Translations under genes and position numbers: made by a program | Source: a virus | Reading direction: 5' to 3' (one strand) | IMG/VR virus record: IMGVR_UViG_3300044640_002221 | Span: 1-64,000 of that record | Length of the DNA stretch: 64,000 nt | Shown here: in pieces, positions 1-64,000 of the stretch | Layout of the letters: every line of letters starts with the position of its first letter | Position numbering within the stretch: the first letter of the stretch is position 1 | The notes under the pieces: generated by a model | What the model was told of the DNA's origin: nothing | The model's input: the letters and a program-made list of their open reading frames with translations, nothing else | The model's database searches: none

Positions 1-462
1 TGTAATCGTCTCTCCAAAGTGAAATGGTGTGGTAGTCCCCGCTCGACAGGCATATTCCCATTCTGCTTCACTGGGTAAACGATATTGTCTTTTAGTATGC
101 CTTGAAAGGCGATCGCAAAACTCAACTGCATCATACCAAGAAACTTGCTCAACGGGACGATTATCACCTTTAAATCTAGACGGGTCTAACTTTAGTTCTT
201 TGTTTACTTGTGGAAATGCAGCTACAGCCTTCCATTGTGCTTGTGTAACTTGATATTTACCCAGACAAAAGGCTTTGATGGTGACTTGGTGCTGAGGACG
301 TTCATCAGTGCTACCTTCTTCTGTTTCTGGTGAACCCATGATAAAGCTGCCACTTGGAATCATCACCATTTCTAATTGAATACCATTACCCAAGTCAGCC
401 CCGCTTTGAGGAGGTTGGTAGTCCTGTTTATCTTTTTCTTGATACTCTAGTTTGTCATTCAT
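1..462 (-). CDS. FGE-sulfatase (SUMF1) domain protein, 3' end outside window
   Basis: The frame opens at ATG 462 and stays open to the window edge (154 codons). The translation shows the formylglycine-generating-enzyme/SUMF1 signature: [14 protein letters not shown] near residue 35, then [29 protein letters not shown] and [17 protein letters not shown]. This C-type-lectin-like fold is common in cyanobacteria, both as an activating enzyme and as a binding domain of phage or diversity-generating-retroelement target proteins. The catalytic cysteine region lies beyond the edge, so enzyme and binding roles cannot be separated. It starts 2 bases after the stop of the HAD gene upstream, so the two are probably cotranscribed. 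Confidence 0.8.
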
Positions 463-464
463 TA

Positions 465-1112
465 TCAACCTTCCTTTGGGTTTCTTCTATTTAACCAGCC
501 TAATGCTTCATCAACAAGCACAAACTTAACTTTAGCTCCCTGCGCTGCAACTAAGTCTTCAGTGCGATCGCCAATCATAATTACATCTTCTAACTCTGGC
601 TCTTTGTTATCTTCTGGGGGCTCATCCATCTTATGAAGTGCGTCTAGCCTAGCTGTTCTGATTGCTATCTTTAACATTCCAGAATCAGGCTTTCTGTACC
701 TACCAGACGTATCTTCCTCTTGTTCTAGCCACCCACCTCTTACGTCTTTAGGCTCAAACAGCCACTCATTTCTTCTGTAAGAATCCTGCCACTTCTGCGG
801 CTCACAATACCAACAAGACTTACTCTCAAAGTCTGGGCAGAAGTAAAACATCTCAAACACTGGTCTGTTTAAAGCTTTTACAAACAGCTGATTGCAGTAA
901 AGCATCTCATCAAACACAGTCTCTAGAGTCTTGTGGTTGTACTCTACTCCACCTTGATTACTAACTACTATTAGAGTGTAGTTTAGTTCCAGTAGGCGGC
1001 TGACTAGCTCTAGAGAACCTTCTTTGATGACTTGCTGCTCTGGTATGGTTACAAACCCACTAGGGTCTGTGGAGTCTACTAACGTTCCATCTTTATCTAG
1101 TAATGAATCTTT
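465..1112 (-). CDS. HAD-superfamily phosphatase (HAD-IIIA type), start not canonical
   Basis: The open frame reads [16 protein letters not shown] (HAD motif I, DxDGT), IVVSNQGGV (motif II region), KPDSGML (motif III Lys) and [19 protein letters not shown] (motif IV). This order matches histidinol-phosphatase/GmhB-type and polynucleotide 3'-phosphatase HADs. A start at ATG 917 would remove motif I, yet the motif I frame has a TAG at 1113-1115 and no ATG, GTG or TTG before DKDGT. The start is therefore a rare codon, a -1 frameshift from the frame containing ATG 1127 (MDIARK), or lost by mutation. A phosphatase acting on a nucleotide or sugar phosphate is likely; the substrate is unknown. Confidence 0.7.
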
Positions 1113-1300
1113 CTAGCTATATCCATAGACTTAGGAAGGTTAACCAAATCAGCTTTTCCAACAATCTCTCAGCCACTTTCCAATTTATAGATAACTACTA
1201 CTGCCTTTTCTCCAGAAGAGGGACTGAAAATTATATGCTCTTTGACCTCAGCCTTACTCAACAAATCTTCTATGTATTCTCTTGTAACTGCGTTACTCAT
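1097..1300 (-). pseudogene. N4 gp49/Sf6 gp66-family paralogue, nonsense-interrupted and truncated
   Basis: From ATG 1300 the frame encodes 43 residues, meets TGA at 1169-1171, and continues in the same frame to TAG at 1097. The two parts align with the N-terminus of the next gene upstream: VIYKLESG-[TGA]-EIVGKADLVNL against ISYQLENG-W-TVDGRAAIVDL. The TGA replaces a conserved Trp codon. TGA is a normal stop elsewhere here (for example at 465 and 6048), so recoding is unlikely. This looks like a decayed duplicate whose remains now abut the HAD gene. It is preceded by a hairpin and purine-tract leader. Confidence 0.6.
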
Positions 1301-1328
1301 TAGATTTAACTGTCGGTGAGTTCTTTCC

Positions 1329-1381
1329 CTTCTCTTTTCTTTTTTAGCTTTTAGGCTAATAACTTAGTTATTAGCCTAAAA
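1329..1381 (-). promoter_or_regulatory. hairpin plus purine-tract leader
   Basis: A perfect 15-bp hairpin (arms 1349-1363 and 1367-1381, loop 3 nt) lies just after the stop at 1392. On the minus strand it is followed not by a U-run but by AAAAAAGAAAAGAGAAG (1329-1345), with an ATG at 1300. The same hairpin, purine tract, ATG order recurs elsewhere in the window. Confidence 0.5.
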
Positions 1382-1391
1382 TCCTTGTGGC

Positions 1392-2120
1392 TTAAACTTT
1401 ATGCTTTACTAACACTTCTCGGTTAGCCTCTATAAATTCTTTCAAGTCTCCAAGAACTACTTTTTGTTTTGTACTATCTAGAAAGGTTACTTCAACAAGC
1501 AAAGTACCATTCTTTATATCCCAGTAATTTACTATTCTTTCTCCTTTGTATTCAGAAGTTGTAAGGTAACTACCATACTTATCTGTTAAAGAAACTCTCT
1601 TCTCGGCACAAGCAAGTTCATTTGGTAAAGACTGTACCTCCATTGCGTTTTTCTTAGTCAGCTCTTTTACTTTATCCAGAACAAAGTTCTTTAACTCTTC
1701 TTCACTTAATTTTACTTTTTCACCAGTTTCTGACTCGGCAGCTTGAAGGATTACGCGCTCTCTATCCCAGAACAATACTTTTTTACCCTCTTCTCCTTGA
1801 TACTCAAAATGCACTAAAAAGTCTTTGTAAGGTACTATATCTTTTAAAGGAGTTATTTTACTTCTCTCGTAAAGCTCATTCTGCAAAAGATAACCCTCTA
1901 ATGCCCATAGCTGCCTTACAGCGTCTTGTTTAGCAACTAGTCTACCAATCTTGAGATCAAACCCTGTTAGGTCTACAATAGCTGCTCGCCCGTCAACAGT
2001 CCAGCCATTCTCCAATTGGTAAGAAATAATTAAAGACTTGCCGCCATGAAATAGATGCTCTTCTGTGGTTGCGTTGTCTAGTAACTCGTCAATCTGTTGC
2101 TGTGTAACTGTGTTCGTCAT
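1392..2120 (-). CDS. phage protein of the N4 gp49/Sf6 gp66 family with C-terminal extension
   Basis: 242 residues. The first ~80 fit the Phage_gp49_66 family pattern: IDELLDNA, then ISYQLENGWTVDGRAAIVDL, FDLKIGRLVAKQDAVRQLW and LEGYLLQ. The family is widespread in phages and its molecular role is unknown. The remaining ~160 residues are charged (EGEEGKKVLFW, EEELKNFVLDKVKELTKK) and not recognised. A broken copy of the N-terminal domain lies immediately downstream, which indicates a tandem duplication. Confidence 0.65.
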   Translation of the reverse strand: MTNTVTQQQIDELLDNATTEEHLFHGGKSLIISYQLENGWTVDGRAAIVDLTGFDLKIGRLVAKQDAVRQLWALEGYLLQNELYERSKITPLKDIVPYKDFLVHFEYQGEEGKKVLFWDRERVILQAAESETGEKVKLSEEELKNFVLDKVKELTKKNAMEVQSLPNELACAEKRVSLTDKYGSYLTTSEYKGERIVNYWDIKNGTLLVEVTFLDSTKQKVVLGDLKEFIEANREVLVKHKV

Positions 2121-2169
2121 TGTTTTAAATGTTGGTAAGTGTTTACTTTAAATTGGGAAGCTTTTAAAC

Positions 2170-2298
2170 TCATCTCAGCCTGGCTTTTTCTAACAAATCT
2201 TGAACAGAGCCATCAACATCAATAGCTAGTTGCTCTACTTTACCTGAGTTAGCGGATTTGTACTCATACTCCTCGTCAATCTCCCAGTTAAGATTGCA
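2170..2298 (-). other. in-frame continuation of the 2299-2487 ORF beyond its TAG
   Basis: After the TAG of the preceding ORF the same frame remains open for 42 codons to a TGA at 2170. It encodes an acidic stretch (NWEIDEEYEYKSANSGK, VDGSVQDLLEKARLR) with ordinary codon use. No start codon of its own is visible. It is either the lost C-terminus of a gene cut by an amber mutation or a read-through extension. Confidence 0.4.
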
Positions 2299-2487
2299 CT
2301 AATGAAGGCTATTATTTAAGTAATCTAAAGCTCCTTCAATAGCTTCTTTGAGAGAGCCTTTTGCTGTTGTCCAATAAACTGATAAGTCTCCATCACTTAG
2401 TTCTGCTTCTTCAGGCAAAACCTTGGCAATCTGTTGGAGATTACAGCAAGGCGACCTGCTAACAAAAAGGAAAGTGTAACTATTCAT
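2299..2487 (-). CDS. small protein, probably amber-truncated
   Basis: 62 residues, starting 3 bases after the stop of the neighbour upstream. Not recognised; it contains PEEAELSDGDLSVYW and ends DYLNNSLH before TAG. The frame continues for 42 more plausible codons after the TAG, so the original product was probably about 105 residues. The surrounding region also contains a nonsense-interrupted gp49 copy, which fits local decay. Confidence 0.45.
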   Translation of the reverse strand: MNSYTFLFVSRSPCCNLQQIAKVLPEEAELSDGDLSVYWTTAKGSLKEAIEGALDYLNNSLH

Positions 2488-2490
2488 TAT

Positions 2491-2751
2491 TTACCCTATA
2501 AAACCTTGATTGCTGTACATCTTATGAAGTTCTTGATCACTTAACTCGGAAAGTTCTAACAGCCTTGCCAGTTCTTTTCTATAGCTCTCCAAGTCATATT
2601 GTCTATGCCAGAGAATCTCTTCTTCTTCTTCTGTCAGAGACACTATAGCCTCTAGTTCAGAAACCCACTCTTGTAGCTTTGATATCTTATCGCTCCAGAT
2701 AGCCCTTTCGTGTTCTATCTCTAGTTGCTTTCTTCTTTTAGCTTCACCCAT
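2491..2751 (-). CDS. hypothetical protein starting MGEAKRRK, coiled-coil
   Basis: 86 residues. The MGEAKRRK start is seen in many small bacterial and phage proteins. The rest is strongly helical and charged (WVSELEAIVSLTEEEEEILW, ELARLLELSELSDQEL), suggesting a coiled coil. It is packed between neighbours with 3-base spacings, so it is part of a minus-strand operon. Function unknown. Confidence 0.6.
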   Translation of the reverse strand: MGEAKRRKQLEIEHERAIWSDKISKLQEWVSELEAIVSLTEEEEEILWHRQYDLESYRKELARLLELSELSDQELHKMYSNQGFIG

Positions 2752-2754
2752 TAG

Positions 2755-3285
2755 TTAACCTATCTCTATCATTCCTTTAGGGTACAGCAACCAGAACTCT
2801 TCCAGCATTTCCCAGTTAACAGGAAAGTCTTCAAAAAGCTGAGGACTTTCTATTTTCTTTTGGTTAAGATACTCCAGCGTCTCTTCAAAACTCCAGAGCG
2901 TTAAGTCATAATCTCCAGTTCTAAAAGGGTTAAACCTTGGTATAGCGTCTTGACCGCAATTAGTATACCAAGTTCTTCTTTCCCTGACATAGGTTAAGTC
3001 TGAGTTGTCTGGCTGAAACTTCCATACTGCTGCTTTAAAAACAGGAAGGTTAGATTCTATTCTTCTTAACCACCTCGTCCTGATTTGGTTTAATTTTCTA
3101 AAATCTGGTATATGCTGTTCTGGACATTTTCTCCTTCCTGAACTCTTGTCACGATTGTCATCTAAGCCAATTGTTATAAACTCTTCTGTCCTTGCTATCT
3201 TCCTCTTTAAAGACCTTATTGCTAACTCTCTAGCTGTTTCAAAGGTTCTGTCAAGGGGTCTATACAGTCTTGTGTGACTTCCCAT
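2755..3285 (-). CDS. hypothetical protein
   Basis: 176 residues, basic N-terminal half (ELAIRSLKRKIARTEEF, RKLNQIRTRWLRRIE) and aromatic, acidic C-terminal half (NWEMLEEFWLLYPKG). Its ATG overlaps the TAA of the short gene upstream (TAATG), so translation is probably coupled. No family recognised. Confidence 0.6.
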   Translation of the reverse strand: MGSHTRLYRPLDRTFETARELAIRSLKRKIARTEEFITIGLDDNRDKSSGRRKCPEQHIPDFRKLNQIRTRWLRRIESNLPVFKAAVWKFQPDNSDLTYVRERRTWYTNCGQDAIPRFNPFRTGDYDLTLWSFEETLEYLNQKKIESPQLFEDFPVNWEMLEEFWLLYPKGMIEIG

Positions 3286-3416
3286 TAAACTCCACTCCCT
3301 AAGTGCTGCTCAACTCTAACATCTTTACAAGTTCCTTTTCTTAAGCAATCTCCTGACTGCTCATCCCTTGCGGTAAATACCACAAACATCAGCGCGATCA
3401 CGATTACACTTCTCAT
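3285..3416 (-). CDS. 43-residue secreted or membrane-anchored peptide
   Basis: ATG 3416 is preceded by a good Shine-Dalgarno (AGGAG, 6 nt away). The product opens MRSVIVIALMFVVFTA, a hydrophobic signal or anchor segment, and has two cysteines (GDCLRKGTC) in a short polar tail. The TAA overlaps the next ATG. Small membrane peptide of unknown role. Confidence 0.55.
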   Translation of the reverse strand: MRSVIVIALMFVVFTARDEQSGDCLRKGTCKDVRVEQHLGSGV

Positions 3417-3470
3417 AGCTTACTCCTAGTTATCTTTCTTTTATCTTTTTCTTGCAGAAGTATCTTTGTA

Positions 3471-3483
3471 ACGAACTGTTCGT
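3471..3483. repeat. 13-bp near-palindrome ACGAACTGTTCGT (non-coding copy)
   Basis: The only non-coding copy of a motif that recurs at 24892, 32124, 36560, 42693 and 57341. It lies in the leader between the hairpin at 3501 and the small gene starting at 3416. A dyad-symmetric protein-binding site is a reasonable guess. Confidence 0.4.
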
Positions 3484-3500
3484 CGCAAGAGTTGAATAGT

Positions 3501-3542
3501 TAGGTAGGATGCAGCTTAACTTTATAAGCTGCATCCTACCTA
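3501..3542. terminator. perfect 18-bp hairpin between operons
   Basis: Arms 3501-3518 and 3525-3542 are exactly complementary, with a 6-nt loop. It follows the stop at 3589 on the minus strand. The minus-strand side lacks a T-run, so it may be a Rho-aided terminator or an mRNA-end stabiliser rather than a textbook intrinsic terminator. Confidence 0.5.
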
Positions 3543-3588
3543 CTGTTCTTTAAGCCTTCTGTTTACTACTTGACTCTCCGTTGATTTA

Positions 3589-4005
3589 CTATTCTGCTAC
3601 CCACTCTAGTAGGGTGGGATCTATTCCAATCTTTCTCCACTCATCTTGATACTCTTTTATCTCCTGTTCTGTAAGCCCAAGTTCTTGAGCATAAGGGTAT
3701 GGAGCTACACCTGTTACTGTATCATGGTAAGCCATCTCCATTATCGTACTTATACAGCAGTTAGATATTAGACTAGCAAGATGTACTAACCCTTTACAGG
3801 TATTGTTCATCAGAGCAAAAAGACACAACTCTACAGGAGTTAACTGCTCTATAAACACACAAGCTTCTAGCCCTAACTCTTTATCTACTTTTTCTCCATC
3901 ACCTATTTCTACAAGTTTGTTCTTTAGGGCTAAGGTGCTTGGTTTGTTAAGTAGCTTATCAACTAAAGCCTTGTTAATCAAATAGCCTTCATGTTTTATA
4001 TACAT
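3589..4005 (-). CDS. hypothetical protein
   Basis: 138 residues with a hydrophobic, alanine and cysteine containing middle (ELCLFALMNNTCKGLVHLA) and an acidic end (YQDEWRKIGIDPTLLEWVAE). The ATG overlaps the stop of the 4005-4481 gene (TAATG), so the pair is coupled. Not recognised. Confidence 0.6.
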   Translation of the reverse strand: MYIKHEGYLINKALVDKLLNKPSTLALKNKLVEIGDGEKVDKELGLEACVFIEQLTPVELCLFALMNNTCKGLVHLASLISNCCISTIMEMAYHDTVTGVAPYPYAQELGLTEQEIKEYQDEWRKIGIDPTLLEWVAE

Positions 4006-4481
4006 TAGTTTTCCTCAAGAAACTCTTCTTTTTGTTTGATTAGTCTTTCATGCCAGTTTTTGATTAGAAGTATCAGAGCACTCAAAACAGCTCTGACTTG
4101 AGCTTCGCTATTAACATGGATACCACCCACTTTATGGCTAGAGTAGATATCTAGCTCTACTATAGTGTAAATAGTAAAACTACCGTCTTCTCTGGGGCAA
4201 CTCATGCCAATTGCTGGGTCGTTATCTTCATCAGCTAACTTATGTTTCTGGGGGTCTAAGTTCCAGTAGCAGTGGCTAAACCAGAATCCCTCCTCTTCTA
4301 GAATTTCTTCAGCTAGATTATAAAGATAATCCTTTTCAAGATTTATAGGTCTTCCCACAGCAATGTTTGTGGCACCTTCTATCTCCTGAATTGATAAAAG
4401 AGCTTCATGAGCATTAAAAGCCTCAATTATGTCTTGGTAACTGTGGCTGTCTTTAGTGTATGTCGTTGGATACTTGTTCAT
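4005..4481 (-). CDS. hypothetical protein, first gene of left minus operon
   Basis: 158 residues, no recognised domain; features include YLYNLAEEILEEEGFWFSHC and IVELDIYSSHKVGGIHV. It begins 20-40 nt after a purine tract (AAAAAAGAATAGAGAAAGAG, 4502-4520) typical of gene starts in this genome, and is divergent from the IsrB region. Confidence 0.6.
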   Translation of the reverse strand: MNKYPTTYTKDSHSYQDIIEAFNAHEALLSIQEIEGATNIAVGRPINLEKDYLYNLAEEILEEEGFWFSHCYWNLDPQKHKLADEDNDPAIGMSCPREDGSFTIYTIVELDIYSSHKVGGIHVNSEAQVRAVLSALILLIKNWHERLIKQKEEFLEEN

Positions 4482-4501
4482 AATGTTCTATTGTTTTTAC
4501 T

Positions 4502-4546
4502 CTTTCTCTATTCTTTTTTCTTGCTCAAACTATAGCTTTGTTTAAA
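4502..4546 (-). promoter_or_regulatory. hairpin plus purine-tract leader
   Basis: On the minus strand AGCTTT-AAAC-AAAGCT forms a short hairpin, followed by AAGAAAAAAGAATAGAGAAAG and then ATG 4481. The order matches the leaders at 1329, 37028, 45098 and 45723. Confidence 0.45.
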
Positions 4547-4551
4547 GCTGT

Positions 4552-4932
4552 GTTACAATGATAGTAACCTTGAGAAGGGAAGGAAGGTACTCTCAGTATT
4601 TGAGAGGAACAGCCCAGCTCTCTTTCCAAGCAGGTCTGGGGGGGAAAGCGGCCTATTGCTTTCTAGGTGCTCTGAGGATACTAAGGAGATATGCGAAGGA
4701 CAGGCAAGTGGAAGTGACGTCAATAACTCAGCCCTAAAGGGACTGAGCTTGTAAGAAATCAAGACTTACGTGTTTGACTAGCTCATTGAGACGTAATTTG
4801 GTACGAACTTCCAGATACTTCCCTAGTCTGGATTATCTTCAAGCTATCTTGTAATAGCGTTGGTTAAAGCCAAGACATCTTGATTGCGTTGAGCAAAGGG
4901 ACATTAAACTTTACTCGAAGGATTATCTCTTT
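4552..4932 (+). ncRNA. candidate omegaRNA (HEARO-type RNA) of the IsrB element
   Basis: About 380 bases without a convincing ORF lie directly upstream of the isrB-like gene on the same strand, where IscB/IsrB omegaRNAs are encoded. The stretch is rich in hairpins: GTTAC/GTAAC at 4552-4568, a G-rich segment near 4640 (tctgggggggaaagc), and a hairpin at 4727-4747 that is nearly repeated just after the ORF. By analogy the guide would derive from the 5' end near 4550. The exact ends cannot be fixed without folding and homologue comparison. Confidence 0.6.
4727..4747 (+). repeat. hairpin repeat, left copy flanking IsrB
   Basis: A 21-nt hairpin with a CTCAG/CTGAG outer stem and a CCC/GGG inner stem. 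A 21-nt copy differing at two compensating positions (CAC/GTG) sits at 6033-6053. Both are followed within 25 nt by ACTTAC. Confidence 0.6.
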
Positions 4933-6048
4933 ATGCGAGTACCCGTAATTTCAGTAGACAATATGCCATTAATGCCAACTAAACCAAGTCGAGCAAGACG
5001 ATGGATCAAAGACGGTAAAGCAATCGGCAAATTTGACAAACTTGGCATTTTCTATGTCCAGTTATTGTCAGAACCAAGTAATAACGAAACGCAAGAAATA
5101 GTTATTGGTTTAGACCCTGGTAAACTCTTTTCAGGCATAGCGGTTCAATCCAAAAAGTTCACCTTACAAATGTTGCATTTAGTTCTACCATTCAAAACAG
5201 TCAAAGACCGGATGGAGCAACGATCAATGATGCGACGTAATAGGCGCGGAAGGCGAATCAATAGGAAACTGTCTTTCAATGTCCGTAATCATCGCCAAGC
5301 AAGACTTGATAATCGTCGTGGCTCAAAATTGCCTCCAAGTATTAGGGCAAACAAAGATTTAGAATATAGAGTAATTAGTTTACTCCTCCAACTTTATCCA
5401 ATTAAAACTATTGTTATTGAAGAGGTTGAAGCACGCGGTAATAAAGGCTTTAGTCCCGTTATGGTTGGTCAAAGATACCAAATTAGCCGACTATCAAAAC
5501 TTACAAATGTCGTTTTGAAGAAGGGCTGGGAAACATCAAACCTTCGTAAGCATCTGGGATTGCATAAAGAAAAATCCGATAAATCTTTGCAAATACCAGA
5601 AACGCACGCTGTTGATGCAGTAACGTTAGCTTGCTCTGAATTTGTTAAATACCAGACATGGGAAGGAGCTAAAAATCATGGTGCATCTTGGGTAGGAGGC
5701 GTAGATGTCACTGAATCCCAATTCACTATTGTGCGTCGCCCACCAATTAGCCGGAGGCAATTACATTTAATGACCTTTAGTAAAGGTGGTAATCGTCGGA
5801 AATATGGTGGATCTACAACTCGTCATGGATTTAGAAAAGGTGACTTTGTGGAAGCAAGTCAGGGCAATAAAACATTCTTTGGTTGGGTTAGTGGAGATAC
5901 TGAAAAACAAGTCTCTGTCAGTGACGCTAATTGGAAAAGACTAGGACAATGCACTGTTAAAAAAGTTAAGTTGATACAAAGACCAACAGGTCTAATTACC
6001 ACTGCGGTTAAAACCGCCCGTGTCGCTTCCCTCTCAGCACTAAAGTGA
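4933..6048 (+). CDS. isrB: IsrB-type RNA-guided nickase (IscB family lacking HNH)
   Basis: 371 residues, the usual IsrB length. Domain order: PLMP domain (MPLMPTKPSRARRWIKDGKA, residues 11-30), RuvC-I (VIGLDPGKLFSGIAV, ~57-71, catalytic Asp), an arginine-rich bridge helix (MRRNRRGRRINRK), RuvC-II (IVIEEVEA, catalytic Glu) and RuvC-III (THAVDAVTLA, catalytic Asp). Only ~55 residues separate RuvC-II from RuvC-III, so the HNH domain of IscB is absent. The C-terminus has the family's RRQLH and RRKYGGSTTRHGFRKGDFV signatures. IsrB proteins use an omegaRNA to nick DNA and belong to IS200/IS605-type elements; no TnpA is present, so the copy is non-autonomous or domesticated. All RuvC residues look intact. 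Confidence 0.9.
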   Translation: MRVPVISVDNMPLMPTKPSRARRWIKDGKAIGKFDKLGIFYVQLLSEPSNNETQEIVIGLDPGKLFSGIAVQSKKFTLQMLHLVLPFKTVKDRMEQRSMMRRNRRGRRINRKLSFNVRNHRQARLDNRRGSKLPPSIRANKDLEYRVISLLLQLYPIKTIVIEEVEARGNKGFSPVMVGQRYQISRLSKLTNVVLKKGWETSNLRKHLGLHKEKSDKSLQIPETHAVDAVTLACSEFVKYQTWEGAKNHGASWVGGVDVTESQFTIVRRPPISRRQLHLMTFSKGGNRRKYGGSTTRHGFRKGDFVEASQGNKTFFGWVSGDTEKQVSVSDANWKRLGQCTVKKVKLIQRPTGLITTAVKTARVASLSALK

Positions 6049-6053
6049 CTGAG
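6033..6053 (+). repeat. hairpin repeat, right copy flanking IsrB
   Basis: Near-identical to the hairpin at 4727-4747; it overlaps the IsrB stop codon. Another small hairpin (GCGGTT/AACCGC, 6004-6017) precedes it. A right-end hairpin of the transposable element is a plausible reading. Confidence 0.5.
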
Positions 6054-6076
6054 TTTCCCACTTACCGCGAGGTCTT

Positions 6077-6721
6077 ATGAGAAAGGAAATAGTTCACGAT
6101 GTTGAGCGCTGGGTCCCTAGACTTCAGCGCTTTTTACTTATCAATATAGATAAACTCATCGGCTTTAAAGATGAAGCTGGCTACGTTCACCTAGAACCAC
6201 GTCACAATCGCATCCTCTTCTATTTGCTTCACCAAGCTGGTTTCTTTAACTTCCACGTCACTAACAAAGGTTTTATCGTCTCTCGCCATCAAGTAGTTGC
6301 CTACGCTAACTTTGGCTTTCGTGCTTACCTCAATGGCTTTGTGGCTAAGAAAAATGAAGTAACTGTGCATCATCTAAATTCTACTCCCGGAGATGACCGC
6401 GCCTCAAACCTTGAATACGCGTCACCAACAGATAACCTACTCTGTGCAGAAGCTTCAAGAACAAGTTACAGAGGTAAAGTAGAAAGCACTCAGCCAACAA
6501 TCTTCAACCGCCAAGGTAAAAGAATTAAAGACCACATCCATCATCTACTAATACTCATCAACAGAACAATTGACGCTACAGTCGGTGCTTGTATACCTTA
6601 CACTAAGCTTTTAATGCTGCTAGACGTAAGCTATGGTAAAACAGTAGAACGAGGCTACCCTAAACCTTTCTACGTTTCTGACGCATTGTTTTTCAACCAC
6701 TCAGAATTATCTACCTCATGA
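6077..6721 (+). CDS. HNH homing endonuclease
   Basis: 214 residues. A central HNH_3-type motif is visible (VHHLNSTPGDDRASNLEYAS, ~residues 96-115): His-His, then Asn, then a second Asn. The upstream part (RHQVVAYANFGFRAYLNGFV) matches the conserved strand of phage HNH enzymes. AGG lies 6-8 nt before the ATG. The gene starts 28 bases after IsrB, on the same strand, and ends near the start of the structural genes. It is probably a free-standing mobile endonuclease; a partnership with the HNH-less IsrB is speculative. Confidence 0.7.
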   Translation: MRKEIVHDVERWVPRLQRFLLINIDKLIGFKDEAGYVHLEPRHNRILFYLLHQAGFFNFHVTNKGFIVSRHQVVAYANFGFRAYLNGFVAKKNEVTVHHLNSTPGDDRASNLEYASPTDNLLCAEASRTSYRGKVESTQPTIFNRQGKRIKDHIHHLLILINRTIDATVGACIPYTKLLMLLDVSYGKTVERGYPKPFYVSDALFFNHSELSTS

Positions 6722-6799
6722 GTAAGCTGGAACAGTTGTTTCTTTCTCTAAAAGCTTATGCTAGTAAAAGAGCAATATACTGACTTCCTATAATTATTC

Positions 6800-7348
6800 A
6801 TGACTTACTCCTCCTTTAACCTTCCCCTCACTTACGCTCCTATTAAAATTCAATTCGTTCTCCCAGTCCTTATCACAGACTCCGATACCATTGACTACTC
6901 TGATTACTTTATCAAGATAACTTCCCCTCGTAGTAACCGCCCCGGACTGAACTACACCCTCAGCGAACCTATTCTTGTTAACATCCCTACCGACGGTTTA
7001 CTCAACCTCCAACTCGTTCCCTCTGATTCCTTCCTCCCTAAAGGTCGCTACTTCGTTCAATACTACAAACGAGGTAACTCCACACCCCTAGATTCTCAAC
7101 ATTGGATTGTTCCTGTAAAACCTATTCCTAGCAGCTTAAGTCTTTTGTACACAGGTCAACCTCTGCCACTTCCTTACAACGTCTGGAGCGTTAGCAGCGT
7201 ATCCTTTGCTGATAGTTTTGTTTACGAGAACAACACTCTAGTTGCTACAGGTCAGTTGCTACTTGCTGGCATCACTAGTCTTACAGTTAACTATCAACCT
7301 GCTCTCACTCTTGACCAAGTTATAGAAAATACTGTAACCGGAGTGTAG
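6800..7348 (+). CDS. beta-rich hypothetical protein, probable virion component
   Basis: 182 residues rich in beta-formers and prolines (KGRYFVQYYKRGNSTPLDSQ, LVATGQLLLAGITSLTVNYQ). No signal peptide. It ends 4 bases before the giant virion gene and is cotranscribed with it, which suggests a tail or tail-associated role. No family recognised. Confidence 0.6.
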   Translation: MTYSSFNLPLTYAPIKIQFVLPVLITDSDTIDYSDYFIKITSPRSNRPGLNYTLSEPILVNIPTDGLLNLQLVPSDSFLPKGRYFVQYYKRGNSTPLDSQHWIVPVKPIPSSLSLLYTGQPLPLPYNVWSVSSVSFADSFVYENNTLVATGQLLLAGITSLTVNYQPALTLDQVIENTVTGV

Positions 7349-7352
7349 AACA

Positions 7353-10300
7353 ATGGAATACTCTACCAATCCTAAACCAGAAAAGAAATCTTATTCTGTT
7401 AGCTACATTGAAGACGCTGACACTATCTCTGTTAAACGAGGTAGTGAATCCTTCAGCGTCCGCTTTGCTTTAATAGACGCACCAGAAGTTGCTCACTCAC
7501 CTCTAGAGCAGGAGAGCAAACTTCGCTCAGTTCAAAATCAACTTGAATGGGGAGAGAGGGCTAAAGCTCGTGTTACAGAGTTGATTACACAGTCTGGCAA
7601 CCAAGTAGAACTTCAAGTAACAGGAAAGGATAAGTATGGTCGTAGCATTAGTGAAGTGTTCCTTAAGTCTGGTCAATCACTTCAAGAACAACTACTTAAG
7701 GAAGGTTTAGCAAAAGGTAATTACTCTTTTATTACAGACTCTGCTGATAAAACCAGAGTTCAAGCAGCAGAGTCTGTTGCGTTTAAACAGAGTTTGGGAT
7801 TGTGGGGTGATTCTTCTTTTATCAATCCATCTCAATATCGCCAACTTCTAAAAAGTAACGCATTTAGTCCTAATCCTTTTACTTCTTTATCACAGCCTAA
7901 TACAACATTAGGGAGTATCTATCTTCCTACCACTCTCTCAGAAGGTTTTGCTAGTAAGTACCCTAACAGCAAACCACAACTATACACAGATTTCTACTAC
8001 ACCCTCACAGGTAAGATGCCTTCTGGCTTTCAGAAGTATCTAGCTAGAACAGCAGATAGTCAACTCGGCGGCGTAAGCTTTGGTTCTTTCATTAATAGAA
8101 TCTTTCCAGACCTCTACTCTCCTGGTAACGGTTTAGTTGGTACTCTAGCTAAAGGTGTTGGTCGAGTCTTAGACACAGCTACTGGCTTCTACGCTTTTGA
8201 CTATTATGACAAGCTTAGAAATGGAGACTTACGTGGTGGCATTAACAAGTACCACCAGAATCAATATAAAACCAACCAACAACGCGGTCTGTTTGAAAAT
8301 CTATTAGGTGGGCTAACAACTACTGCGGGGGCTACTGCTTCCTCTTTAGCTTTTTACTTTGGTGTAAGCCATACTCTATCAATCGCTCGGTCACACTTTG
8401 AGGATATAGGAGTAGATTACGTTACCAATCTTCTATCTAACTCTCAAAACAATGTAGGCGATAGAGCTCTAAAGAGTTTCTTCTTCTCTGGTGACTTACT
8501 TAACGTATTCACAGAGATAGAAGAAGCAAATATACCAGGCGTAAAGGGTAAACAAGTCCATGACTATTTTGCTTATGTAATGCACAAAGCCGGAGCAGCC
8601 TCGACTTTTGCAGAAAGTAGCAATTTAGACACAACTATTATTACTCATTTAGACAACGCTAACAGCACTGGGAATACTTACACTAACGACTTAATAGAAA
8701 GGTTAACTAGAGAATTAAATGCTTTACATACATCAACTGCCAGCTTTGCTCAAGCTACTCAACAGGTAGAAAGAAACGTATTAGGTCTTAATAAATCAAC
8801 AGGAGAAATTGACCTGTCTAGAGGATTAGCTTCAGGCTACAACCGTCCGGCTGGAGGTCTGTTATCAGCTATAGGTAATTTAAGAAAAGTAGACTCCTCT
8901 AACTTCATTAATATCATTAGACCTGTAATTAATGAAATAGCAGTCGGTACTCCTCAAGAAATAACACAACTAAATATAGAGTTAAGCGAGCTTCAAACTC
9001 AGGTAGGCCGCTCTCCTTTCTTAAAGTATGCGGATGTTAAGGGTGGTACATATACCTTTCTAGAAGACATAACAGCACAGCAGTATGGTTACAAACGTCT
9101 TGAGACTCTTGCTAGTGCTTTAGATAAAGTAGCTGAGTACATCCCTGCCAATCCCTTACTTTACTTCAAGCCTTATAGAGATATGGTAGGCATTACTTCT
9201 CTAAATGTGGATAGAGGTAATGGTAATAGTGAAAACTACTCTTTAAGGTCTTTATTAGGGCCCGGCTTTAGTGGTTTAACTAAGTTTAGCCGTCGGATGA
9301 TGCGATCGCTCGGTGGTCTTGGTAGCACAGAAAATATTGTCAAACAGATGGGTGACAACTTCAGACTATTTGAGCTAGAGCAAGAACTAAACCGCTCTGA
9401 GCAAAGGTTGTTTAAAGATACTACTAAGATTCTTAATAGAATGAAACAGCCCACAGGAAGTGTTGGGATGCTTAATGACTTAATAAAGAATCGTCAACCA
9501 ACTGCAAACATTTTAGCGGACTTAACTGGTGCTTTATACAGCTATGACGGTACTGTAGCGAAGACAGCAGAAGAGCTACTAGCATCTAAAACTAGCGCAA
9601 GACTAATAAATAAATACAAAAGAGATTTTGCAACTTATAACAGTCTTTTACAACAAGTAGATAACTCAACAGAAGCTTTAAGCAGCACTCCTAAAACAAC
9701 CTTTAGGGCTATTAGAGGAGCGTTGTTTAGTGTTGGGCCACTCTTGATATTAGACAAGGTTTTAGACCCTCAGTTCATGCGCTCTCCTAGTGTTGACTTG
9801 ATAACTCAGGTCTTTATGGATGCCAACTTGTTACAAGATAAAGACACTAGACACGCTCAGATAGAATATACAGGTGCGGTTCCTGGTTATATTAAGTATC
9901 CAGCAATGGGTATAGGTTTTATTCTTGGTGGTCACGCTCTACCAAGATTTGAGCAGCAACAAATGGCTGCTGGTGGTTTTATAGAAAAAGCTATTACAAA
10001 AGCAGCTAATGGTACTAACCTGCTAGACCTGTTAAATAGTTCACCGGGAACTACACCGCGCTCTTCCCTCCTATCAGGATTAACAGAGGATGTTGTTAAT
10101 GAGGTAGCTTCTTTAGGTAAATATAGAACCAGAACACGATTTGGTTGGCTGGGAGCTTTCTTAGGGGGAGCTACTGCTCTGTTAGGTACACAAGCAGTTT
10201 TTGGTATGGCTGCCGGGTTTATGAACTTAGTGAGGAGTCCTTTTAGAGATAGTGCTCCTAAAACTCAGCCAGAACCTATGATTGCTGCTTTCTCTTTAGC

Positions 10301-13300
10301 AGCCAGCGTTAGACATAGGTTTAACAATCTTAATGACAAAAACCCTCTTTCTAGAAAAGAGTTAGGGTTGATGGAAGTATCCTACGCCGCTGCTAACTCT
10401 CTTTTGTATGGTAGGCAGAATAGACGCAGAGAAATATTTACGTTTGCCACACAGATACTCAACCCCATCTTTCAGTTTACTGCTGTTAGTAAACTAGACC
10501 CTCAAGGTAACGCTTTAACTTTAGGGGCTGGTTTTCAGTTCTTACCTATCTTAGGAGCTGGTTCTATTCCTCCTGCTCCCTTTGAGATTAGGTTAAAACC
10601 TTTAATGACTAAAGCAGCTTTAAGAAAGCAACAGTTTCTTGCTACTGCGGCTGCTTTAGATGATCAAAATGCTTCAAAATCTAGAGACACTTACAGCAAA
10701 AACCAAAACTCTTCTTTTGCAGCTAACGCCCTTTCCCTTCTATCTTTACCTGGTTTACTGCTATCAGTTAACAAAGATACTTCCTTCTCGCAAATAATAA
10801 GCTTTGTCGGAGCTTCTTCTTATCTAGCTTCTGGAACTAATAGAATAGAAAACTTCTTGAGGACTAACGCCGGACAGGCAGTAAGAACTGAACTTAAGCA
10901 GATAAAGCCTTTATATGATATAGCCAAGTTTGGATTAGGCACAGTAGAGACTATGGCTAGATATAGTCAAGTACCTTTATTAGTGATGCCTAATGCTTTA
11001 ATGAAGGCTACCACTAGCTACTTTAATATTCCTCAACAATCATTAGCTAAGTTTGGTTCTAGAGCAAGAGCGATCGCACCTTACCTTTTAGCTTATGCCT
11101 TTGCTTCTGGTATTACTTCACCGGAAGGTTCTTTCTCAGGAGTAGAAGCAGATAAAGAACCAAACTATGCGGCTGCTGAACTATCTAGGTTTGCTTTTTC
11201 TGTAGCACCAATCACAGCAATTTACGGTTCAGGTTTACAAAAAGCGGGTGTATTTGCCAGAGCCGACAGTTTTGATAATGTTACAGGTAATGGATTTATA
11301 GCTAGAAAGCAACAACAGATAGCGCAGATAGCAAAAGTAGCTAGTGAGTCAGGGGCAGAAGCTCCTTTAATAAGAAGTGCTGCGTTAAGATTGTCTATTG
11401 CATCTAGAAGAATATTTAGTATTAGTGCTGTGTTAGCTGCGGTCGGGCTTGGTGTAAGAGCAACAACAGGTAAGAGTTTAGGATTCTTAGACATTATCTC
11501 AGATTCTAGCCCTGCACCAGCTAATCCTGAACAAGCTGCTTACTGGAGAGCTGCTGGTATTGAGCGGGCTAGATATCAACCTAAGAACTTAGGAGAAGCT
11601 GCGGGCAACTACGCTAACTATCTTGTTAGGTCAATAGGTGGCTTACTAGGAATAGATAGATTAATTTACAGAGATGACTCCAATGCCTTTATGTCTCTTG
11701 GAGGTCCATTTGGGGTATCTGAGGGTAAATCTGGCTTTAGACTGTATACTCAAGCGCAAGCAACCTTTGTAGATATCAGTGGTTCGAGCTACTCTCTTGG
11801 TGAAACAATGATGAGCACCGACCTAGCAATGCAACTGGTAGCTGTTATAGGTGGAATGGAACAAACTGATTATGAGAAGGAAAAAAACATCTCATTATTC
11901 TCAGACCGCTATCAGAAGTTTAGAGGAGCTACACCAAGAAGGACTCCTGCGAAAGTAACAGGAGAACTTTCTAGTTCAGAAGCACAAGCAGCCTCTGGGG
12001 CTAGTAGTGCATTCATTTCTGCCTTGGCTTATAGAAAGGCTTATAGTGATAATCTACGCTATCAACGACCATCTGAGCTTACTTTAGACTTATTGATGGA
12101 GTCAGCTAAAACTGGTAGAATTGCCAGCCGCTTTGGCTTTATAAAACCTTCCTTTAATTCTTTAGCTACTTTAGGTAGTATTAGCGGAGACTTTATAAAA
12201 GGTGGTACGGGCTTACTACAAAGGGCTGCTAATAGCCTTAGCAACTTTGTAAACCAAGTTAGAGGAACAGGAACTACTTACAGCACAGAGTTAATGACTG
12301 AGACACCAAGAGAACAACAAAGTTCTCTTCCAGTAATTGGTTACTTTACAGATACCTTTAAGTACATTCTTGGTGGTTTCTCTGGGACTACAACAGCAGC
12401 AGCTTCGGGAACTTTACTACTTCAACAAGCTCCTTTACTGCTATTAACAGTAGGCTCTTCTTTAACTTTTGCTGTACAGATGACCACAGCTCTAGCGGCA
12501 TACCATCATGGAGGACTAGCTCAAGATGCTCTACGTCAAGTGGAAGATAAACACTTAGACTTCAGACGTAGAGGAGTAGTTAAAGTCGGTTCTAGAGAAG
12601 TTAAGAGTAGTTATTATTTAACTATTGAACCTAAAAGCGGTGGCTCAGTAAAACCTAAAGTTTTATCTTTGAGCTCTCAAATGCTAGAAGACTCTAGTAT
12701 AGTATCTCCAGGTCAAGATATAGGTGTAACTAAAAGCAGGATTGACTCTATAAGTAAATCTGTACAAAAAACTATTAAAGATTACTATACTGGTCTGCAA
12801 AACCTTGTTAACCCTAAAGGTAATAGCAGTCTGAATAGTTTAGATATTAATATTCTTCTTGGTGATAATCCTGACACGACTGATTTTGTCAGCAAACTAA
12901 GAAGTCATGTTAACGACAATTTGCTACAAAGAGGAGTAGTCGCACCTACAAGTAAGGGAAGCCCTCTTGTAAAGTTTTATGAAATCTTATCTATAAAAGA
13001 AGTTGACTCGGTTTTATCTAGACTTGATGGACTAGACGTAGAAATAAACAACATCTTAGCTAAGACAGCTACTGATGATGTTAAAAAGAACTTAATAAAA
13101 GTATCTATAGCTTCTAAACTTCAAAACCTTGATTCTAGTCTGTTTGAGAATGCTACAGCAGGTTATCTAACAGATGCACAAATGGCTGTGCAGTTTGATT
13201 ACAGTCCAGAGATAGGAATGGCTCGAAGTAGAGTTCCTGGTCTATCTGGCTCAACTTTAGCTACTTCAGAGATAATTCGTACAAGCGGCTACCTTGGTTT

Positions 13301-16300
13301 ATTAAAACAAGGTCTACAAGGATTAGGAAGACTAACTAATAGAGTAATAGACGCAGTACCTTTTTATAATATTGCTTCGGCTTTAACAAAAGCTGCAAGT
13401 AGTTCTGACTCTTTAGAAAGAGGAAGAGCTGCTGGTGCTGCAGCCTTCTACACCTCACAACTGCCCCAGATAGGCTTTAGCGTCCTGGCTTTGAGAGGAT
13501 TAGCAGGTTTAGGTTGGGGGGCTGGAATTGGGTTAGTAGCGGCGGGAGTTGGACTTTATTTAGCCGACCAATACTTTTTAAAAGGGGCAACAACCAAAGC
13601 GATTCAAAGAGGAGGGCGCTGGGTTGATAGAAACATAGGCTCTCCTTTTACTAGAATGACTGCTGGAGTTTACGATACTCTTGCTCAGACTCCAGTAGTA
13701 AGTCAGGTTTTGTCAGTAGTGGGATTACCTTTTAGAGCATTAGACCCTTTGTTAGATAGTGCTTGGCAATCTGCAGAAAACAGCCCAGCAGGATACGCTG
13801 CTTTAAGCTTTGTACTTCCTAGAACAATAGACCAAGTTTATCAAGAACAGGCTTTTAAAAATCCTGCTTATAACAGAGCAGGAGAAAGAATGGAATTACT
13901 GTCTAACAGCGAAGTCAGAAATTATTATAAACAGAAGCTACGGTACAACCGATCTAAAGCTGATTCTTTATCAAGTGGTGTATCATCTGCGATCGCTCCC
14001 TTTCTATTAGGAGGAACTTCTTCTGTTGGTGAGCAGCAGATTCAGAGTATGTACTTTGATAGTAAAGGAGGAGCCCCGCGTGTTCTTGCACCTTTTGCTA
14101 ATCAATCAATGGTTAGCGGCATCCAACAGTTAGCTATTGAGCGTAGAGAAGCAATAGCCGCGCATGGCGGTTATGGTTCTTACAAACGCAGAAGACTTTT
14201 AGCTTTTGACGGGTTAGGAAAGTTCTCTATTCTTTCTTCTGTTTACACTAAAGCGAGTCTCGCGTTTAATGGAACTTATCAAGGTTTACTAGCTAAAGGA
14301 TTAACAGAGACAGCAACTACTTTAAGCTGGATTCCTAGAGGCTGGAATAAGTTTACTACTTGGACAGCAGACCAAACTAGAGCTTTAAAAGGTATAGCAA
14401 TAGACAGACCTTTTGTTAACTTCTCTAATTGGGTGGCTAAGAAATGGTCAGGCATTAAAAACATACCTGCTATAAAAGGTCCTGTAACAGCAATAAAAAA
14501 CATACCTAGTGCTATAGGAGGAACGTCTTTAGGCAAAGGTTATACAGCTATAAAAGCTGGTGTTGCTGAAAGATTGACTGACTTCGGGTCTACTTGGGGT
14601 GTAAGGTTTGTTAGAGGCTCTGTTTTTGCCCTCTCAGCTTATGCTATTACTACTTTAGCAAGTCGTATAATACTTAGTGTTGTAGGTTCAATTGGTTCAA
14701 AACTAGACCCAGATAACAAAGAGTCTGCAGAAAGATTCTATAAAGCTGCTGCTATTGCTAGTAATCCTTCTATTGCTACTGGAGTTGCTGCTGTTACTTT
14801 TGCTGCTACTTTAGTTTCTAGAAGAGCTTCACCCTTTTTAGCTAAAGTTAATACTAGTCTTTATAAAGGATTAATTACAGGCTTAGGAGGGGCGGGCTTG
14901 TATGGTGGAACAGCTTATGCTTTTTCTTTCTTACCAGCTTTGTTTATTAAAGACCAAAAGACTAAAGAGTCATTCCAAATGGGGGCCGCTATTTCAGGTG
15001 GCTTAGTTGGTGCTTATAGATATGGCTTATTACAACCTTTTTCTAAGACTTATAGACCATTAGGCGCACTTAATAGTTTTAATATTGTGGGCTCTAAAGG
15101 TTTTCAAGTCCCTCTTAATAGACTCACACTTTTAGAAGCTGACTTCAACAGAGTTAAAGGTATAGGGGTTGGAACAGGAAAGTTTTTTACTGGTTTAGTT
15201 CCTCAACAAACTAGAACTAGCATCAGTAATTATTTTACTAACTCTACTTGGATTAAAAACAGCTTAGGGGCTGTTAAAGGAACATTTTCTAAACTTAACT
15301 TTAAACCAATTAGCTGGTTTAAAGTTAGTCGTCAAACTAAAGTTAAGTTAGGTAGGTTTGGAAGAAGCGTGGGTACTACTACTCGTAATGTGGGCGTATT
15401 TGCTAGAAACTTTGCTCCTTCTTTGCTTGATATAGGTTTAGTAAGTTACGCGGGTACTCAAGTCTTTCAGTTAAATGATCGTTCTACTAGACAGCAGTTT
15501 AGGGCAGAGTACCAAAATCTATCTAGTGTTTCAATTAATGCTGTTGTTGGGTCTTTCTTGGCGTTAAAGATGCAATCGCCGGGAGCAGCCTTAATTGTGG
15601 CGTTAGGATTAGAGCGCACTATAAATCCTTTAGTAGGACAAGTGTTAGGGGATTTAGGGTACAAAGACGAAACAGGTTTAGTAAAAGCAGGTGTGCTTAT
15701 TGGGTCTGGCGCAGCTCTTACTTACTCTGTTCATTCAGGATTTACTTATGGTCTTAAAGCTTTATCAAAAACACCTACCTCCCCAGTAGGTGCTAGTGCT
15801 GCATTAAAAGGTTGGGCTAAACCTGCGTCTCGTATTATAAGCGGGGTGCAGCTAGGTTTAAGTGTTGGAAATATAGTTAACGAAGCCAATAAACCCGCCA
15901 ACAGAGACTACAGAGTAGTAAGTCAAAGTTTAGGTAAAGATGCTGCCGGAATTGTTAGCTCATTCACAACAAGTGTGGGTTTATTAGGAGGTCCAGTTGG
16001 TATCTTTGGTACAGCAGTTGCGTCTTCAGTAGCAGAACCAATCCTTGCAGATTCTTTCTCTAAGACTTTAGAGAGAAGAATGCGTCAAGCAGGTAGAACT
16101 AGTAAACAAAGAGGTAGAGAGTTACAACGAAGTGCAACTGAATGGACTGTTGGAGGATTAGTAGCTGGTGTGGGTATTGGTTTAGCTGCTACTCTTATTG
16201 CTGTGGGTGCTGCTGTAACTGCGCCTATATTAGCTACTGGAGCATTAATAGGAGCAACAGCAGGTGCTCTTATTGGTTTATATATAGGGATTGAAAAATT

Positions 16301-19300
16301 CTTCTGGGGTACGCAAGCCTCACCATTTGACAAAGGAGAGCAAAGAAATAACACACTACCCGCAAGCAGACCAACTAGTTCGTCTAAGACTTTGCAGCAC
16401 GCGCAGTATCTTCAAAAGAGAAACCAACAGCAATCTAAAAATTCAATTCTGGTTGCTTCTGCTGATATTGGTCAAAGTGATATTGGGTATTACTCATTCC
16501 AGAAAGAGAAAGAAGAGTCTTTAAGTCTCTTAGACTACTTTAAAAGCGGGTTGTCCGCTTTAGGCGGAGGGATACTAAACGCGGGTAGAAAGGTTAAAAG
16601 AGTCTTTGAAAGATTAGGCAAGCAAGCACAGGATAATCTCTTCGGCAGTCAAGAGTATGTAGAACCTTCTATAGAAGGAACAGGTGGGATACCTATTGTT
16701 TCTACCTACTATACTCCTGGTGAAGGTGGTTCAATCAATGGACCGAAAGTTGATGCTAGAAGTCAATATATTGACGCAAACTCCAATGTTGCTGCTGTAA
16801 GAAATCTTGGAGTTAGAGGTGGTTTACCTTATGGCTCTGTGATTCAAGTTAGTAATCCTAAAACTGGTCGTTCAGAAATGTTGACTGTACAAGATACAGG
16901 CCCTTTTGTAAAAGGTCAACGAAGAGGTTTAGATATCACAAAGGCTGCTTACGACCGATTAGGTGGAACTGGGTTAACCACTTTTAATGTGAGAATTATT
17001 TCTGCGCCAGGTGCTAAACCAGGACAGGTGTTTAAAGTTGAAACTCCAGATAACTTCTCTTATGAGTTAGTTTATGGAGATCAGCAACGTAGAGAGGGAT
17101 TACTCGAACAAGTGGGCACGGGCTTAGAAAATAGTTATGAACGACTATTTGATAACAATATTATTGTCAGAGAGAAACTTAATGTTAGAAACTCAATAAA
17201 CCAACGTGTTCCTAATTCTTTTGCTGATACAGAAATACATCACCCTTCTAGAGGTAAAAGAGGTAGAGAGGGCAGAAGAAACTATGTAGATATGGGAGGA
17301 GTGCTTGAAGAAGTAAACTCCCGCAATCCAAGCTTGATAAAGAAAGATTTTTTGTTGAGTAAAAACGGCTCTTTAGATGTTAACGTTCCATCCCCTGCTG
17401 CTGGTTATGTAAGTTTAGACTCTAGTTGGGGTGGAGTTTATATCTACGAGGATGCAGCAAGAACTAAACTATTAGCGGTAGTTTTACACTTAGACAACTT
17501 TAAAATAAAAAGTGGTCAGTATGTTAAGTATGGTCAAGATTTAGGTCTGCAGGGTGGTAAAGGTGTTGGCAGAAGGTATGCCAAACACACCCACATGGAG
17601 TTAACTAAAGAAGGGTATGATTACTACTTTAAGGATGTTCAGGATGGTGTGTTTGATAGAAAACTAAATGGAGCATTAAATGTACAAGGGTCAATTCAGC
17701 CTGTAGTTAACACCACCTTAAAAAATAAGCCCTTTGCACAGATTGCTGATTGGGCTACAACTAATCATGGCCAGACACAAAACTCCTTAAATCTAGAGAG
17801 CATTGCAAGAAGAAATAATCTTGAGTCTATTGTTGTGCAAAAACTGGGCAGCAAGCAGCAACAAAGCTTTAATAAAGATAAGTACCTACCCCCTGCTTCT
17901 ACTCTTAAGTTAATAATATCTGACTTAGTTATTCAAGAAGTTAAGTCCGGTAGGCTTTCTGTAAATACTAAAGTTACTGTTTCAAAGTCAGACGTTGCTG
18001 AATACTCTTCTATAAAAGCTGGAAGTTCGCTCTCTGTAGCCTCTTTACTACAACAAACACTGAGATACTCTGAAAATACTTCTTCTAATACTTTAATAAG
18101 ATTACTGGGTGGGACGGAAGCAGCTACCAAGCTTGCTAGAGCTAAAGGATATACTTCTACAACAATAGGTAATCCTTTTAGTATAGTAGGGGCTAAAGGG
18201 TTTAAGAATACTTCTACTGCCTCAGATGTCACTAAAGCAATGAGTAGTATCTTATCTGATAAGTCTGAGGCTGGAGTAGTTGCTTCTAAAGCCTTATACT
18301 CTACAAGAAACTTTGGGTTTAAAGGAGAGATAGGAGGAAAAATAGGTAACACATCTAAAGTTATAGGTGATGTAGGTTTAGCCAATATTAAAGGAGAGAC
18401 TTATATAATAACAGCCTTCTCTTTGAGAAATGGTAATTTAGACTCTTCTAGAAGTGTTATAAAAAATTCAATAAATCAAGTTATTGAGGCTTACTATAAT
18501 CCAGCACCAAATAACCAAAGTCAAGTAACACCAAGAAGTAACAAGGGTCAACTAAAACTCCCTCAAGGCTACGAGTCTCTGAACCTTTTAGCTGAGACAT
18601 TAATCACTAACAAATACTTTGACCAATCAACAGCTAAAGGACGAGCTGCTTTAGCTACAGCTTTATTAATTGGTGGAGGAGAAGCTTTTGGTAAAGGAAC
18701 TACCAGAACAGATTTTTTTACTTACATGGGTGGCACAGGCGACATGATGAAAGGCTTTGCCCAGTTCAACACCACAATCAGGGAGTTCAGAGAAAAGACA
18801 AAATCTCCAGACTCTTATATGAACTTACTGGGAAGTATGTTGACAGGTGAGAGAACACTACCAAGAGGAATAGGTAGGTTCAACTCTGCTGAGTTAGCAA
18901 GTGCCGTTCAACAAGGTAAAGTTACAAGCGGTAAACAGCTTATACAGTTCATACAGAATAGAATTGATAAAGTTAGCTGGCAGGGTTTATATGATGGGAT
19001 GCGCCGTGTTCCTGGACTGGCTGACCAACTTGTAAATTACTTAAGGAACTCACAGTCTGTTAAGCCTACTAAACAAGGCTACGCTACTTCTATTACTCCA
19101 AAGACTGCTCTATCTGAATCTGATAGACAAACTTTAATATCTTCTAGTTTAGGTCTTTCTACAAGTCAACTACAGAAGATAACTAAAGAGTACAAGCAAG
19201 GAACTCAAACTTTAGACCTGGTAAAACAAAAGGTTGCTCAACAAACCCAGAATCTCAACATTCAAGTTGAGGCTGGAGGCGATACACCTAAACCAAGCGA

Positions 19301-19574
19301 TCGCCCTGCTGACCCCTTAGCTAATAGTATTAAAGCTGCTCCAGAGGTACAACAGACAGGAGCTGTGGTTAAGACAGAATCTGGAGTAAGTGTGAGAATA
19401 GAGAAACGAGTAGATGATGCCCACCAGATTGAGAGAGCCGCCAGTCCGTTTCCTACAAGAGTTAACAAAGAAATGGCTAGTAGAGAATCTCAAGGACTTA
19501 GCAGCTTCAACAGCAGTGGGTTTATGGACTTGTTTGGAATGGCTGATGGTTGGACTAGTCAGCAGTATGCTTAA
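7353..19574 (+). CDS. giant virion protein: nuclease, tape-measure-like body, peptidoglycan-active C-terminus
   Basis: 4073 residues. Residues ~10-155 are a staphylococcal-nuclease/thermonuclease domain (RFALIDAPEV, KYGRSISEVFL, LLKEGLAKG). Residues ~160-3090 are long, alanine/glycine rich and studded with hydrophobic segments, as in tape-measure proteins. Near 3110-3230 is an RlpA/3D-type double-psi barrel (LTVQDTGPFVKGQRRGLDIT). Near 3345-3425 is an M23/LytM-like domain (SGQYVKYGQDLGL, then HTHMEL). Near 3480-3720 is a serine beta-lactamase/DD-peptidase-like domain (PASTLKLI with SxxK, YSENTSSNTL, then GGKIGN in place of KTG). A further ~170-residue domain follows (3730-3900). GGAG precedes the ATG. 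The likely role is a tail or ejected virion protein that sets length and opens the cell wall. Confidence 0.8.
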   Translation: MEYSTNPKPEKKSYSVSYIEDADTISVKRGSESFSVRFALIDAPEVAHSPLEQESKLRSVQNQLEWGERAKARVTELITQSGNQVELQVTGKDKYGRSISEVFLKSGQSLQEQLLKEGLAKGNYSFITDSADKTRVQAAESVAFKQSLGLWGDSSFINPSQYRQLLKSNAFSPNPFTSLSQPNTTLGSIYLPTTLSEGFASKYPNSKPQLYTDFYYTLTGKMPSGFQKYLARTADSQLGGVSFGSFINRIFPDLYSPGNGLVGTLAKGVGRVLDTATGFYAFDYYDKLRNGDLRGGINKYHQNQYKTNQQRGLFENLLGGLTTTAGATASSLAFYFGVSHTLSIARSHFEDIGVDYVTNLLSNSQNNVGDRALKSFFFSGDLLNVFTEIEEANIPGVKGKQVHDYFAYVMHKAGAASTFAESSNLDTTIITHLDNANSTGNTYTNDLIERLTRELNALHTSTASFAQATQQVERNVLGLNKSTGEIDLSRGLASGYNRPAGGLLSAIGNLRKVDSSNFINIIRPVINEIAVGTPQEITQLNIELSELQTQVGRSPFLKYADVKGGTYTFLEDITAQQYGYKRLETLASALDKVAEYIPANPLLYFKPYRDMVGITSLNVDRGNGNSENYSLRSLLGPGFSGLTKFSRRMMRSLGGLGSTENIVKQMGDNFRLFELEQELNRSEQRLFKDTTKILNRMKQPTGSVGMLNDLIKNRQPTANILADLTGALYSYDGTVAKTAEELLASKTSARLINKYKRDFATYNSLLQQVDNSTEALSSTPKTTFRAIRGALFSVGPLLILDKVLDPQFMRSPSVDLITQVFMDANLLQDKDTRHAQIEYTGAVPGYIKYPAMGIGFILGGHALPRFEQQQMAAGGFIEKAITKAANGTNLLDLLNSSPGTTPRSSLLSGLTEDVVNEVASLGKYRTRTRFGWLGAFLGGATALLGTQAVFGMAAGFMNLVRSPFRDSAPKTQPEPMIAAFSLAASVRHRFNNLNDKNPLSRKELGLMEVSYAAANSLLYGRQNRRREIFTFATQILNPIFQFTAVSKLDPQGNALTLGAGFQFLPILGAGSIPPAPFEIRLKPLMTKAALRKQQFLATAAALDDQNASKSRDTYSKNQNSSFAANALSLLSLPGLLLSVNKDTSFSQIISFVGASSYLASGTNRIENFLRTNAGQAVRTELKQIKPLYDIAKFGLGTVETMARYSQVPLLVMPNALMKATTSYFNIPQQSLAKFGSRARAIAPYLLAYAFASGITSPEGSFSGVEADKEPNYAAAELSRFAFSVAPITAIYGSGLQKAGVFARADSFDNVTGNGFIARKQQQIAQIAKVASESGAEAPLIRSAALRLSIASRRIFSISAVLAAVGLGVRATTGKSLGFLDIISDSSPAPANPEQAAYWRAAGIERARYQPKNLGEAAGNYANYLVRSIGGLLGIDRLIYRDDSNAFMSLGGPFGVSEGKSGFRLYTQAQATFVDISGSSYSLGETMMSTDLAMQLVAVIGGMEQTDYEKEKNISLFSDRYQKFRGATPRRTPAKVTGELSSSEAQAASGASSAFISALAYRKAYSDNLRYQRPSELTLDLLMESAKTGRIASRFGFIKPSFNSLATLGSISGDFIKGGTGLLQRAANSLSNFVNQVRGTGTTYSTELMTETPREQQSSLPVIGYFTDTFKYILGGFSGTTTAAASGTLLLQQAPLLLLTVGSSLTFAVQMTTALAAYHHGGLAQDALRQVEDKHLDFRRRGVVKVGSREVKSSYYLTIEPKSGGSVKPKVLSLSSQMLEDSSIVSPGQDIGVTKSRIDSISKSVQKTIKDYYTGLQNLVNPKGNSSLNSLDINILLGDNPDTTDFVSKLRSHVNDNLLQRGVVAPTSKGSPLVKFYEILSIKEVDSVLSRLDGLDVEINNILAKTATDDVKKNLIKVSIASKLQNLDSSLFENATAGYLTDAQMAVQFDYSPEIGMARSRVPGLSGSTLATSEIIRTSGYLGLLKQGLQGLGRLTNRVIDAVPFYNIASALTKAASSSDSLERGRAAGAAAFYTSQLPQIGFSVLALRGLAGLGWGAGIGLVAAGVGLYLADQYFLKGATTKAIQRGGRWVDRNIGSPFTRMTAGVYDTLAQTPVVSQVLSVVGLPFRALDPLLDSAWQSAENSPAGYAALSFVLPRTIDQVYQEQAFKNPAYNRAGERMELLSNSEVRNYYKQKLRYNRSKADSLSSGVSSAIAPFLLGGTSSVGEQQIQSMYFDSKGGAPRVLAPFANQSMVSGIQQLAIERREAIAAHGGYGSYKRRRLLAFDGLGKFSILSSVYTKASLAFNGTYQGLLAKGLTETATTLSWIPRGWNKFTTWTADQTRALKGIAIDRPFVNFSNWVAKKWSGIKNIPAIKGPVTAIKNIPSAIGGTSLGKGYTAIKAGVAERLTDFGSTWGVRFVRGSVFALSAYAITTLASRIILSVVGSIGSKLDPDNKESAERFYKAAAIASNPSIATGVAAVTFAATLVSRRASPFLAKVNTSLYKGLITGLGGAGLYGGTAYAFSFLPALFIKDQKTKESFQMGAAISGGLVGAYRYGLLQPFSKTYRPLGALNSFNIVGSKGFQVPLNRLTLLEADFNRVKGIGVGTGKFFTGLVPQQTRTSISNYFTNSTWIKNSLGAVKGTFSKLNFKPISWFKVSRQTKVKLGRFGRSVGTTTRNVGVFARNFAPSLLDIGLVSYAGTQVFQLNDRSTRQQFRAEYQNLSSVSINAVVGSFLALKMQSPGAALIVALGLERTINPLVGQVLGDLGYKDETGLVKAGVLIGSGAALTYSVHSGFTYGLKALSKTPTSPVGASAALKGWAKPASRIISGVQLGLSVGNIVNEANKPANRDYRVVSQSLGKDAAGIVSSFTTSVGLLGGPVGIFGTAVASSVAEPILADSFSKTLERRMRQAGRTSKQRGRELQRSATEWTVGGLVAGVGIGLAATLIAVGAAVTAPILATGALIGATAGALIGLYIGIEKFFWGTQASPFDKGEQRNNTLPASRPTSSSKTLQHAQYLQKRNQQQSKNSILVASADIGQSDIGYYSFQKEKEESLSLLDYFKSGLSALGGGILNAGRKVKRVFERLGKQAQDNLFGSQEYVEPSIEGTGGIPIVSTYYTPGEGGSINGPKVDARSQYIDANSNVAAVRNLGVRGGLPYGSVIQVSNPKTGRSEMLTVQDTGPFVKGQRRGLDITKAAYDRLGGTGLTTFNVRIISAPGAKPGQVFKVETPDNFSYELVYGDQQRREGLLEQVGTGLENSYERLFDNNIIVREKLNVRNSINQRVPNSFADTEIHHPSRGKRGREGRRNYVDMGGVLEEVNSRNPSLIKKDFLLSKNGSLDVNVPSPAAGYVSLDSSWGGVYIYEDAARTKLLAVVLHLDNFKIKSGQYVKYGQDLGLQGGKGVGRRYAKHTHMELTKEGYDYYFKDVQDGVFDRKLNGALNVQGSIQPVVNTTLKNKPFAQIADWATTNHGQTQNSLNLESIARRNNLESIVVQKLGSKQQQSFNKDKYLPPASTLKLIISDLVIQEVKSGRLSVNTKVTVSKSDVAEYSSIKAGSSLSVASLLQQTLRYSENTSSNTLIRLLGGTEAATKLARAKGYTSTTIGNPFSIVGAKGFKNTSTASDVTKAMSSILSDKSEAGVVASKALYSTRNFGFKGEIGGKIGNTSKVIGDVGLANIKGETYIITAFSLRNGNLDSSRSVIKNSINQVIEAYYNPAPNNQSQVTPRSNKGQLKLPQGYESLNLLAETLITNKYFDQSTAKGRAALATALLIGGGEAFGKGTTRTDFFTYMGGTGDMMKGFAQFNTTIREFREKTKSPDSYMNLLGSMLTGERTLPRGIGRFNSAELASAVQQGKVTSGKQLIQFIQNRIDKVSWQGLYDGMRRVPGLADQLVNYLRNSQSVKPTKQGYATSITPKTALSESDRQTLISSSLGLSTSQLQKITKEYKQGTQTLDLVKQKVAQQTQNLNIQVEAGGDTPKPSDRPADPLANSIKAAPEVQQTGAVVKTESGVSVRIEKRVDDAHQIERAASPFPTRVNKEMASRESQGLSSFNSSGFMDLFGMADGWTSQQYA

Positions 19575-19815
19575 ACAACTCTTTTAAATCAACAGGTATA
19601 TGTTGACTACTTGCTATAGCGTACACTTTGCACTCACCTTTGTAGTCTGTCAAAAAGAACTTAAGTTGGTTTGAGTTTTTGAATTTAAGTTCTAGTCCAG
19701 GTGCTACAAAAGTAGAGTTTAAAATACTATACCAAAGTTTGGAATCTACCAAAAGATAGTATCTTTGTTCTGCTTGATGGTGTGAACTTACGCTCACCAA
19801 TGTGTATACTATCAA
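19555..19815 (-). CDS. hypothetical protein, convergent with the giant gene
   Basis: 86 residues; its end overlaps the last 20 bases of the giant gene on the other strand, and its start is divergent from the recombinase. Contains YYLLVDSKLWYSILNSTF and LKFFLTDYKGECKVYAI, a mixed alpha/beta composition typical of a real small protein. A regulator of the adjacent recombinase is possible from position only. Confidence 0.5.
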   Translation of the reverse strand: MIVYTLVSVSSHHQAEQRYYLLVDSKLWYSILNSTFVAPGLELKFKNSNQLKFFLTDYKGECKVYAIASSQHIPVDLKELFKHTAD

Positions 19816-19837
19816 GTATGATTTTCAAGGTTTTACA

Positions 19838-21430
19838 ATGTCTCAATCTCAAGTATTTGCTTACTGCCGTGTCTCTACTTCTGAACAGGCAGAGGATAGA
19901 GATTCTCTTGTTAAACAGATGCGCCGCCTCCGCGCTGCTGGAGCTACCAAAATCTATTATGATGTGGAATCCAGAACTGTTGACACTCGCCGGGGCTTAA
20001 TGCAGTTAATAGCCGATGTTAGTTCTTCTCCAGCAGGTTTGATATCTAAGTTTCTATTTGTTAGAGTAGACCGTCTCACTTCTTCTAACAACGTATTCTA
20101 CACTTTAATGGATGCTCTTAATAAGAAAGAGATTAAATCTTTTGCTCTTGATGAACCTTTTGACATTGCTAGTATTGGCGGTGAGCTAACTATTGATGTT
20201 AGGTTAGCTGCTGCTAAGTATGAGATTAAAATGTTATCAATGCGCGTTAAAAAAGAACGAGATGCAAGAAAAAAAGATGCTAAAGCACACTGGAACGCTC
20301 CTTATGGTTATATAGTTAACAACGACAGTTATTACCTTGACAACCGAGAAGTTATCTGTCTACTAGAAGGTAAAAGAGTATTGACAAGAGCTGAATTAGT
20401 AAGACACGTCTTTGATACTTTCTTTGAAGTTGGAACTATTAACAAGACAGTTTCTACTCTACACCAAACTTTTGGCATTGAATCAAAAGCAATAGTTAAG
20501 AGTAAGGAAAAAAGACCAAACATAATAAAAGAAGAAGATGAGTTAAACTACGAATCTATCAAGAATATGTCTGGTGGTTCTGTGATAGTTGGTTATTCTG
20601 CTAAGAGTTTAAAATGGACGGTCTCTGGTCTGAAAAATACTCTAGTTAATCCTGTCTACGCTGGTGGTACACCTTATGATATTAACCTTAAACTCAAAAG
20701 CCATAAGAAACCATTTGAACAGTGGACAGTAGCTTGGGGAAGTCATGGTAATACAGATGACTACTCTACCAACAACTTTGGGGCTACAGGAGAAGCAATC
20801 ATTACTAGACTAGAGTACGACAGAGTTAGAGAGGTAATTACTTCTAACCGTCATAACAGATGGTCTAACGAACAGAAGTTTACTAACCCTTTTGCTGGAT
20901 TATTAAAGTGTGCACATTGCGGGGCTGCTTACACCAGACAATCTAAAAAGCTTGTTAAAGGTAAGAACTTTATTAGATACCATTATCAATGCAGCTTTTA
21001 TCACATTAAAGCTTGTACTAACAAAACTATGATCAGTTCTGATGTACTAGAAAAGCAAGTAGTAGAGTTGTTAGTACAGGAAGCAGATAGACTTTCTGTA
21101 ATGGGATCACAGACTAACTTTACTCTACAGGAAAGCCAAGAGCTTAAAACTCTAAGGACTCAGTTAGCTGGACTGGAGGCTTTACCCTCTAGTTTAGATA
21201 TTGCTGGGTTGATAAATAAAGTCAGACAAGATATAGCAGCTATAGACCACTCTACAGCTGCTCAAACAACGCAGTATTTAGTTTCTAAAGATTTGATAAT
21301 TGAGGAGTTCAAACATCCTGAAACTTGGCTGGAGCTAGAGCCTTCTGACAAAACAGCTCTTCTTCAAGCTTGTATCCGAAAGATAATAGTAGGTGGCAAC
21401 CGAGTAGTAAGTATAGAGTATAAGTATTAA
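19838..21430 (+). CDS. large serine recombinase (XisF/phage-integrase type)
   Basis: 531 residues from ATG 19838 (MSQSQVFAYCRVSTSEQ); AAGG lies upstream, and a start at 19802 would add 12 non-conserved residues. N-terminal resolvase domain: YCRVSTSEQ with nucleophile Ser13 and SLVKQMRRLRAAGATKIYYD. Middle recombinase domain: WNAPYGYIV, with RHVFDTFFEVGTINKTVSTL. Zinc ribbon: FAGLLKCAHCGAAYTRQSKK with a second Cys pair (YQCSF...KACTNK). A coiled coil follows. Such enzymes integrate phages or excise developmental elements such as the fdxN element in Anabaena. The gene is the last plus-strand gene before the early region, a typical lysogeny position. Confidence 0.85.
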   Translation: MSQSQVFAYCRVSTSEQAEDRDSLVKQMRRLRAAGATKIYYDVESRTVDTRRGLMQLIADVSSSPAGLISKFLFVRVDRLTSSNNVFYTLMDALNKKEIKSFALDEPFDIASIGGELTIDVRLAAAKYEIKMLSMRVKKERDARKKDAKAHWNAPYGYIVNNDSYYLDNREVICLLEGKRVLTRAELVRHVFDTFFEVGTINKTVSTLHQTFGIESKAIVKSKEKRPNIIKEEDELNYESIKNMSGGSVIVGYSAKSLKWTVSGLKNTLVNPVYAGGTPYDINLKLKSHKKPFEQWTVAWGSHGNTDDYSTNNFGATGEAIITRLEYDRVREVITSNRHNRWSNEQKFTNPFAGLLKCAHCGAAYTRQSKKLVKGKNFIRYHYQCSFYHIKACTNKTMISSDVLEKQVVELLVQEADRLSVMGSQTNFTLQESQELKTLRTQLAGLEALPSSLDIAGLINKVRQDIAAIDHSTAAQTTQYLVSKDLIIEEFKHPETWLELEPSDKTALLQACIRKIIVGGNRVVSIEYKY

Positions 21431-21540
21431 GCAGCTTTATCTAAGCCTGCTTGGTGTTCTTCTCTTGCTAGTCTCTTTTTACGGGCGGCTAAGACTATGC
21501 GGGCAACTAGTTCTGCTAATGTTTCTTTTCTCTTTATCAT
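21427..21540 (-). CDS. 37-residue basic peptide
   Basis: ATG 21540 to TAA 21427 encodes MIKRKETLAELVARIVLAAR followed by KKRLAREEH, a single basic amphipathic helix. It overlaps the recombinase stop on the other strand. No strong ribosome binding site is visible; it resembles a small DNA-binding or recombination-directionality peptide, but that is a guess from size and place. Confidence 0.4.
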   Translation of the reverse strand: MIKRKETLAELVARIVLAARKKRLAREEHQAGLDKAA

Positions 21541-21621
21541 GTTGTTGACTTTAAACTCTTATCACTTTAATGTTGTAAGCAATTCTTTTCTGCTTTTAGC
21601 TAACTCTTTTGAGGTAGCAAG

Positions 21622-22146
21622 TTAATCAGTAGCCCAGCCTGCTTTTAATAACTGGGCTCTGTTAGTTACTGTTATTCCTGTAGCTAGATACTCTTCTAAG
21701 GAGTTTACTAGCTTACCGTTTAAATCAAGCTTGTAGTCTACTAGGGCTATTAACCAGACTGCTGGCTTGGTTTCTAAATGATCTTTGACTGCCTCTGCGA
21801 TCGCATACTCTGGGGATAGTTTCTCTCTCAGTAGAATAGCTGTTATCAAGATGCTGAGAGATATCTGTTTGTAAGTAGAGTAAATCTTAAGTGTAGAATC
21901 TGCCTCATAGTTACTCAGAAAAGCTAGTAGTGCGGCTGTTGTTTCTACGTCAGCATACTCAAAGTGGTAGTCACTTTCTTCTGGATTATCTGAAGGAAGA
22001 TAAGGGGTGTACCTCTGGTCTAGTACCCTTCTAGCGTTAAAGGCGTATTTTGCATCTTGCAGACTCCAAGTGTGTGAGCAGCTTACATAAACTAAATCAT
22101 CAGTTTTAGTAAGAGCTGAAAGCTGATGTTGGGATATTATCTGCAT
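21622..22146 (-). CDS. hypothetical protein
   Basis: 174 residues. No domain recognised; visible stretches are SCSHTWSLQDAKYAFNARRV and KPAVWLIALVDYKLDLNGKL. Overlaps the next gene upstream by 41 bases, which implies translational coupling or a later true start. Confidence 0.55.
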   Translation of the reverse strand: MQIISQHQLSALTKTDDLVYVSCSHTWSLQDAKYAFNARRVLDQRYTPYLPSDNPEESDYHFEYADVETTAALLAFLSNYEADSTLKIYSTYKQISLSILITAILLREKLSPEYAIAEAVKDHLETKPAVWLIALVDYKLDLNGKLVNSLEEYLATGITVTNRAQLLKAGWATD

Positions 22147-22525
22147 AGCTTAACTCTTCTACTTTTAAAATTAGTTTACTTACTATTGAATTTTTTCTCT
22201 GTGGCTGTAGACCTAGTTTAGTTATATCTAGAACCTCTTTAATTATAAAAGTTTTACTAAACAAGACATCTATAGCTTTGTTAGTTGGAGTATCTACTAA
22301 GACACCATCTATTTTTATAATTACCTTCTGCTCTTTTAGTAAAACACAGAGCGCTTCTTTAGACAATCTTCCTCTTTCTAGAGTCAGTAGTTTTTCCGCA
22401 TGGTTAAACTCTAAGCTAAAAAAGTTACCTATTAGTTTTAATTCTTGATCTAGTAATACAAATAGCTGGATGTTATAACCACTTACAGGGTCTAAGTTAT
22501 AATTGTGCAGTAAAGTCGCTGTCAT
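22106..22525 (-). CDS. hypothetical protein
   Basis: 139 residues with alternating hydrophobic strands (IQLFVLLDQELKLIGNFFSL, KVIIKIDGVLVDTP). Starts 4 bases inside the end of the Dps-like gene (ATGA-type overlap), so it belongs to the same operon. Not recognised. Confidence 0.55.
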   Translation of the reverse strand: MTATLLHNYNLDPVSGYNIQLFVLLDQELKLIGNFFSLEFNHAEKLLTLERGRLSKEALCVLLKEQKVIIKIDGVLVDTPTNKAIDVLFSKTFIIKEVLDITKLGLQPQRKNSIVSKLILKVEELSYADNIPTSAFSSY

Positions 22526-22983
22526 TTTCCTAGAGTAGCTCCTAGCTTAAATATGTAACTACTATAGCTTTCAGATAAGTCTCCAGCCATGTTTATTACG
22601 GCTTCGCACCCAACAGCTTGAGCTTCTGTTATCACAGTTTTTAGGGAGTCTATAACAATTGACTGGTCTTCATAAAGAATACTTATCATTGTCAGGGCAT
22701 CTTGTGCGCCATCTATCTCTTTAACATCAGATAGTTGTAGATAGACTGTGAGCATTGAGGGGGCTTTGTAACCTAAGCTTCTAATATTCTCGGCTATTCT
22801 ATCAATGTTAGTCCCCATGTCTGTGTACAGGTCAGATAGCAGGGAATGGTATTGAGGGAAGTTTGGACCATTAACATTCCAGTGGCAGCCCCAAGTCTTT
22901 GAATACAATACAAACGCATTTGCTTGGGCTTTGTACAGAGCTCTTACTAGTTCTAAATACTTACCTTCATCCATTGTTATCAC
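22522..22983 (-). CDS. dps: Dps/ferritin-like protein
   Basis: 153 residues, the normal Dps length. Shows the Dps signature WGCHWNVNGPNFPQYHSLLS (residues ~31-50) with the ferroxidase His, followed by DLYTDMGTNIDRIAENIRSL with the Asp and Glu ligands. Dps proteins form 12-mers that bind iron and protect DNA from peroxide. It lies directly downstream of the ribonucleotide reductase genes, which use an iron cofactor, so iron handling or protection of phage DNA are both reasonable roles. Confidence 0.8.
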   Translation of the reverse strand: MITMDEGKYLELVRALYKAQANAFVLYSKTWGCHWNVNGPNFPQYHSLLSDLYTDMGTNIDRIAENIRSLGYKAPSMLTVYLQLSDVKEIDGAQDALTMISILYEDQSIVIDSLKTVITEAQAVGCEAVINMAGDLSESYSSYIFKLGATLGK

Positions 22984-23033
22984 CAGTAGTTTAAATAGTT
23001 TAGGGGAGTTATCAGCTTCCCTAGTTGTTTAGA

Positions 23034-24944
23034 TTAACCTTGACAAGGAATACAAACCTCATCATCTGACTTGATTAGAGGACAAGCTTCTGCTGTTGCA
23101 GGTTTAATAGCTTCATAATCAACAACACTTCCAGCTCTGGACTTAGGTTCACCTTTCTGGTAGTAAAGAGATTTAACTCCCAGCTTCCAAGCTGCAAAGT
23201 GAACTTTATTAATCTCAGCTAGTGTGGCACTCTCTGGGAAGAATAAGTTCAGGCTTTGCGATTGGTCAATATATTGCTGACGGGCTGCTGCTTGACGTAC
23301 TAATTCCAACTGATCAATCTCATGAGCTGTTAGGAACACAGCTTTCTCATGCTCGGATAGGAAAGGTAAGTGTTGTACTGACCCAGCGTGAGCTAGAATA
23401 TCTGACCACACTTCGGTCTGGTCATAGCCTTTTTCTTTCAGCAACTCAGCAAAGACAGTGTTGCGTTGAATGAACGCTCCTTTAGTATCTTTGATAAAGT
23501 AGTTGGCTACTATAGGTTCTATACCTTCAGAGACGTTACCACAAATGGTAGAGTTAGATTTGGTAGGAGCACAACAAGTGGTGTGAGTGTTTCTGACTCC
23601 GAAACCTTTACACCATTCTGGCTCCCCAAAGATAAAGGCTAATTCTGCTGTGGCTGCTAATGTACCTTCTTCTAAACGCTCAAACAATTCTTCATTTAGA
23701 ACTCTGGCTTCATTAGACGCAAAAGGAATACTTCTTTGTTGTAAAAGAGTGTGGTAGCCCATTACACCTAAACCTAAAGCCCTAGACTTTTCCGCAAAGG
23801 CTACAGCTTTCTCAAAACCTACTTTGCCTCTAGCTTTCTGGATAAACTCTTCCATCACTGCGTCTAGCAGATAAATGGAGTCTTGAACTACTCTTGAATC
23901 ATTTTTCCACTCATCATACTTTGCTGCATTAAGAGAGGATAAGCAACACACTAAGGTGTAAAGCTCGCTTGTATGCAAATTAATCTCACAGCAGAGATTA
24001 CTACCTTTTACATCCAGTCCAAGCGCTTTATAGCACTCTGGATTTGCTCTGTTAACTGTATCAATAAAGAAAAGGTAAGGCTCTCCTGTCTGTCTGCGTA
24101 ACTGTAAGACCTTAGCCCAACGGCGCCTGGCTTCTTCATCTCCAGCTTGTAATCTTTCCATGAAGCTATCAGGAATTACTACAGCGTGATGAATGTTTAG
24201 ACATTGAAAGTTAGGGTCTCCATGCGGTTGACGCATCTTAATGAAGTCATCAAAGTCTGGATGGTCAATATTTAGATACGCTGCGAGAGCGCCTTTCCTA
24301 AACCCACTCTGCGATACGCCAACTATTTCTGAGTCATGAATCTTTAGCCAAGGTACAACGCCGCTAGATACACCACCATTGGCGATCGCAGCACCTCTAG
24401 CTCTAATGTCTGAGATATGAACTGCAGTGCCACCCCCATTAGAAGTTAGCCAAGGTATCTCTTGAAAGGAAGAGAAAATAGACTCTCTGTTATCTCCTAC
24501 ATAAGAAGCAAAGCAAGAAATTGGATAACCTTTGTCAGTTCCCATGTTAGACAATACAGGGCTGGCTCCTCCAAGCCATCCTTTCCAAAAGAGTTCAAAG
24601 AATCTTTCACAATAGTATCTATACTTGCTACCATTTTCATCTAATATCTTATAGTAACTAGCTGCTGCTTCTGCAACTCGTGCCCACATTTCTTTTGGAG
24701 TCTCGCGCCAAAAGGTTTTAATAGTTCCATCATCTTTTGTTTCTGTTACTTCTTGCCAGAACTGTTTTGGCTCTTCACTTGTTAGCAAATAGCCAGACTT
24801 TAATGTCCCCCAACCTTCAATAGTCAGCCACTCTGGTGCTTCTCCAGCTTCTTTCAAGCCTTGTAACTCATCATTCAACTCTTTATACAAAACGAACTGT
24901 TCGTTGCCGCTCATCTGTCTACTATCCTTATAATGCAAAATCAA
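23034..24944 (-). CDS. nrdA: class I ribonucleotide reductase, large subunit
   Basis: 636 residues, shorter than the ~760 of full NrdA; there is no N-terminal ATP-cone, so allosteric activity control is probably missing. Key features: PISCFASYVGD, LTSNGGGTAVHISDIRARG (effector loop region), KGSNLCCEINLHT and a C-terminal CIPC shuttle pair before the last two residues. It converts ribonucleoside diphosphates to deoxy forms with NrdB. The start overlaps nrdB by 17 bases. A copy of the 13-bp palindrome sits at codons for NEQFV (24892-24904). Confidence 0.92.
   Translation of the reverse strand: MILHYKDSRQMSGNEQFVLYKELNDELQGLKEAGEAPEWLTIEGWGTLKSGYLLTSEEPKQFWQEVTETKDDGTIKTFWRETPKEMWARVAEAAASYYKILDENGSKYRYYCERFFELFWKGWLGGASPVLSNMGTDKGYPISCFASYVGDNRESIFSSFQEIPWLTSNGGGTAVHISDIRARGAAIANGGVSSGVVPWLKIHDSEIVGVSQSGFRKGALAAYLNIDHPDFDDFIKMRQPHGDPNFQCLNIHHAVVIPDSFMERLQAGDEEARRRWAKVLQLRRQTGEPYLFFIDTVNRANPECYKALGLDVKGSNLCCEINLHTSELYTLVCCLSSLNAAKYDEWKNDSRVVQDSIYLLDAVMEEFIQKARGKVGFEKAVAFAEKSRALGLGVMGYHTLLQQRSIPFASNEARVLNEELFERLEEGTLAATAELAFIFGEPEWCKGFGVRNTHTTCCAPTKSNSTICGNVSEGIEPIVANYFIKDTKGAFIQRNTVFAELLKEKGYDQTEVWSDILAHAGSVQHLPFLSEHEKAVFLTAHEIDQLELVRQAAARQQYIDQSQSLNLFFPESATLAEINKVHFAAWKLGVKSLYYQKGEPKSRAGSVVDYEAIKPATAEACPLIKSDDEVCIPCQG
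24892..24904. repeat. 13-bp near-palindrome ACGAACTGTTCGT inside nrdA
   Basis: Identical to the copies at 3471 and 57341. It lies close to the nrdA start and encodes NEQFV on the minus strand. Confidence 0.4.
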
Positions 24945-25899
24945 ATTCTAATTCATTGGGGTCGAAGCTTTCGCCTCTTGAGTAATTGGTTTCTCTGGTC
25001 AAGAAGAAGTCATGATTTCTTGCCGCACCAGTAAAGATGTCAAACCAACTAGATATAGCAGTGGCACTAGCCGCGTCAAACTCAATAACGGGCTTATACC
25101 CTAACTCCATGAGCTTCTTGTTAGCTCTAGCTCTGATGTAGTTCTTGAGGTCATTGGCTTTAAGACCTAGCAAGTCTCCACCTTCAAAGATAGAGTCTAT
25201 GAAGTCTTCCTCAAGCTTCACACAAGTTCTTGCTGCTTCATAAATATCTTGTTCTAGCTTACCTGTCCGAAGATGTGGTTTCTCGCTTAAATAAGTATTA
25301 AAAAGCCATATACCCGCTTCACTATGTAAGCCTTCGTCCCGACTGCTGTACTCTACAATTGTACCCAACCCCTTCATTTTGTTAAACGCTGGGAAGCGCA
25401 TAAGAACCGCAAAAGAAGAGAATAAAGAAACGCCTTCGGCAAAAGCACTAAATACAGCAAGAGAGCGAGCTATATCCTGCTCATCTTGGTCTCTAGCATC
25501 TACTAAACTATTAAACTTAGCCTTTGCTGTTGGGTCTTGTAAGAAGGCTTCAAAGTCATTAATGCCTAATGTTTCGCTTAAGTAGTTATAAGCCTCGGCG
25601 TGCACGACTTCATAAAAGCTAAAAGTCTTTGCCATGTCCCCAACCTCTGGCTTTGGAAACCATTTACAGACGTTTGACCAGTAGTCACCGATGATAATTT
25701 CTGACTGTGTAAAGCCTTTCAGAACGCCTGCTACCACAGCACGTTCTCTGGCATCTAGCTTACCTTTCCAGTCTAGTAAATCCTCGGTTAACGCGCACTC
25801 ACTGGCTAACCAGGGCATAAGTCGTTGGGTATTGCCGTATTGATATGCCTCTTCATACTCGAAGGGCTTATAGTTAAATCTGGGGTCTACTATTGACAT
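24928..25899 (-). CDS. nrdB: class I ribonucleotide reductase, small (radical) subunit
   Basis: 323 residues. Metal and radical residues are present: YEVVHAEAY gives Glu97, His100 and the tyrosyl-radical Tyr104; SSRDEGLHSEAG gives the later Glu and His ligands. This fits a diiron, tyrosyl-radical enzyme. It precedes nrdA with a 17-base overlap, giving an nrdB-nrdA-unknown-unknown-dps order. Confidence 0.92.
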   Translation of the reverse strand: MSIVDPRFNYKPFEYEEAYQYGNTQRLMPWLASECALTEDLLDWKGKLDARERAVVAGVLKGFTQSEIIIGDYWSNVCKWFPKPEVGDMAKTFSFYEVVHAEAYNYLSETLGINDFEAFLQDPTAKAKFNSLVDARDQDEQDIARSLAVFSAFAEGVSLFSSFAVLMRFPAFNKMKGLGTIVEYSSRDEGLHSEAGIWLFNTYLSEKPHLRTGKLEQDIYEAARTCVKLEEDFIDSIFEGGDLLGLKANDLKNYIRARANKKLMELGYKPVIEFDAASATAISSWFDIFTGAARNHDFFLTRETNYSRGESFDPNELEFDFAL

Positions 25900-25976
25900 A
25901 CAATCATAGTTCTGATGTGTCGGACTCTTTCTAACCTACTATTTAAACAATGTTATTAGCCGACAGTTCTAAAAAA

Positions 25977-26693
25977 TTAACTTACAGGTAAAGCTCCTCT
26001 AAAACCTACTGCAGCAAACCTCTTTATGACTTGTGCCCTCTTTTCTGGCAGCTCATCTATCAATATTTCTAGTACAAGCTGTCCTAAAGTATCCATCTTC
26101 TGTCTGGCTGAGTTCTTTTCTAAAAACTTGTCAGCCAACGCTATTGTTTGCCTCAACTCAGCAGCATACTTAACGTGGTGCTCTGGGTCTGTGTTCTCAA
26201 GTCTAGCTAGTTGTCTGTACAACATAGCTCCCATTTCTTCTATGTTATTTGCAATATCAAAGATAGAGCTCTTTTTCAATTCAGCTTTCTCAGCGGGCGT
26301 AGAAGCATCGTATGCTTTACAAAACTTAGAGACAGAAGAGGGGTCTATATCGAGGTAAGTCCCTATGTCTTTGTAGTTCTGCCCGTTGTTTCTCATTCTG
26401 ACAATCTCAGAACCTAGCTTTAATCTTTCTATCTTTGACATAGACATAGTAGACAACTGCCTACCATTTTCTATTAGTGATGCCCCCTCCTCTGTTTCAT
26501 TTAAGGCTTGGTATAAAGCTTCAGCTCTTGTGGCTACAGCCTTTAGTTCTCCTCTATATTCTGCTCCTACAAGCTCAGATAAACTTGTTAAAGACTTTAC
26601 AATGTACTCTAGTTGCTCAATGTATCCTACAGCTTTGTGAGCCCTCTCTAAGGACAAAGTTTCCTGTTGTGGTTCAAACGTTTGTACCATCAT
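25977..26693 (-). CDS. HTH DNA-binding protein, possible terminase-small-subunit-like
   Basis: 238 residues. A helix-turn-helix is visible near residues 93-128 (RMRNNGQNYKDIGTYLDIDP, SSVSKFCKAYD), flanked by a long helical N-terminus and a helical C-terminus (LADKFLEKNSARQKMDTLGQ). This layout occurs in phage small terminases and in segregation proteins. The start overlaps the HU-like gene by 4 bases. Confidence 0.6.
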   Translation of the reverse strand: MMVQTFEPQQETLSLERAHKAVGYIEQLEYIVKSLTSLSELVGAEYRGELKAVATRAEALYQALNETEEGASLIENGRQLSTMSMSKIERLKLGSEIVRMRNNGQNYKDIGTYLDIDPSSVSKFCKAYDASTPAEKAELKKSSIFDIANNIEEMGAMLYRQLARLENTDPEHHVKYAAELRQTIALADKFLEKNSARQKMDTLGQLVLEILIDELPEKRAQVIKRFAAVGFRGALPVS

Positions 26694-27430
26694 TCTCTCC
26701 GAGGTCTTGTTAATAATTCTTTTACTAAGTTAGGAGATATCTCCCTAAACTCTAGTATTACCAGTATGGCATCTACTGCTCGTCCCCAAGACCTTTTTAA
26801 TAACTCTGGTGTATAACCTTCAAACACTGCCAGCTCTCTTCGCTTGTTACACCCCACCCATAAAAGGTACAGGCAAGCAAAGTCCTCTGGGCATACTTGA
26901 GTGTAAATTTTTTCTAACACAGTTTTAACTTCATTAGCTGAAGATTCTTTTTTAGATATAGGATTTACCCAAGGTAGAAAGTAAGGGAACTGTTGCTGTA
27001 AGTAAACTAAGAAGCTTAATCTTACTAGGTCTACTTCTTGAAGGTAAATTTCTGGTAAGTTATCTAACTCTTGTTCTTCTTTCTTTCTCTCTTCTTTTTT
27101 TATAAGTTTATTTTTATTATTTATTCCTACGCTTGTTAGTGCAGGTATTAATTCAATACTCTCAGGCTTGTAACCTATAAAACTTTTCTTTAACCATTCA
27201 TACAGTTTATCTGTCGGAGCAAACTTAAGAGTAGTTCTGACTTTGTTATCTTGTACTCTGAAAGTACCAATATGAGGAAGAACTATCTTGAGTCTTTTGA
27301 TTAGAGATATAACAATAAACTCAGAGAGGGCAAAGACTACTTGTGTAGCTTGCTGGGGCGTTAACCCCGCTCTCTGAGCTATGTACTCTGCTATATCGTC
27401 GTAGTAGATATCAGCTTTGTGTTTGGGCAT
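26690..27430 (-). CDS. HU/IHF-like DNA-binding domain fused to a novel C-terminus
   Basis: 246 residues. The first ~90 resemble HU/IHF: DDIAEYIAQRAGLTPQQATQ, then IVLPHIGTFRVQ, and RTTLKFAPTDKLYEWL in the place of the DNA-binding arms. A charged linker (KKEERKKEEQE) follows, then an unrecognised ~130-residue domain (VDLVRLSFLVYLQQQFPYFL). DNA bending or nucleoid packaging is the likely role of the N-terminal part. Confidence 0.65.
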   Translation of the reverse strand: MPKHKADIYYDDIAEYIAQRAGLTPQQATQVVFALSEFIVISLIKRLKIVLPHIGTFRVQDNKVRTTLKFAPTDKLYEWLKKSFIGYKPESIELIPALTSVGINNKNKLIKKEERKKEEQELDNLPEIYLQEVDLVRLSFLVYLQQQFPYFLPWVNPISKKESSANEVKTVLEKIYTQVCPEDFACLYLLWVGCNKRRELAVFEGYTPELLKRSWGRAVDAILVILEFREISPNLVKELLTRPRRE

Positions 27431-27668
27431 TTGGTCTTATTCTTTCATAGTCTTTACAGCTTCTAGCACAGTATAAAGCAAATTCTTCCTGAGTCATTGT
27501 CACGTAGTTTTCTGGCTCTACCCAATCTTCATCTTCACTAAGATTGGGGTGTGTACATTCAAACGTATTAAAGTCTTTGTTATTATAATCTCTGTCAGTC
27601 CAAACATGAGCGTGTGAACAATTAAAGCAAGACCTTGTTTCTTTTAATGGTGATGATAAATTACTCAT
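27411..27668 (-). CDS. small cysteine-rich, probable zinc-binding protein
   Basis: 85 residues with four or more paired Cys/His: CFNCSHAHVW near residue 14, FECTHPN, and YCARSCKDYERI near the end. The pattern suggests a zinc finger or Fe-S site. Overlaps its neighbours by 8 and 20 bases. Confidence 0.55.
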   Translation of the reverse strand: MSNLSSPLKETRSCFNCSHAHVWTDRDYNNKDFNTFECTHPNLSEDEDWVEPENYVTMTQEEFALYCARSCKDYERIRPNAQTQS

Positions 27669-27897
27669 TCATAGCCTCCACAGCATCATTTAAATCTGTT
27701 CCCTGATAGTAGAGACAAGTAACAGCAGTATTGTAAACTTTATAGCTAAATATCTTTCTAGCATGACAGAAGGAGAACTCAAGCACTCGGTTCCCTCTTC
27801 TAGCCATAACTACATTTAGCTCCATTCCTTCCAACTTGTCATAGTCTAGTTTCCTTTTAGAGTAGACAAGTGGCTTGCTGATATTGTTTTTACTCAT
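27661..27897 (-). CDS. hypothetical protein
   Basis: 78 residues, basic N-terminus (VYSKRKLDYDKLEGMEL) then FSFCHARKIFSYKVYNTAVT. Its ATG sits inside the end of a small gene upstream. Not recognised. Confidence 0.5.
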   Translation of the reverse strand: MSKNNISKPLVYSKRKLDYDKLEGMELNVVMARRGNRVLEFSFCHARKIFSYKVYNTAVTCLYYQGTDLNDAVEAMNE

Positions 27898-28036
27898 TTC
27901 TCTTTTCTCTTAAATAGCTCCGGGGTTGCCTTGGGTCGCTAAAGGTATTTAAGAAGCCCGCGACTCCTAGCATCCCATAACTGCCTGCCACTTCTTCAGG
28001 AGTCATAGAGAAGTAGCACTTATTATTGGCAGTCAT
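27890..28036 (-). CDS. 48-residue protein
   Basis: ATG 28036 is preceded by GGAGATATAA, a good ribosome binding site. The product starts MTANNKCYFSMTPEEVAGSY and ends SYLREKRNE. The TAA overlaps the ATG of the next gene (ATGAGTAA), and the start overlaps the stop of the gene before, so it fits the operon. Confidence 0.55.
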   Translation of the reverse strand: MTANNKCYFSMTPEEVAGSYGMLGVAGFLNTFSDPRQPRSYLREKRNE

Positions 28037-28232
28037 TTATATCTCCTTCTGCATCATTTAATTCTGGGTAGTATATAACAACATCAAATCCTTGAGGGTA
28101 GGGTTCTTTTATTTTTGCGTTATTTTCAACACGTTCTTTTAGTCCTTTAAACCTTATTTTCTCACAGTATCTTTTGAACTCTTCATCGTAAGGATGTTTT
28201 GCTTTATCATCTTTTTCAGTCATTACCTTCAA
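28023..28232 (-). CDS. small charged protein
   Basis: 69 residues (MKVMTEKDDKAKHPYDEEF...); the fourth residue Met is an alternative start. Rich in Lys and Glu, with YPQGFDVVIYYPELNDAEGD. Overlaps the nuclease gene by 17 bases. Not recognised. Confidence 0.5.
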   Translation of the reverse strand: MKVMTEKDDKAKHPYDEEFKRYCEKIRFKGLKERVENNAKIKEPYPQGFDVVIYYPELNDAEGDINDCQ

Positions 28233-29337
28233 AAACCTTTAACTCTTCTTCAATATTAAACGCGTAATCTGGCCAGCAATGTTTAAAGAATTTACACACA
28301 CTTACCAAACCTTTAGTTTGCCAGTCTCTTCTAAAACAAGGAGAGCCATACTCAGCCGGTGATAAGGGCTTTCTCCAGCGATTGCTCTCTTCACAGGACT
28401 GAATCTCATCCTCAATGATTTCCAGACCTTTAATAGTCTGAGCAACAATATTAACATCTACTTGCGCCATTACCAGCTCTCCAGAAGGTAAATGATAAAT
28501 AGCTATGTAATCAGGTAATCTACCAGTGTGCTCGTAGAATAGGCTGGCGTATAGGTTAAGCTGTGGGTGCATCATTACATCTAACCCTGTAGTAGGTTCC
28601 TTCTCTGTTTTAAGGTCACATACTACCACAGCACCTTCATTAGTTACAAAGTCCCAGTCAATACCGCTTAACCAGTGTTTGCCTCGTTTCCAAGGCATAT
28701 TCAAGTCATCAAATCTACGCTCTATGCCTTTGGTTTCTGCCACCCATTCTGGCACTTGGAAGTTGTAAAAGTACCAAGCAGCTTTACTAACCATTTGGCA
28801 AAGGTTCAATCTTCTAAACTGTGGGTTTAATTGAGTAGCTATATTGTTAATCCCTAAAGCTGTTTTGTAAAGGCCTGCTGCATTCAATTCTTTCTTTACT
28901 TGTCCAGGAGGATAGTTAATCGGATCTTTTGGAACAGAGCCATCACTATTTCTGATTGCATCTTCCTCTAAATAGTTAGCTGAGCAGCGGTGGTACAACT
29001 CTCCTGTAGCCACTGCGTAATCTATTAATGACCTTGCGGGAATACCTATAGCTTGTAACTCATCATCATCTTCACTGGCTAAAGGCAGCTTACAATCTTT
29101 TTCTAACCACTTTGGTAACACTATCTCAAAAGCTGATTCTCTCGCAGCACCTTTTAAGAACTGCTCTATTAACTCGTGGGCTAGTCTACCTATTAGTAAA
29201 CTATCCTCCAGAACTTCAATAGTGTTTTCTTTTACTCTGTCAACATAAGCAAGCTTATACTTTAGAGGACATTTAGGGAAGCTACTCAATCTAGTGTAAG
29301 AGGTTGTTTGACTGGGGCTGTAAGTCGAGGAGGGCAT
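28216..29337 (-). CDS. PD-(D/E)XK nuclease, RecB/Cas4-like with cysteine cluster
   Basis: 373 residues. SYTRLSSFPKCPLKYKLAYV at the N-terminus is the PDDEXK_1 opening; LIGRLAHELIEQFLKG follows (catalytic His). The core is LSGIDWDFV then VVVCDLKTEKE (D...DxK, ~residue 240) and HPQLNLYASLFY (the QxxxY motif). A C-terminal Cys set (CFRRDW, VCKFFKHCWPD) together with the N-terminal Cys could hold a 4Fe-4S cluster, as in Cas4 and AddB. Probably an exonuclease in phage replication or recombination. Confidence 0.75.
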   Translation of the reverse strand: MPSSTYSPSQTTSYTRLSSFPKCPLKYKLAYVDRVKENTIEVLEDSLLIGRLAHELIEQFLKGAARESAFEIVLPKWLEKDCKLPLASEDDDELQAIGIPARSLIDYAVATGELYHRCSANYLEEDAIRNSDGSVPKDPINYPPGQVKKELNAAGLYKTALGINNIATQLNPQFRRLNLCQMVSKAAWYFYNFQVPEWVAETKGIERRFDDLNMPWKRGKHWLSGIDWDFVTNEGAVVVCDLKTEKEPTTGLDVMMHPQLNLYASLFYEHTGRLPDYIAIYHLPSGELVMAQVDVNIVAQTIKGLEIIEDEIQSCEESNRWRKPLSPAEYGSPCFRRDWQTKGLVSVCKFFKHCWPDYAFNIEEELKVFEGND

Positions 29338-29872
29338 ATTTGGATACTCTAATGATTGGAATAGTTGCTATCTCTTCTGAAGAAAAAGCTTTATATTCTA
29401 CCATTTTAGCCCATAAAATGCCGATTGCGTCATATTCGTGTTCTTCTAATTCCTTAATATCTTCCTTTTGGGGATGTATTTCTAAAAGCCAGTTCTTACA
29501 GTATTCTTTAGTTCCTTTAATGCCAAGCACTGCCGGCCAGCTATTAGGTTGTTTAGCTGATGCGTGTAGTATAGTTGTGGTCACTTGATGGCGGTAACAG
29601 GCATTGGTTACTGTACAGAAGACTTGAGCTAACCTCATAGCTGAGTTTCTGAATCTACCTGGATAGCTTTCTTCTAGAACTATATGCTGAGGCTGTAAAG
29701 TTGTTATCAGGTTACAAAGAAAGGAGTCTATTCTGTGTAGTCGTAAGCTACTAGACTCCTTTGGTTTGGTTTTGAACACTGTAGTGTAGATAGCTTTGCC
29801 ATCAAAGACGGCTACGCCGGTGTTCTCTAAAGCTTGGTCTAAAGCTATAACACACTTTCCTACTTGATACAT
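29291..29872 (-). CDS. RuvC-like Holliday junction resolvase
   Basis: 193 residues. RNase H-fold RuvC pattern: CVIALDQALENTGVAVFDGK (catalytic Asp12), HIVLEESYPGRF (Glu67) and LEEHEYDAIGILWAK (late Asp). Length matches bacterial RuvC. It probably cleaves branched DNA before packaging. Overlaps both neighbours (47 and 13 bases), so it is embedded in the nuclease-primase operon. Confidence 0.78.
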   Translation of the reverse strand: MYQVGKCVIALDQALENTGVAVFDGKAIYTTVFKTKPKESSSLRLHRIDSFLCNLITTLQPQHIVLEESYPGRFRNSAMRLAQVFCTVTNACYRHQVTTTILHASAKQPNSWPAVLGIKGTKEYCKNWLLEIHPQKEDIKELEEHEYDAIGILWAKMVEYKAFSSEEIATIPIIRVSKYALLDLQPQSNNLLH

Positions 29873-30273
29873 TGCTTAACCTGCTGGCGTAACTGCTCTC
29901 TCAGTTTAAGATAGTTTATAGCTTGCTGGAGGTAGTCTGAGCGACGGCTATTAATCATAGTAGAAGTCTTGTGTCTGTACAGATGATGCTCTGCTAACTC
30001 TTGTAAAGAACTAATAGGCTTGGCTTTTTCTTCTGGTACTTGCTTCAGTAGCACTAGTAGGTCTGGTACTAGCAGTAGGTAATAGTCCAGAAGAGTTACT
30101 CCTAGTTGAAAGAACCATCTCAAGTCTAAGTTACTGCTGATTAACTCAAGCTCGGTAGCTCTACAAGATATCAAGTCTATTTGTAGTAACTTCTCTACTA
30201 AAGGTAAGTTCTGGTCTTGTCTGCTCAGTAGGTCTTCTAGCTTGTTGGTTAGATGTAAAAGGTCTTGAGGCAT
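29860..30273 (-). CDS. hypothetical helical protein
   Basis: 137 residues, strongly helical and leucine rich (LLHLTNKLEDLLSRQDQNLP, LLDYYLLLVPDLLVLLKQVP). The start abuts the stop of the gene upstream. Function unknown; position between gene 30273 and the resolvase suggests replication. Confidence 0.55.
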   Translation of the reverse strand: MPQDLLHLTNKLEDLLSRQDQNLPLVEKLLQIDLISCRATELELISSNLDLRWFFQLGVTLLDYYLLLVPDLLVLLKQVPEEKAKPISSLQELAEHHLYRHKTSTMINSRRSDYLQQAINYLKLREQLRQQVKQCIK

Positions 30274-30518
30274 CAGAACGCACCATAACCTATTTTGGAT
30301 CTTAAAGAAGATAAGTAAACGTCACAGGTTCTTACCAAAGCTGCTAAAAAGGAAGGAGGAAGAATGTAATCCCCAAACTCTGCTCTTTGAGCAAACCAGC
30401 TATTACCTAACTCTACCTCTTGAATAGTTAGGATATTTATATTAAGGGTGGCAGTCTCTAAGCTTACTTTTCCTTCTGCTACTACTAGGTCAATTAGTTG
30501 TTGGTAGTCTTCAGACAT
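30273..30518 (-). CDS. hypothetical protein
   Basis: 81 residues (MSEDYQQLIDLVVAEGKVSL...). Overlaps the next gene upstream by 8 bases. Not recognised. Confidence 0.5.
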   Translation of the reverse strand: MSEDYQQLIDLVVAEGKVSLETATLNINILTIQEVELGNSWFAQRAEFGDYILPPSFLAALVRTCDVYLSSLRSKIGYGAF

Positions 30519-31311
30519 TTAGATCCTCTATATCTTTTAGTTTCTGTAAACAACTAGGCATTTCTGAAACTCTTACATTATTTAGCCATTCCATAAACTC
30601 TGGCTCATACTGCCCTGTAGCTACTGCATCTACTACTCCAAACTGTTTATCTGGAAATAGGTCTTTCCACCACAGCGGAGGGTTTGTAGCTGAGTATCGG
30701 GACATTATGGTTTCTGTTGAGAGCGATCGCGCACTCTCTTCCCAAATCCTACTAATTTCTGGCAACCTTTCATTAATGTGAAGATGAGTAACTCCGTGCT
30801 CTAGTATTCTAAAAGCATGGTCTGCTGTCAGTCTTCCTCTATTCTCTTGCCAATTGTATCTTTCATATCCGCTAGAGTATACTTCATCAATTAACCACTG
30901 CCTGCGGTAGTCTGATAAGCACTTTGCCAGATAAGAACCTAAACAATTGGCATCAAACTTTGAATGGTAGAATGAACTGGCTGGTATGTCTTGCCGACTC
31001 AACACCAATTCTATCCGACTATACTCTCTTGATGCTTTAGCTGCCATCCACTCTACTAACCTAGTCAACAATGGTTGCCAGCCGGTGGAGTTTATCTCAG
31101 ATGGAAGGATCAACCTGTCGAAGTATTTGATATTGCCTGCAGTTTCTTCCTGATCAATAGCTTCTATTACTACTTCCTGTGTGCCATCAAAGGTTGGTTG
31201 AGCTAGTAGAACTGGATTGGTTATCTCTCCTACTAGCCACAGACAACATATGTTTAATGGACAAGCTACTAGCAAAGGATCAGTTTGTATTGCTAGATAG
31301 ATTTGTTTCAT
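30511..31311 (-). CDS. hypothetical protein
   Basis: 266 residues with several Trp and Cys and no recognised family. Visible stretches: LLTRLVEWMAAKASREYSRI, LTADHAFRILEHGVTHLHIN. Coupled by an ATGA overlap to the HNH gene upstream and lies downstream of the primase. Confidence 0.55.
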   Translation of the reverse strand: MKQIYLAIQTDPLLVACPLNICCLWLVGEITNPVLLAQPTFDGTQEVVIEAIDQEETAGNIKYFDRLILPSEINSTGWQPLLTRLVEWMAAKASREYSRIELVLSRQDIPASSFYHSKFDANCLGSYLAKCLSDYRRQWLIDEVYSSGYERYNWQENRGRLTADHAFRILEHGVTHLHINERLPEISRIWEESARSLSTETIMSRYSATNPPLWWKDLFPDKQFGVVDAVATGQYEPEFMEWLNNVRVSEMPSCLQKLKDIEDLNV

Positions 31312-31925
31312 GCGGATTCATTAGGTATGCCTAACAGGTCTAGAGCCTCTCTTAATAGCTTTGAGGGGAAACTCCCACCAAATACTGTAATGTAATCATC
31401 TTGATCATTAGGGTCTGGTATAGCTACTGCTGTATAATCATTGTCTATAAGCAGTTTGTTTTCCTTACTAATCTCACCAGAATCATAAGCGGCTTTTAGT
31501 TCTGCTAGTGTCTTGTACGTCTTCACTTCCGTTACTTTCTTTTTGTTCTCTTTTGGTTTGACTACACTACCTACCCATTTAAGGTTTGTCACTGCATTAT
31601 TGAAGGGATTTCCATCTATATGAATAAGACTTGCTACTTTAGGCTCTTTTAGAAAGGTTGAGGCTACTAGCTTGCTAAGTTGAAACCAAGTCTTTATTCC
31701 TTCTTTACTTAGAATTACTCTTTCACTGCCGCTACTGCGCTCTCCTGTTAGTAGTACACCTTTAATCTCAGACTGATATTCTCTTCCTTTATTAGAGGTT
31801 AGTTTTATTCTGTCTAAGCTTCTAACTCTACCTAAATCACTTACTTGATACAGCCCTTCATACTCTGCTACATCTCGCCATTCTTCTTGTTCTAACTGTT
31901 TATCCACTTTAAGTAACTCCTCCAA
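31308..31925 (-). CDS. NUMOD4-HNH homing endonuclease
   Basis: 205 residues. The NUMOD4 signature EWRDVAEYEGLYQVSDLGRV is at residues 15-34, followed by an HNH-type motif LIHIDGNPFNNAVTNLKWV (His, Asp, Asn, Asn) near 99-117. The C-terminus (~80 residues) may be a DNA-binding part. Free-standing endonucleases of this type sit next to conserved replication genes; this one overlaps the primase gene by 34 bases. Confidence 0.78.
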   Translation of the reverse strand: MEELLKVDKQLEQEEWRDVAEYEGLYQVSDLGRVRSLDRIKLTSNKGREYQSEIKGVLLTGERSSGSERVILSKEGIKTWFQLSKLVASTFLKEPKVASLIHIDGNPFNNAVTNLKWVGSVVKPKENKKKVTEVKTYKTLAELKAAYDSGEISKENKLLIDNDYTAVAIPDPNDQDDYITVFGGSFPSKLLREALDLLGIPNESA

Positions 31926-33100
31926 CTTTCATGTTTCTTCATTATGTAACTTTCTAGCCTTTCTATCTCAACAGGCTCCTCCACAGCTTCATGCAAAGCC
32001 CAAAGCAAACTATGATGCTGCTTTACCTCACTCTTACCAAAGACTTCTAGAGCCACTCTGTGTAGCGGCATCACAGTCTTGTTAAGTAAGTCCTTGTAGG
32101 TATCTACATCATACTCAATAGCGACGAACAGTTCATTGAGGTCTTTAATACCGGGCAGGTCTGGGACTTTCCAAGTAAAGATGGGTATTCTCAGCTCAAT
32201 AGCCAACTCACACAGATAAGGAGTAATCTGACTCCAGCTTTTGTATTGTCCAGCTTGTGCTGTGCCTAGCGGATACTTGTCTCTGTCAAATATTGCTAGT
32301 AGATGCGTGCAGTGTTTTAAGTCCTTAGCATGAGGTAGTAAAGGTATGTTCACATTAAAGGTAGCGATCGCTGGTTCTCCCATTTCCATTAAACTCCGGC
32401 AGTCACTAATGCCCTCTACTATCACAGCATAATCATGAGTTTTAATACCATGAAGATTGTATAAGTAATTAGTTATAGAGGGAGTACCTTTATCTGCCAG
32501 CCAGCGGCGTTGTGGGTCTACACCAAGATTTCTACCTTGTAGGTGAACTAACGAACCTCTGCTGTTGCGAATAGGAAAGATTAGATGCTCATCATAAATC
32601 TCTTTATCCGCAGACCACATCAGACCTAGCTCTTCTAGTTGAGTTTTATCTAAACCCTTCTGTTGTAAAAGAGTAGAACTGTTAGAAAAACCAAAATCTT
32701 TTTGCTGTAGAGTCTGTTTCCAGCCTCTTGACAAACAATACTCTGCTACTCTGTCTTTTGAGCTTTTTAGTTCTTCTTGATAGATGTTAAAGGCTTTATC
32801 CATACCTTTCAAGCGAGCACGGTATTTTCTGGTTTCTACTGTACTATCAACGTGCTGTAAAAGAAGCTGCCACGCCTCTCTAAAGGATGAAGCGAGTTTT
32901 GCATCTTCTAGCAGAGTAAACACGTCTCCCTTAGCTCCACAGCGGAAGCACTTGTAAACCTTCTCGTAATAAACTTTGAATGCTTTAGAAGACTGACAAA
33001 AAGGACAAGGTTGGTAGCTTTGTCCTGGAGTGATTGGGATATTAAAGAGAGAAGCTACCTTAGAAACGGTTAAAGCTTCTTTAATTTGTTGAGCATCCAT
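31892..33100 (-). CDS. DnaG-type DNA primase
   Basis: 402 residues. A CHC2-like zinc finger CPFCQ...CFRCG (Cys32, 35, 51, 54) is followed by a helical region and a Toprim domain (YAVIVEGISDCRSLMEMGEP, ~220-240, with the acidic Glu, and FDRDKYP further on). Shorter than bacterial DnaG, with no helicase domain, so it is a stand-alone phage primase. A copy of the 13-bp palindrome lies at 32124-32136 in the codons for NELFV. Confidence 0.85.
   Translation of the reverse strand: MDAQQIKEALTVSKVASLFNIPITPGQSYQPCPFCQSSKAFKVYYEKVYKCFRCGAKGDVFTLLEDAKLASSFREAWQLLLQHVDSTVETRKYRARLKGMDKAFNIYQEELKSSKDRVAEYCLSRGWKQTLQQKDFGFSNSSTLLQQKGLDKTQLEELGLMWSADKEIYDEHLIFPIRNSRGSLVHLQGRNLGVDPQRRWLADKGTPSITNYLYNLHGIKTHDYAVIVEGISDCRSLMEMGEPAIATFNVNIPLLPHAKDLKHCTHLLAIFDRDKYPLGTAQAGQYKSWSQITPYLCELAIELRIPIFTWKVPDLPGIKDLNELFVAIEYDVDTYKDLLNKTVMPLHRVALEVFGKSEVKQHHSLLWALHEAVEEPVEIERLESYIMKKHESWRSYLKWINS
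32124..32136. repeat. 13-bp near-palindrome variant in primase gene
   Basis: ACGAACAGTTCAT, one base off the consensus ACGAACWGWTCGT; it encodes NELFV on the minus strand. Confidence 0.35.
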
Positions 33101-33140
33101 TTTAGTAGAGGGTAGAGAGCTCTCTCCATTGTATTAAATT

Positions 33141-33557
33141 TTAGTCTTGAACTCTCTTTAACTCTTCAGAATACTTTCTTTGATAAGTCACGTAATAAGT
33201 ACCTGGTGGTAGAATTTGGTCTCCATGTTCAGGATGTGTTAACAAAGTAGGGTTGGGGTTTACCCAAACTGGTCCTTGCAGAGCATTAGGATTGAGTAAG
33301 CTATAAAACTTACCCTCTTTTACAGATTCTTGGTCTAAGCAATGTCTACTACCTCTTGTTGATCCAGGTGCTAATTGATAAACTGGTTTTGACTCTTTTA
33401 ACTCTGGGAAGCCTTCTAAAGAATCAAACCTATATATGTAAATATCTCCTTGGTCTGAACGGCTGTTGGTTAAAGTAAATACCGGGGTTTTTGTGCTATC
33501 ATCAGCATTTGTCTGTCCGTGCTGAAGAATCTCTTTAATTACTGTTGTGGCTGTCAT
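33141..33557 (-). CDS. hypothetical protein
   Basis: 138 residues. Contains HPEHGDQILPPGTYYVTYQR near the end and a Gly/Ser segment GSTRGSRHC. The end resembles short beta-domains found in several phage and cyanobacterial proteins, but no family can be named. Confidence 0.55.
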   Translation of the reverse strand: MTATTVIKEILQHGQTNADDSTKTPVFTLTNSRSDQGDIYIYRFDSLEGFPELKESKPVYQLAPGSTRGSRHCLDQESVKEGKFYSLLNPNALQGPVWVNPNPTLLTHPEHGDQILPPGTYYVTYQRKYSEELKRVQD

Positions 33558-33561
33558 AGTT

Positions 33562-34749
33562 TTAAGTCCTTAATACTGGGTAAGTTTCTGTTGGTCTAAA
33601 CGAAAAGCCAGAAAAAGCTTCTTCTGGGGCTTGTAGGTAATGCTGTGCCTCTTGGCAGGTTTTGCATTTAGGATCAACTTCTAGGGCGTAAGGACGACCA
33701 GTTGAAGGGTCATAAGTGCAGAGAACTTTAATGTCGTTTAATTGCATTAAAGATTCCATCCAAGTTGTACCAGACTGTAGTTTGATAATCTTGGTTTCTA
33801 CCACTTCTGCCTTTGACCGCTGTAAGTAATCTGTCCAGCCATAGCGTTCAATTCTGACTCTCTTCACCTCCTCATTTTCTTCTGAGTTTATCTGCTCCAG
33901 CGTTTGTGTTTTTGGGTGTAATACTATTTGCTCATCTACTTTAACTCCATTAATAGCCCAAATACAAAAACCATCTTTGTATGCAACTGCAGGACTATCT
34001 TCAGAGTGAATTACACCTTCTAATAAATTACACGTTACAGGTTTCTCTGACAGAATACAAATGTTCTCTCTTGGAATCCACCACCCACAGTTATCTACAA
34101 GATTCATTAATGGTTTTAGTTTTTCTGCTTCTTTAATTTTTAACACCTCTAAAAAGAAGTTATAAAAACCTAGCCAATAAGCATCTTGGGAGCCATAAGC
34201 TGAAGCCCAGACTGAATCCCAGACTGAATCCCAGACTGAATCCCCGACTGAAGCCCTGACTGAATCCCCGACTGAAGCCCCGACTGAAGCCCTGACTGAA
34301 TCCCAGACTGAATCCCAGACTGAATACCAGACTGAATCCCCGACTGAAGCCCTGACTGAATCCCCGACTGAAGCCCCGACTGAAGCCCTGACTGAATCCC
34401 AGACTGAATCCCAGACTGAATACCAGACTGAATCCCCGACTGAAGCCCTGACTGAATCCCCGACTGAAGCCCCGACTGAAGCCCTGACTGAATCCCCGAC
34501 TGAAGCCCCGACTGAAGCTTTACTTTTATTTTTCAACACATTGTCAGTAATCACTAAACTTAAAGGAGAGTCGCACCACACAAACTCTTCTGGAGGTTTT
34601 AACCCAGCTATTAGGTAAGCTTCTTTAGCAGCTTTTTCTGCTAGACTTCTATTGCAAGGTTCTGTGCTTAATCCTATCTTCAGCCATTTATCTCTGTAGA
34701 CAGGTAGGAGTGCTTCTTGCTCTGCTGTTAACTTTTCAATTTTGTTCAT
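33562..34749 (-). CDS. DUF6745-like protein with long [A/D]SV[G/R/W] repeat
   Basis: 395 residues. Residues ~78-180 are a tetrapeptide array (ASVG, DSVR, DSVW, YSVW) built as a 32-residue higher-order unit repeated about three times. The C-terminal half has NCGWWIPRENICILSEKP and HSEDSPAVAYKDGFCIW, the pattern of DUF6745 proteins, which often carry such arrays. The repeat could form a solenoid. Function unknown. Confidence 0.65.
   Translation of the reverse strand: MNKIEKLTAEQEALLPVYRDKWLKIGLSTEPCNRSLAEKAAKEAYLIAGLKPPEEFVWCDSPLSLVITDNVLKNKSKASVGASVGDSVRASVGASVGDSVRASVGDSVWYSVWDSVWDSVRASVGASVGDSVRASVGDSVWYSVWDSVWDSVRASVGASVGDSVRASVGDSVWDSVWDSVWASAYGSQDAYWLGFYNFFLEVLKIKEAEKLKPLMNLVDNCGWWIPRENICILSEKPVTCNLLEGVIHSEDSPAVAYKDGFCIWAINGVKVDEQIVLHPKTQTLEQINSEENEEVKRVRIERYGWTDYLQRSKAEVVETKIIKLQSGTTWMESLMQLNDIKVLCTYDPSTGRPYALEVDPKCKTCQEAQHYLQAPEEAFSGFSFRPTETYPVLRT
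34208..34518 (-). repeat. 12-bp coding tandem repeat with 96-bp higher-order period
   Basis: About 26 copies of a 12-bp unit of the type gactgaa(t/g)ccc(c/a) encode the SV tetrapeptides. Blocks of eight units (96 bp) repeat almost exactly, so the array has grown by both short and long duplications. It is in frame throughout. Confidence 0.9.
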
Positions 34750-34780
34750 TTTTATCTTGTTTCTCCTTCTCTTGCCTTTT

Positions 34781-35104
34781 TTATTGTACCCAACAGTAGA
34801 CGTTTACATTCGGGTTCTTTTTGATGTAGTCTTGAATCTTATCCCAGCTATCTAGTGAGCAGACATAGCTGTGAAGCTGCTGTAGAGTCTGTAATAAGTC
34901 CATAGCCTTGTTACCTGAAAGTTCATTGAGAAAATCACAAACTCTAGTGTCAGAATCCGGCAGGGTATCTCTTGCTCTACCAAAGTCAAAGCAGTTCTCT
35001 GAGGAAGCATGGTCATAAAAGCTCTCACCATACCTAGCTGCTTCTTCTTCTAACCTTTTGTACTCTTCAGCCTCTAAAAGAATTAGGTCTACATCAACAC
35101 TCAT
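34781..35104 (-). CDS. hypothetical protein
   Basis: 107 residues, acidic (VDVDLILLEAEEYKRLEEEA). Overlaps the thymidylate synthase gene by 4 bases (ATGA). Not recognised. Confidence 0.55.
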   Translation of the reverse strand: MSVDVDLILLEAEEYKRLEEEAARYGESFYDHASSENCFDFGRARDTLPDSDTRVCDFLNELSGNKAMDLLQTLQQLHSYVCSLDSWDKIQDYIKKNPNVNVYCWVQ

Positions 35105-36609
35105 ACGCTATCCTGCCTGTAGTTTTCACTCTTGTCATAAGCCTGACAAGCTCTTTCTATCTCAATACCTAAGTAACCTAGATGGGCTGCTTGAATACCT
35201 GGATTAGCCGCAGCTATTTGTCTTACCAGTCTTAGTGGAATAGTGCCCTTATACTCTCTGACTGCTTGACCACCCGGAGTTGTTTGAGTAACCAGTACAT
35301 CAAAGTCTTCTACTGTAATTACGAAGTTACCGACTGGATCGCTGTAATCAACTTTTAGTTGATAGTGTTCTTTCAAGACATCATCTGTATGTTGGAAAGA
35401 ATGACCGTAGATGTGAGCTGACTGTGAATTGATTATTAGTTCTCCTGCGATGTAACTGTCATCCAGATACTTTAATAGCACGTCCTGCAGCCGCCGCAAT
35501 GCCATGACATTACTGGGGTAAGCAGTGTACATATCATGAGAGCGGAAGGTAGCTATCATAATTAATCTTTTATCTATCAGTCGCACCCAGATGTTAGTCA
35601 AGCACGGAGGATTCTTGGAGTTAGTGTCTGTAGCAACATTCCAAAGCGAGATTGTACATTGAGAAGAGTCTGGGTTGGCTATAAGTTTGTTAGCTACTTC
35701 GGCTATCTGGTCTGTGGTTATAATCTCATCTTTGATACCTTCATACCACTTAAAAGCTCTAATCTTAGAGCCATAATTATAAGACACGCCTTCTGATATC
35801 TCACCTGTAACCATATAAGGTAGATAGCCTTCCATGAAGTCTGGTGTTACAGGTAGCCAAGGCTCAAAGTGAAAGTCTGCTGGCTCTGCTGCTACTACAG
35901 AAGTCATTTGAATTAATTCCTGTCTTTCACCGTACTGTGAGGCTGTCAGTCTACCAGTAGACCTGATTAAGTGAATAGCCTTTAACCATACTTCTGCTAC
36001 TGTCTGTCCTTTCACTAGATGCCCAGAGAGATCTCCCGGAAGGGTTGGGGATTCTGGTTTTGGTACTTCTACCATGACTGGTTCAGCATATTGTTTAAAG
36101 GGGTCAGACCCTTCTATAAATAAGTAGTGGCGAACCTTGTTGTGCTCTCTCAAATCTTTTACAAGGGTGTCAAGATTAGAAAACAGCGTGAAGTAGGTTA
36201 AGTTATTAAGAGTTGTTCTTAAAGACTCTTCTGGCACAACTAAGTCTACCCTCCCATTAACTTGAGACTTTGGCTTATAGTAGTTAGACTCTTTAGTAAA
36301 TGTTTCTCTTAAGGAAGAAGTAACATTAATTAAGTCATAGAAGCAACGACTAGCCCCTGCTATCTCATCTTGCCTTGTAGCAGACAGAACATAAACATCC
36401 CAGTTATGAGGATTGGCTAACAGGTTAACTATCAGCGGGGTTAAGCCATACATTGGGCTGTATAAGTTACCAATACAAGCGTACTCATGTGGTTCTAGTA
36501 ACTTAGCCACCCGCTCTTTAGGAGTCCAGCCAGTGATAATGATTGCCCTACCAGTTCCAACGATCAGTTCGTTGGCTCGGCATATTGGTTTGTACTGTGG
36601 GTTATTCAT
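35101..36609 (-). CDS. thymidylate synthase-like protein (methanogen-type pattern)
   Basis: 502 residues. The C-terminal half has the thymidylate synthase core: PPCLTNIW with the likely nucleophile Cys336, RSHDMYTAYPSNVMALRRLQ (356-375) and GELIINSQSAHIY (389-401). The spacing and sequence are closer to the methanogen-type/DUF4346-associated enzymes than to Escherichia coli ThyA. The N-terminal ~200 residues (RAIIITGWTPKERVAKLL, YVLSATRQDEIAGA) are a separate unrecognised domain. With NrdAB it would supply dTMP. A palindrome copy lies at 36560-36572. Confidence 0.7.
   Translation of the reverse strand: MNNPQYKPICRANELIVGTGRAIIITGWTPKERVAKLLEPHEYACIGNLYSPMYGLTPLIVNLLANPHNWDVYVLSATRQDEIAGASRCFYDLINVTSSLRETFTKESNYYKPKSQVNGRVDLVVPEESLRTTLNNLTYFTLFSNLDTLVKDLREHNKVRHYLFIEGSDPFKQYAEPVMVEVPKPESPTLPGDLSGHLVKGQTVAEVWLKAIHLIRSTGRLTASQYGERQELIQMTSVVAAEPADFHFEPWLPVTPDFMEGYLPYMVTGEISEGVSYNYGSKIRAFKWYEGIKDEIITTDQIAEVANKLIANPDSSQCTISLWNVATDTNSKNPPCLTNIWVRLIDKRLIMIATFRSHDMYTAYPSNVMALRRLQDVLLKYLDDSYIAGELIINSQSAHIYGHSFQHTDDVLKEHYQLKVDYSDPVGNFVITVEDFDVLVTQTTPGGQAVREYKGTIPLRLVRQIAAANPGIQAAHLGYLGIEIERACQAYDKSENYRQDSV
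36560..36572. repeat. 13-bp near-palindrome ACGATCAGTTCGT
   Basis: Near the 5' end of the thymidylate synthase gene, encoding NELIV on the minus strand. Shares ACGAWCWGTTCGT with the copies at 3471, 24892, 42693 and 57341. Confidence 0.4.
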
Positions 36610-37012
36610 CTACTGACTCCTGTAATCTTTCAGCCTCACAAAGCGACTGGTGAGCCTGCTCCATTAAATGCTTAATCTTAACTACTTTATCTTCTTTTGG
36701 TTCAGCAGCTTCCTTTTGAGATTCTTTGTATAGACGTAGATACTCAGCGGCATCCTCTTTTGAGGCAAAAAAGTAACCTAAACGCCATCTAGCGTTTGTG
36801 GCAGACCAAGCTTTTGTTATGCTTGTTATGTTTCCTTTACAGTCACAGGGCGTAGCTGGTAACAACTGTTGCTCTCCAAAAGTTTCTTCTTTGGCTACTC
36901 CCAAAGCATAAAGGTAAGTAGTTCCTCGCTTTACTACTATCCACTCTGTTATTACTCCTCCCTCTCCAAGTCTGTAAAGGCTTTTATATTTCTCTTTTTT
37001 TGGTTTGGTCAT
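36602..37012 (-). CDS. hypothetical protein
   Basis: 136 residues; basic start (MTKPKKEKYKSLYRLGEGGV) and a coiled-coil-like end (HLMEQAHQSLCEAERLQESV). It follows a hairpin and purine-tract leader and overlaps the synthase gene by 8 bases, so it probably heads that operon. Confidence 0.55.
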   Translation of the reverse strand: MTKPKKEKYKSLYRLGEGGVITEWIVVKRGTTYLYALGVAKEETFGEQQLLPATPCDCKGNITSITKAWSATNARWRLGYFFASKEDAAEYLRLYKESQKEAAEPKEDKVVKIKHLMEQAHQSLCEAERLQESVDE

Positions 37013-37027
37013 AGTTTAAGATTTGAA

Positions 37028-37096
37028 CTCTTTCTCTTTTCTTTTTTTATTTATAAACACACAAACATCATAAAACTTTTTGAAGCTTTATGATGT
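37028..37096 (-). promoter_or_regulatory. hairpin plus purine-tract leader
   Basis: A hairpin with 10-bp arms (37065-37074 and 37087-37096) follows the stop at 37137; then AAAAAAAGAAAAGAGAAAGA (37028-37048) and ATG 37012. Same architecture as 1329-1381. Confidence 0.5.
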
Positions 37097-37136
37097 AGTT
37101 ATATACGTGCTAATCCTACAGTCTTAAGCTACTAAT

Positions 37137-37931
37137 TTATCTACTTACTAATCTCTTACCTGTACGAACTCTATCCATAGCCCATAGTAACTTTTTGTAT
37201 AACTCTTCTAGCTTCTGTTTGGTACTATCAGAATATCTATCCTCTTCTTCTTCTTCTGCTAGACTTTGCATCTCAAGAATGGCGTAAACACCCACTTCTT
37301 TAGGCTTAAAAAACCTCTTAAATAACTTATTACCAATGCTCTCTTTTGAAGATAGCAGACGAGAGTATACGCTCTTAATTCCCAAACTATCTAGATAAAC
37401 AATACATCCTGGGCTAAGAGTAGAGTCTTCTATTGATAAGTTTAAAAACTTATCATCTGAGTATCTTTTAATCTCTTCGCTTATTCTTTCTATATCTATA
37501 TCTTTTAAAATATTTTTTACAGACTCAATACCTTGTCTGCGGGCTTCATACTTTACAGTCATCTTTGTAAAGTGTAGTTTACCCCAATTAGTTCCATTAT
37601 GTAATATTCCCAAACACACTCTGTCTGAGTGTGATATAGTCAGCATCTCTTTTAAAATATTTTCTATATACTCTCTATCTTGAAAGTGCTCTGGTTTAAG
37701 ATAGGCTACAACGTTCTTTCTTGCTGTCTCACCTGCTTCTACGAGGTTAATTATATTAGTAATTATGTTAGCTGTTAAAAATAAACCTATCACTCCAAGA
37801 ACTAAAGCACCATCGTAAGTTAAATAACCGGTGTCTTTATACTGCTTAATTATTTGTATGCCGGTTTCTACAGAAATATGGTGATTAGACTGTTGTTTTT
37901 CGGTTGGTGTGTGAGCAATTTGGTTAACCAT
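37137..37931 (-). CDS. membrane-anchored hypothetical protein
   Basis: 264 residues with one clear transmembrane segment (GALVLGVIGLFLTANIITNI, ~39-58) after a cytoplasmic N-terminus. The long C-terminal part is charged and mixed (GILHNGTNWGKLHFTKMTVK). Not recognised. A strong hairpin (37951-37984) lies just upstream. Confidence 0.6.
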   Translation of the reverse strand: MVNQIAHTPTEKQQSNHHISVETGIQIIKQYKDTGYLTYDGALVLGVIGLFLTANIITNIINLVEAGETARKNVVAYLKPEHFQDREYIENILKEMLTISHSDRVCLGILHNGTNWGKLHFTKMTVKYEARRQGIESVKNILKDIDIERISEEIKRYSDDKFLNLSIEDSTLSPGCIVYLDSLGIKSVYSRLLSSKESIGNKLFKRFFKPKEVGVYAILEMQSLAEEEEEDRYSDSTKQKLEELYKKLLWAMDRVRTGKRLVSR

Positions 37932-37950
37932 TGTTCTAAACTCTGTGAAT

Positions 37951-37984
37951 ACACTACCAGCTTAAACTAAGAAGCTGGTAGTGT
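37951..37984. terminator. 13-bp hairpin between genes
   Basis: Arms 37951-37963 and 37972-37984 are exactly complementary (ACACTACCAGCTT). It lies between the stop at 38015 and the ATG at 37931. No clear T-run on the minus side. Confidence 0.5.
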
Positions 37985-38014
37985 GGGGCTCAATAATGTT
38001 TTGGTTGTGCAGCT

Positions 38015-38557
38015 TTATCGCTCTTCACAGTAGAAAAGCCACAAAGTTATACTCAACTCTCTCTCATCAATAGAAGTATTAGCTTTAAATTGGAACCTGT
38101 ACTTTTTACTAGAGTCTACTTTTTCGGCTAGTTCGCTCATTAAAGCTTTGCGAAGATTTCTTTTTACTTCAGTTACTACATCTTCATTCTCATGCTCTTT
38201 ATCTATGTAGAAAACCCTCTGCAAGACTCTTGTGTCTAACCAGCTTTGTCTTCTAGCTTGCTGATGATTTATCAACTCTGTCATGTCAACCGGATTTGTA
38301 GGACACCAAGCATAGTAGCCAGAAGGTAACTGTCTAAGAACAAATTGATGCTCTGAGTAGTTAATTCTTAGCAACCTTGGCGGTGTTAACAAACTATACG
38401 CTTCAAGAGCAACCTTTTCATATAGAGGTTTTCTAATAACAAAAGTCTCACCTCCATTGTAATGATTAGCTTCTAAAGCTTTATTGTAAGTGCAGAACTT
38501 ATCTAAACAAAGCTGTAGTAGGTCGCTATTAGTTGTAAGAATACTATCACTCATCAA
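38015..38557 (-). CDS. hypothetical protein
   Basis: 180 residues (LLQLCLDKFCTYNKALEANH, KYRFQFKANTSIDERELSIT). Overlaps its upstream neighbour by 11 bases. Not recognised. Confidence 0.55.
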   Translation of the reverse strand: MMSDSILTTNSDLLQLCLDKFCTYNKALEANHYNGGETFVIRKPLYEKVALEAYSLLTPPRLLRINYSEHQFVLRQLPSGYYAWCPTNPVDMTELINHQQARRQSWLDTRVLQRVFYIDKEHENEDVVTEVKRNLRKALMSELAEKVDSSKKYRFQFKANTSIDERELSITLWLFYCEER

Positions 38558-38909
38558 AATCCTCCTCTTGCAAGATAAAGTTTGACTCCTCTAATTTGTA
38601 GGGTGTCTTCACACAATCAGCTACTTGCTGCTGTACTTCAGACTTATAAACAATAGTTTCTACTATCTTGTTAGGTACTGTGGCAAGTTTGGCTAAGGCT
38701 GGCAGGCGATCGCTCTTTTTAAGATATACACCACCTTGAAGTACCAGCAAAAGCTTCCCAAAAGCCCAGGCGGCTAGATAAGAACTGTAAGTTCTGTTAT
38801 CTACAGAGGGCATAAAGAAACTGGTAGAGGCTTTTCTGTTAGGCTGCCAAGCCACGTACCAGCTCTTAGTGAACACTCCTTTAAATTCAGGAGAGTTAAA
38901 TAATTTCAT
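38547..38909 (-). CDS. hypothetical protein
   Basis: 120 residues; TKSWYVAWQPNRKASTSFFM and YLAAWAFGKLLLVLQGGVYL, mixed alpha/beta. The ATG overlaps the TAA of the small membrane protein upstream (TAATGA). Not recognised. Confidence 0.55.
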   Translation of the reverse strand: MKLFNSPEFKGVFTKSWYVAWQPNRKASTSFFMPSVDNRTYSSYLAAWAFGKLLLVLQGGVYLKKSDRLPALAKLATVPNKIVETIVYKSEVQQQVADCVKTPYKLEESNFILQEEDFDE

Positions 38910-39079
38910 TATTTCTTTGTTAGTGGGTTAATAAACACAGCAAACACCCAGGCTATTACAAACGTCCCTACTACTATCCAGAATCTACTTTGGTTTGTTA
39001 TAGTCTGTACAAACAAACTAACTAGATAGGCTATAAAGCTCATAAGTGTAGAAAATAATAGCGGTGCGGCTTCAAACAT
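38909..39079 (-). CDS. 56-residue membrane protein, two transmembrane helices (holin-like size)
   Basis: ATG 39079 has GAAGGTAAC just upstream. The product MFEAAPLLFSTLMSFIAYLV continues with a short loop (TNQSRF) and a second hydrophobic helix (WIVVGTFVIAWVFAVFI), ending PLTKK. Two helices with a charged tail fit holins or small membrane effectors. A second tiny membrane gene lies 29 bases upstream. Confidence 0.6.
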   Translation of the reverse strand: MFEAAPLLFSTLMSFIAYLVSLFVQTITNQSRFWIVVGTFVIAWVFAVFINPLTKK

Positions 39080-39108
39080 TTAGTTACCTTCTTTGATTAC
39101 AGATTTTA

Positions 39109-39252
39109 TTATGTCAGTAAGACAAAGATTAACAGATGCTGAGCCTGTTTTTTTAAAAAAACAATGGTAAAAAAAGAAGAAAGAAGAAAGAAGATAATAA
39201 GCCGAGTTCTTTTACCTAGAAACTCTAATGATGCTTTTATCAGGTCAATCAT
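39109..39252 (-). CDS. 47-residue hydrophobic membrane protein
   Basis: ATG 39252 overlaps the stop of the gene upstream (ATGATTGA). The product has RLIIFFLLSSFFTIVFL, KKQ and LLIFVLLT, one or two membrane helices. The T/C-rich coding strand explains the odd GAAGAAAGAAGAAAG tract on the plus strand. Adjacent to the two-helix protein at 38909, so they may act as a pair. Confidence 0.5.
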   Translation of the reverse strand: MIDLIKASLEFLGKRTRLIIFFLLSSFFTIVFLKKQAQHLLIFVLLT

Positions 39253-39463
39253 CTGAGAATAGTCTCTTAATTTCTTCTAAGTTATCCCCTCCATTTAGAG
39301 GATGGTCATCATGCCACTCTCCAATCTCTGCTTCTTTCACCTTTATTACTATGGGGTTTATGCAGTGGTTAGGATAACGAGCATTACTTAAGACTTCTTC
39401 AATACCTTCTGCTCCAAGGTTATCGTGATCGTTTATTAATACAGTCAGCAAGTATGCTTTCAT
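39245..39463 (-). CDS. hypothetical protein
   Basis: 72 residues, MKAYLLTVLINDHDNLGAEG... with NARYPNHCINPIVIKVKEAE; the pattern resembles short beta-alpha-beta phage proteins. Overlaps neighbours at both ends. Confidence 0.55.
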   Translation of the reverse strand: MKAYLLTVLINDHDNLGAEGIEEVLSNARYPNHCINPIVIKVKEAEIGEWHDDHPLNGGDNLEEIKRLFSDD

Positions 39464-39954
39464 GTTATTAAACTCCTCAAAAACTCTGTGAATATTTCTA
39501 CTACCAACTTTCTGTCTGGTGGGTCTTCTTGCTCAAATTCTACTATAGCTGCAAGCCAATACCCTGGTTGGTACAGGTCTATTCTAGTGTCTCGCATAAC
39601 GTGATGCTCTTTATGAATATTCAAGACTAAAATACATCCCGGAAGCTGTGGAGCTATATCAAAGCGAGATTGTCTAGAGCTTTTGGCTATAAAGCCATCA
39701 TTTCTGAGAATAAGAAAAGCTGCCCACTGTGGGAACAATTCAGAGTCCTTGTGCTTCTTCTGCTCTCTACACGCTATGTATTGTAAGTCTTTACCTTCTA
39801 ATAGTTGCTTTAATTTACCTTGAGTCTCTATTGTTTGACCTCTAAGTTGTAAATGAGGAATAGGACTGCTATAAGGATAAAAGTCTTGATGAATACCTGC
39901 TTGGTACATTAATTCACTGCGGGAGCTAAACTCTTGCCATTGATCTATTAACAT
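39460..39954 (-). CDS. hypothetical protein
   Basis: 164 residues (LMYQAGIHQDFYPYSSPIPH, GCILVLNIHKEHHVMRDTRI). Not recognised. Overlaps its upstream neighbour by 7 bases. Confidence 0.55.
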   Translation of the reverse strand: MLIDQWQEFSSRSELMYQAGIHQDFYPYSSPIPHLQLRGQTIETQGKLKQLLEGKDLQYIACREQKKHKDSELFPQWAAFLILRNDGFIAKSSRQSRFDIAPQLPGCILVLNIHKEHHVMRDTRIDLYQPGYWLAAIVEFEQEDPPDRKLVVEIFTEFLRSLIT

Positions 39955-40325
39955 TGGTCTGCTTGATTATCTAAAAGAAGTTTTAACCATTTGCTTGTTT
40001 TTGTTAGTGTGTTACCCTTTTCTTTTTCTTCAATACTTGCAAGTTGTTCTATTTCTGTAAGGTAGTGGTCATAATTATTAGGGGCGAATAATTTGTCTGG
40101 TATAAGTCCTAGCAATCTCTTTTGAGTCTGGAGTTCTTTACTACCTTTACAGGCTAAAACAAAATCTTCTACAGAATGAAATACACAAACAGTATTAATT
40201 TCTACAAAGCAGTTGATACAAGTATTCCAAAAAGCAAAATCTGTAGCTGCTGGCTCTCCGGTATCTTCCTCAAGTTGTATCTGGTCTCCTATCCAAATAA
40301 ATCTCATCATTTTCTTTACTTCCAT
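39948..40325 (-). CDS. hypothetical protein
   Basis: 125 residues; FAFWNTCINCFVEINTVCVF is Cys-rich. Alternative start at Met6. Preceded by the hairpin at 40344-40381. Not recognised. Confidence 0.5.
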   Translation of the reverse strand: MEVKKMMRFIWIGDQIQLEEDTGEPAATDFAFWNTCINCFVEINTVCVFHSVEDFVLACKGSKELQTQKRLLGLIPDKLFAPNNYDHYLTEIEQLASIEEKEKGNTLTKTSKWLKLLLDNQADQC

Positions 40326-40343
40326 GTAATAAATAATCTCTAT

Positions 40344-40381
40344 CTCTAGGAAAGTATTTAATAACAGATACTTTCCTGGAG
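40344..40381. terminator. 10-14 bp hairpin downstream of DUF932 gene
   Basis: Arms AGGAAAGTAT (40348-40357) and ATACTTTCCT (40368-40377) are exact, and extend outward by four pairs with one G-U. It follows the stop of the 40391-41347 gene. Confidence 0.5.
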
Positions 40382-40390
40382 ACTTTTATT

Positions 40391-41347
40391 TTAAACCATT
40401 GCCAGTGCGCGTTCTTCAGCTTTAGCTAAGAAGTTAGCGTCGCTGCCAAACCATATAGAGTTGAATCTGCTATCTTTATTAGAGCTTTTAGCATGAGTAA
40501 CCCACTCCGTCAACGAGTTGAAGGCTGCATAAGCAGTACCACGCACACCATCAACCTGTAGATCAAGTGAGCTATTATAAACAGCTAGAATCTTTCTGCA
40601 AGAACGTAGGTCTTCTAACTCAGCGGTAGTCTCTAATCTTTTACTAGCAGCTTTCAAGTCACTCACAAACAAGTCTTCCAAGTAGTTGCGGAACTGTTTG
40701 GTGCTAATGTTAGTAGCAGCCATTTGACGATACTTTACAACTGTGTTGTCAAAGCTCTTTCGACAGATATCAAGAGAAGCTTGAATCTCGGATAATGCAA
40801 TAGCAGCTTTAGAGTTATGCGAGATAGCTTTAAATGCTCCGCTTTCACCTAATGCCACCCTTAAAGTGTTGGCACAGACTACTCTCTCAGAAACAAACTT
40901 GACAATAGCTTTCATACTACCGTCATGGGAGTTTGCTAGTAGCAAGTAGTTCCTGATGCGATCACCTTCAATAACTTCTGTCTCTGAGTTCTCAATCTCT
41001 GCCGCGATCCAGCACTTTTTCCCGGAGTCTAAAATCCCTGCTGTGCTGATATAACAATCTCTCTCATGCAGAAAGGGGTCAAAGAACTTAAAAGCATCTT
41101 CGTTCTGAATAGGTCGGTAAACCTTCCCTACAGTTGCCAGGTATGCTCCTGTATCGTCTCTGTGGACTGCCTTTTTATCTGGTATCTCTTGACCACAAGA
41201 GCTTACAGGGTGTAAAGACACCTTCCAGTCTGCCCCTGCTAGTTTCAAAGCCTCAGAGGTGCTGTAGACTTTATCTTCTAGAACTGTTCCTAAACCATGC
41301 CAAGTCGGTTCTTTAACAAAGAATCCACTTTCAAATTGATGAGCCAT
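40391..41347 (-). CDS. DUF932/phage-plasmid-like protein (TIGR03299 type)
   Basis: 318 residues starting MAHQFESGFFVKEPTWHGLG, the opening of the DUF932 family found in phages and plasmids. Further family features are AYLATVGKVYRPIQNEDAF and NYLLLANSHDGSMKAIVKF with a conserved ERVVCANTL. The role of the family is not established; it is usually close to replication genes, as here. Confidence 0.82.
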   Translation of the reverse strand: MAHQFESGFFVKEPTWHGLGTVLEDKVYSTSEALKLAGADWKVSLHPVSSCGQEIPDKKAVHRDDTGAYLATVGKVYRPIQNEDAFKFFDPFLHERDCYISTAGILDSGKKCWIAAEIENSETEVIEGDRIRNYLLLANSHDGSMKAIVKFVSERVVCANTLRVALGESGAFKAISHNSKAAIALSEIQASLDICRKSFDNTVVKYRQMAATNISTKQFRNYLEDLFVSDLKAASKRLETTAELEDLRSCRKILAVYNSSLDLQVDGVRGTAYAAFNSLTEWVTHAKSSNKDSRFNSIWFGSDANFLAKAEERALAMV

Positions 41348-41373
41348 ATTATTTATTTCCCTATTATTGATTG

Positions 41374-41853
41374 TTAATTATCTTTGTCGAAACGTTTAAT
41401 ATCTTCTTCCAGCCAGTAAAAAGCATTGCCAACTGCTTTTCTATATACAGTTTCAGCACTTGTTATTATGGACAGGCAAACTAATAATCTCTGTTCTACT
41501 ATGCCTGGATATTTAAGCTTTAGGTTATTTAGGCTTGTGGCAGATGGCAGAAATTGGTCTGCTAGTTCTTTAACTCTTTGCTCTCTTAATAGCAAAGTTA
41601 GTTCTTGCTTCTCCTGCTCTTTTATATCCAAATAGACATCTTCCCCAAGAACTATTCTGTACTCAGGTATGTTCATCTTTAGTACACAGTGCCTGATTGC
41701 TTCAGAAGCATACTCAAAGCTTCTATTCAGAACTTTACGCCCAACATGGCATACTGTTTTTCCATCTTTAAGCTTTCGTTTGGCACACCTTATCACCCAG
41801 CCCTCTTTATACCAACAGCTTTTTGATCTTCCTTTGACTACTGTTACTAACAT
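41374..41853 (-). CDS. hypothetical protein
   Basis: 159 residues, basic N-terminus (VIRCAKRKLKDGKTVCHVGR) and helical C-terminus. Starts directly after the stop of the gene upstream. Not recognised. Confidence 0.55.
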   Translation of the reverse strand: MLVTVVKGRSKSCWYKEGWVIRCAKRKLKDGKTVCHVGRKVLNRSFEYASEAIRHCVLKMNIPEYRIVLGEDVYLDIKEQEKQELTLLLREQRVKELADQFLPSATSLNNLKLKYPGIVEQRLLVCLSIITSAETVYRKAVGNAFYWLEEDIKRFDKDN

Positions 41854-42213
41854 CTAAGTCTTAATATTGTTTGCTCTTTCAAAGTCCCTGAAGTCAACAC
41901 TCTCAACTATCTGCTGCAACACAGTTATGTCAAACGACTCAGGTACGACTAACTCACCTACTACTTGTGGGGTTAATACTTTATCTATTTGTTCTACTAA
42001 GTTTGGTTCTAGATTTAATAAGCCCGCCCACAGCGCATGACGAACTGACCTAATAAAGGCAAGTCGCGGGCTTACTATCAATCTTTGCTCTTGCTCTTCT
42101 CTTTTTTCTTCTGGTGCTGCAACAATTTCTTCAACTACTTCTATAGACTCTACAGAGCTTCTAATCTTTTGAGCTTGCTGTAGTAGCTTGTCTAAGTCCA
42201 ATAAACTCGGCAT
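41854..42213 (-). CDS. hypothetical protein overlapping the helicase end
   Basis: 119 residues, acidic helix (SIEVVEEIVAAPEEKREEQE). Overlaps the 3' end of the SF2 helicase gene by 53 bases in another frame, so translation is likely coupled. Not recognised. Confidence 0.5.
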   Translation of the reverse strand: MPSLLDLDKLLQQAQKIRSSVESIEVVEEIVAAPEEKREEQEQRLIVSPRLAFIRSVRHALWAGLLNLEPNLVEQIDKVLTPQVVGELVVPESFDITVLQQIVESVDFRDFERANNIKT

Positions 42214-43681
42214 ACAACTCTTCCTCAGTTACAACCTTACTGCTATCAGGATATAGCTTATTCAAATGTGTAAGCCTCTTTCTAGCTTGGTTTAGGTAGT
42301 AATGAGGTTCTTCATCCCAGAAGTCTATTTGAAAGGCTGCAGTCTTGCGTTTAGATTGGTCTATCCTGATTCCCCTACCTGTCTTTTGAGTTACTCCAAT
42401 AGTTCCGCTTCCAGCTGCAGCATTAATGTTTAACCCAATACTTGGAAAGTCTACCCCTACGTTTAATGCTGGCGAGGAAAGCAATACTCTCATCTGACAG
42501 TTACTAAAGGCATTTTGTATACTTTCCCTTTCCTTTTTTTTAAGCAGTTTAGTATTGCTATGCACAAAAGGAATATCTAAACCTGTATTGGCAAACTCTT
42601 TTTGAAGTATTAGCCCATGTTCATCTATCTCTGTTACTAGAATTAGCACTTGACTATCAGATGTACACTCTAAATACTTTTGTACTACTCTGACGATCAG
42701 TTCGTTGCGGATTTTATTTCTACAGATAGCTGTAAGATAAACCTCTCGCTGCTCTGGCTTATCAGGATAAACTATTTTACCTCCTTTCATCACAGCGTTT
42801 GAGTAAATGGTAACTGATGCAGGCACTTTAATAAATCTTCCTTTAGGTTTATGGATAACTTTTTTATCAACCATCTCCATTTCTGGTATGACTAAGGCTA
42901 GTGGACCATATACACCTTCTAGGAGTAAATCAGCTCCTGATTCTGAGTACGCTGTGGCTGACAATCCTAACCGGAAGAAGGTATTGGGACAATGTTCGCC
43001 AATAGTCTGGTAAGAGTAACAAGAACCTGTGTGGCACTCATCGCCTATTAGAATTTCTGTTTCAGCTAAGTTGTACTTAAACTTACCCCCAGCATGAGAG
43101 AACAGCGAATTGATAATACCTACAGTTACACGCTGCCAGTCTTCTTTACCATCTCCTACTTGACCTATAGGCTCATCAAGAAACTCTGATAGTTGTTTTA
43201 CTAAAGACTTCTGCAAGGCTATTTGGGGTACAGTAATGAGGATTTTCTGGGTAGGGTATTGCTTGACTACCCATACTAAAGTTTTGCTCTTACCACTACC
43301 TGTAGGGGAGCTAATCATACAACGTTGGAAGTCAATAGCTGTCTTAACTGCTAACTCTTGATGATCCCATGCCCACTCAGGTAACTTCCAGGGGGTGTAA
43401 GCTTCTGCTTGGTATAAGCACTCTAGTTCATAGGGTTCTCCAATCTCTACTAAAAACTCTATTACTCTTGGCAACAACCCAGTGGGAAACGAACTGGTTC
43501 CAACGTCGTAGCAGCTTCTTTTAGGGTCTGCTGGATTCCATTTCTGGTAGTAGTTATTTCTTTCTACTTTCTTGTCTATCCACTGTAATAGCTGCTTAAG
43601 CTTGTAGTCTAGGTTTAGACCACCTGCTTGCTCCTTACTTATTACAGTAGCCTTTGCCCCATTAAAAACTATCTTTATCAC
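42161..43681 (-). CDS. SF2 DNA helicase (UvsW/RAD25-like)
   Basis: 506 residues. Motif I SSPTGSGKSKTLVWV (Walker A, ~123-137), motif II ILIGDECHTGS (DECH, ~211-221), motif III GLSATAYSESG, and C-terminal helicase motifs VLLSSPALNVGVDFPSIGLN and QKTGRGIRIDQ. The first ~100 residues are an accessory domain, as in T4 UvsW. Probably resolves recombination intermediates. A 13-bp palindrome lies at 42693-42705 in codons for NELIV. Confidence 0.85.
   Translation of the reverse strand: MIKIVFNGAKATVISKEQAGGLNLDYKLKQLLQWIDKKVERNNYYQKWNPADPKRSCYDVGTSSFPTGLLPRVIEFLVEIGEPYELECLYQAEAYTPWKLPEWAWDHQELAVKTAIDFQRCMISSPTGSGKSKTLVWVVKQYPTQKILITVPQIALQKSLVKQLSEFLDEPIGQVGDGKEDWQRVTVGIINSLFSHAGGKFKYNLAETEILIGDECHTGSCYSYQTIGEHCPNTFFRLGLSATAYSESGADLLLEGVYGPLALVIPEMEMVDKKVIHKPKGRFIKVPASVTIYSNAVMKGGKIVYPDKPEQREVYLTAICRNKIRNELIVRVVQKYLECTSDSQVLILVTEIDEHGLILQKEFANTGLDIPFVHSNTKLLKKKERESIQNAFSNCQMRVLLSSPALNVGVDFPSIGLNINAAAGSGTIGVTQKTGRGIRIDQSKRKTAAFQIDFWDEEPHYYLNQARKRLTHLNKLYPDSSKVVTEEELYAEFIGLRQATTASSKD
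42693..42705. repeat. 13-bp near-palindrome ACGATCAGTTCGT in helicase gene
   Basis: Identical to the copy at 36560-36572; it encodes NELIV on the minus strand. Confidence 0.4.
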
Positions 43682-43690
43682 GGCATTAAA

Positions 43691-43712
43691 AAGGGGAGTC
43701 TCAGCTCCCCTT
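43691..43712 (-). terminator. intrinsic terminator
   Basis: On the minus strand AAGGGGAG, a 6-nt loop and CTCCCCTT are followed by TTTAA. It lies between the stop of the 447-residue gene (43735) and the helicase ATG (43681), so it ends the upstream transcript. Confidence 0.75.
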
Positions 43713-43734
43713 AACTTAACTTCACAGATTAGAA

Positions 43735-45078
43735 CTACTCAACTGACTCTAATGTCTTTACTTTTGGTGCGAAGGCACTAAAAAGAGCTGGGTTGGTTTT
43801 TCCAACACTTGAAGAGCTTACAGGTTTAGTAACTACAGGTTCAGTTACAGCTTGCAGAGCAGGCATTCTAGGAGCAGACTCAAAACTAGTCTTACCATTA
43901 GCTACTTCACGCTCTAGCTTTAGAATAGACATAGCATGACGTACCCAGTCTAAAGAAGTCCAGCCTGCTTCAGCCTCAATTACATTTTTATCAGAGACAG
44001 GGTGGAATACTGGGATGTAGTCTTGACCATATTGCTGTTTCTCTAGGTGTCCACAATGCACTTCTGTTACTACTGGATAGCACAACTGACCACCTTGCAG
44101 AACACGGTGGCGTGTACCAGTATAGTTCTGGTCATGCAGGTACTTGAAGTATTCACCTGTAGAATAAATCTCTGAGGGAATGTGAGGGTCTGGTACTACG
44201 TTTCTGTCGAATGTTCCAGTACCAATCCCAGCGTGCTGGGACTTGGATAAACCTTTCAGCTTGAGAATGAATGGACGCTTGAAAGGAACTTTCTGATCTC
44301 CTTCCATTGTGTTAATCTTGGCATCCTCAATGCTTACCCATTTGATAGTAGCTTTTTCAGTATCAATATCATAGTTGTAGATACCTAACTGGAAGACAGC
44401 TATTAAGGCATAACCACCCATACTGCATTTAGCAAACTGAGCATTCTTGTCATTAAACAACTCAGGGTCTCCACCAGTTCCTTCTGGCTTACCATGTAGA
44501 TAATGCTCCCCTGCTTCTACACAAGACTTACAAGTTCGGGGAGTGCTAAAACTTGCGTTAGGATCTGCTCCGATAGGAGGACGACTACCATATAGAACCA
44601 TGTGCTCTTTATCTAACTGAGGGTTAAATACATGAGGATTATTCTTGTTCTGGTACATCCGCTCAAAAGGAAACTTGAGAGGATTGTTGTCGGTGGTATC
44701 TGTACTATTTTTACCTAAATGTTCTACTAAACGAGTAGTACGGCAGATGTTCTTAAAGTTTTTAGGGTCACTATTATCATCAAACGAAGCACCATAATGA
44801 AAGCCTAAGACAATCCCTCTTACAGCACAGAAGTGATGAGAGAAGTGTGATGATACTTCTTTATAAGTTCCAGCACCTTCTTCTCGCTCTTTCTTGGTAG
44901 TAGGTAAAGCCCAATCGAACTTATTAAGAGACTTGATTGAACACTCACGATGAGCTCTCCAAGTGTTGTCAAAGTCTTGACGCTGACCTTCACGCAGGGC
45001 TTGTGGTAATACTTCAGGGTTTTCTTCAAATATTAACTCTTCTGGTTCAAAAGTTGCTAAGTCAGATGTTGTAGTCAT
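43735..45078 (-). CDS. abundant-type phage protein, possibly single-strand DNA binding
   Basis: 447 residues; no family recognised with confidence. It has a possible Cys pair (TCKSCVEAGEHYLHG), a central conserved-looking core (FAKCSMGGYALIAVFQLGIY, VPFKRPFILKLKGLSKSQHA) and an acidic end (KVKTLESVE). Strong leader, own terminator and a place beside helicase and clamp-loader genes suggest a highly made replication protein such as an SSB, but this is inference from context. Confidence 0.5.
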   Translation of the reverse strand: MTTTSDLATFEPEELIFEENPEVLPQALREGQRQDFDNTWRAHRECSIKSLNKFDWALPTTKKEREEGAGTYKEVSSHFSHHFCAVRGIVLGFHYGASFDDNSDPKNFKNICRTTRLVEHLGKNSTDTTDNNPLKFPFERMYQNKNNPHVFNPQLDKEHMVLYGSRPPIGADPNASFSTPRTCKSCVEAGEHYLHGKPEGTGGDPELFNDKNAQFAKCSMGGYALIAVFQLGIYNYDIDTEKATIKWVSIEDAKINTMEGDQKVPFKRPFILKLKGLSKSQHAGIGTGTFDRNVVPDPHIPSEIYSTGEYFKYLHDQNYTGTRHRVLQGGQLCYPVVTEVHCGHLEKQQYGQDYIPVFHPVSDKNVIEAEAGWTSLDWVRHAMSILKLEREVANGKTSFESAPRMPALQAVTEPVVTKPVSSSSVGKTNPALFSAFAPKVKTLESVE

Positions 45079-45097
45079 TTATACTTTTCCTATGATT

Positions 45098-45152
45098 TCT
45101 CTTTCTCTTTTCTTTTTTCTTTCAACATGAGTAACTTTATTCGTGTTGAATA
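45098..45152 (-). promoter_or_regulatory. hairpin plus purine-tract leader
   Basis: A hairpin TTCAACA...TGTTGAA (about 45123-45152) directly precedes AAAAAAGAAAAGAGAAAGAG (45098-45120); the ATG is at 45078. This is the clearest copy of the module. Confidence 0.55.
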
Positions 45153-45158
45153 GCTAGT

Positions 45159-45707
45159 CTAGCTTACTTTCTCGTAAACCACTTGGAAAGTGTTATGAAG
45201 AACTACTCTTGCTACACTAACTGTCATCTCTAGCCCAACGTTAGTGGCACTCTCCCAAGATTTTATCTGGTATATCTTGTATGGTCTACCATTTGAAAAC
45301 TCTTCAGCAGCTTCTTTGAGAACTTTTAAACAGGTGTTGTACTCGTAAAAGATAGCTTCTACCAGACTCTTTATAGGCATTTGAGGAGGCTCTCCTAGAT
45401 TATGCCCTGTAGCTACGCTTATAGAGATTTTGTGGTCGTAGTCTGAGTTAGAACATCCTTCAAAGTTTCTTTCTGTTACGTTTTCTTTGCCAATAAAACC
45501 ATCAGAAACTCTTGAGAGAAAAGCTTTTGACGTTTTTATTAAATTGTAAGAAAGATACTCTTTTTCTGGTTCTACCTTAGTGGAATCACATTTGGAAAAT
45601 TCTGCTACTGGCAGAAGCTCTGGGCTTCTTTCTATCACTTTTTTAAACCAGTTGAGCATATCTTCAACTGTCAAGCTAGACTGTATACTGTATTGAATTT
45701 CTTCCAT
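45159..45707 (-). CDS. hypothetical protein
   Basis: 182 residues; KTSKAFLSRVSDGFIGKENV and VGLEMTVSVARVVLHNTFQV suggest an alpha/beta fold. Single-gene unit between two purine-tract leaders. Not recognised. Confidence 0.55.
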   Translation of the reverse strand: MEEIQYSIQSSLTVEDMLNWFKKVIERSPELLPVAEFSKCDSTKVEPEKEYLSYNLIKTSKAFLSRVSDGFIGKENVTERNFEGCSNSDYDHKISISVATGHNLGEPPQMPIKSLVEAIFYEYNTCLKVLKEAAEEFSNGRPYKIYQIKSWESATNVGLEMTVSVARVVLHNTFQVVYEKVS

Positions 45708-45722
45708 TAATCTTTCTTACCA

Positions 45723-45770
45723 TTCTCTTTTCTTTTTTCTTACCTACTTGCTACAGTCCTGCCATAGCAA
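45723..45770 (-). promoter_or_regulatory. hairpin plus purine-tract leader
   Basis: CTTGCTA/TAGCAAG arms span the stop codon of the gene upstream (45751), followed by AAGAAAAAAGAAAAGAGAAT (45723-45740) and ATG 45707. Confidence 0.5.
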
Positions 45771-46611
45771 GCCATTTTCGTTTAGCTTTGGGGGAAGGAT
45801 TGAAGTAAAAGTTTACTCCTTCTCCTTTAGGTGCTGTCTTTCTTGTTAGTCCTGGATATCCGCTAACAGCCCAATACTCTGTGGAAAAATAAACCCACTG
45901 TGCAAACCTTTTTAGAAACACACTCTGTCTATTACTAGACCAATGCTTTTCTACTAAATGGCAGAAAGGATTGATAAAAGGTACCAGCCCCTGCGCTTTA
46001 GCTATTTTTAGTAAAATAGGTTCGGATATTCCTGGAGTGACAAACCACTTTCTTAGTTCTCCCTTGGTGAAAGAACCCCACTGTGCCACCCCTTCTATAG
46101 TGGTTAACGAGTCTACAAGCGACTGCTCGTAGCTTAGTGAGTTAGTTCTAGAAAAGCTGTTCTTACCATATTCTAACTCATGCAAAGCTACGTAGGGGTA
46201 GGCGGGGAGGTCTTCTATTCTTCTGAGGTCTAAGATTCTATAACAACCACCTTCTATCTTTTTAGCCGCCCCAGCCAGCTTATCAGAGATCTCTGCTGAG
46301 AGTTCTGTGACAGCTATAAAAGCATAATTGGTTGGGTGAACAAAGAAGAAAGGGTCTGTGGGTAAAAGAAACTCGCTGGTTACTGTTCCTTTAATGCCAC
46401 TACCTTTTAACTCTTTAGGTTGAATAACAAATGCCGCGTCATTAAAAGTTGGGTACTCTAGAGCTTTACGAATCTGGTCTGAAGATGGCTCGTACAAAAG
46501 TTCAGGTTCTAGCCTTAACTTTCTACAAATCCAAGCTATCTGTTCTATAGTACCCAGAGTCAGATAAACACAGCCGGCTCTAAGCTGTGGTAGAACCTCA
46601 GCTAGTAACAT
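45751..46611 (-). CDS. hypothetical protein coupled to clamp loader
   Basis: 286 residues, no recognised Walker motif. Helical N-terminus (LTLGTIEQIAWICRKLRLEP) and a basic C-terminus (GLTRKTAPKGEGVNFYFNPS). It overlaps the DnaX-like gene by 14 bases. A partner subunit of the clamp loader is plausible from position alone. Confidence 0.5.
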   Translation of the reverse strand: MLLAEVLPQLRAGCVYLTLGTIEQIAWICRKLRLEPELLYEPSSDQIRKALEYPTFNDAAFVIQPKELKGSGIKGTVTSEFLLPTDPFFFVHPTNYAFIAVTELSAEISDKLAGAAKKIEGGCYRILDLRRIEDLPAYPYVALHELEYGKNSFSRTNSLSYEQSLVDSLTTIEGVAQWGSFTKGELRKWFVTPGISEPILLKIAKAQGLVPFINPFCHLVEKHWSSNRQSVFLKRFAQWVYFSTEYWAVSGYPGLTRKTAPKGEGVNFYFNPSPKAKRKWLAMAGL

Positions 46612-47719
46612 AGTTTATTACTCCATGATCTTCATCTTGGATGCAAGCTCCTCGTTGAACTAAGTTCTTTCCATACAACTGAGTCACATAAGTAATGAAG
46701 TTAGTTAGTTTAACCTCATATTGTGTGAGAAGGTTTAATGCTACTATTTGGTCTTCGGATAGATTATTAACCATAGCTGCTGAGGTAAGAATGTCATCCT
46801 GCATCTGCTTACAAAGCTGCTCTGGACTTACTCTTTCTAAAAGTTGCTTTGTATAGTGCATTGTATAGAGAAAGTTACTTTTACTCTGTAGCATTTCCCA
46901 TAAAGTCCAGCGCCATTCACCTCTTGCTCTCTGAGCTGTGTATGCTGCTACTTCTGGTGTAACCGTCTCAAACTTTTCTATGCAAGAATCATACAAAGCA
47001 GTAGCCACCCCTATTCTACCTTTAGAGCCTTCTGCTAATATACTTGCAGCTTCTGGGTTCAAGTCTGGGTAGGCTGCTCTCAGAAATACTGCGATAGCTT
47101 CTGGTTCTATTACTCCCAGTCTGATAACACCACTAGCTGACCTTCTTATCAAAGCTGTCCGGTCTTCCTCTGCTAAGTCTTCCTCTTTCATAGTTAGAAA
47201 GATATAACAAACTTGATTACCGGGTACTTCTAGCTCTGTGCGAAGTAAAACTTGCTGCCGAAGGTTTCTAGCGAACTCCTGCCACTCATCAAACACGACG
47301 AACAGTACATCGCGGCTAGGGTCTCCTGTGTTAGTTGCACCTTTAGCAGCAGCATGAAGAGCGTTCTTAACACTTTGGTTAATAGTCTCCTCGGTATAGC
47401 TTCCAGGTTGAACCCAGACTACTCCACTCATAGAGCGGTCTGATAACCTAACATCTATGTCCTTACAGGCTTCACACTCTCCACAAGGTTCATACTCCCC
47501 TTCTACTCTGTTAAGACACCTAAAAGATCGAATCAGAAGTAAGACTAAAGAGGTTTTGCCAACGCCTGACTTCCCTGTAATAAACAAGGAACGAGGTAGA
47601 GCTTTTGCCCCTTTAGTTACTATTCTTTTGAGATAATCAACTTCTGCTTGATTAGTTCCAGAGCCGCAGTAGTAATCTGCCCACCTTTTGGGGGATCTGG
47701 TATAAGGATGATTGTGCAT
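46598..47719 (-). CDS. DnaX-like AAA+ clamp loader subunit
   Basis: 373 residues. Walker A FITGKSGVGKTSLV (46-59); a four-Cys zinc site Cys68, 79, 82, 85 (CGECEACKD) placed as in bacterial gamma/tau; Walker B VVFDEWQEF; sensor-like YIFLTMKEED and a later Arg-rich helix. It would load a sliding clamp for the phage polymerase. The zinc-containing DnaX type is bacterial rather than T4-like. Confidence 0.78.
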   Translation of the reverse strand: MHNHPYTRSPKRWADYYCGSGTNQAEVDYLKRIVTKGAKALPRSLFITGKSGVGKTSLVLLLIRSFRCLNRVEGEYEPCGECEACKDIDVRLSDRSMSGVVWVQPGSYTEETINQSVKNALHAAAKGATNTGDPSRDVLFVVFDEWQEFARNLRQQVLLRTELEVPGNQVCYIFLTMKEEDLAEEDRTALIRRSASGVIRLGVIEPEAIAVFLRAAYPDLNPEAASILAEGSKGRIGVATALYDSCIEKFETVTPEVAAYTAQRARGEWRWTLWEMLQSKSNFLYTMHYTKQLLERVSPEQLCKQMQDDILTSAAMVNNLSEDQIVALNLLTQYEVKLTNFITYVTQLYGKNLVQRGACIQDEDHGVINYVTS

Positions 47720-47998
47720 CTAGCTATTAATCCTTTCTAACTTTTTAGCAAGTTCCTCATAAATATCTTGCATCTTTTCTGCAGTTAGCTTGAACAACCT
47801 TAAAGCTTCTCCCGCATCTTCTACATTTTTTGCTTCTTTAAGTAATAAAGAAGCTGATGCTAAAAATGCCAGCGCATTATCTGTCTGCTCATTTGTTTCT
47901 ATAAACATTGGTGCAAACGGTCTAAGAGGGTTTGAAGTAGCTTCTAAAAATCCCTTCTTAAATTCCTCAGGCATATCTGACAAACTCATAAATTTCAT
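47720..47998 (-). CDS. small helical protein
   Basis: 92 residues (FKKGFLEATSNPLRPFAPMF, then LKLTAEKMQDIYEELAKKLE). It starts just after a purine tract (AAAAAAAGAAAAGGGAGGGA, 48005-48023) which here may serve directly as ribosome binding site. Not recognised. Confidence 0.55.
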   Translation of the reverse strand: MKFMSLSDMPEEFKKGFLEATSNPLRPFAPMFIETNEQTDNALAFLASASLLLKEAKNVEDAGEALRLFKLTAEKMQDIYEELAKKLERINS

Positions 47999-48021
47999 AA
48001 CTCTCCCTCCCTTTTCTTTTT

Positions 48022-49683
48022 TTATCGCCCAGCTGTTAATAATCTTCTCAGCACGTCTGCTTGAGACATATCTGTACTATCTTCAGCTTCTAGGTCAAAG
48101 TCTTCTAGCAATCTACTACCTTTAATCTTCTGTGTCGCTAGAACAACCTGATGCTCGTCTACCAGTCCCTTATGATAAATGTAATGTAGAACCACCTCTT
48201 CATTTCTATTACCAGGACGGACGGCACGGTACATTGACTGCCTGAGTTTTTTAACTCCCCAAGGTGGGCAGTAGTAAATTACATCACTAGCGGAAGTTAG
48301 GTTAATGGACTCACTAGCTAGATTAATAGCAAATACTCCAACTTTGATATTGGGGTCAAACTGGAACTGGTCTACTAGTTCTACTCTCTGGGCTGCGGAA
48401 ATACTTTTAACCTCAGCTTGCTCATCAGTAGCATAGATTCTTACTACTTTATCTTTACCTAAAAGACTTTCAAGGTAAGTAGTAACTATGTTTGCTGACT
48501 TGATGTAAGTGCAGAAGACTACTACCTTCCCTGTAGAAGAAGTTACCACCTCACCTAACCTTTCTAGTTTAGGGCTTTCAGGATTATGATTACACAAAGC
48601 TATTAAAGGAAATAGTAGTCTTAATGCTTCTGCTTTCTGTTTTACTCCAACAGCTTGAGAGGCCATTAGTAAGGCTCTCTGGTGTTTGATTGTGTAATCT
48701 AGATGAGTAGCTCTCTGTTCAGGTGTAGGAGTAACGCCATGAATCTTGGTTAGACAGTTTGGTATCTTGATACAATCTTTAACCTGCGGATCTGTGAGTT
48801 TAACTCGGTGGATGAATCTCTTAATCAGAGTGAAATACTCTACCAGCTTTTCCGAGTCTAATTTCTGTAGATACTTGACGTTAGAGTTTTCTTGTAGTCT
48901 AGAGCCATACAGATAGTTGGTAGTTAACTGTTCTTTAGTGCCAAACTTTTTAGCAAACGCTTGGGCACTAGTGAAAGGCCAGACTTTGCCATAAACTAAC
49001 TCACAAAGATTATGAATCTCTGTTAGCTTGCCCTCTGAAGGCGTACCAGTCAACACTAAAACTCTCTTAGCTCTGTTGAGCAAATACTTTATTTGCTCAG
49101 TACGGGCTGTCTTTGGTTGGCAGTTATGCACTTCATCAATAATGATAGTAGCTGGTCTGAAAAGATTGGCTAACCTACGACTGATAAATGGTCTAGCACT
49201 TTCTTTTCTATGCTTAGAGCGGTTCTTCGGAAAGTCTAGGGAGTAGATGATAATAGGCTTTGTGCAGTTATCTAAGTCTCTCTCTGATTTGATTACTTCA
49301 TAGTGTTCTTGCATGGTTGGCGATCGCTCTAGCTCTTCTACCCAGCGTTGAGCGGCTAGTAAGTTGGGAACTAGAAGGTGTATACAACCAGCTCGGCGGC
49401 TATGAAATGTTTGGTATATACCTTGCAGCATAAGCACGCTTATTAAAGTCTTTCCTAGTGACATCTCGTAAGCCATGATGTTGCGGCGGCGTACTGCCAT
49501 GAGAGCAGCATACTCCCACTGGTAAGGACGTGGCTCAAAGTCTGCACCTAGTTGGGCGAAAGCTTCTTTAGTTCTGGTTAGATAAAGTCGGTAAGCAGGA
49601 AGAGCAGTAAGTAACTGCTCTTCTACTAATTCAAACTCTTCTAATTCTGTGTAATGGTCAATTAGTAAGAGTTGGTTGGTCAT
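48022..49683 (-). CDS. SNF2-family DNA helicase/translocase
   Basis: 553 residues. Motif I YEMSLGKTLISVLML (72-86; SLGKT in place of GLGKT), motif II IIIDEVHNC (180-188), motif III VLTGTPSEGKL, C-terminal lobe VVVFCTYIKSANIVTTYLES, FAINLASESINLTSASDVIY and QSMYRAVRPGNRNEE (RxxRxGN in place of RxHRIGQ). Probably remodels protein-DNA complexes or branched DNA during replication. Confidence 0.85.
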   Translation of the reverse strand: MTNQLLLIDHYTELEEFELVEEQLLTALPAYRLYLTRTKEAFAQLGADFEPRPYQWEYAALMAVRRRNIMAYEMSLGKTLISVLMLQGIYQTFHSRRAGCIHLLVPNLLAAQRWVEELERSPTMQEHYEVIKSERDLDNCTKPIIIYSLDFPKNRSKHRKESARPFISRRLANLFRPATIIIDEVHNCQPKTARTEQIKYLLNRAKRVLVLTGTPSEGKLTEIHNLCELVYGKVWPFTSAQAFAKKFGTKEQLTTNYLYGSRLQENSNVKYLQKLDSEKLVEYFTLIKRFIHRVKLTDPQVKDCIKIPNCLTKIHGVTPTPEQRATHLDYTIKHQRALLMASQAVGVKQKAEALRLLFPLIALCNHNPESPKLERLGEVVTSSTGKVVVFCTYIKSANIVTTYLESLLGKDKVVRIYATDEQAEVKSISAAQRVELVDQFQFDPNIKVGVFAINLASESINLTSASDVIYYCPPWGVKKLRQSMYRAVRPGNRNEEVVLHYIYHKGLVDEHQVVLATQKIKGSRLLEDFDLEAEDSTDMSQADVLRRLLTAGR

Positions 49684-49688
49684 TGTTA

Positions 49689-50057
49689 TTAAATCTCTTG
49701 ATAGAACCCGTATCTTTGGTAAAAAGGTGTTTCTACCTCTTCACACCATCTCTCATCCCAAGCAACTTGCTCTTGTTCTGTACCTTGATCTGGATAACCT
49801 TTTAAAGTTGGAGAAAACATCTTTACTAGAGCTCTACCAAGAGGTGTTCTTTCATCATCGTCGAAGTCTACGCCCTGTCCTCTATAGTTATTAGCCACCC
49901 TATCTAAGATGTTCAGGAGTTCTTCTTTTGATAGTTGGTCTATCTCTTGCTCTACTTCGTTAAAGGCTGCATGAATAGCCTTGTAACAAGGCAGTTCAAG
50001 TGATAACTCTCTGTACCTACTAGAGTTGAATATCTCATTGATTGCTGGATTAGTCAT
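49689..50057 (-). CDS. hypothetical protein
   Basis: 122 residues, acidic; DEVEQEID-like helix and FDDDERTPLGRALVKMFSPT. Overlaps its upstream neighbour by 8 bases. Not recognised. Confidence 0.55.
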   Translation of the reverse strand: MTNPAINEIFNSSRYRELSLELPCYKAIHAAFNEVEQEIDQLSKEELLNILDRVANNYRGQGVDFDDDERTPLGRALVKMFSPTLKGYPDQGTEQEQVAWDERWCEEVETPFYQRYGFYQEI

Positions 50058-50532
50058 CTTTGTAAAGTTCTTCTTCCTTATCCATTTGCTCTTTAGCTTT
50101 TAAGAAGCTTGCTGCTGCTGTATCTAAATTAACATCTTGGTCTGAATCATATGGTCTTAGCCATACCTTTACGTTAGAAGGAAGGTGAGATAAGACTGCA
50201 CTTCTGTAGTCTCTTGTTTCTACTAGCACTGCAATGTCAACTCCTTTCTCACCTTCTGGCGGTTTGACTACCACTATGGCTAACTCATCTTCTTCAAGGA
50301 TTACTTCACTAGGAATAGATATGAATTTATTGTTACCTGGAGAAGGTAAATGAGAAAGCCAGAACTTAACTGTATCTGTTTGAACTCCCTCCCAGCATTT
50401 GTGAACTATTGAGAAGAAAAGCAATTGTCTAAACTCACAACCTGATTCTGTCTCAGCTATGCAATAGTGATATCCTGAGTCAGTTGGATGTTCATCGGCA
50501 GGCTTCCACAATTTATCTACATTAATCAGCAT
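50050..50532 (-). CDS. DUF551-like module protein, paralogue A
   Basis: 160 residues. The N-terminal ~65 residues follow a DUF551-like plan: KLWKPADEHPTDSGYHYCIA, then CWEG and FWLSHLPSPG. The C-terminal half has AIVVVKPPEGEKGVDIAVLV, repeated in the next gene upstream (LVVHPPEGADGASIEVVV). The two genes arose by duplication. Confidence 0.55.
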   Translation of the reverse strand: MLINVDKLWKPADEHPTDSGYHYCIAETESGCEFRQLLFFSIVHKCWEGVQTDTVKFWLSHLPSPGNNKFISIPSEVILEEDELAIVVVKPPEGEKGVDIAVLVETRDYRSAVLSHLPSNVKVWLRPYDSDQDVNLDTAAASFLKAKEQMDKEEELYKDD

Positions 50533-51106
50533 CTGTTACCCCAAATACGTCTTGTATTAACTTCTGTTGAGCTTCTTCCAGTTCTGCTTGTTCTTCTAAC
50601 ACTTTCAAAACTAACTCAGGGTTTGCAGCACCATACTTCTCTTTAACTTTAGACTCTGCATCAAGAACTTTTTGAGCAGCTCTAAAAGGCATAAAGCAAG
50701 GCTTACCCATAGCTAGATTAGCCTCTCCTAAATAAGCCTTAAGATATACGTCTAAGCAAGGCGTTTCTTCTCCATTAACTACTAAATCTTCTATTACTCT
50801 GACAACTACCTCTATACTTGCCCCATCAGCACCTTCTGGAGGGTGAACTACTAAGCTTCCGGTTTCACCTTCCTCTAACTCAAGTTCATTACCTACATTT
50901 AGGAAGCAAACTTCATTAAAGTTATCAGGTACTGGTGGAATAGGCATCCAAGCCTTAATTTTATAAGGGAGACCCCAACACCCATCTGTAAAGTTCTGGA
51001 CTGTTGCCTCGTCTCCACTGCTTGTAGTAATAATTGTCAAGTATCTACCATCCTCTTCAGGACGCGTGGTTACTGGTCTGTAAAGCTTTCCTAATTCCGT
51101 GATCAT
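50522..51106 (-). CDS. DUF551-like module protein, paralogue B
   Basis: 194 residues. KLYRPVTTRPEEDGRYLTII, then CWGLPYKIKAWMPIPPVPDN and LVVHPPEGADGASIEVVVRV match the neighbour at 50050; the end is an acidic helix (EEQAELEEAQQKLIQDVFGV). Overlaps by 11 and 4 bases with its neighbours. Confidence 0.55.
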   Translation of the reverse strand: MITELGKLYRPVTTRPEEDGRYLTIITTSSGDEATVQNFTDGCWGLPYKIKAWMPIPPVPDNFNEVCFLNVGNELELEEGETGSLVVHPPEGADGASIEVVVRVIEDLVVNGEETPCLDVYLKAYLGEANLAMGKPCFMPFRAAQKVLDAESKVKEKYGAANPELVLKVLEEQAELEEAQQKLIQDVFGVTDAD

Positions 51107-51300
51107 TCTGATAGTTTAAACTCCTGTGGTATTAGTGGTATCTCCATGTAGGCTAAAGCTCCTAAGCAAGCAAACTTACCATCTTTAAATGGTTGAGCTA
51201 TAAAAGTCTCATTATTCCATAGACATCTATAAACTAAGTAGTGACCTCCTTCTTTAGGGAGAGTCTCAGGGGCGTAAGGTATCCAAGGTGTGTTATCCAT
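51103..51300 (-). CDS. short DUF551-like module protein, paralogue C
   Basis: 65 residues: PWIPYAPETLPKEGGHYLVY then YMEIPLIPQEF, the N-terminal module of the two adjacent paralogues without their C-terminal part. Overlaps the glycosylase gene by 8 bases. Confidence 0.55.
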   Translation of the reverse strand: MDNTPWIPYAPETLPKEGGHYLVYRCLWNNETFIAQPFKDGKFACLGALAYMEIPLIPQEFKLSE

Positions 51301-52111
51301 TTAACAGTGGCTCCAAGAACCTCAAATCATTTATAAAAGAAGCAACAGGCGTGCCAGGTAGCGGCGGGTAAAGCCACTCGTTTCTTGTGATAGTTACTCT
51401 ACCATCTTTGGTAACTACTTCACTCTCAATACGGGGTTCAGCTCTGGATATCTTGGTAGTATTTTCTGTAAATACTACAGGTCTGTTACCCAGCATTAAC
51501 CCAGCTCGCCGCCGGCAACCATTCAATCCCCACTCTTGCATCCACAACTCTCTTTTGTAGAGCATCTTGCAAGCTTTAAAAGCCTGTGTACCAGCTACCA
51601 ATAAAGGAACAGAAGGACAATACTCGTTTAAGATATTAAACTCACTAGTCAGCCAATGGCTGACGCAGGGCTTGATGTGTTTAGCTTCAATAATCTTCTG
51701 GTCAAAGGGGTTACATTTTACAGCATTAGTAAACCAACAATCTGTATAAGTGTCTAATCCGAACATTAAATTAAGTGCCATTCTCAGAAAACCACCTGCA
51801 TTACGAGGGCGCAGCAAACCTTTCCTACGTTCCTTTTGCTGCAAGGATAAATCAACCATAGGGTAAAGATTTCTCTCTTGGCTCTCAGAATGCCCTGGAT
51901 GGCAGCTTAAAATTATTAACTTTACTTTGCTAAGGTCATCTGGTCCTGCTCCTCCTACAGTGTAGTGAGCATCTTGGTTAGCTTTCAGAAAGCTGTTTAG
52001 TCTTTGCTTACGTTTACCAAGCTCACACTGCTCACACTTTGGGTCTATTCGGATTAAGCTGTGGGATTCCCTTTGATAAGTTTTAGGTAAGTCATTAAGG
52101 TTTATGTTCAC
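51293..52111 (-). CDS. uracil-DNA glycosylase family protein (Fe-S type)
   Basis: 272 residues. KCEQCELGKRKQR gives the first Cys pair (26, 29) of a possible 4Fe-4S site; the core shows LIILSCHPGHSE, RNAGGFLRMALNLMFGLD and WFTNAVKCNPFD, typical of family 4/5-like glycosylases. Later Cys (KPCVSHW) may complete the cluster. It may act on damaged or modified bases; activity is not certain because the active-site GEAPG-type loop is altered. Confidence 0.68.
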   Translation of the reverse strand: MNINLNDLPKTYQRESHSLIRIDPKCEQCELGKRKQRLNSFLKANQDAHYTVGGAGPDDLSKVKLIILSCHPGHSESQERNLYPMVDLSLQQKERRKGLLRPRNAGGFLRMALNLMFGLDTYTDCWFTNAVKCNPFDQKIIEAKHIKPCVSHWLTSEFNILNEYCPSVPLLVAGTQAFKACKMLYKRELWMQEWGLNGCRRRAGLMLGNRPVVFTENTTKISRAEPRIESEVVTKDGRVTITRNEWLYPPLPGTPVASFINDLRFLEPLLNG

Positions 52112-52292
52112 TGCTATCCTGCTCCTCTAACACAATCCTTGGCTGCTCTTCTAGCTTTGAGTGGATAACTTGTTTGACTAGAAACGACTTTCCCTCCTTC
52201 CGCAAAATATCTCCTTGTTTTAGAAGAAATATTTTTTTACTCCAAGGAGTTGTATCGGGGTAGGTATTCTTATATCTATCAGTCTGACTCAT
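52095..52292 (-). CDS. small basic protein
   Basis: 65 residues; KKIFLLKQGDILRKEGKSFL resembles a short SH3-like strand set. Overlaps neighbours by 17 and 14 bases. Not recognised. Confidence 0.5.
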   Translation of the reverse strand: MSQTDRYKNTYPDTTPWSKKIFLLKQGDILRKEGKSFLVKQVIHSKLEEQPRIVLEEQDSSEHKP

Positions 52293-53679
52293 TGAGGTCT
52301 TCTGTTCTTTCTTTAGTTTGAACCATTAGGACTATTACACAGCCATCTCGATTAAGAGGTTGTAAATAGAGTAAGTGATGCCCTGTTGTCTTAATATTAG
52401 AAGCCTGGGAGAGCTTAACGAACATCTTGTTAGTTACTTCTTCCTCTTCTTCTATCTGCTCGAAGTCAAAAGAGTCAGACATAACTCCACCCTCTAGCTT
52501 TTGTTGGCGTGTAATGTAAGTCTTTAAGGACTTTAGAGCATCTGTAAGATAAGAATGGTCCACTACTATAGGCATCCATTCTTTATCTAATCCATCAGTA
52601 GAAGGAGGAATAACCTCAGCTCGCTCTGACTTCTTGTTGTCAGAGCGTTTGGATAAAATGGCTTTACCTTCAATAAATTCTATTACTATGTCCTTGCGAG
52701 TGGCGTTCTTTTTAGGAGTACATATCTGAACAGCGTTAATTAGCTCCTGCAAATCAAAAACCCTATAACCTTTCTTTTCTACTTGTAGCCCCTTACCTTC
52801 TTTAAAGAAGTGAGCGGCTGCTCCTCTTGATAAAGCTGGACACTTGTAACCATCAATGGTTGGTATATTGGCATGACCTTGTTTGCCAACTATATGTAAC
52901 CTTTTTCCTTCTTGAGAGTATCTAAGTTCAATTCCTTGTCCTACTTCCTCATCTGAATAGATTGGTTTGGAAACAAAGGTTGTACGAGTAATGTGTCTAC
53001 CTCTTACTCCTAAATCCCAGTCCCTTCCACCTACAGTACCAATTAGAACACACAACAGCCCAGAACCTTGACTCCCATCTCGTTCTGTTGCTGTAAGGTA
53101 TAAGTTTCCTTCTCTACACCACAACCAAGCTTCTTTTTCTGTTGTATCTGCTTTGAGACTGCTGAAAGAATCACAAAGAGCGATCGCATGGAATAAGTCT
53201 AAAACTAACTCCTGGTGCACCTCAGCCAGGGTTTCATAGTCATATTCTTGAACTTTTAACTCTCTATCCTCAAACTCTGCTTCATCACCGTTGAAAGTCC
53301 CTATCAGGACATTGTTTGTAAGTTTCAACCTTTTACTGTTTGGAAGGATACAATCTACCTTCATTTGACTGGAAGGGGTTTGAGTGACTCGTAAGCCGTT
53401 TAGCTTCCAGACGTCCAGTTTTTCATTTACTCGTGTGAGTAGATCGTCTGCGTCAAATAAGTAAGTTGTACCAATAATCCCTGCTGAGTTGACATATCTT
53501 TCAAACCAGACACTTCCCGCTAAATAAGCTGTTAGACGAGAGTTGTCAGTCTCTATTTGCTCTAAACGCATAAAGGTTAAGGCAGACCCTTCTGGTAACT
53601 GTTTGTCTGGGTCATAGAGCGATCGCACTGCGGCGGTTAATTCTTTAGTTGTACCAAAGTCAATTTGAGTGATGGACAT
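52279..53679 (-). CDS. possible DNA polymerase sliding clamp (beta-clamp-like)
   Basis: 466 residues. The protein has three similar-sized parts; the last has VDHSYLTDALKSLKTYI and ends with YLQPLNRDGCVIVLMVQ, like the helix and final strand of beta-clamp domain III. DLQELINAVQICTPKKNATR precedes it. No sequence match can be claimed. A clamp would be expected because a clamp loader is encoded 5 kb away. An insert (EQIEEEEEVTNK) is unusual. Confidence 0.4.
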   Translation of the reverse strand: MSITQIDFGTTKELTAAVRSLYDPDKQLPEGSALTFMRLEQIETDNSRLTAYLAGSVWFERYVNSAGIIGTTYLFDADDLLTRVNEKLDVWKLNGLRVTQTPSSQMKVDCILPNSKRLKLTNNVLIGTFNGDEAEFEDRELKVQEYDYETLAEVHQELVLDLFHAIALCDSFSSLKADTTEKEAWLWCREGNLYLTATERDGSQGSGLLCVLIGTVGGRDWDLGVRGRHITRTTFVSKPIYSDEEVGQGIELRYSQEGKRLHIVGKQGHANIPTIDGYKCPALSRGAAAHFFKEGKGLQVEKKGYRVFDLQELINAVQICTPKKNATRKDIVIEFIEGKAILSKRSDNKKSERAEVIPPSTDGLDKEWMPIVVDHSYLTDALKSLKTYITRQQKLEGGVMSDSFDFEQIEEEEEVTNKMFVKLSQASNIKTTGHHLLYLQPLNRDGCVIVLMVQTKERTEDLNESD

Positions 53680-53733
53680 AAAATAATAGCTGCCTTATTA
53701 GACAGCTTAGAGTAGTATCTCAATTTTTCTTCT

Positions 53734-53931
53734 TTAACTGTCTGACTGCAGCTTATTAATTGCTTCTTGAGCATCAACAAAACTCTGTAAAGCTTTTGTT
53801 AACTCTTCATCACTAATAAAGAACAAGTTCTTTCTGTCTGTATAAGATAAAGCGTTAATTAGTAGTTGACCTACTCTTAATTCTGGGCAGGCAGTTTTTG
53901 CTACTTGTATTGTTGTTAAAAGGTCTTTCAT
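53734..53931 (-). CDS. hypothetical protein
   Basis: 65 residues (DLLTTIQVAKTACPELRVGQ...). Preceded by a purine tract that is the end of the coding region upstream. Not recognised. Confidence 0.5.
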   Translation of the reverse strand: MKDLLTTIQVAKTACPELRVGQLLINALSYTDRKNLFFISDEELTKALQSFVDAQEAINKLQSDS

Positions 53932-53966
53932 TTTTCACCTTCTGTTGTTTTGCAATAGCTATTATA

Positions 53967-54647
53967 TTACTCTTCCTCTTTTCTTTTTTCTCTGATTGGG
54001 TTTAACAAACGTCCCCAAGTTGGATTTTTTAAGACCGTAGAGGGTACAAAGTTTAGAGTTTGTTCTAACTCTCTTAGTTTGAACTTACTAGCTAGAAGCC
54101 ATATAGACCTTAGCATAAAAGACCTAAAGTAGTTCTGATCTTCATCTAACTTGTGTCTATGTGCTCTCTCAACCTTTAATCTACTCTCCCAGTTGTTTAT
54201 TCTAGCGTTAGAAGTAATCTGTTCCTGCTTTAAAGTCTCAAGTTTATCTAGAATAATGTTTATGCTTTTATCTAGCTGTTCTACTTTTACCTTTTTATCT
54301 GGAGTATTTACTACTTTCCACTTTGTTAAGATACACATCTGCTGCCGCAGCATTCTTCGCTTATGAATAGCACTTCTCCTCCAGTCTAATCTTTCTGCGG
54401 ATGTGTCTTCTGTTGAACCTTTTAGTTCTCCTGACTTCCAAGCTAGTATTGCTGTTTCTATCTGAGCTGTTATATCTCCTATTACAAAGTAAAGGTCACT
54501 CAACATCTCTTCACACTCTTCTAGAGAAGAAGGCAGCTTTGTAGTTTCATAAACTATTGGTGGCATTCCCCATACTCTGGGAAATCCGTAGGTGTCATGT
54601 TGTTCTTCTACAACCTCTCGGCGGTAACTTTGTAAGTCTTCTTGCAT
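53967..54647 (-). CDS. coiled-coil hypothetical protein
   Basis: 226 residues, mostly helical (KVEQLDKSINIILDKLETLK). The last codons (REKRKEEE then TAA) form a purine tract AAAAAAGAAAAGAGGAAGAG, so the leader-type motif is here embedded in coding sequence. Overlaps the upstream gene by 40 bases. Confidence 0.55.
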   Translation of the reverse strand: MQEDLQSYRREVVEEQHDTYGFPRVWGMPPIVYETTKLPSSLEECEEMLSDLYFVIGDITAQIETAILAWKSGELKGSTEDTSAERLDWRRSAIHKRRMLRQQMCILTKWKVVNTPDKKVKVEQLDKSINIILDKLETLKQEQITSNARINNWESRLKVERAHRHKLDEDQNYFRSFMLRSIWLLASKFKLRELEQTLNFVPSTVLKNPTWGRLLNPIREKRKEEE

Positions 54648-55114
54648 TGCTTTACTCTCTTTAGCTTATTGTGTGAGTATAACCTGTTTATATGGCTAAT
54701 AAACAGTTTCTTTTTACCTGATATAGGGCGTGTCGGCTTCTGCACCTTTACTAAACTGTCTAGGTCAAGCCCTGCCAGCACTTGTAAATCTTCTATGCAC
54801 AAGTCTGAAAAGCTTAACTCATGTAGGTGCATACCTACCTTTGTAATTACTGTATTGCTTGTGAAACCGTTAACAGACTCTTCTACCAAGTCTAAGAACT
54901 TTAGTCTGATCGGTTTCTTTAGTCTGATCGGTTTCTTTAGTAAACATAGCTTTACAGGTTTTCCATTATTCTCTGGTTTATAAAGAGCTGGGCTACTCCA
55001 GGTCTTTTCCTGTCTATACTCACTATCTTTCAGATAAGGTTTCACTATCTGCTTGATAGTCTTAATTAAATGCTTTTTGAGAGTATCTAACTCTTGGTCT
55101 GTTAGTAATGTCAT
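54608..55114 (-). CDS. basic hypothetical protein with short internal repeat
   Basis: 168 residues, Lys-rich. Two tandem 18-bp units (54900-54917 and 54918-54935) encode the repeat KKPIRLKKPIRL. Ends with KRVKQCKKTYKVTAERL. Nucleic-acid binding is possible from charge. Not recognised. Confidence 0.55.
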   Translation of the reverse strand: MTLLTDQELDTLKKHLIKTIKQIVKPYLKDSEYRQEKTWSSPALYKPENNGKPVKLCLLKKPIRLKKPIRLKFLDLVEESVNGFTSNTVITKVGMHLHELSFSDLCIEDLQVLAGLDLDSLVKVQKPTRPISGKKKLFISHINRLYSHNKLKRVKQCKKTYKVTAERL

Positions 55115-55123
55115 AAACTGCCT

Positions 55124-55558
55124 TTAGTAATCGCAACCACAATCTGAACTGCTATCGTAAGAGCTGCAATCTGAACTACTATAATCATTACAGTCAAAGG
55201 TACTGCTACTGTCATCAAAAGCAGTGTGGGTAAAACGGTAACTTTCATCAACCCAGTCTTCCACTTTTGCTGTATTTAAGTTGTACTCCTTTTTACTATG
55301 GTATCTACGACTTTCTGAAGTATTTACATTAGTCTGTTTCAAAGGCTTTATATGTAATCCAGCTTTTCTTCTATCTTCTGAGTTATAAGGCCACTGAAAG
55401 TCTGGTGAGTTGAAGAACTCTTCCTTTTCTTTAGTAGTTATCCCTGCTATTTCTTCTTGAGTGGGTGCAGCCTTTCTCTGACCTAAGTTATGCACGGCAG
55501 GGTCATAAGGCCAATCAATATGTTGTTTAACTAATTCATTAAGTTCTTCATTTGTCAT
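55124..55558 (-). CDS. hypothetical protein with Ser/Asp/Cys tail
   Basis: 144 residues. N-terminal part IDWPYDPAVHNLGQRKAAP and a similar FQWPYNSEDRRKAGLH form a small internal repeat (WPYxxxxR-KA). The last 30 residues are almost all Asp, Ser, Cys and Tyr (SSSDCGCDY end). Not recognised. Confidence 0.55.
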   Translation of the reverse strand: MTNEELNELVKQHIDWPYDPAVHNLGQRKAAPTQEEIAGITTKEKEEFFNSPDFQWPYNSEDRRKAGLHIKPLKQTNVNTSESRRYHSKKEYNLNTAKVEDWVDESYRFTHTAFDDSSSTFDCNDYSSSDCSSYDSSSDCGCDY

Positions 55559-55585
55559 AAAGCCTCCTGGTTAAATATTACAAAA

Positions 55586-55612
55586 CTCCCCTAGCTTATT
55601 CTACTAGAGGAG
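55586..55612 (-). terminator. intrinsic terminator
   Basis: On the minus strand CTCCTCTAG pairs with CTAGGGGAG and is followed by TTTTG. It overlaps the stop of the 55604 gene. Confidence 0.7.
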
Positions 55613-55822
55613 CTTGCGATTTGCTCTATTAGAGTCTAGATAATCATCCAAATATTCTTGTAAGCAGACAGAGCCGCAGAAAGTTCCTTGTTCATTTTGA
55701 GAATGAGGTACTAGGACTTCACTTCTAATAGTTAAAGTAACCAGCAGACTGTGGTTTAAGTCCATCTTTAGACTCCCTCCACACCAGTCGCAGCAATCTT
55801 TCTTACCTATAGCTCCTGTCAT
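55604..55822 (-). CDS. small zinc-finger protein
   Basis: 72 residues from ATG 55822, chosen because GGAGGCAAACA precedes it; the longer frame would overlap the polymerase end. CCDWCGGSLKMD near residue 10 and FCGSVCLQEYLDDYL near 52 give a CxxC...CxxxC zinc-ribbon-like site. Likely nucleic-acid or protein binding. Confidence 0.6.
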   Translation of the reverse strand: MTGAIGKKDCCDWCGGSLKMDLNHSLLVTLTIRSEVLVPHSQNEQGTFCGSVCLQEYLDDYLDSNRANRKLL

Positions 55823-55846
55823 TGTTTGCCTCCTAGATATGACAAA

Positions 55847-55865
55847 GGGAGGGTAATACCCTCCC
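55847..55865 (-). terminator. intrinsic terminator after DNA polymerase
   Basis: On the minus strand GGGAGGGT, 3-nt loop, ACCCTCCC, then TTTG; 7 bases after the polymerase stop at 55872. Confidence 0.75.
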
Positions 55866-55871
55866 CTCTTA

Positions 55872-56143
55872 TCAATGAAGCCAGATTGGTCCAATATTGT
55901 ACTCAGCTCGTCCGGTCAAGGGACTGCCAGCAGCTTTAAAGAACTCAGTCTCTACTTCCACCATTATTCTGTGAATCAGCTCTGCTGCTTCTTTAGCCTC
56001 CGCGTCCCAAGCAAACTTAGGTGTAGTTGGTCTACCATCTTTATCAATTACGTTACCGTGTTTATCAAAGAAGGTTTTAGTCTCATCTATCCAAGTCTTA
56101 CCCGGAGCGCGGGCGTTTAGTTCCACTTGTGTTACGAGTAGCC
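55872..56143 (-). CDS. family A DNA polymerase, exon 4 (C-terminus)
   Basis: Joined after exon 3 (VHD plus TGG) this reads LLVTQVELNARAPGKTW and runs to AAELIHRIMVEVETEF and the end NIGPIWLH. Both the helix and the final GPxW match the C-terminus of T7-type and bacterial family A polymerases. A GTG at 56126 lets it look like a separate ORF, but the frame is open across the whole exon and the intron 4 P1 and P10 pairings predict the 5' boundary at 56143. A terminator follows. Confidence 0.8.
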
Positions 56144-56274
56144 CGGTTCCGACTACTCTCTCTAGCTTTCACTAGAGGTCAGATCATATCATCCTCAGTT
56201 ATGAGGGAGCCTGTTTCGAGTGTCCGACACCCTACGTCTTGTGACTGACCGTTGAACCTTGTACGTGCTATAAG

Positions 56275-56355
56275 TGGATGCTAAAAGAGTTGAACTTTTC
56301 TTGGGTTTCCCCACGACTTATGAGGTCGTTGCCTAAACCGCTCGGCCAAGCATCC
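56275..56355 (-). tRNA. class II tRNA with CAU anticodon, inside intron P6
   Basis: A full cloverleaf is visible: acceptor GGATGCT/AGCATCC, D arm GCC-GAGCGGTTTA-GGC, anticodon stem ACGAC/GTCGT with loop CTCATAA (anticodon CAT), a long variable arm GGG-GAAA-CCC, T arm AAAAG-TTCAACT-CTTTT and discriminator A. No encoded CCA. The long variable arm and A73 suggest a leucine-type body, but CAU would read AUG, or AUA if modified to lysidine. The acceptor stem stacks on intron helix P6. Confidence 0.85.
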
Positions 56356-56427
56356 ATCTTTATAGTTTAGCACCTTGGCTGCTGATTGTCCATATCCTTG
56401 TTCTTTTTAAACCTGATGACAGCTAGT

Positions 56428-56703
56428 TTAACAAAGGTCTAAGTTACCTTCTGAACTATAATCTACGTCTGTCAGATGGTCTTGACAACATAAGTAAACT
56501 TTTGCGTCTGCTTTTACCAATCCATCTGCTAACAACTTCTGCACCTTATCTAAAAGCTGCTGAACTGTTATTGCTTCTGGGGGTTTAGGAGCATAGTTTT
56601 GAGGTACTAGTAATGCCCCTATGGTCTTTAAACCTGGATGAGGTGCAGCACCACTTTTGGTTATTGTTTTAGGAAGTATGTAAGGTTCTGTCATGTCTTC
56701 CAC
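56428..56703 (-). CDS. hypothetical protein encoded in intron 4 P5 loop
   Basis: About 90 residues; start GTG 56703 or, more likely, ATG 56694 (MTEPYILPK) with GGAAG just before. It contains TVQQLLDKVQKLLADGLVKA and KVYLCCQDHLTDVDY. The frame closes at TAA 56428 before the 3' arm of P5, so the gene fits entirely in the P5 loop. No nuclease motif, so it is passenger cargo and not a homing endonuclease. Confidence 0.6.
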   Translation of the reverse strand: MEDMTEPYILPKTITKSGAAPHPGLKTIGALLVPQNYAPKPPEAITVQQLLDKVQKLLADGLVKADAKVYLCCQDHLTDVDYSSEGNLDLC

Positions 56704-56814
56704 TATTTATTAACTATCATTATAATCACGCTTGCCGTTTCCAGCTACGTTGTGGTGAACAAGGCTCTGAGGAATTTCCAGCAATTTAAGCTCTTTACCC
56801 ACGACCAACTAATC

Positions 56815-56905
56815 AATCGTGCACCGCGTTTAATATTATAATTCCTGTTCCTTTAGCCTCCTTTCGTACGCGTATCATGGCTTCTTTCATCATCTGGGCG
56901 CATTC
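56815..56905 (-). CDS. family A DNA polymerase, exon 3 (motif C)
   Basis: Encodes ECAQMMKEAMI then RVRKEAKGTGIIILNAVHD, matching the family A segment TAADIIKLAMI...VHDE that carries motif C (catalytic Asp in VHD). It is directly followed by an in-frame TGA belonging to intron 4. Without splicing it would be a 26-residue peptide from ATG 56893. Confidence 0.8.
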
Positions 56906-57000
56906 CGATTATGTTATCACTGAGCTTTTTATCTCAGTTTCTAAAGATTTCTCCTTAGTCCAGGGCACGTCTTGAACAGTAAGTGGGTAGTAGGTTTGGT

Positions 57001-57366
57001 CTAGAAGGGAGAGGCGTAACCTTTCCAGTCTTCTATGGTATTTAAGGTTTGAGTCTCAGTGGTCAGTCCAGCTATTAAAGTAGAGACACCTCCTTGTAAG
57101 TTTGGTAGTTTTATTCCTTTAGAAGGATTAGCTCTTTCAAACTCTGCATAAGCTTTATCAGAGTAAAACTGCCCCGTGCTTTGCTGGAGTTGGTCTCTCA
57201 GCTTAGTGTTCTCTTCCATAGCAACAATCAACTTTTCAGTCAATTGTTGGTTCTGTGTTTGCAGGTCAGCTACTAAAGCTTGATAGCTACTGGTGAGAAC
57301 TATCTTGGTGTCAAGTATCTTCTCTAAGTCAGAAGACTCGACGAACTGTTCGTTGTGGTTGTTCAT
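57001..57366 (-). CDS. coiled-coil protein in intron 3 P8 loop
   Basis: 121 residues from ATG 57366 (MNNHNEQFVESSDLEKIL), 4 bases after the stop of the gene upstream. Central coiled coil (LVADLQTQNQQLTEKLIVAM) and C-terminal NTIEDWKGYASPF. A 13-bp palindrome copy is at 57341-57353 in the NEQFV codons. Not recognised. Confidence 0.55.
   Translation of the reverse strand: MNNHNEQFVESSDLEKILDTKIVLTSSYQALVADLQTQNQQLTEKLIVAMEENTKLRDQLQQSTGQFYSDKAYAEFERANPSKGIKLPNLQGGVSTLIAGLTTETQTLNTIEDWKGYASPF
57341..57353. repeat. 13-bp near-palindrome ACGAACTGTTCGT
   Basis: Third identical copy (with 3471 and 24892), close to a gene start on the minus strand. Confidence 0.4.
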
Positions 57367-57370
57367 TTGT

Positions 57371-57979
57371 TTAGATAACGTAAGGTTGAACAATTGCGCG
57401 GTACTCTTCAAGTCTGGCTTCTAAGGTTTGGCACTTAGTTTCAAGTTGATTAATCTGCTCTACATACTTAGGAACTAAGTCTTCAAGCTCTGCCAATCTA
57501 GCTCTCAAGTGTATGAGTTCTGACTTTGAGCTTTCCTTCTTCTCTGTAGCCTTTTCAGACTGTTCATTAAAGTAGTCTTCTGCAGTACCTTCCCATAAAG
57601 GGTTAGCCTCAAGCTTATCAACTGCCCAGCGAAGAATCTTATCACTGATAATTACTTTGAAGCAGCTCTCTTCTTTTAGAAGACCAATCTTTTCCACAAC
57701 GTCCCAATGCTCATAGAGGAAGATACAGCGGTAAGCTTTTCTTCTTTCTACTCTCTCTTCTAAATAATGATTAAAAGAGTTGAAAGTTCCTCTGTCAGTT
57801 TCTACAGGGTTAGACTTAGTAGCTGATGCCAGCATATCTCTAATCTTTGTGAGAGACTCTCCAGCATCTCGGTAATGTTGAAGGCTCTTTCTCCTTAACT
57901 GTTGAGACTCTTTAAAGTTCTCGTCAGCTTCACCAAACTTAGTCATGTAATTTGTTTCTAATAGAGATAGGATAAGCAT
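57371..57979 (-). CDS. DUF3102-like coiled-coil protein in intron 3 P8 loop
   Basis: Up to 202 residues; Met12 (57946, MTKFGEADENFKES) is an equally good start. The middle (DAGESLTKIRDML, FNSFNHYLEERVERRKAYRC) resembles DUF3102-type phage and plasmid proteins, and the C-terminal third is a coiled coil (LAELEDLVPKYVEQINQLET). Function unknown; nothing suggests an endonuclease. Confidence 0.55.
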   Translation of the reverse strand: MLILSLLETNYMTKFGEADENFKESQQLRRKSLQHYRDAGESLTKIRDMLASATKSNPVETDRGTFNSFNHYLEERVERRKAYRCIFLYEHWDVVEKIGLLKEESCFKVIISDKILRWAVDKLEANPLWEGTAEDYFNEQSEKATEKKESSKSELIHLRARLAELEDLVPKYVEQINQLETKCQTLEARLEEYRAIVQPYVI

Positions 57980-58006
57980 AGAACTTTTATTCTGCTAAAG
58001 GACATG

Positions 58007-58028
58007 ACCTGTGGTTTAAACCACAGGT
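58007..58028. terminator. 22-bp perfect palindrome inside intron 3 P8 loop
   Basis: ACCTGTGGTTT followed by its exact reverse complement. It lies upstream of the DUF3102-like gene. As RNA it forms an 8-9 bp hairpin; it may separate intron structure from cargo transcripts. Confidence 0.4.
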
Positions 58029-58331
58029 TCTCATTACTAATATAGCAGCTTATTCTAGAAGAAACATCTTGAGTCTTATTAAACCTTCCAACTACCTTAA
58101 TACGACCTTTGCTGCCTACTTACTGTCCGGGGGCGCTCTTGGGTCTCTTACCGTCTGTTCCTGCAATGCAAGACTGAAGACTTAGACCTGCCCGTCGCAC
58201 CTTCCTACCATTTCTGATAGGCTTGGCTCAAAGTTATCCTCAACATCACTTGGTAGGACTTTCTTATGAGTTCACCCCCTGCACTCTAAAAGTCACCTAA
58301 TAGAGGGGCAATTGTTATTTCAGTGTTATTA

Positions 58332-59204
58332 CCGTCAAGGCTCTTTATCCCTGACTTCTACTGGTCACCCAGCAGCTTGGACTATTTCATTATCTAGACT
58401 TAGTAGTAGAACTCTCTTTCTATTTAAGAAGAAACCAGGTTCTTGGTACATAAGCTTGGTCAGCCGTTCAACGCGTTCCTTACTGCCGACTCTTATCACT
58501 TGCACACTCCTATTGTTGTAGATGCTAACCTTAAAGTCATTCTCTCTAAGAAAACTAACTAATTGGTCAACAAACTCTTTACTAGCAGAGCATAAAGTTA
58601 TAGCTTTGTAATCCCCTTTTGCCCCATCCTTTTTGATGTGACCATTCCCATCCATGACACCTCTAAAGAAGCTAAAACTTAAAGGAAAGTTAACCTTTAA
58701 AGATTTACTCTTTCTAGGGGTTATTCCAAGGCTAGTTAAATAAGAAGCAACTTCTTTATTAGTGAAGCTTACCTCGTAATAAGTAGTTTGGTATCTCTTG
58801 TCGAAGATAGGGTAGGGTTTCATCAATTCCCCTAAAAAGCTGCAGAAAGCTAAGGCTAAGTCTTCATCTTTTGTAACTAGACTAACCTTTCCTCTATCAT
58901 GCACGCAGCCATCTGTTGCCATTATTCCCAGCCAGTATTGAACTTCTGGGGCAAGCATTTCTGTAAATGGATTAGTTGTTACTTTCTTAGGGAGTCTTGG
59001 CATCTTTTTCTCTACTACATTCTCAGTCTAGATATCGGGCGCTCGTGGGCAGATTATTATTGGGATTCACTGCCTAGTCTCTGAACCTTCTAGGAAACCT
59101 ATGCCCTTCCTAGCTTGGCTTAGCGTTATCTTACCTTGTAAGACTTTCACTAAATTCACCCGATTTTCATTTATTGATTACTCAATAAAGGGGCTCTCTA
59201 CGGG
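58332..59204 (-). ncRNA. group I intron 2 of DNA polymerase, LAGLIDADG gene in P8
   Basis: P1: exon GGGT pairs with GCCC (U-G at splice). P6 CTAGG/CCTAG; R element GGTTCAGAGACTAGG; P7 GACTA (59075-59079) with TAGTC (58380-58384); P7.1 GGCAG/CTGCC; P8 arms 59025-59034 and 58391-58400 are exact complements (TATCTAGACT). The endonuclease gene fills P8 and its last codons run through the P8 and P7 3' strands. The 3' end near 58332 is not resolved. Confidence 0.75.
58365..59003 (-). CDS. LAGLIDADG homing endonuclease of intron 2
   Basis: 212 residues with two LAGLIDADG motifs: VQYWLGIMATDGCVH (~21-35) and FFRGVMDGNGHIKK (~117-130), so a single-chain enzyme. Each motif keeps its acidic residue. 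The C-terminus (LDNEIVQAAG) is encoded by sequence that also forms the intron S element. Expected to cut intronless polymerase alleles near the IQG codons. Confidence 0.85.
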   Translation of the reverse strand: MPRLPKKVTTNPFTEMLAPEVQYWLGIMATDGCVHDRGKVSLVTKDEDLALAFCSFLGELMKPYPIFDKRYQTTYYEVSFTNKEVASYLTSLGITPRKSKSLKVNFPLSFSFFRGVMDGNGHIKKDGAKGDYKAITLCSASKEFVDQLVSFLRENDFKVSIYNNRSVQVIRVGSKERVERLTKLMYQEPGFFLNRKRVLLLSLDNEIVQAAG

Positions 59205-59274
59205 ACCCTGGATCGCGTGGTTCACTGCAGCGCGAACCGAGCTTTCTCCTACGCCCTTAGCATTCTCTTCATCT
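59205..59274 (-). CDS. family A DNA polymerase, exon 2
   Basis: Encodes DEENAKGVGESSVRAAVNHA then IQG, the family A segment before the second palm strand (compare RxAxNxxIQG). With exon 1 it gives GLWRWV-DEEN, and with exon 3 AIQG-ECAQMMKEAMI; both joins keep phase. Only 70 bases, flanked on both sides by group I intron elements. Confidence 0.75.
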
Positions 59275-59350
59275 CTATTGTGTTATCGCCAGGGCTCTTT
59301 ATCCTTGGCTTCTGTAGGTTATTTTTCCACTACAGTACAGACTATATCAT

Positions 59351-59369
59351 CAACTTAAAAGCAAGCAAT
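59351..59369 (-). repeat. P8 3' arm, 19-bp inverted repeat
   Basis: Plus strand CAACTTAAAAGCAAGCAAT, the exact reverse complement of 62887-62905. It lies 7 bases from the intron S element (GATATAGTC), the expected place for P8. Confidence 0.85.
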
Positions 59370-59414
59370 TAGTTAAACGTACGGTGTTTTAGTCACGTAG
59401 ACTATTTTGAGTTA

Positions 59415-59434
59415 TTCTTTCTCTTTTCTTTTTT
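59415..59434 (-). promoter_or_regulatory. purine tract at the end of the intron 1 cargo
   Basis: AAAAAAGAAAAGAGAAAGAA lies after the last cargo ORF and 46 bases before the P8 3' arm. No long ORF starts after it; the next coding sequence is polymerase exon 2. If the tract marks a transcript or processing start, it would create a separate 3' half-intron plus exon RNA. Confidence 0.4.
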
Positions 59435-59441
59435 ATTACTC

Positions 59442-59573
59442 CTACTGCTTAAACACTACTTCTCTGACGCTGCTGTCCTCTCTTTGTAAGAAAAGTTTAG
59501 ACCCTGCTATTCTTTCCTTTAAGAAGTAAGCTCCTGTAACTATAGCTTTTGTACTTACTTCTTCTGTGGTCAT
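59442..59573 (-). CDS. 43-residue protein in intron 1 cargo
   Basis: ATG 59573 overlaps the TGA of the short ORF upstream (ATATGA). Product: MTTEEVSTKAIVTGAYFLKE, ending SSVREVVFKQ. Codon use is like its neighbours. Not recognised. Confidence 0.45.
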   Translation of the reverse strand: MTTEEVSTKAIVTGAYFLKERIAGSKLFLQREDSSVREVVFKQ

Positions 59574-59659
59574 ATCTTGGCTTCTAAAATGTTTGTAATG
59601 GAAACACTCTGTTTGCTAAGTAGCTTGTCCTCTAGTTGGTCAATCTTTGGTATGTTCAC
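59570..59659 (-). CDS. 29-residue ORF in intron 1 cargo
   Basis: GTG 59659 to TGA 59570, MNIPKIDQLEDKLLSKQSVS followed by ITNILEAKI. It overlaps the end of the 59640 gene and the start of the next, which suggests a coupled leader peptide or chance ORF. Confidence 0.3.
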   Translation of the reverse strand: MNIPKIDQLEDKLLSKQSVSITNILEAKI

Positions 59660-60512
59660 TTTGTTGTGCTTGCCAGACAGTAATACCAACTTCATCTTCT
59701 ATAGCTACTAACTCAGCCGTTATGTTAAAGCTCGAAAAATCAAAAACGCTGACTAAATCTACAGATTTAATATGTACCGCTTTTAAAGACAAAGCAGAAA
59801 CTACACGATAGAATAACTCTTCTTGATTACTTACAGAGTTCTTGATTAAGTAAGTTAACTTGTAAAGTTGAGGAGTGGGAGCGGTGTTTTTAACGCTACA
59901 AACTACATTACCCTCTTCATCTTCTACTCTTGTTAAAGACCAAATAGAGTCTTCGGTACTGAACTCTCCCGCAATATCAAAGCCTTTTTGTTTAGCTAAG
60001 TTTTCAGACTCAGTGCTGAATATCTTATAAAACTCACTGACAGAAGCTTTGTTGTTTACAGAGAATACCAGTTTGTAATCTTGAGAATGCTCTTCTTCTA
60101 AGCACTCACCAACTTCACAGTCCCAAACTATCAGGTTGTCTGAGTCATAAATACGTTTTAAAGTTACTAACCTCTCAGAACCTTGAAGTGCATCTATTGT
60201 AATCTCTGCTGCTACTAAAGCTTCTTGCAGGTCTTTAACTATAACTTCTCTTTCTAAGTTAAAGCTTCTTGGTACAATTTGCTTATTAACGTAAAACTCT
60301 AGCCTGAAAGTTTTCAGGTAAGAATATCTACAATGAAGTCTATAAAGAACTGCGCCAGCTCTAGTTTGACCATCTTTAAGAGTCTCTCTAGCTGCATCTA
60401 AGTAACCCTGAAGTACCTCTCTTTCAATGCCTGGATAGCTTTGGATTAGAAACTCTAGGGTCGGGAGTTCTTTTAAAGTATCGGCAATCAAACAATTGTA
60501 TAGTTGTTGCAT
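59640..60512 (-). CDS. hypothetical protein in intron 1 cargo
   Basis: 290 residues, alpha/beta, with repeated strands (LTYLIKNSVSNQEELFYRVV, EDEEGNVVCSVKNTAP, EDEVGITVWQAQQ) suggesting two or three copies of one small domain. N-terminal helix ELPTLEFLIQSYPG. Not recognised. Confidence 0.6.
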   Translation of the reverse strand: MQQLYNCLIADTLKELPTLEFLIQSYPGIEREVLQGYLDAARETLKDGQTRAGAVLYRLHCRYSYLKTFRLEFYVNKQIVPRSFNLEREVIVKDLQEALVAAEITIDALQGSERLVTLKRIYDSDNLIVWDCEVGECLEEEHSQDYKLVFSVNNKASVSEFYKIFSTESENLAKQKGFDIAGEFSTEDSIWSLTRVEDEEGNVVCSVKNTAPTPQLYKLTYLIKNSVSNQEELFYRVVSALSLKAVHIKSVDLVSVFDFSSFNITAELVAIEDEVGITVWQAQQSEHTKD

Positions 60513-60523
60513 GGTTATTTCTT

Positions 60524-60703
60524 TTAGTCTTGGTAATAATCTGATTGAAATTGTTCTTCTACGAGGTTATCAAGCTGTTCTGTAGCTATATGAGCAAAGC
60601 ATACATGGAGGCTGCTCATATAGTCGGAAGCTTCATTACCTATTACTAAAGCATTCTCTAAGTTACTAGCCAACACATCTCTATAGATTAAAAAGTCTGG
60701 CAA
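60524..60703 (-). CDS. 59-residue protein in intron 1 cargo, non-ATG start
   Basis: The frame opens after TAA and offers TTG 60703 (GAGG two bases before) or GTG 60676. It encodes LPDFLIYRDVLASNLENALV and ends FQSDYYQD. Codon pattern is coding-like. Not recognised. Confidence 0.4.
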   Translation of the reverse strand: MPDFLIYRDVLASNLENALVIGNEASDYMSSLHVCFAHIATEQLDNLVEEQFQSDYYQD

Positions 60704-60712
60704 AACCTCTGT

Positions 60713-60732
60713 ACTGACGGTTTAACGTCAGT
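60713..60732 (-). terminator. short hairpin
   Basis: ACTGACG/CGTCAGT arms (60713-60719, 60726-60732) between the small genes at 60742 and 60524. Weak or no T-run. Confidence 0.4.
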
Positions 60733-60741
60733 TTGTATCTA

Positions 60742-60891
60742 TTACTGCTTTTCTTTCTCCTCAATGTCATCAGCTTCCTCCCTGTAAGAGTTCAGTTGTG
60801 CAACTATTTGTTCTGCTGTTTCTCCTTCTGGGAGGGTTACAGCTCCGCTGAGAACATAGTCTTGCAGCATTGTAATAATATCTTGGCTCAT
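60742..60891 (-). CDS. 49-residue protein, paralogue of the 61500 gene
   Basis: ATG 60891 overlaps the upstream TGA (ATGA). MSQDIITMLQDYVLSGAVTL-PEGETAEQI resembles LIKLIQSGAITPPEGSNVEK of the gene at 61500: a shared SGAxTxPEG module. Role unknown. Confidence 0.5.
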   Translation of the reverse strand: MSQDIITMLQDYVLSGAVTLPEGETAEQIVAQLNSYREEADDIEEKEKQ

Positions 60892-61319
60892 GGTAGCTTA
60901 GTCTTGTTGTTCTGTTTATACCAATCTGGGTTGTACATTTCTACTTTCTGATCAATCTCTAGCTTTAGACAAGCCTCTAAATTTACTTCAACCACATTAA
61001 GAGTGCGGACTGCTACACTAGATAACCGTTGAACCTGTAAGTTTGGTTCATCCTCCTCTGTTAAAGTCTTTAAAACTTCTAGAGCACTCATCGTGGTTGG
61101 TAGAGTAATGATAAACGGATTGAGCCCTAGCCAATGAAGAGCTGCACTTGTTGACCAAGTAGCATCTAGCTCATGAGAACTTTTATAGCCAGTCTCAAAA
61201 GCAGCTTTAGCTTTTTCTGCTGAACGAAAAGTGCATAGAGACTTATCTTCAGTAAGAGACAAAAAAGCTTTTCCTTGAGTTCTAAAGATTATGAAGTAGT
61301 TATTCACTGCGTTTACCAA
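60888..61319 (-). CDS. hypothetical protein in intron 1 cargo
   Basis: 143 residues (FIIFRTQGKAFLSLTEDKSL, ALHWLGLNPFIITLPTTMSA). Overlaps both neighbours (4 and 20 bases). Not recognised. Confidence 0.55.
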   Translation of the reverse strand: MVNAVNNYFIIFRTQGKAFLSLTEDKSLCTFRSAEKAKAAFETGYKSSHELDATWSTSAALHWLGLNPFIITLPTTMSALEVLKTLTEEDEPNLQVQRLSSVAVRTLNVVEVNLEACLKLEIDQKVEMYNPDWYKQNNKTKLP

Positions 61320-61500
61320 ACCCTTTGGCTGACCTTAAATCTGCCTTAGTTCTTATTTTAGGCGTAGGCTGACAGGGGGAGGAGTCATCAATAAAGGATT
61401 TAATTTCTGCTCTATCAACTTGACTTATCCCATAGCTGTTAATTAGTCCTCTGTCATCAGACCAGACAGGACTAGCGACAAATATTTCTGCTTCACGCAT
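61300..61500 (-). CDS. hypothetical small protein
   Basis: 66 residues (MREAEIFVASPVWSDDRGLI) ending SAKGFGKRSE. The end resembles that of the gene upstream (AARGFGKPKGVK), so the two share a C-terminal tag. Abuts its neighbour. Confidence 0.5.
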   Translation of the reverse strand: MREAEIFVASPVWSDDRGLINSYGISQVDRAEIKSFIDDSSPCQPTPKIRTKADLRSAKGFGKRSE

Positions 61501-61706
61501 TACTTAACTCCTTTAGGCTTACCAAATCCTCTAGCTGCTGGCAGTGGTGGATTGAGATAACCAAACTCCCCCTGGTCTAAGACAAAGGTTTCAAAGAAAA
61601 CTAAGTCTTTCTGCATCTTCTCGACGTTAGACCCTTCTGGTGGGGTTATAGCCCCACTCTGAATGAGCTTTATCAACTGAATGGAAGTCTTTTCACGTTT
61701 AGTCAT
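61500..61706 (-). CDS. hypothetical small protein with SGAxTPPEG module
   Basis: 68 residues, LIKLIQSGAITPPEGSNVEK in the N-terminal half, the same module as the 60742 gene, and ARGFGKPKGVK at the end. Overlaps the next gene upstream by 8 bases. Confidence 0.5.
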   Translation of the reverse strand: MTKREKTSIQLIKLIQSGAITPPEGSNVEKMQKDLVFFETFVLDQGEFGYLNPPLPAARGFGKPKGVK

Positions 61707-62208
61707 CTTGATTTACCTTTGGTAGTCTTCTACCTATTTCATAGTTCTCAAACATCCACTTAACTACGTGGTCTACTAGATAGTGTTTTAACTGCCAGTA
61801 ACTTGACCTGCCCATCTGTTCTTCAGCTACCTGCATACAAGCCTTTAACTTTTCAGACCCTTCAGGTTCATGGTTAGAAGTTTTAGTAAGAGCTTGGCTT
61901 ATCTTATCAAGAATCTCCTCTACATTATCTGCTGGTCTTGTTTGATAAACAGTTACTCCACCAGACAGATTACCTACTGGTGGAGTGGCTAAGTTTTCTA
62001 CTGGTGGAGTGGCTAAGTTTTTAGGAATCCTGTAAACCTGAAAGTAACAGTCGGGCGCGGCAAGTAGCATCCTAGTGAGAGTTACATTCTTGTAGTCTGG
62101 AAAGTCTTTAACTAATTCTTCCATTTGGGTATACAGCTTCAGCAGCTCTCTAGGTAGCATATAGAGAGTCTTAGCATACTGTACATAATCAAAGTCTTGT
62201 TCTGTCAT
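61699..62208 (-). CDS. hypothetical protein with internal tandem repeat
   Basis: 169 residues. NLATPPVENLATPPVGNL in the middle is encoded by two exact 24-bp units (61974-61997, 61998-62021). N-terminal helices (LYMLPRELLKLYTQMEELVK) and a basic, aromatic C-terminus. Not recognised. Confidence 0.55.
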   Translation of the reverse strand: MTEQDFDYVQYAKTLYMLPRELLKLYTQMEELVKDFPDYKNVTLTRMLLAAPDCYFQVYRIPKNLATPPVENLATPPVGNLSGGVTVYQTRPADNVEEILDKISQALTKTSNHEPEGSEKLKACMQVAEEQMGRSSYWQLKHYLVDHVVKWMFENYEIGRRLPKVNQDD

Positions 62209-62213
62209 AATGT

Positions 62214-62546
62214 TTAAGAGTTTTGTTCTTTATTCTTGAAAAAGGTCAGCCAATCTATTACTACATCTAATAGAGCGTCTTTTGCTTCTGGAGATAGTCT
62301 TGCTACCATTTCCACCAAATCTCTCTGAGCATCTTCAGCAAACAACTTGGGCTGATAGACTCTTCTAAACTCCTTTCTAATCTCTCTAAGCTTTGGCAGG
62401 TGCGCTTTTAGTAAAGGGTTAACCTCCCAAGCTGCTATTATGCTTTCAATAATGTCTGAAGCTTCTTTTACTACAGGACTAAGACTAGTCTCTATAGCTT
62501 GCTCAATAAGCTGGGTAGCTTCTTCTACATACTCTTGTTCTGTCAT
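62214..62546 (-). CDS. hypothetical helical protein
   Basis: 110 residues, helical (EEATQLIEQAIETSLSPVVK). Starts directly after the stop of the acetyltransferase gene. Not recognised. Confidence 0.55.
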   Translation of the reverse strand: MTEQEYVEEATQLIEQAIETSLSPVVKEASDIIESIIAAWEVNPLLKAHLPKLREIRKEFRRVYQPKLFAEDAQRDLVEMVARLSPEAKDALLDVVIDWLTFFKNKEQNS

Positions 62547-62888
62547 TTAATTCTCCGATGCAGATGGTTTGTACATCCAATTATCTCCTCCATGCGGCGG
62601 AGGAACGTCTATAAACCCTAATCTTTCATACCAAGCTTTAAGGTCAGTCTTTCCTAAGCCTTGATTAAACGGAACAGACTGCAAACAAAAGGTTGCTTTA
62701 GGATGAGCATCAAAGACCTCTTGCAAAAGCTGCGTGCCGTAACCTTGTCTCTGAAACTCAAGGTTGATGAACAAGTTTATTATCTGAACTTGTTTACCCT
62801 CTTTGACTGTGAATGTGCCGCCTATTATCTCACCTGTGTCTGACAGAAGCTCATAATAGGCAGCTTTTAACTTGTTTATTTTTACCAT
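62547..62888 (-). CDS. GNAT-family acetyltransferase
   Basis: 113 residues. Motif A is clear: FINLEFQRQGYGTQLLQEVF (Q/RxxGxG/A acetyl-CoA loop), followed by KAWYERLGFIDVP (motif B). The short length fits small phage GNATs. The ATG (62886-62888) lies at the end of the intron 1 P8 arm, so intron structure and gene start overlap. The acceptor is unknown. Confidence 0.75.
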   Translation of the reverse strand: MVKINKLKAAYYELLSDTGEIIGGTFTVKEGKQVQIINLFINLEFQRQGYGTQLLQEVFDAHPKATFCLQSVPFNQGLGKTDLKAWYERLGFIDVPPPHGGDNWMYKPSASEN

Positions 62889-62905
62889 TGCTTGCTTTTA
62901 AGTTG
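62887..62905 (-). repeat. P8 5' arm, 19-bp inverted repeat
   Basis: Plus strand ATTGCTTGCTTTTAAGTTG; pairs perfectly with 59351-59369, 3.5 kb away. It follows CACGAGCGCCC, a segment also present after P7.1 in intron 2 and, as CAAGAGCGCCC, in intron 3 (P3 3' strand). Confidence 0.85.
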
Positions 62906-62920
62906 CTGGGCGCTCGTGTG

Positions 62921-63544
62921 CTACAAGTAATTCATGTCTATTTTATAAGACATAGATGGAATGATAAATGGCTCAACAAGGGCTATAAATTTCTTTGCTT
63001 CCTTTGTTCCACAAGTTAATCTGTACCAACCTTTGTTTAGAACCTGACCAAAGTTAATAGCGTACTTTTCTTTAAAGAAATCTATGATAATTTGGTTTTC
63101 TTCTTTGGTTCTATGAGTGTTCAGATATATTCTTCTAGCGTGAATCTTTCCATTTCTTTTAGGTAAAGAAAGATTTCCATCGTCCATATACCAAATAGCT
63201 ATTCCTTCTGGCGTTAGGTAGTTTAAAATCTTTCTTTGATAGGTTTTTATCCCATTTGGGTACATCCACTTTCTTAAATAACGAAACCATCTATGCTGTT
63301 TTGAAATTTGCACACCTGGATACCCATTATTATTTATCTCCTGGATTTTTGGTTGTTTGCCCCCGAGAATTGAGTGTAGTAACTTAGCTTTGTGCTCCAG
63401 GTACTCTCTTTGCTTTGCTGAGTGTCGCAACTTCAAAGTATAGTACGTTTTAGGAACAGTACATCTTTTGTTAACTACAGGCGTTACGTACCCGTCCCCT
63501 AAGACCATTGCTATTAGCAGAGATTTTTTTAACTGTCTTTCCAT
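62921..63544 (-). CDS. LAGLIDADG homing endonuclease of intron 1
   Basis: 207 residues with two motifs: LLIAMVLGDGYVT (~8-20) and IAIWYMDDGNLSL (~115-127), both with acidic residues. Type seen in LAGLIDADG_2 (intron-encoded) enzymes. The gene sits in the P7.1 loop, not in P8 as in intron 2, and its TAG overlaps the P7.1 3' arm. Confidence 0.85.
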   Translation of the reverse strand: MERQLKKSLLIAMVLGDGYVTPVVNKRCTVPKTYYTLKLRHSAKQREYLEHKAKLLHSILGGKQPKIQEINNNGYPGVQISKQHRWFRYLRKWMYPNGIKTYQRKILNYLTPEGIAIWYMDDGNLSLPKRNGKIHARRIYLNTHRTKEENQIIIDFFKEKYAINFGQVLNKGWYRLTCGTKEAKKFIALVEPFIIPSMSYKIDMNYL

Positions 63545-63723
63545 CTTCTTTTACAAACCTTTTGGTTGTACTTTATGTAAATTGTAGCTTAGTCGTTACA
63601 CTTTCCTACCATCCCTGATAGGCTTAGCTAGGTATTACCCTTCCTTGCTGCAAAGGTTTGGGGCTTTCACCTAATTCACCCAGTTGTCATCCACCAATCA
63701 CTTGGTGGCGGGGCTGAGAACCA

Positions 63724-64000
63724 ACCCATCTCCATAATCCTGATACTGGAGAGATAGCATATCCTCTGGCGGCTGCGATCGCTCCGAACTCTTCTGCCCA
63801 AGCGTAATAACCTGGATAGGTAGTTCTGTGTCCTGTTAACCAAGACTGAGCTACTTCTTCTTTTACACAGAAGTTTTCAGCAGCTGTTGAAGCGGACATA
63901 AGATATATGCTACCAAAGTTGAGAGATTTTGCACTCTTCCTTGCTCCGCTTTTGTCTGCTATTGCTCTCCATTCGTGCTCTGGTTTTCCTTCAAATAAAT
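63724..64000 (-). CDS. family A DNA polymerase, exon 1 (motif B), 5' end outside window
   Basis: The frame is open from the window edge and reads ARKSAKSLNFGSIYLMSAST, the O-helix motif B (R...K...NFGxxY), then GYYAWAEEFGAIAAARGYAI and SGLWRWV (the GRxRxxP region). The frame would end at TGA 63687 without splicing. The exonuclease and upstream polymerase parts must lie beyond 64000. Confidence 0.85.

What the first reader, a model, noticed from the sequence alone, without database searches (positions are those of the whole stretch)
56144..56814. Group I intron with a protein gene in P5 and a complete tRNA gene in P6
P5 (CCTTGTTC/GAACAAGG) encloses a 90-codon ORF and P6 (GGTGCTA/TAGCAC) encloses a canonical class II tRNA whose acceptor stem continues the P6 helix. 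P1, P4, P7 and P10 pairings are all present and predict a join that restores VHD-W-LLVTQVEL. A tRNA used as a peripheral helix of a ribozyme raises the question of how tRNA maturation and splicing are ordered: RNase P or RNase Z cleavage would destroy the intron.
Basis: partly seen in the sequence, partly recalled or inferred. Interest (0 to 1): 0.92.

Follow-up and report, generated by a model that had tools for sequence, protein, structure and literature searches.

The report
Ribozyme intron carrying a tRNA gene
In a virus that probably infects cyanobacteria, the DNA polymerase gene is interrupted by a self-splicing RNA that carries a complete, well-conserved transfer-RNA gene inside one of its own helices, so one transcript must yield both a spliced message and a tRNA.

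Summary
A covariance model of the P4-P5 domain, built only from ten other phage/plasmid introns, finds the 5' half of that domain here (E 2e-8; 3' half only E 2.5, beyond the inserted ORF) and the intact domain in a second phage (E 2e-18). That phage (L002) has the same intron at the same polymerase site, without the P5 ORF but with the tRNA in P6 (80/81 identical), although four-fold codon sites differ at 17/38. The tRNA is a cyanobacterial-type class II tRNA(CAU), by elimination tRNA-Ile2. Against free-standing cyanobacterial homologues, 10 of 23 stem pairs changed on both sides and none is broken. It sits distally on P6, which in relatives is a short hairpin or holds an ORF. The host gene is a family A DNA polymerase split at motif C (VHD|W). 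Its claim that RNase P/Z would destroy the intron is doubtful. Only two carriers were found; splicing and tRNA maturation are untested.

The parts
56815..56900 (-). Upstream exon (AQMMKEAMIRVRKEAKGTGIIILNAVHD + first base of W), family A DNA polymerase just before motif C
   Evidence: tblastn/blastp match to L002 (80%) and in-frame join; upstream PF00476 hits on the same strand. Upper boundary approximate.
56144..56814 (-). Group I intron, 671 nt; 5' splice site after U (U.G in P1), last nucleotide G
   Evidence: Sequence and pairing; homologous intron at same site in L002; family model hit
56800..56821 (-). P1: exon CACGAUU (56821-56815) with guide GGUCGUG (56806-56800); P10 guide UAGUU (56811-56807) with 3' exon GGCUA (56143-56139)
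   Evidence: identical in L002
56788..56793 (-). P3 5' strand GAGCUU, pairs with AGGCUC 56212-56207 (L002: GAGCCU, U.G to C-G)
56779..56784 (-). P4 5' strand UUGCUG, pairs with CAGCAG 56384-56379
56771..56773 (-). P5 UCC, pairs with GGA 56391-56389; covaries as CCC/GGG, UCC/GGA, GCC/GGU, ACU/AGU
56757..56764 (-).
56428..56703 (-). ORF inserted in the P5 extension, 91 aa (GTG) or 88 aa (ATG), no known family; absent from L002. Insert closed by 7-bp inverted repeat AUGACAG (56694-56688) / CUGUCAU (56422-56416) that includes the ATG
56360..56378 (-). P6 5' side: CC (56378-56377), AAG, GUGC (56373-56370), UAAA, CUAUAA (56365-56360)
56275..56355 (-). tRNA(CAU), class II, 81 nt, no encoded CCA; probable tRNA-Ile2, discriminator A73 at 56275
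   Evidence: ARAGORN; Rfam; compensatory changes against cyanobacterial tRNA; identity
56257..56273 (-). P6 3' side: UUAUAG (56273-56268), CAC, GUAC (56264-56261), AA, GG (56258-56257)
56246..56250 (-). P7 5' strand GGUCA (L002 GAUCA; relatives GACUA, GAUUA), pairs with UGAUC 56186-56182
56218..56245 (-). P7.1 GUC-ACAA-GAC (56245-56236) and P7.2 GGGUGU/ACACUC (56232-56227 / 56223-56218), an IA-type feature
56193..56212 (-). P3 3' strand AGGCUC (56212-56207) and P8 CCUCA-UAAC-UGAGG (56206-56193)
56160..56177 (-). P9 hairpin CUCUAG-UGAAAG-CUAGAG
   Evidence: same hairpin in L002 and a UGAAAG-loop hairpin in the DW2 intron
55872..56143 (-). Downstream exon, C-terminus of the polymerase, W-LLVTQVELNARAPGKTW...GPIWLH stop
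   Evidence: 76% amino-acid identity to L002 over both exons

Best explanation
A group IA-type self-splicing intron sits in motif C of a cyanophage family A DNA polymerase gene. Its P6 tip has been replaced by a tRNA gene of cyanobacterial tRNA-Ile2(CAU) type, joined so that the acceptor stem continues the P6 stack. Both RNAs are functional. The intron folds around the tRNA and splices to restore the polymerase reading frame. The tRNA is then cut out of the intron, or out of unspliced precursor, by host RNase P and RNase Z (no CCA is encoded). CCA is added, C34 is modified to lysidine, and the tRNA serves the phage's many AUA codons. Because the cuts are in the distal part of P6 and the core P6 strands stay paired, tRNA release and splicing need not exclude each other. 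Shown by sequence: the intron anatomy, the tRNA fold, its position inside P6 in two phages, the selection on the tRNA fold, and the in-frame join. Inferred: self-splicing activity, tRNA processing and aminoacylation, isoleucine identity, and order of events.
For: All helices P1, P3-P10 present with U.G at the 5' splice site, terminal G and the conserved G-C in P7. A covariance model built without these two sequences hits L002 at E 2.3e-18 and the window's 5' half at E 2.3e-8; the window's 3' half is weak on its own (E 2.5). P3, P5, P5a, P5b and P7 vary with pairing kept. In L002 the tRNA is at the same place in an intron without the ORF. tRNA: 10 of 23 stem pairs changed on both sides against a cyanobacterial MAG homologue, 0 broken, 3 of 35 unpaired positions different. 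80/81 identity between phages against 17/38 four-fold sites changed (Fisher p 3e-9). Two cyanobacterial MAGs each have this class II CAU tRNA as a chromosomal gene besides initiator-like and elongator-like Met tRNAs. AUA is 36-39% of Ile codons in both phages, and their other tRNAs (Arg-UCU, Thr-UGU, Pro-UGG) fit A-ending codons. P6 strands remain paired after removal of the tRNA (-9.6 and -13.7 kcal/mol). Family A polymerase host gene: PF00476 on the same strand upstream.
Against: No expression or splicing data. Only two carriers found, despite scans of 2.9 million viral contigs and 50,697 phage records. The window's intron does not reach Rfam's gathering score. L002 has one bulged U in P4. 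P6-P9 as a whole is well conserved between the two phages (P7-P9 102/108), so tRNA conservation is not significantly above that part of the intron (p 0.39), and partial horizontal transfer cannot be excluded. Pairing of leader and trailer (U-1:A73 and CUAUAA/UUAUAG) might slow RNase P and RNase Z. The P6 duplex energy alone is not exceptional: 93 of 1000 shuffles were as low.
Confidence: 0.74

Rival explanations
1. The tRNA sequence is now only a structural or protein-binding extension of P6: it is never released, and its fold is kept because it stabilises P6 or binds a host protein that helps folding.
For: It is coaxial with P6 and its leader and trailer are paired with each other, which would hinder processing. 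Some aminoacyl-tRNA synthetases assist group I introns (reviewed in references of PMC3073962).
Against: The anticodon loop CUCAUAA, D loop and variable arm, irrelevant to a mere helix extension, are as conserved as the stems. The phages carry other tRNAs matching their codon bias. Relatives splice-fold with 14-30 nt in P6, so no scaffold is required.
Confidence: 0.1
2. The tRNA is made from its own promoter inside the intron, so the intron location is incidental and processing never meets splicing.
For: A sigma-70-like match with extended TG (TGGACA-17-TAAACT, 56392-56364) ends 9 nt before the tRNA.
Against: Three such matches against 1.1 expected in shuffles is not significant. The match consists of conserved P5/P4/P6 strand sequence. 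In L002 the upstream hexamer is weaker.
Confidence: 0.08
3. The intron is degenerate, and the polymerase C-terminus is either lost or made in another way; the pairings are relics.
For: Below the Rfam gathering score; a bulge in P4 of L002.
Against: All core helices intact in both phages with compensatory changes between them (P3 U.G to C-G, P7 G.U to A-U). Both exons conserved and open (76% aa identity). Without splicing, the reading frame stops at VHD-stop, in the catalytic motif.
Confidence: 0.05
4. The tRNA was placed there by a chance recombination, is neutral and about to decay.
For: Only two carriers known.
Against: Complete tRNA with no broken pair in either phage; 1 change in 81 while four-fold sites have changed at 45%.
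Confidence: 0.05

Closest known systems
Group IA phage introns of Gram-positive phages (Bacillus phages AR9/PBS1 and KLEB27-3, Staphylococcus phages DW2 and PT1-4, Alicyclobacillus phage KKP_3916; also Providencia phage PSTCR6 and phage-like plasmids)
   Same: Same P4-P5-P5a-P5b domain of 98 nt, the same AAG/AA internal loop in P6, and the same P7. Some carry an ORF in P6 (KLEB27-3).
   Different: None has a tRNA in P6 in the eleven introns read. P6 there is a hairpin of about 14-37 nt, or an ORF. Their ORFs, where named, are homing endonucleases; the P5 ORF here is not recognisable as one.
T4 td intron (ORF I-TevI in the P6 loop)
   Same: A gene inserted in the loop of P6 of a phage group IA intron (PMC3073962); P6-L6a tolerates interruption (title of Galloway Salvo 1990 cited in PMC2729099).
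   Different: The passenger is a homing endonuclease, not a structured RNA that must be cut out to work.
Hexacoral mitochondrial ND5-717 group I intron
   Same: A group I intron that contains a tRNA gene among its passengers and must coexist with tRNA processing (PMC6545197).
   Different: [quoted passage not shown] Here one tRNA is a direct extension of P6 in a 671-nt phage intron (370 nt in L002).
Fungal mitochondrial introns with tRNA genes (e.g. Ophiostoma minus atp6 intron)
   Same: tRNA gene annotated inside an intron (PMC7902536).
   Different: There it follows an endonuclease ORF and is not described as part of a core helix; mitochondrial.
Cyanobacterial group I introns in tRNA genes
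   Same: Same two partners, group I intron and tRNA, in the same host phylum (PMC3984707).
   Different: The reverse nesting: there the intron interrupts the tRNA; here the tRNA interrupts the intron.

Membership tests
Group I intron | Core helices P3, P4, P5, P6, P7, P8 in canonical order | tested here: met
   all strands found in order with zero non-pairs; partly by covariation with relatives
Group I intron | 5' splice site after U paired to G in P1, intron ends in G, P10 with the same guide | tested here: met
Group I intron | G-C pair of the guanosine-binding site in P7 | tested here: met
   First pair of P7 is G-C in all ten sequences in which both P7 strands were read
Group I intron | Score above the Rfam RF00028 gathering threshold | tested here: not met
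   13 bits against 50; large insertions in P5 and P6. This is a detection score, not a defining feature of the chemistry; of the relatives searched (L003, L004, L005) none gave an RF00028 match at E 0.1 either
Group I intron | Self-splicing with GTP | not testable with these tools
   needs in vitro transcription
Subgroup IA | P7.1/P7.2 between P7 and P3 3' strand | tested here: met
   GUCACAAGAC and GGGUGU/ACACUC hairpins; P7.2 in L002 has one extra nucleotide in the loop
Subgroup IA | Sequence homology to other IA phage introns | tested here: met
   blastn and covariance model matches; subgroup of those relatives was not independently assigned
Functional tRNA | Complete cloverleaf with conserved positions, no broken stem | tested here: met
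Functional tRNA | Selection on the fold | tested here: met
   10 doubly changed pairs, none broken, against the cyanobacterial homologue
tRNA-Ile2 (CAU, lysidine) | Homology to the one class II CAU tRNA of cyanobacteria rather than to either Met tRNA | tested here: met
   71-73% against 52-55% identity; by elimination in two MAGs
tRNA-Ile2 (CAU, lysidine) | Lysidine at C34, charging with isoleucine | not testable with these tools
   needs purified tRNA
Mobile (homing) group I intron | Encodes a homing endonuclease | tested here: not met
   The only ORF, 91 aa, matches no Pfam family and no PHROGs family better than E 0.05, and has no tblastn match in 50,697 phage records; L002 intron has no ORF of this kind

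The most novel reading that the evidence does not exclude
The tRNA domain is a switch: binding or cleavage by the tRNA machinery (RNase P, RNase Z, TilS, IleRS or EF-Tu) competes with or promotes intron folding, so that DNA polymerase expression is tied to the supply or maturation of the phage's AUA-decoding tRNA.
Probability: 0.1. Interest if true: 0.88.

Novelty: new variant of a known kind. Interest (0 to 1): 0.64.

Why it matters
Genes hidden in group I introns are nearly always homing endonucleases that only need to be translated. A tRNA must be physically cut out, so here two RNA-processing reactions act on one 671-nt RNA and their order can be measured. It makes concrete how much a ribozyme tolerates being cut in P6 by cellular nucleases. 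It also shows a tRNA gene kept inside an essential phage gene, where the intron cannot easily be lost without losing the tRNA, a possible way for an intron without its own endonuclease to become useful to its host. The compact L002 version (370 nt) is a ready test object.

Tried and rejected
Rfam group I model for the window: only E 2.8, misaligned, so a family-specific model was built instead.

P7 as GGUCAG/CUGACC: abandoned because L002 breaks it (GAUCAG) while GRUCA/UGAUC pairs in both and lines up with GACUA/UAGUC of relatives.

P3 as GUCGUG/CACAAGAC: rejected because those bases are the P1 guide and P7.1.

Searches for further carriers: exact tRNA segment, P1-P3 junction (which also missed L002 because of a stored-piece boundary, so an empty result there means little), P7 motif, exon profile, and tRNA T-arm followed by the P6-P7 motif. 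The last two gave eight loci, all chance: tRNA arrays, or no tRNA beside a group I core.

tRNA search in plasmids: none. The Microcoleus phage My-WqHQDG tRNA (L024) resembles ours (64%) but is not recognisably inside an intron.

PDB search with the exon alignment: none. The P5 ORF has no relative in either phage or in the phage collection.

The internal promoter was judged not significant.

Literature: eight full-text searches in the held library found tRNA genes in mitochondrial introns but none in a phage or bacterial group I intron. Subscription papers are not held, so an earlier report cannot be excluded.

Full report
What was checked. The finding lies on the minus strand of a 136,923-base IMG/VR phage record. 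The nucleotide before it is U, paired with G of the guide; its last nucleotide is G; and the join gives gtg cac gat t|gg cta ctc gta (VHDWLLV), open to the end of a 117-residue C-terminal stretch. HIP1 octamers (26 copies of GCGATCGC in 137 kb; 34 in the relative) and the tRNA's relatives point to a cyanobacterial host; this is inference.

The interrupted gene. Pfam DNA_pol_A (PF00476) matches the same strand upstream at 66402-66184 (profile 72-147, E 2.5e-10) and 64154-63756 (profile 162-268, E 5e-9). Conserved exons shared with the relative phage continue as ...RAAVNHAIQG..., then AQMMKEAMIRVRKEAKGTGIIILNAVHD|W LLVTQVEL.... This is the order expected for a family A polymerase (motif B region, then motif C HD-), so the intron splits motif C. 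Assignment of the last two exons to motif C rests on order and on my knowledge of the family: neither Pfam nor the PDB search recognises the last exon alone.

The second example. Among 2.9 million viral contigs one (L002/G001, 196,877 b, IMGVR_UViG_3300046777_002658) has the same exons (76% amino-acid identity) with an intron at the same position. Segment by segment: P1 to J1/3 22/22 identical; P3-P4 84/108; P6 leader 19/21; tRNA 80/81; P6 trailer 22/24; P7 to the 3' splice site 102/108; exons about 76-78%. Four-fold degenerate codon sites differ at 17 of 38. L002 has no ORF in P5. So the tRNA is the shared, conserved passenger and the ORF the recent or lost one.

The intron family. blastn with the 5' half finds introns in Bacillus, Staphylococcus, Alicyclobacillus and Providencia phages and in phage-like plasmids, among them AR9, whose record annotates the gene as joined pieces. 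The P4-to-P4' domain is 97-99 nt in all ten aligned. Counted on that alignment, 98.6% of cells pair; 13 of 22 pairs have changes on both sides, against 6.4 in shuffles; and every slid register falls to 24-45% paired. A covariance model from these ten, which contains neither of the two tRNA introns, hits L002 over its full length (90.7 bits, E 2.3e-18). It hits the window at 56785-56685 (48.9 bits, E 2.3e-8), with a weak match at 56457-56376 (15.4 bits, E 2.5, not significant alone) that is the other half beyond the ORF. This is the independent evidence that the window element is a group I intron whose P5 extension has been split by an ORF.

The core. With the relatives as guide, P3 is GAGCUU/AGGCUC (L002 GAGCCU/AGGCUC); P5 UCC/GGA (L002 ACU/AGU); P5a CCUUGUUC/GAACAAGG (L002 CAUCUA/UAGAUG); P5b GCUG-GAAA-CGGC (L002 GUUG-GAAA-CAAC); P7 GGUCA/UGAUC (L002 GAUCA/UGAUC; relatives GACUA/UAGUC and GAUUA/UAAUC); P8 CCUCA/UGAGG; P9 CUCUAG/CUAGAG. 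P7.1 and P7.2 lie between P7 and P3', the mark of subgroup IA. These strands were placed by hand and only then checked, so the counts on the window itself are not an unbiased test; the model search is.

P6 and the tRNA. In relatives P6 is CC/GG (also CG/CG, GG/CC, GC/GC, CU/AG), then an AAG/AA internal loop, then a hairpin; in KLEB27-3 an ORF occupies this loop. In the window and L002 the same CC-AAG ... AA-GG (CC-GAG ... CG-GG in L002) frame encloses GUGC/GUAC, CUAUAA/UUAUAG, and after a 3/1 internal loop U-1:A73 and the tRNA acceptor stem. The tRNA therefore forms the tip of P6.

What tRNA it is. 81 nt, class II variable arm GGG-GAAA-CCC, anticodon CAU in CUCAUAA, A73, no CCA. A pattern search of 84,980 species genomes found two cyanobacterial MAGs with a chromosomal class II CAU tRNA, 71-73% identical, against 52-55% for the Met tRNAs of those MAGs. 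Those MAGs have separate CAU tRNAs of initiator and elongator Met type, so the class II one is by elimination tRNA-Ile(CAU), the third CAU class of cyanobacteria (PMC6902448). Between the phage tRNA and the MAG tRNA, 10 of 23 stem pairs differ and all ten do so on both sides with pairing kept; only 3 of 35 unpaired positions differ, all in the variable or T loop. That is the signature of a tRNA that has evolved as a tRNA. AUA makes up 39% and 36% of Ile codons in the two phages, whose other tRNAs also suit A-ending codons.

How it probably works. The intron should fold around the tRNA as td folds around the I-TevI gene in P6 (PMC3073962). Host RNase P and RNase Z must cut at 56355 and after 56275. 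Both cuts are distal to the core, and the strands left behind still pair (-9.6 and -13.7 kcal/mol; weak evidence, since 93 of 1000 shuffles do as well). The paired leader and trailer could delay processing until the intron has spliced and is being degraded, giving message first and tRNA second; this is speculation, and the experiment is simple.

Novelty. [quoted passage not shown] In the papers held I found none in a phage or bacterial group I intron and none as an extension of a core helix. I file it as a new variant of a known kind. Limits: two carriers, no expression data, a literature library without most subscription journals, and a blind spot at stored-piece boundaries in pattern scans.

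Noticed in passing
window 56890-59214 (-): At least two further group I introns interrupt the same polymerase gene within about 30 codons upstream: one at 59214-58358 (Rfam RF00028, 63.7 bits) with a LAGLIDADG ORF, and one from about 58330 to 56901 whose core lies at 58319-58090.
   Followed up: partly
window 57979-57371 and 57411-57001 (-): The intron just upstream appears to hold two ORFs of 202 and 136 aa with no Pfam family and only weak PHROGs matches, both conserved (about 70% identity) at the same place in L002; they do not look like homing endonucleases.
   Followed up: partly
window 56815/56143: The restored motif C reads HDW, not the usual HDE of family A polymerases, in both phages.
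   Followed up: no
window 56694-56688 / 56422-56416: A 7-bp inverted repeat closes the P5 ORF insertion and includes its in-frame ATG, recalling the sequestered start region of I-TevI in td.
   Followed up: no
window 7353-19574 (+): A 4073-aa ORF with staphylococcal-nuclease, M23 peptidase-like and beta-lactamase2-like domains in one protein.
   Followed up: no
window 19802-21430 (+): Large serine recombinase (resolvase, recombinase and zinc-ribbon domains), which may mean that the phage can integrate.
   Followed up: no
window 54900-54945: A perfect short tandem duplication (agtctgatcggtttcttt twice) in ORF 55114-54608 (-), giving the doubled peptide KKPIRLKKPIRLK.
   Followed up: no
L024 1495-1567 (Microcoleus phage My-WqHQDG): A tRNA annotated as pseudo tRNA-Met shares the D arm of the intronic tRNA but has a short variable loop; it may be another Ile2-type tRNA that annotation tools misname.
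   Followed up: partly
window 62921-63544 (-): Another LAGLIDADG endonuclease gene (PHROG 11023, E 8e-18), next to the polymerase exon with motif B, so a further intron is likely there.
   Followed up: no
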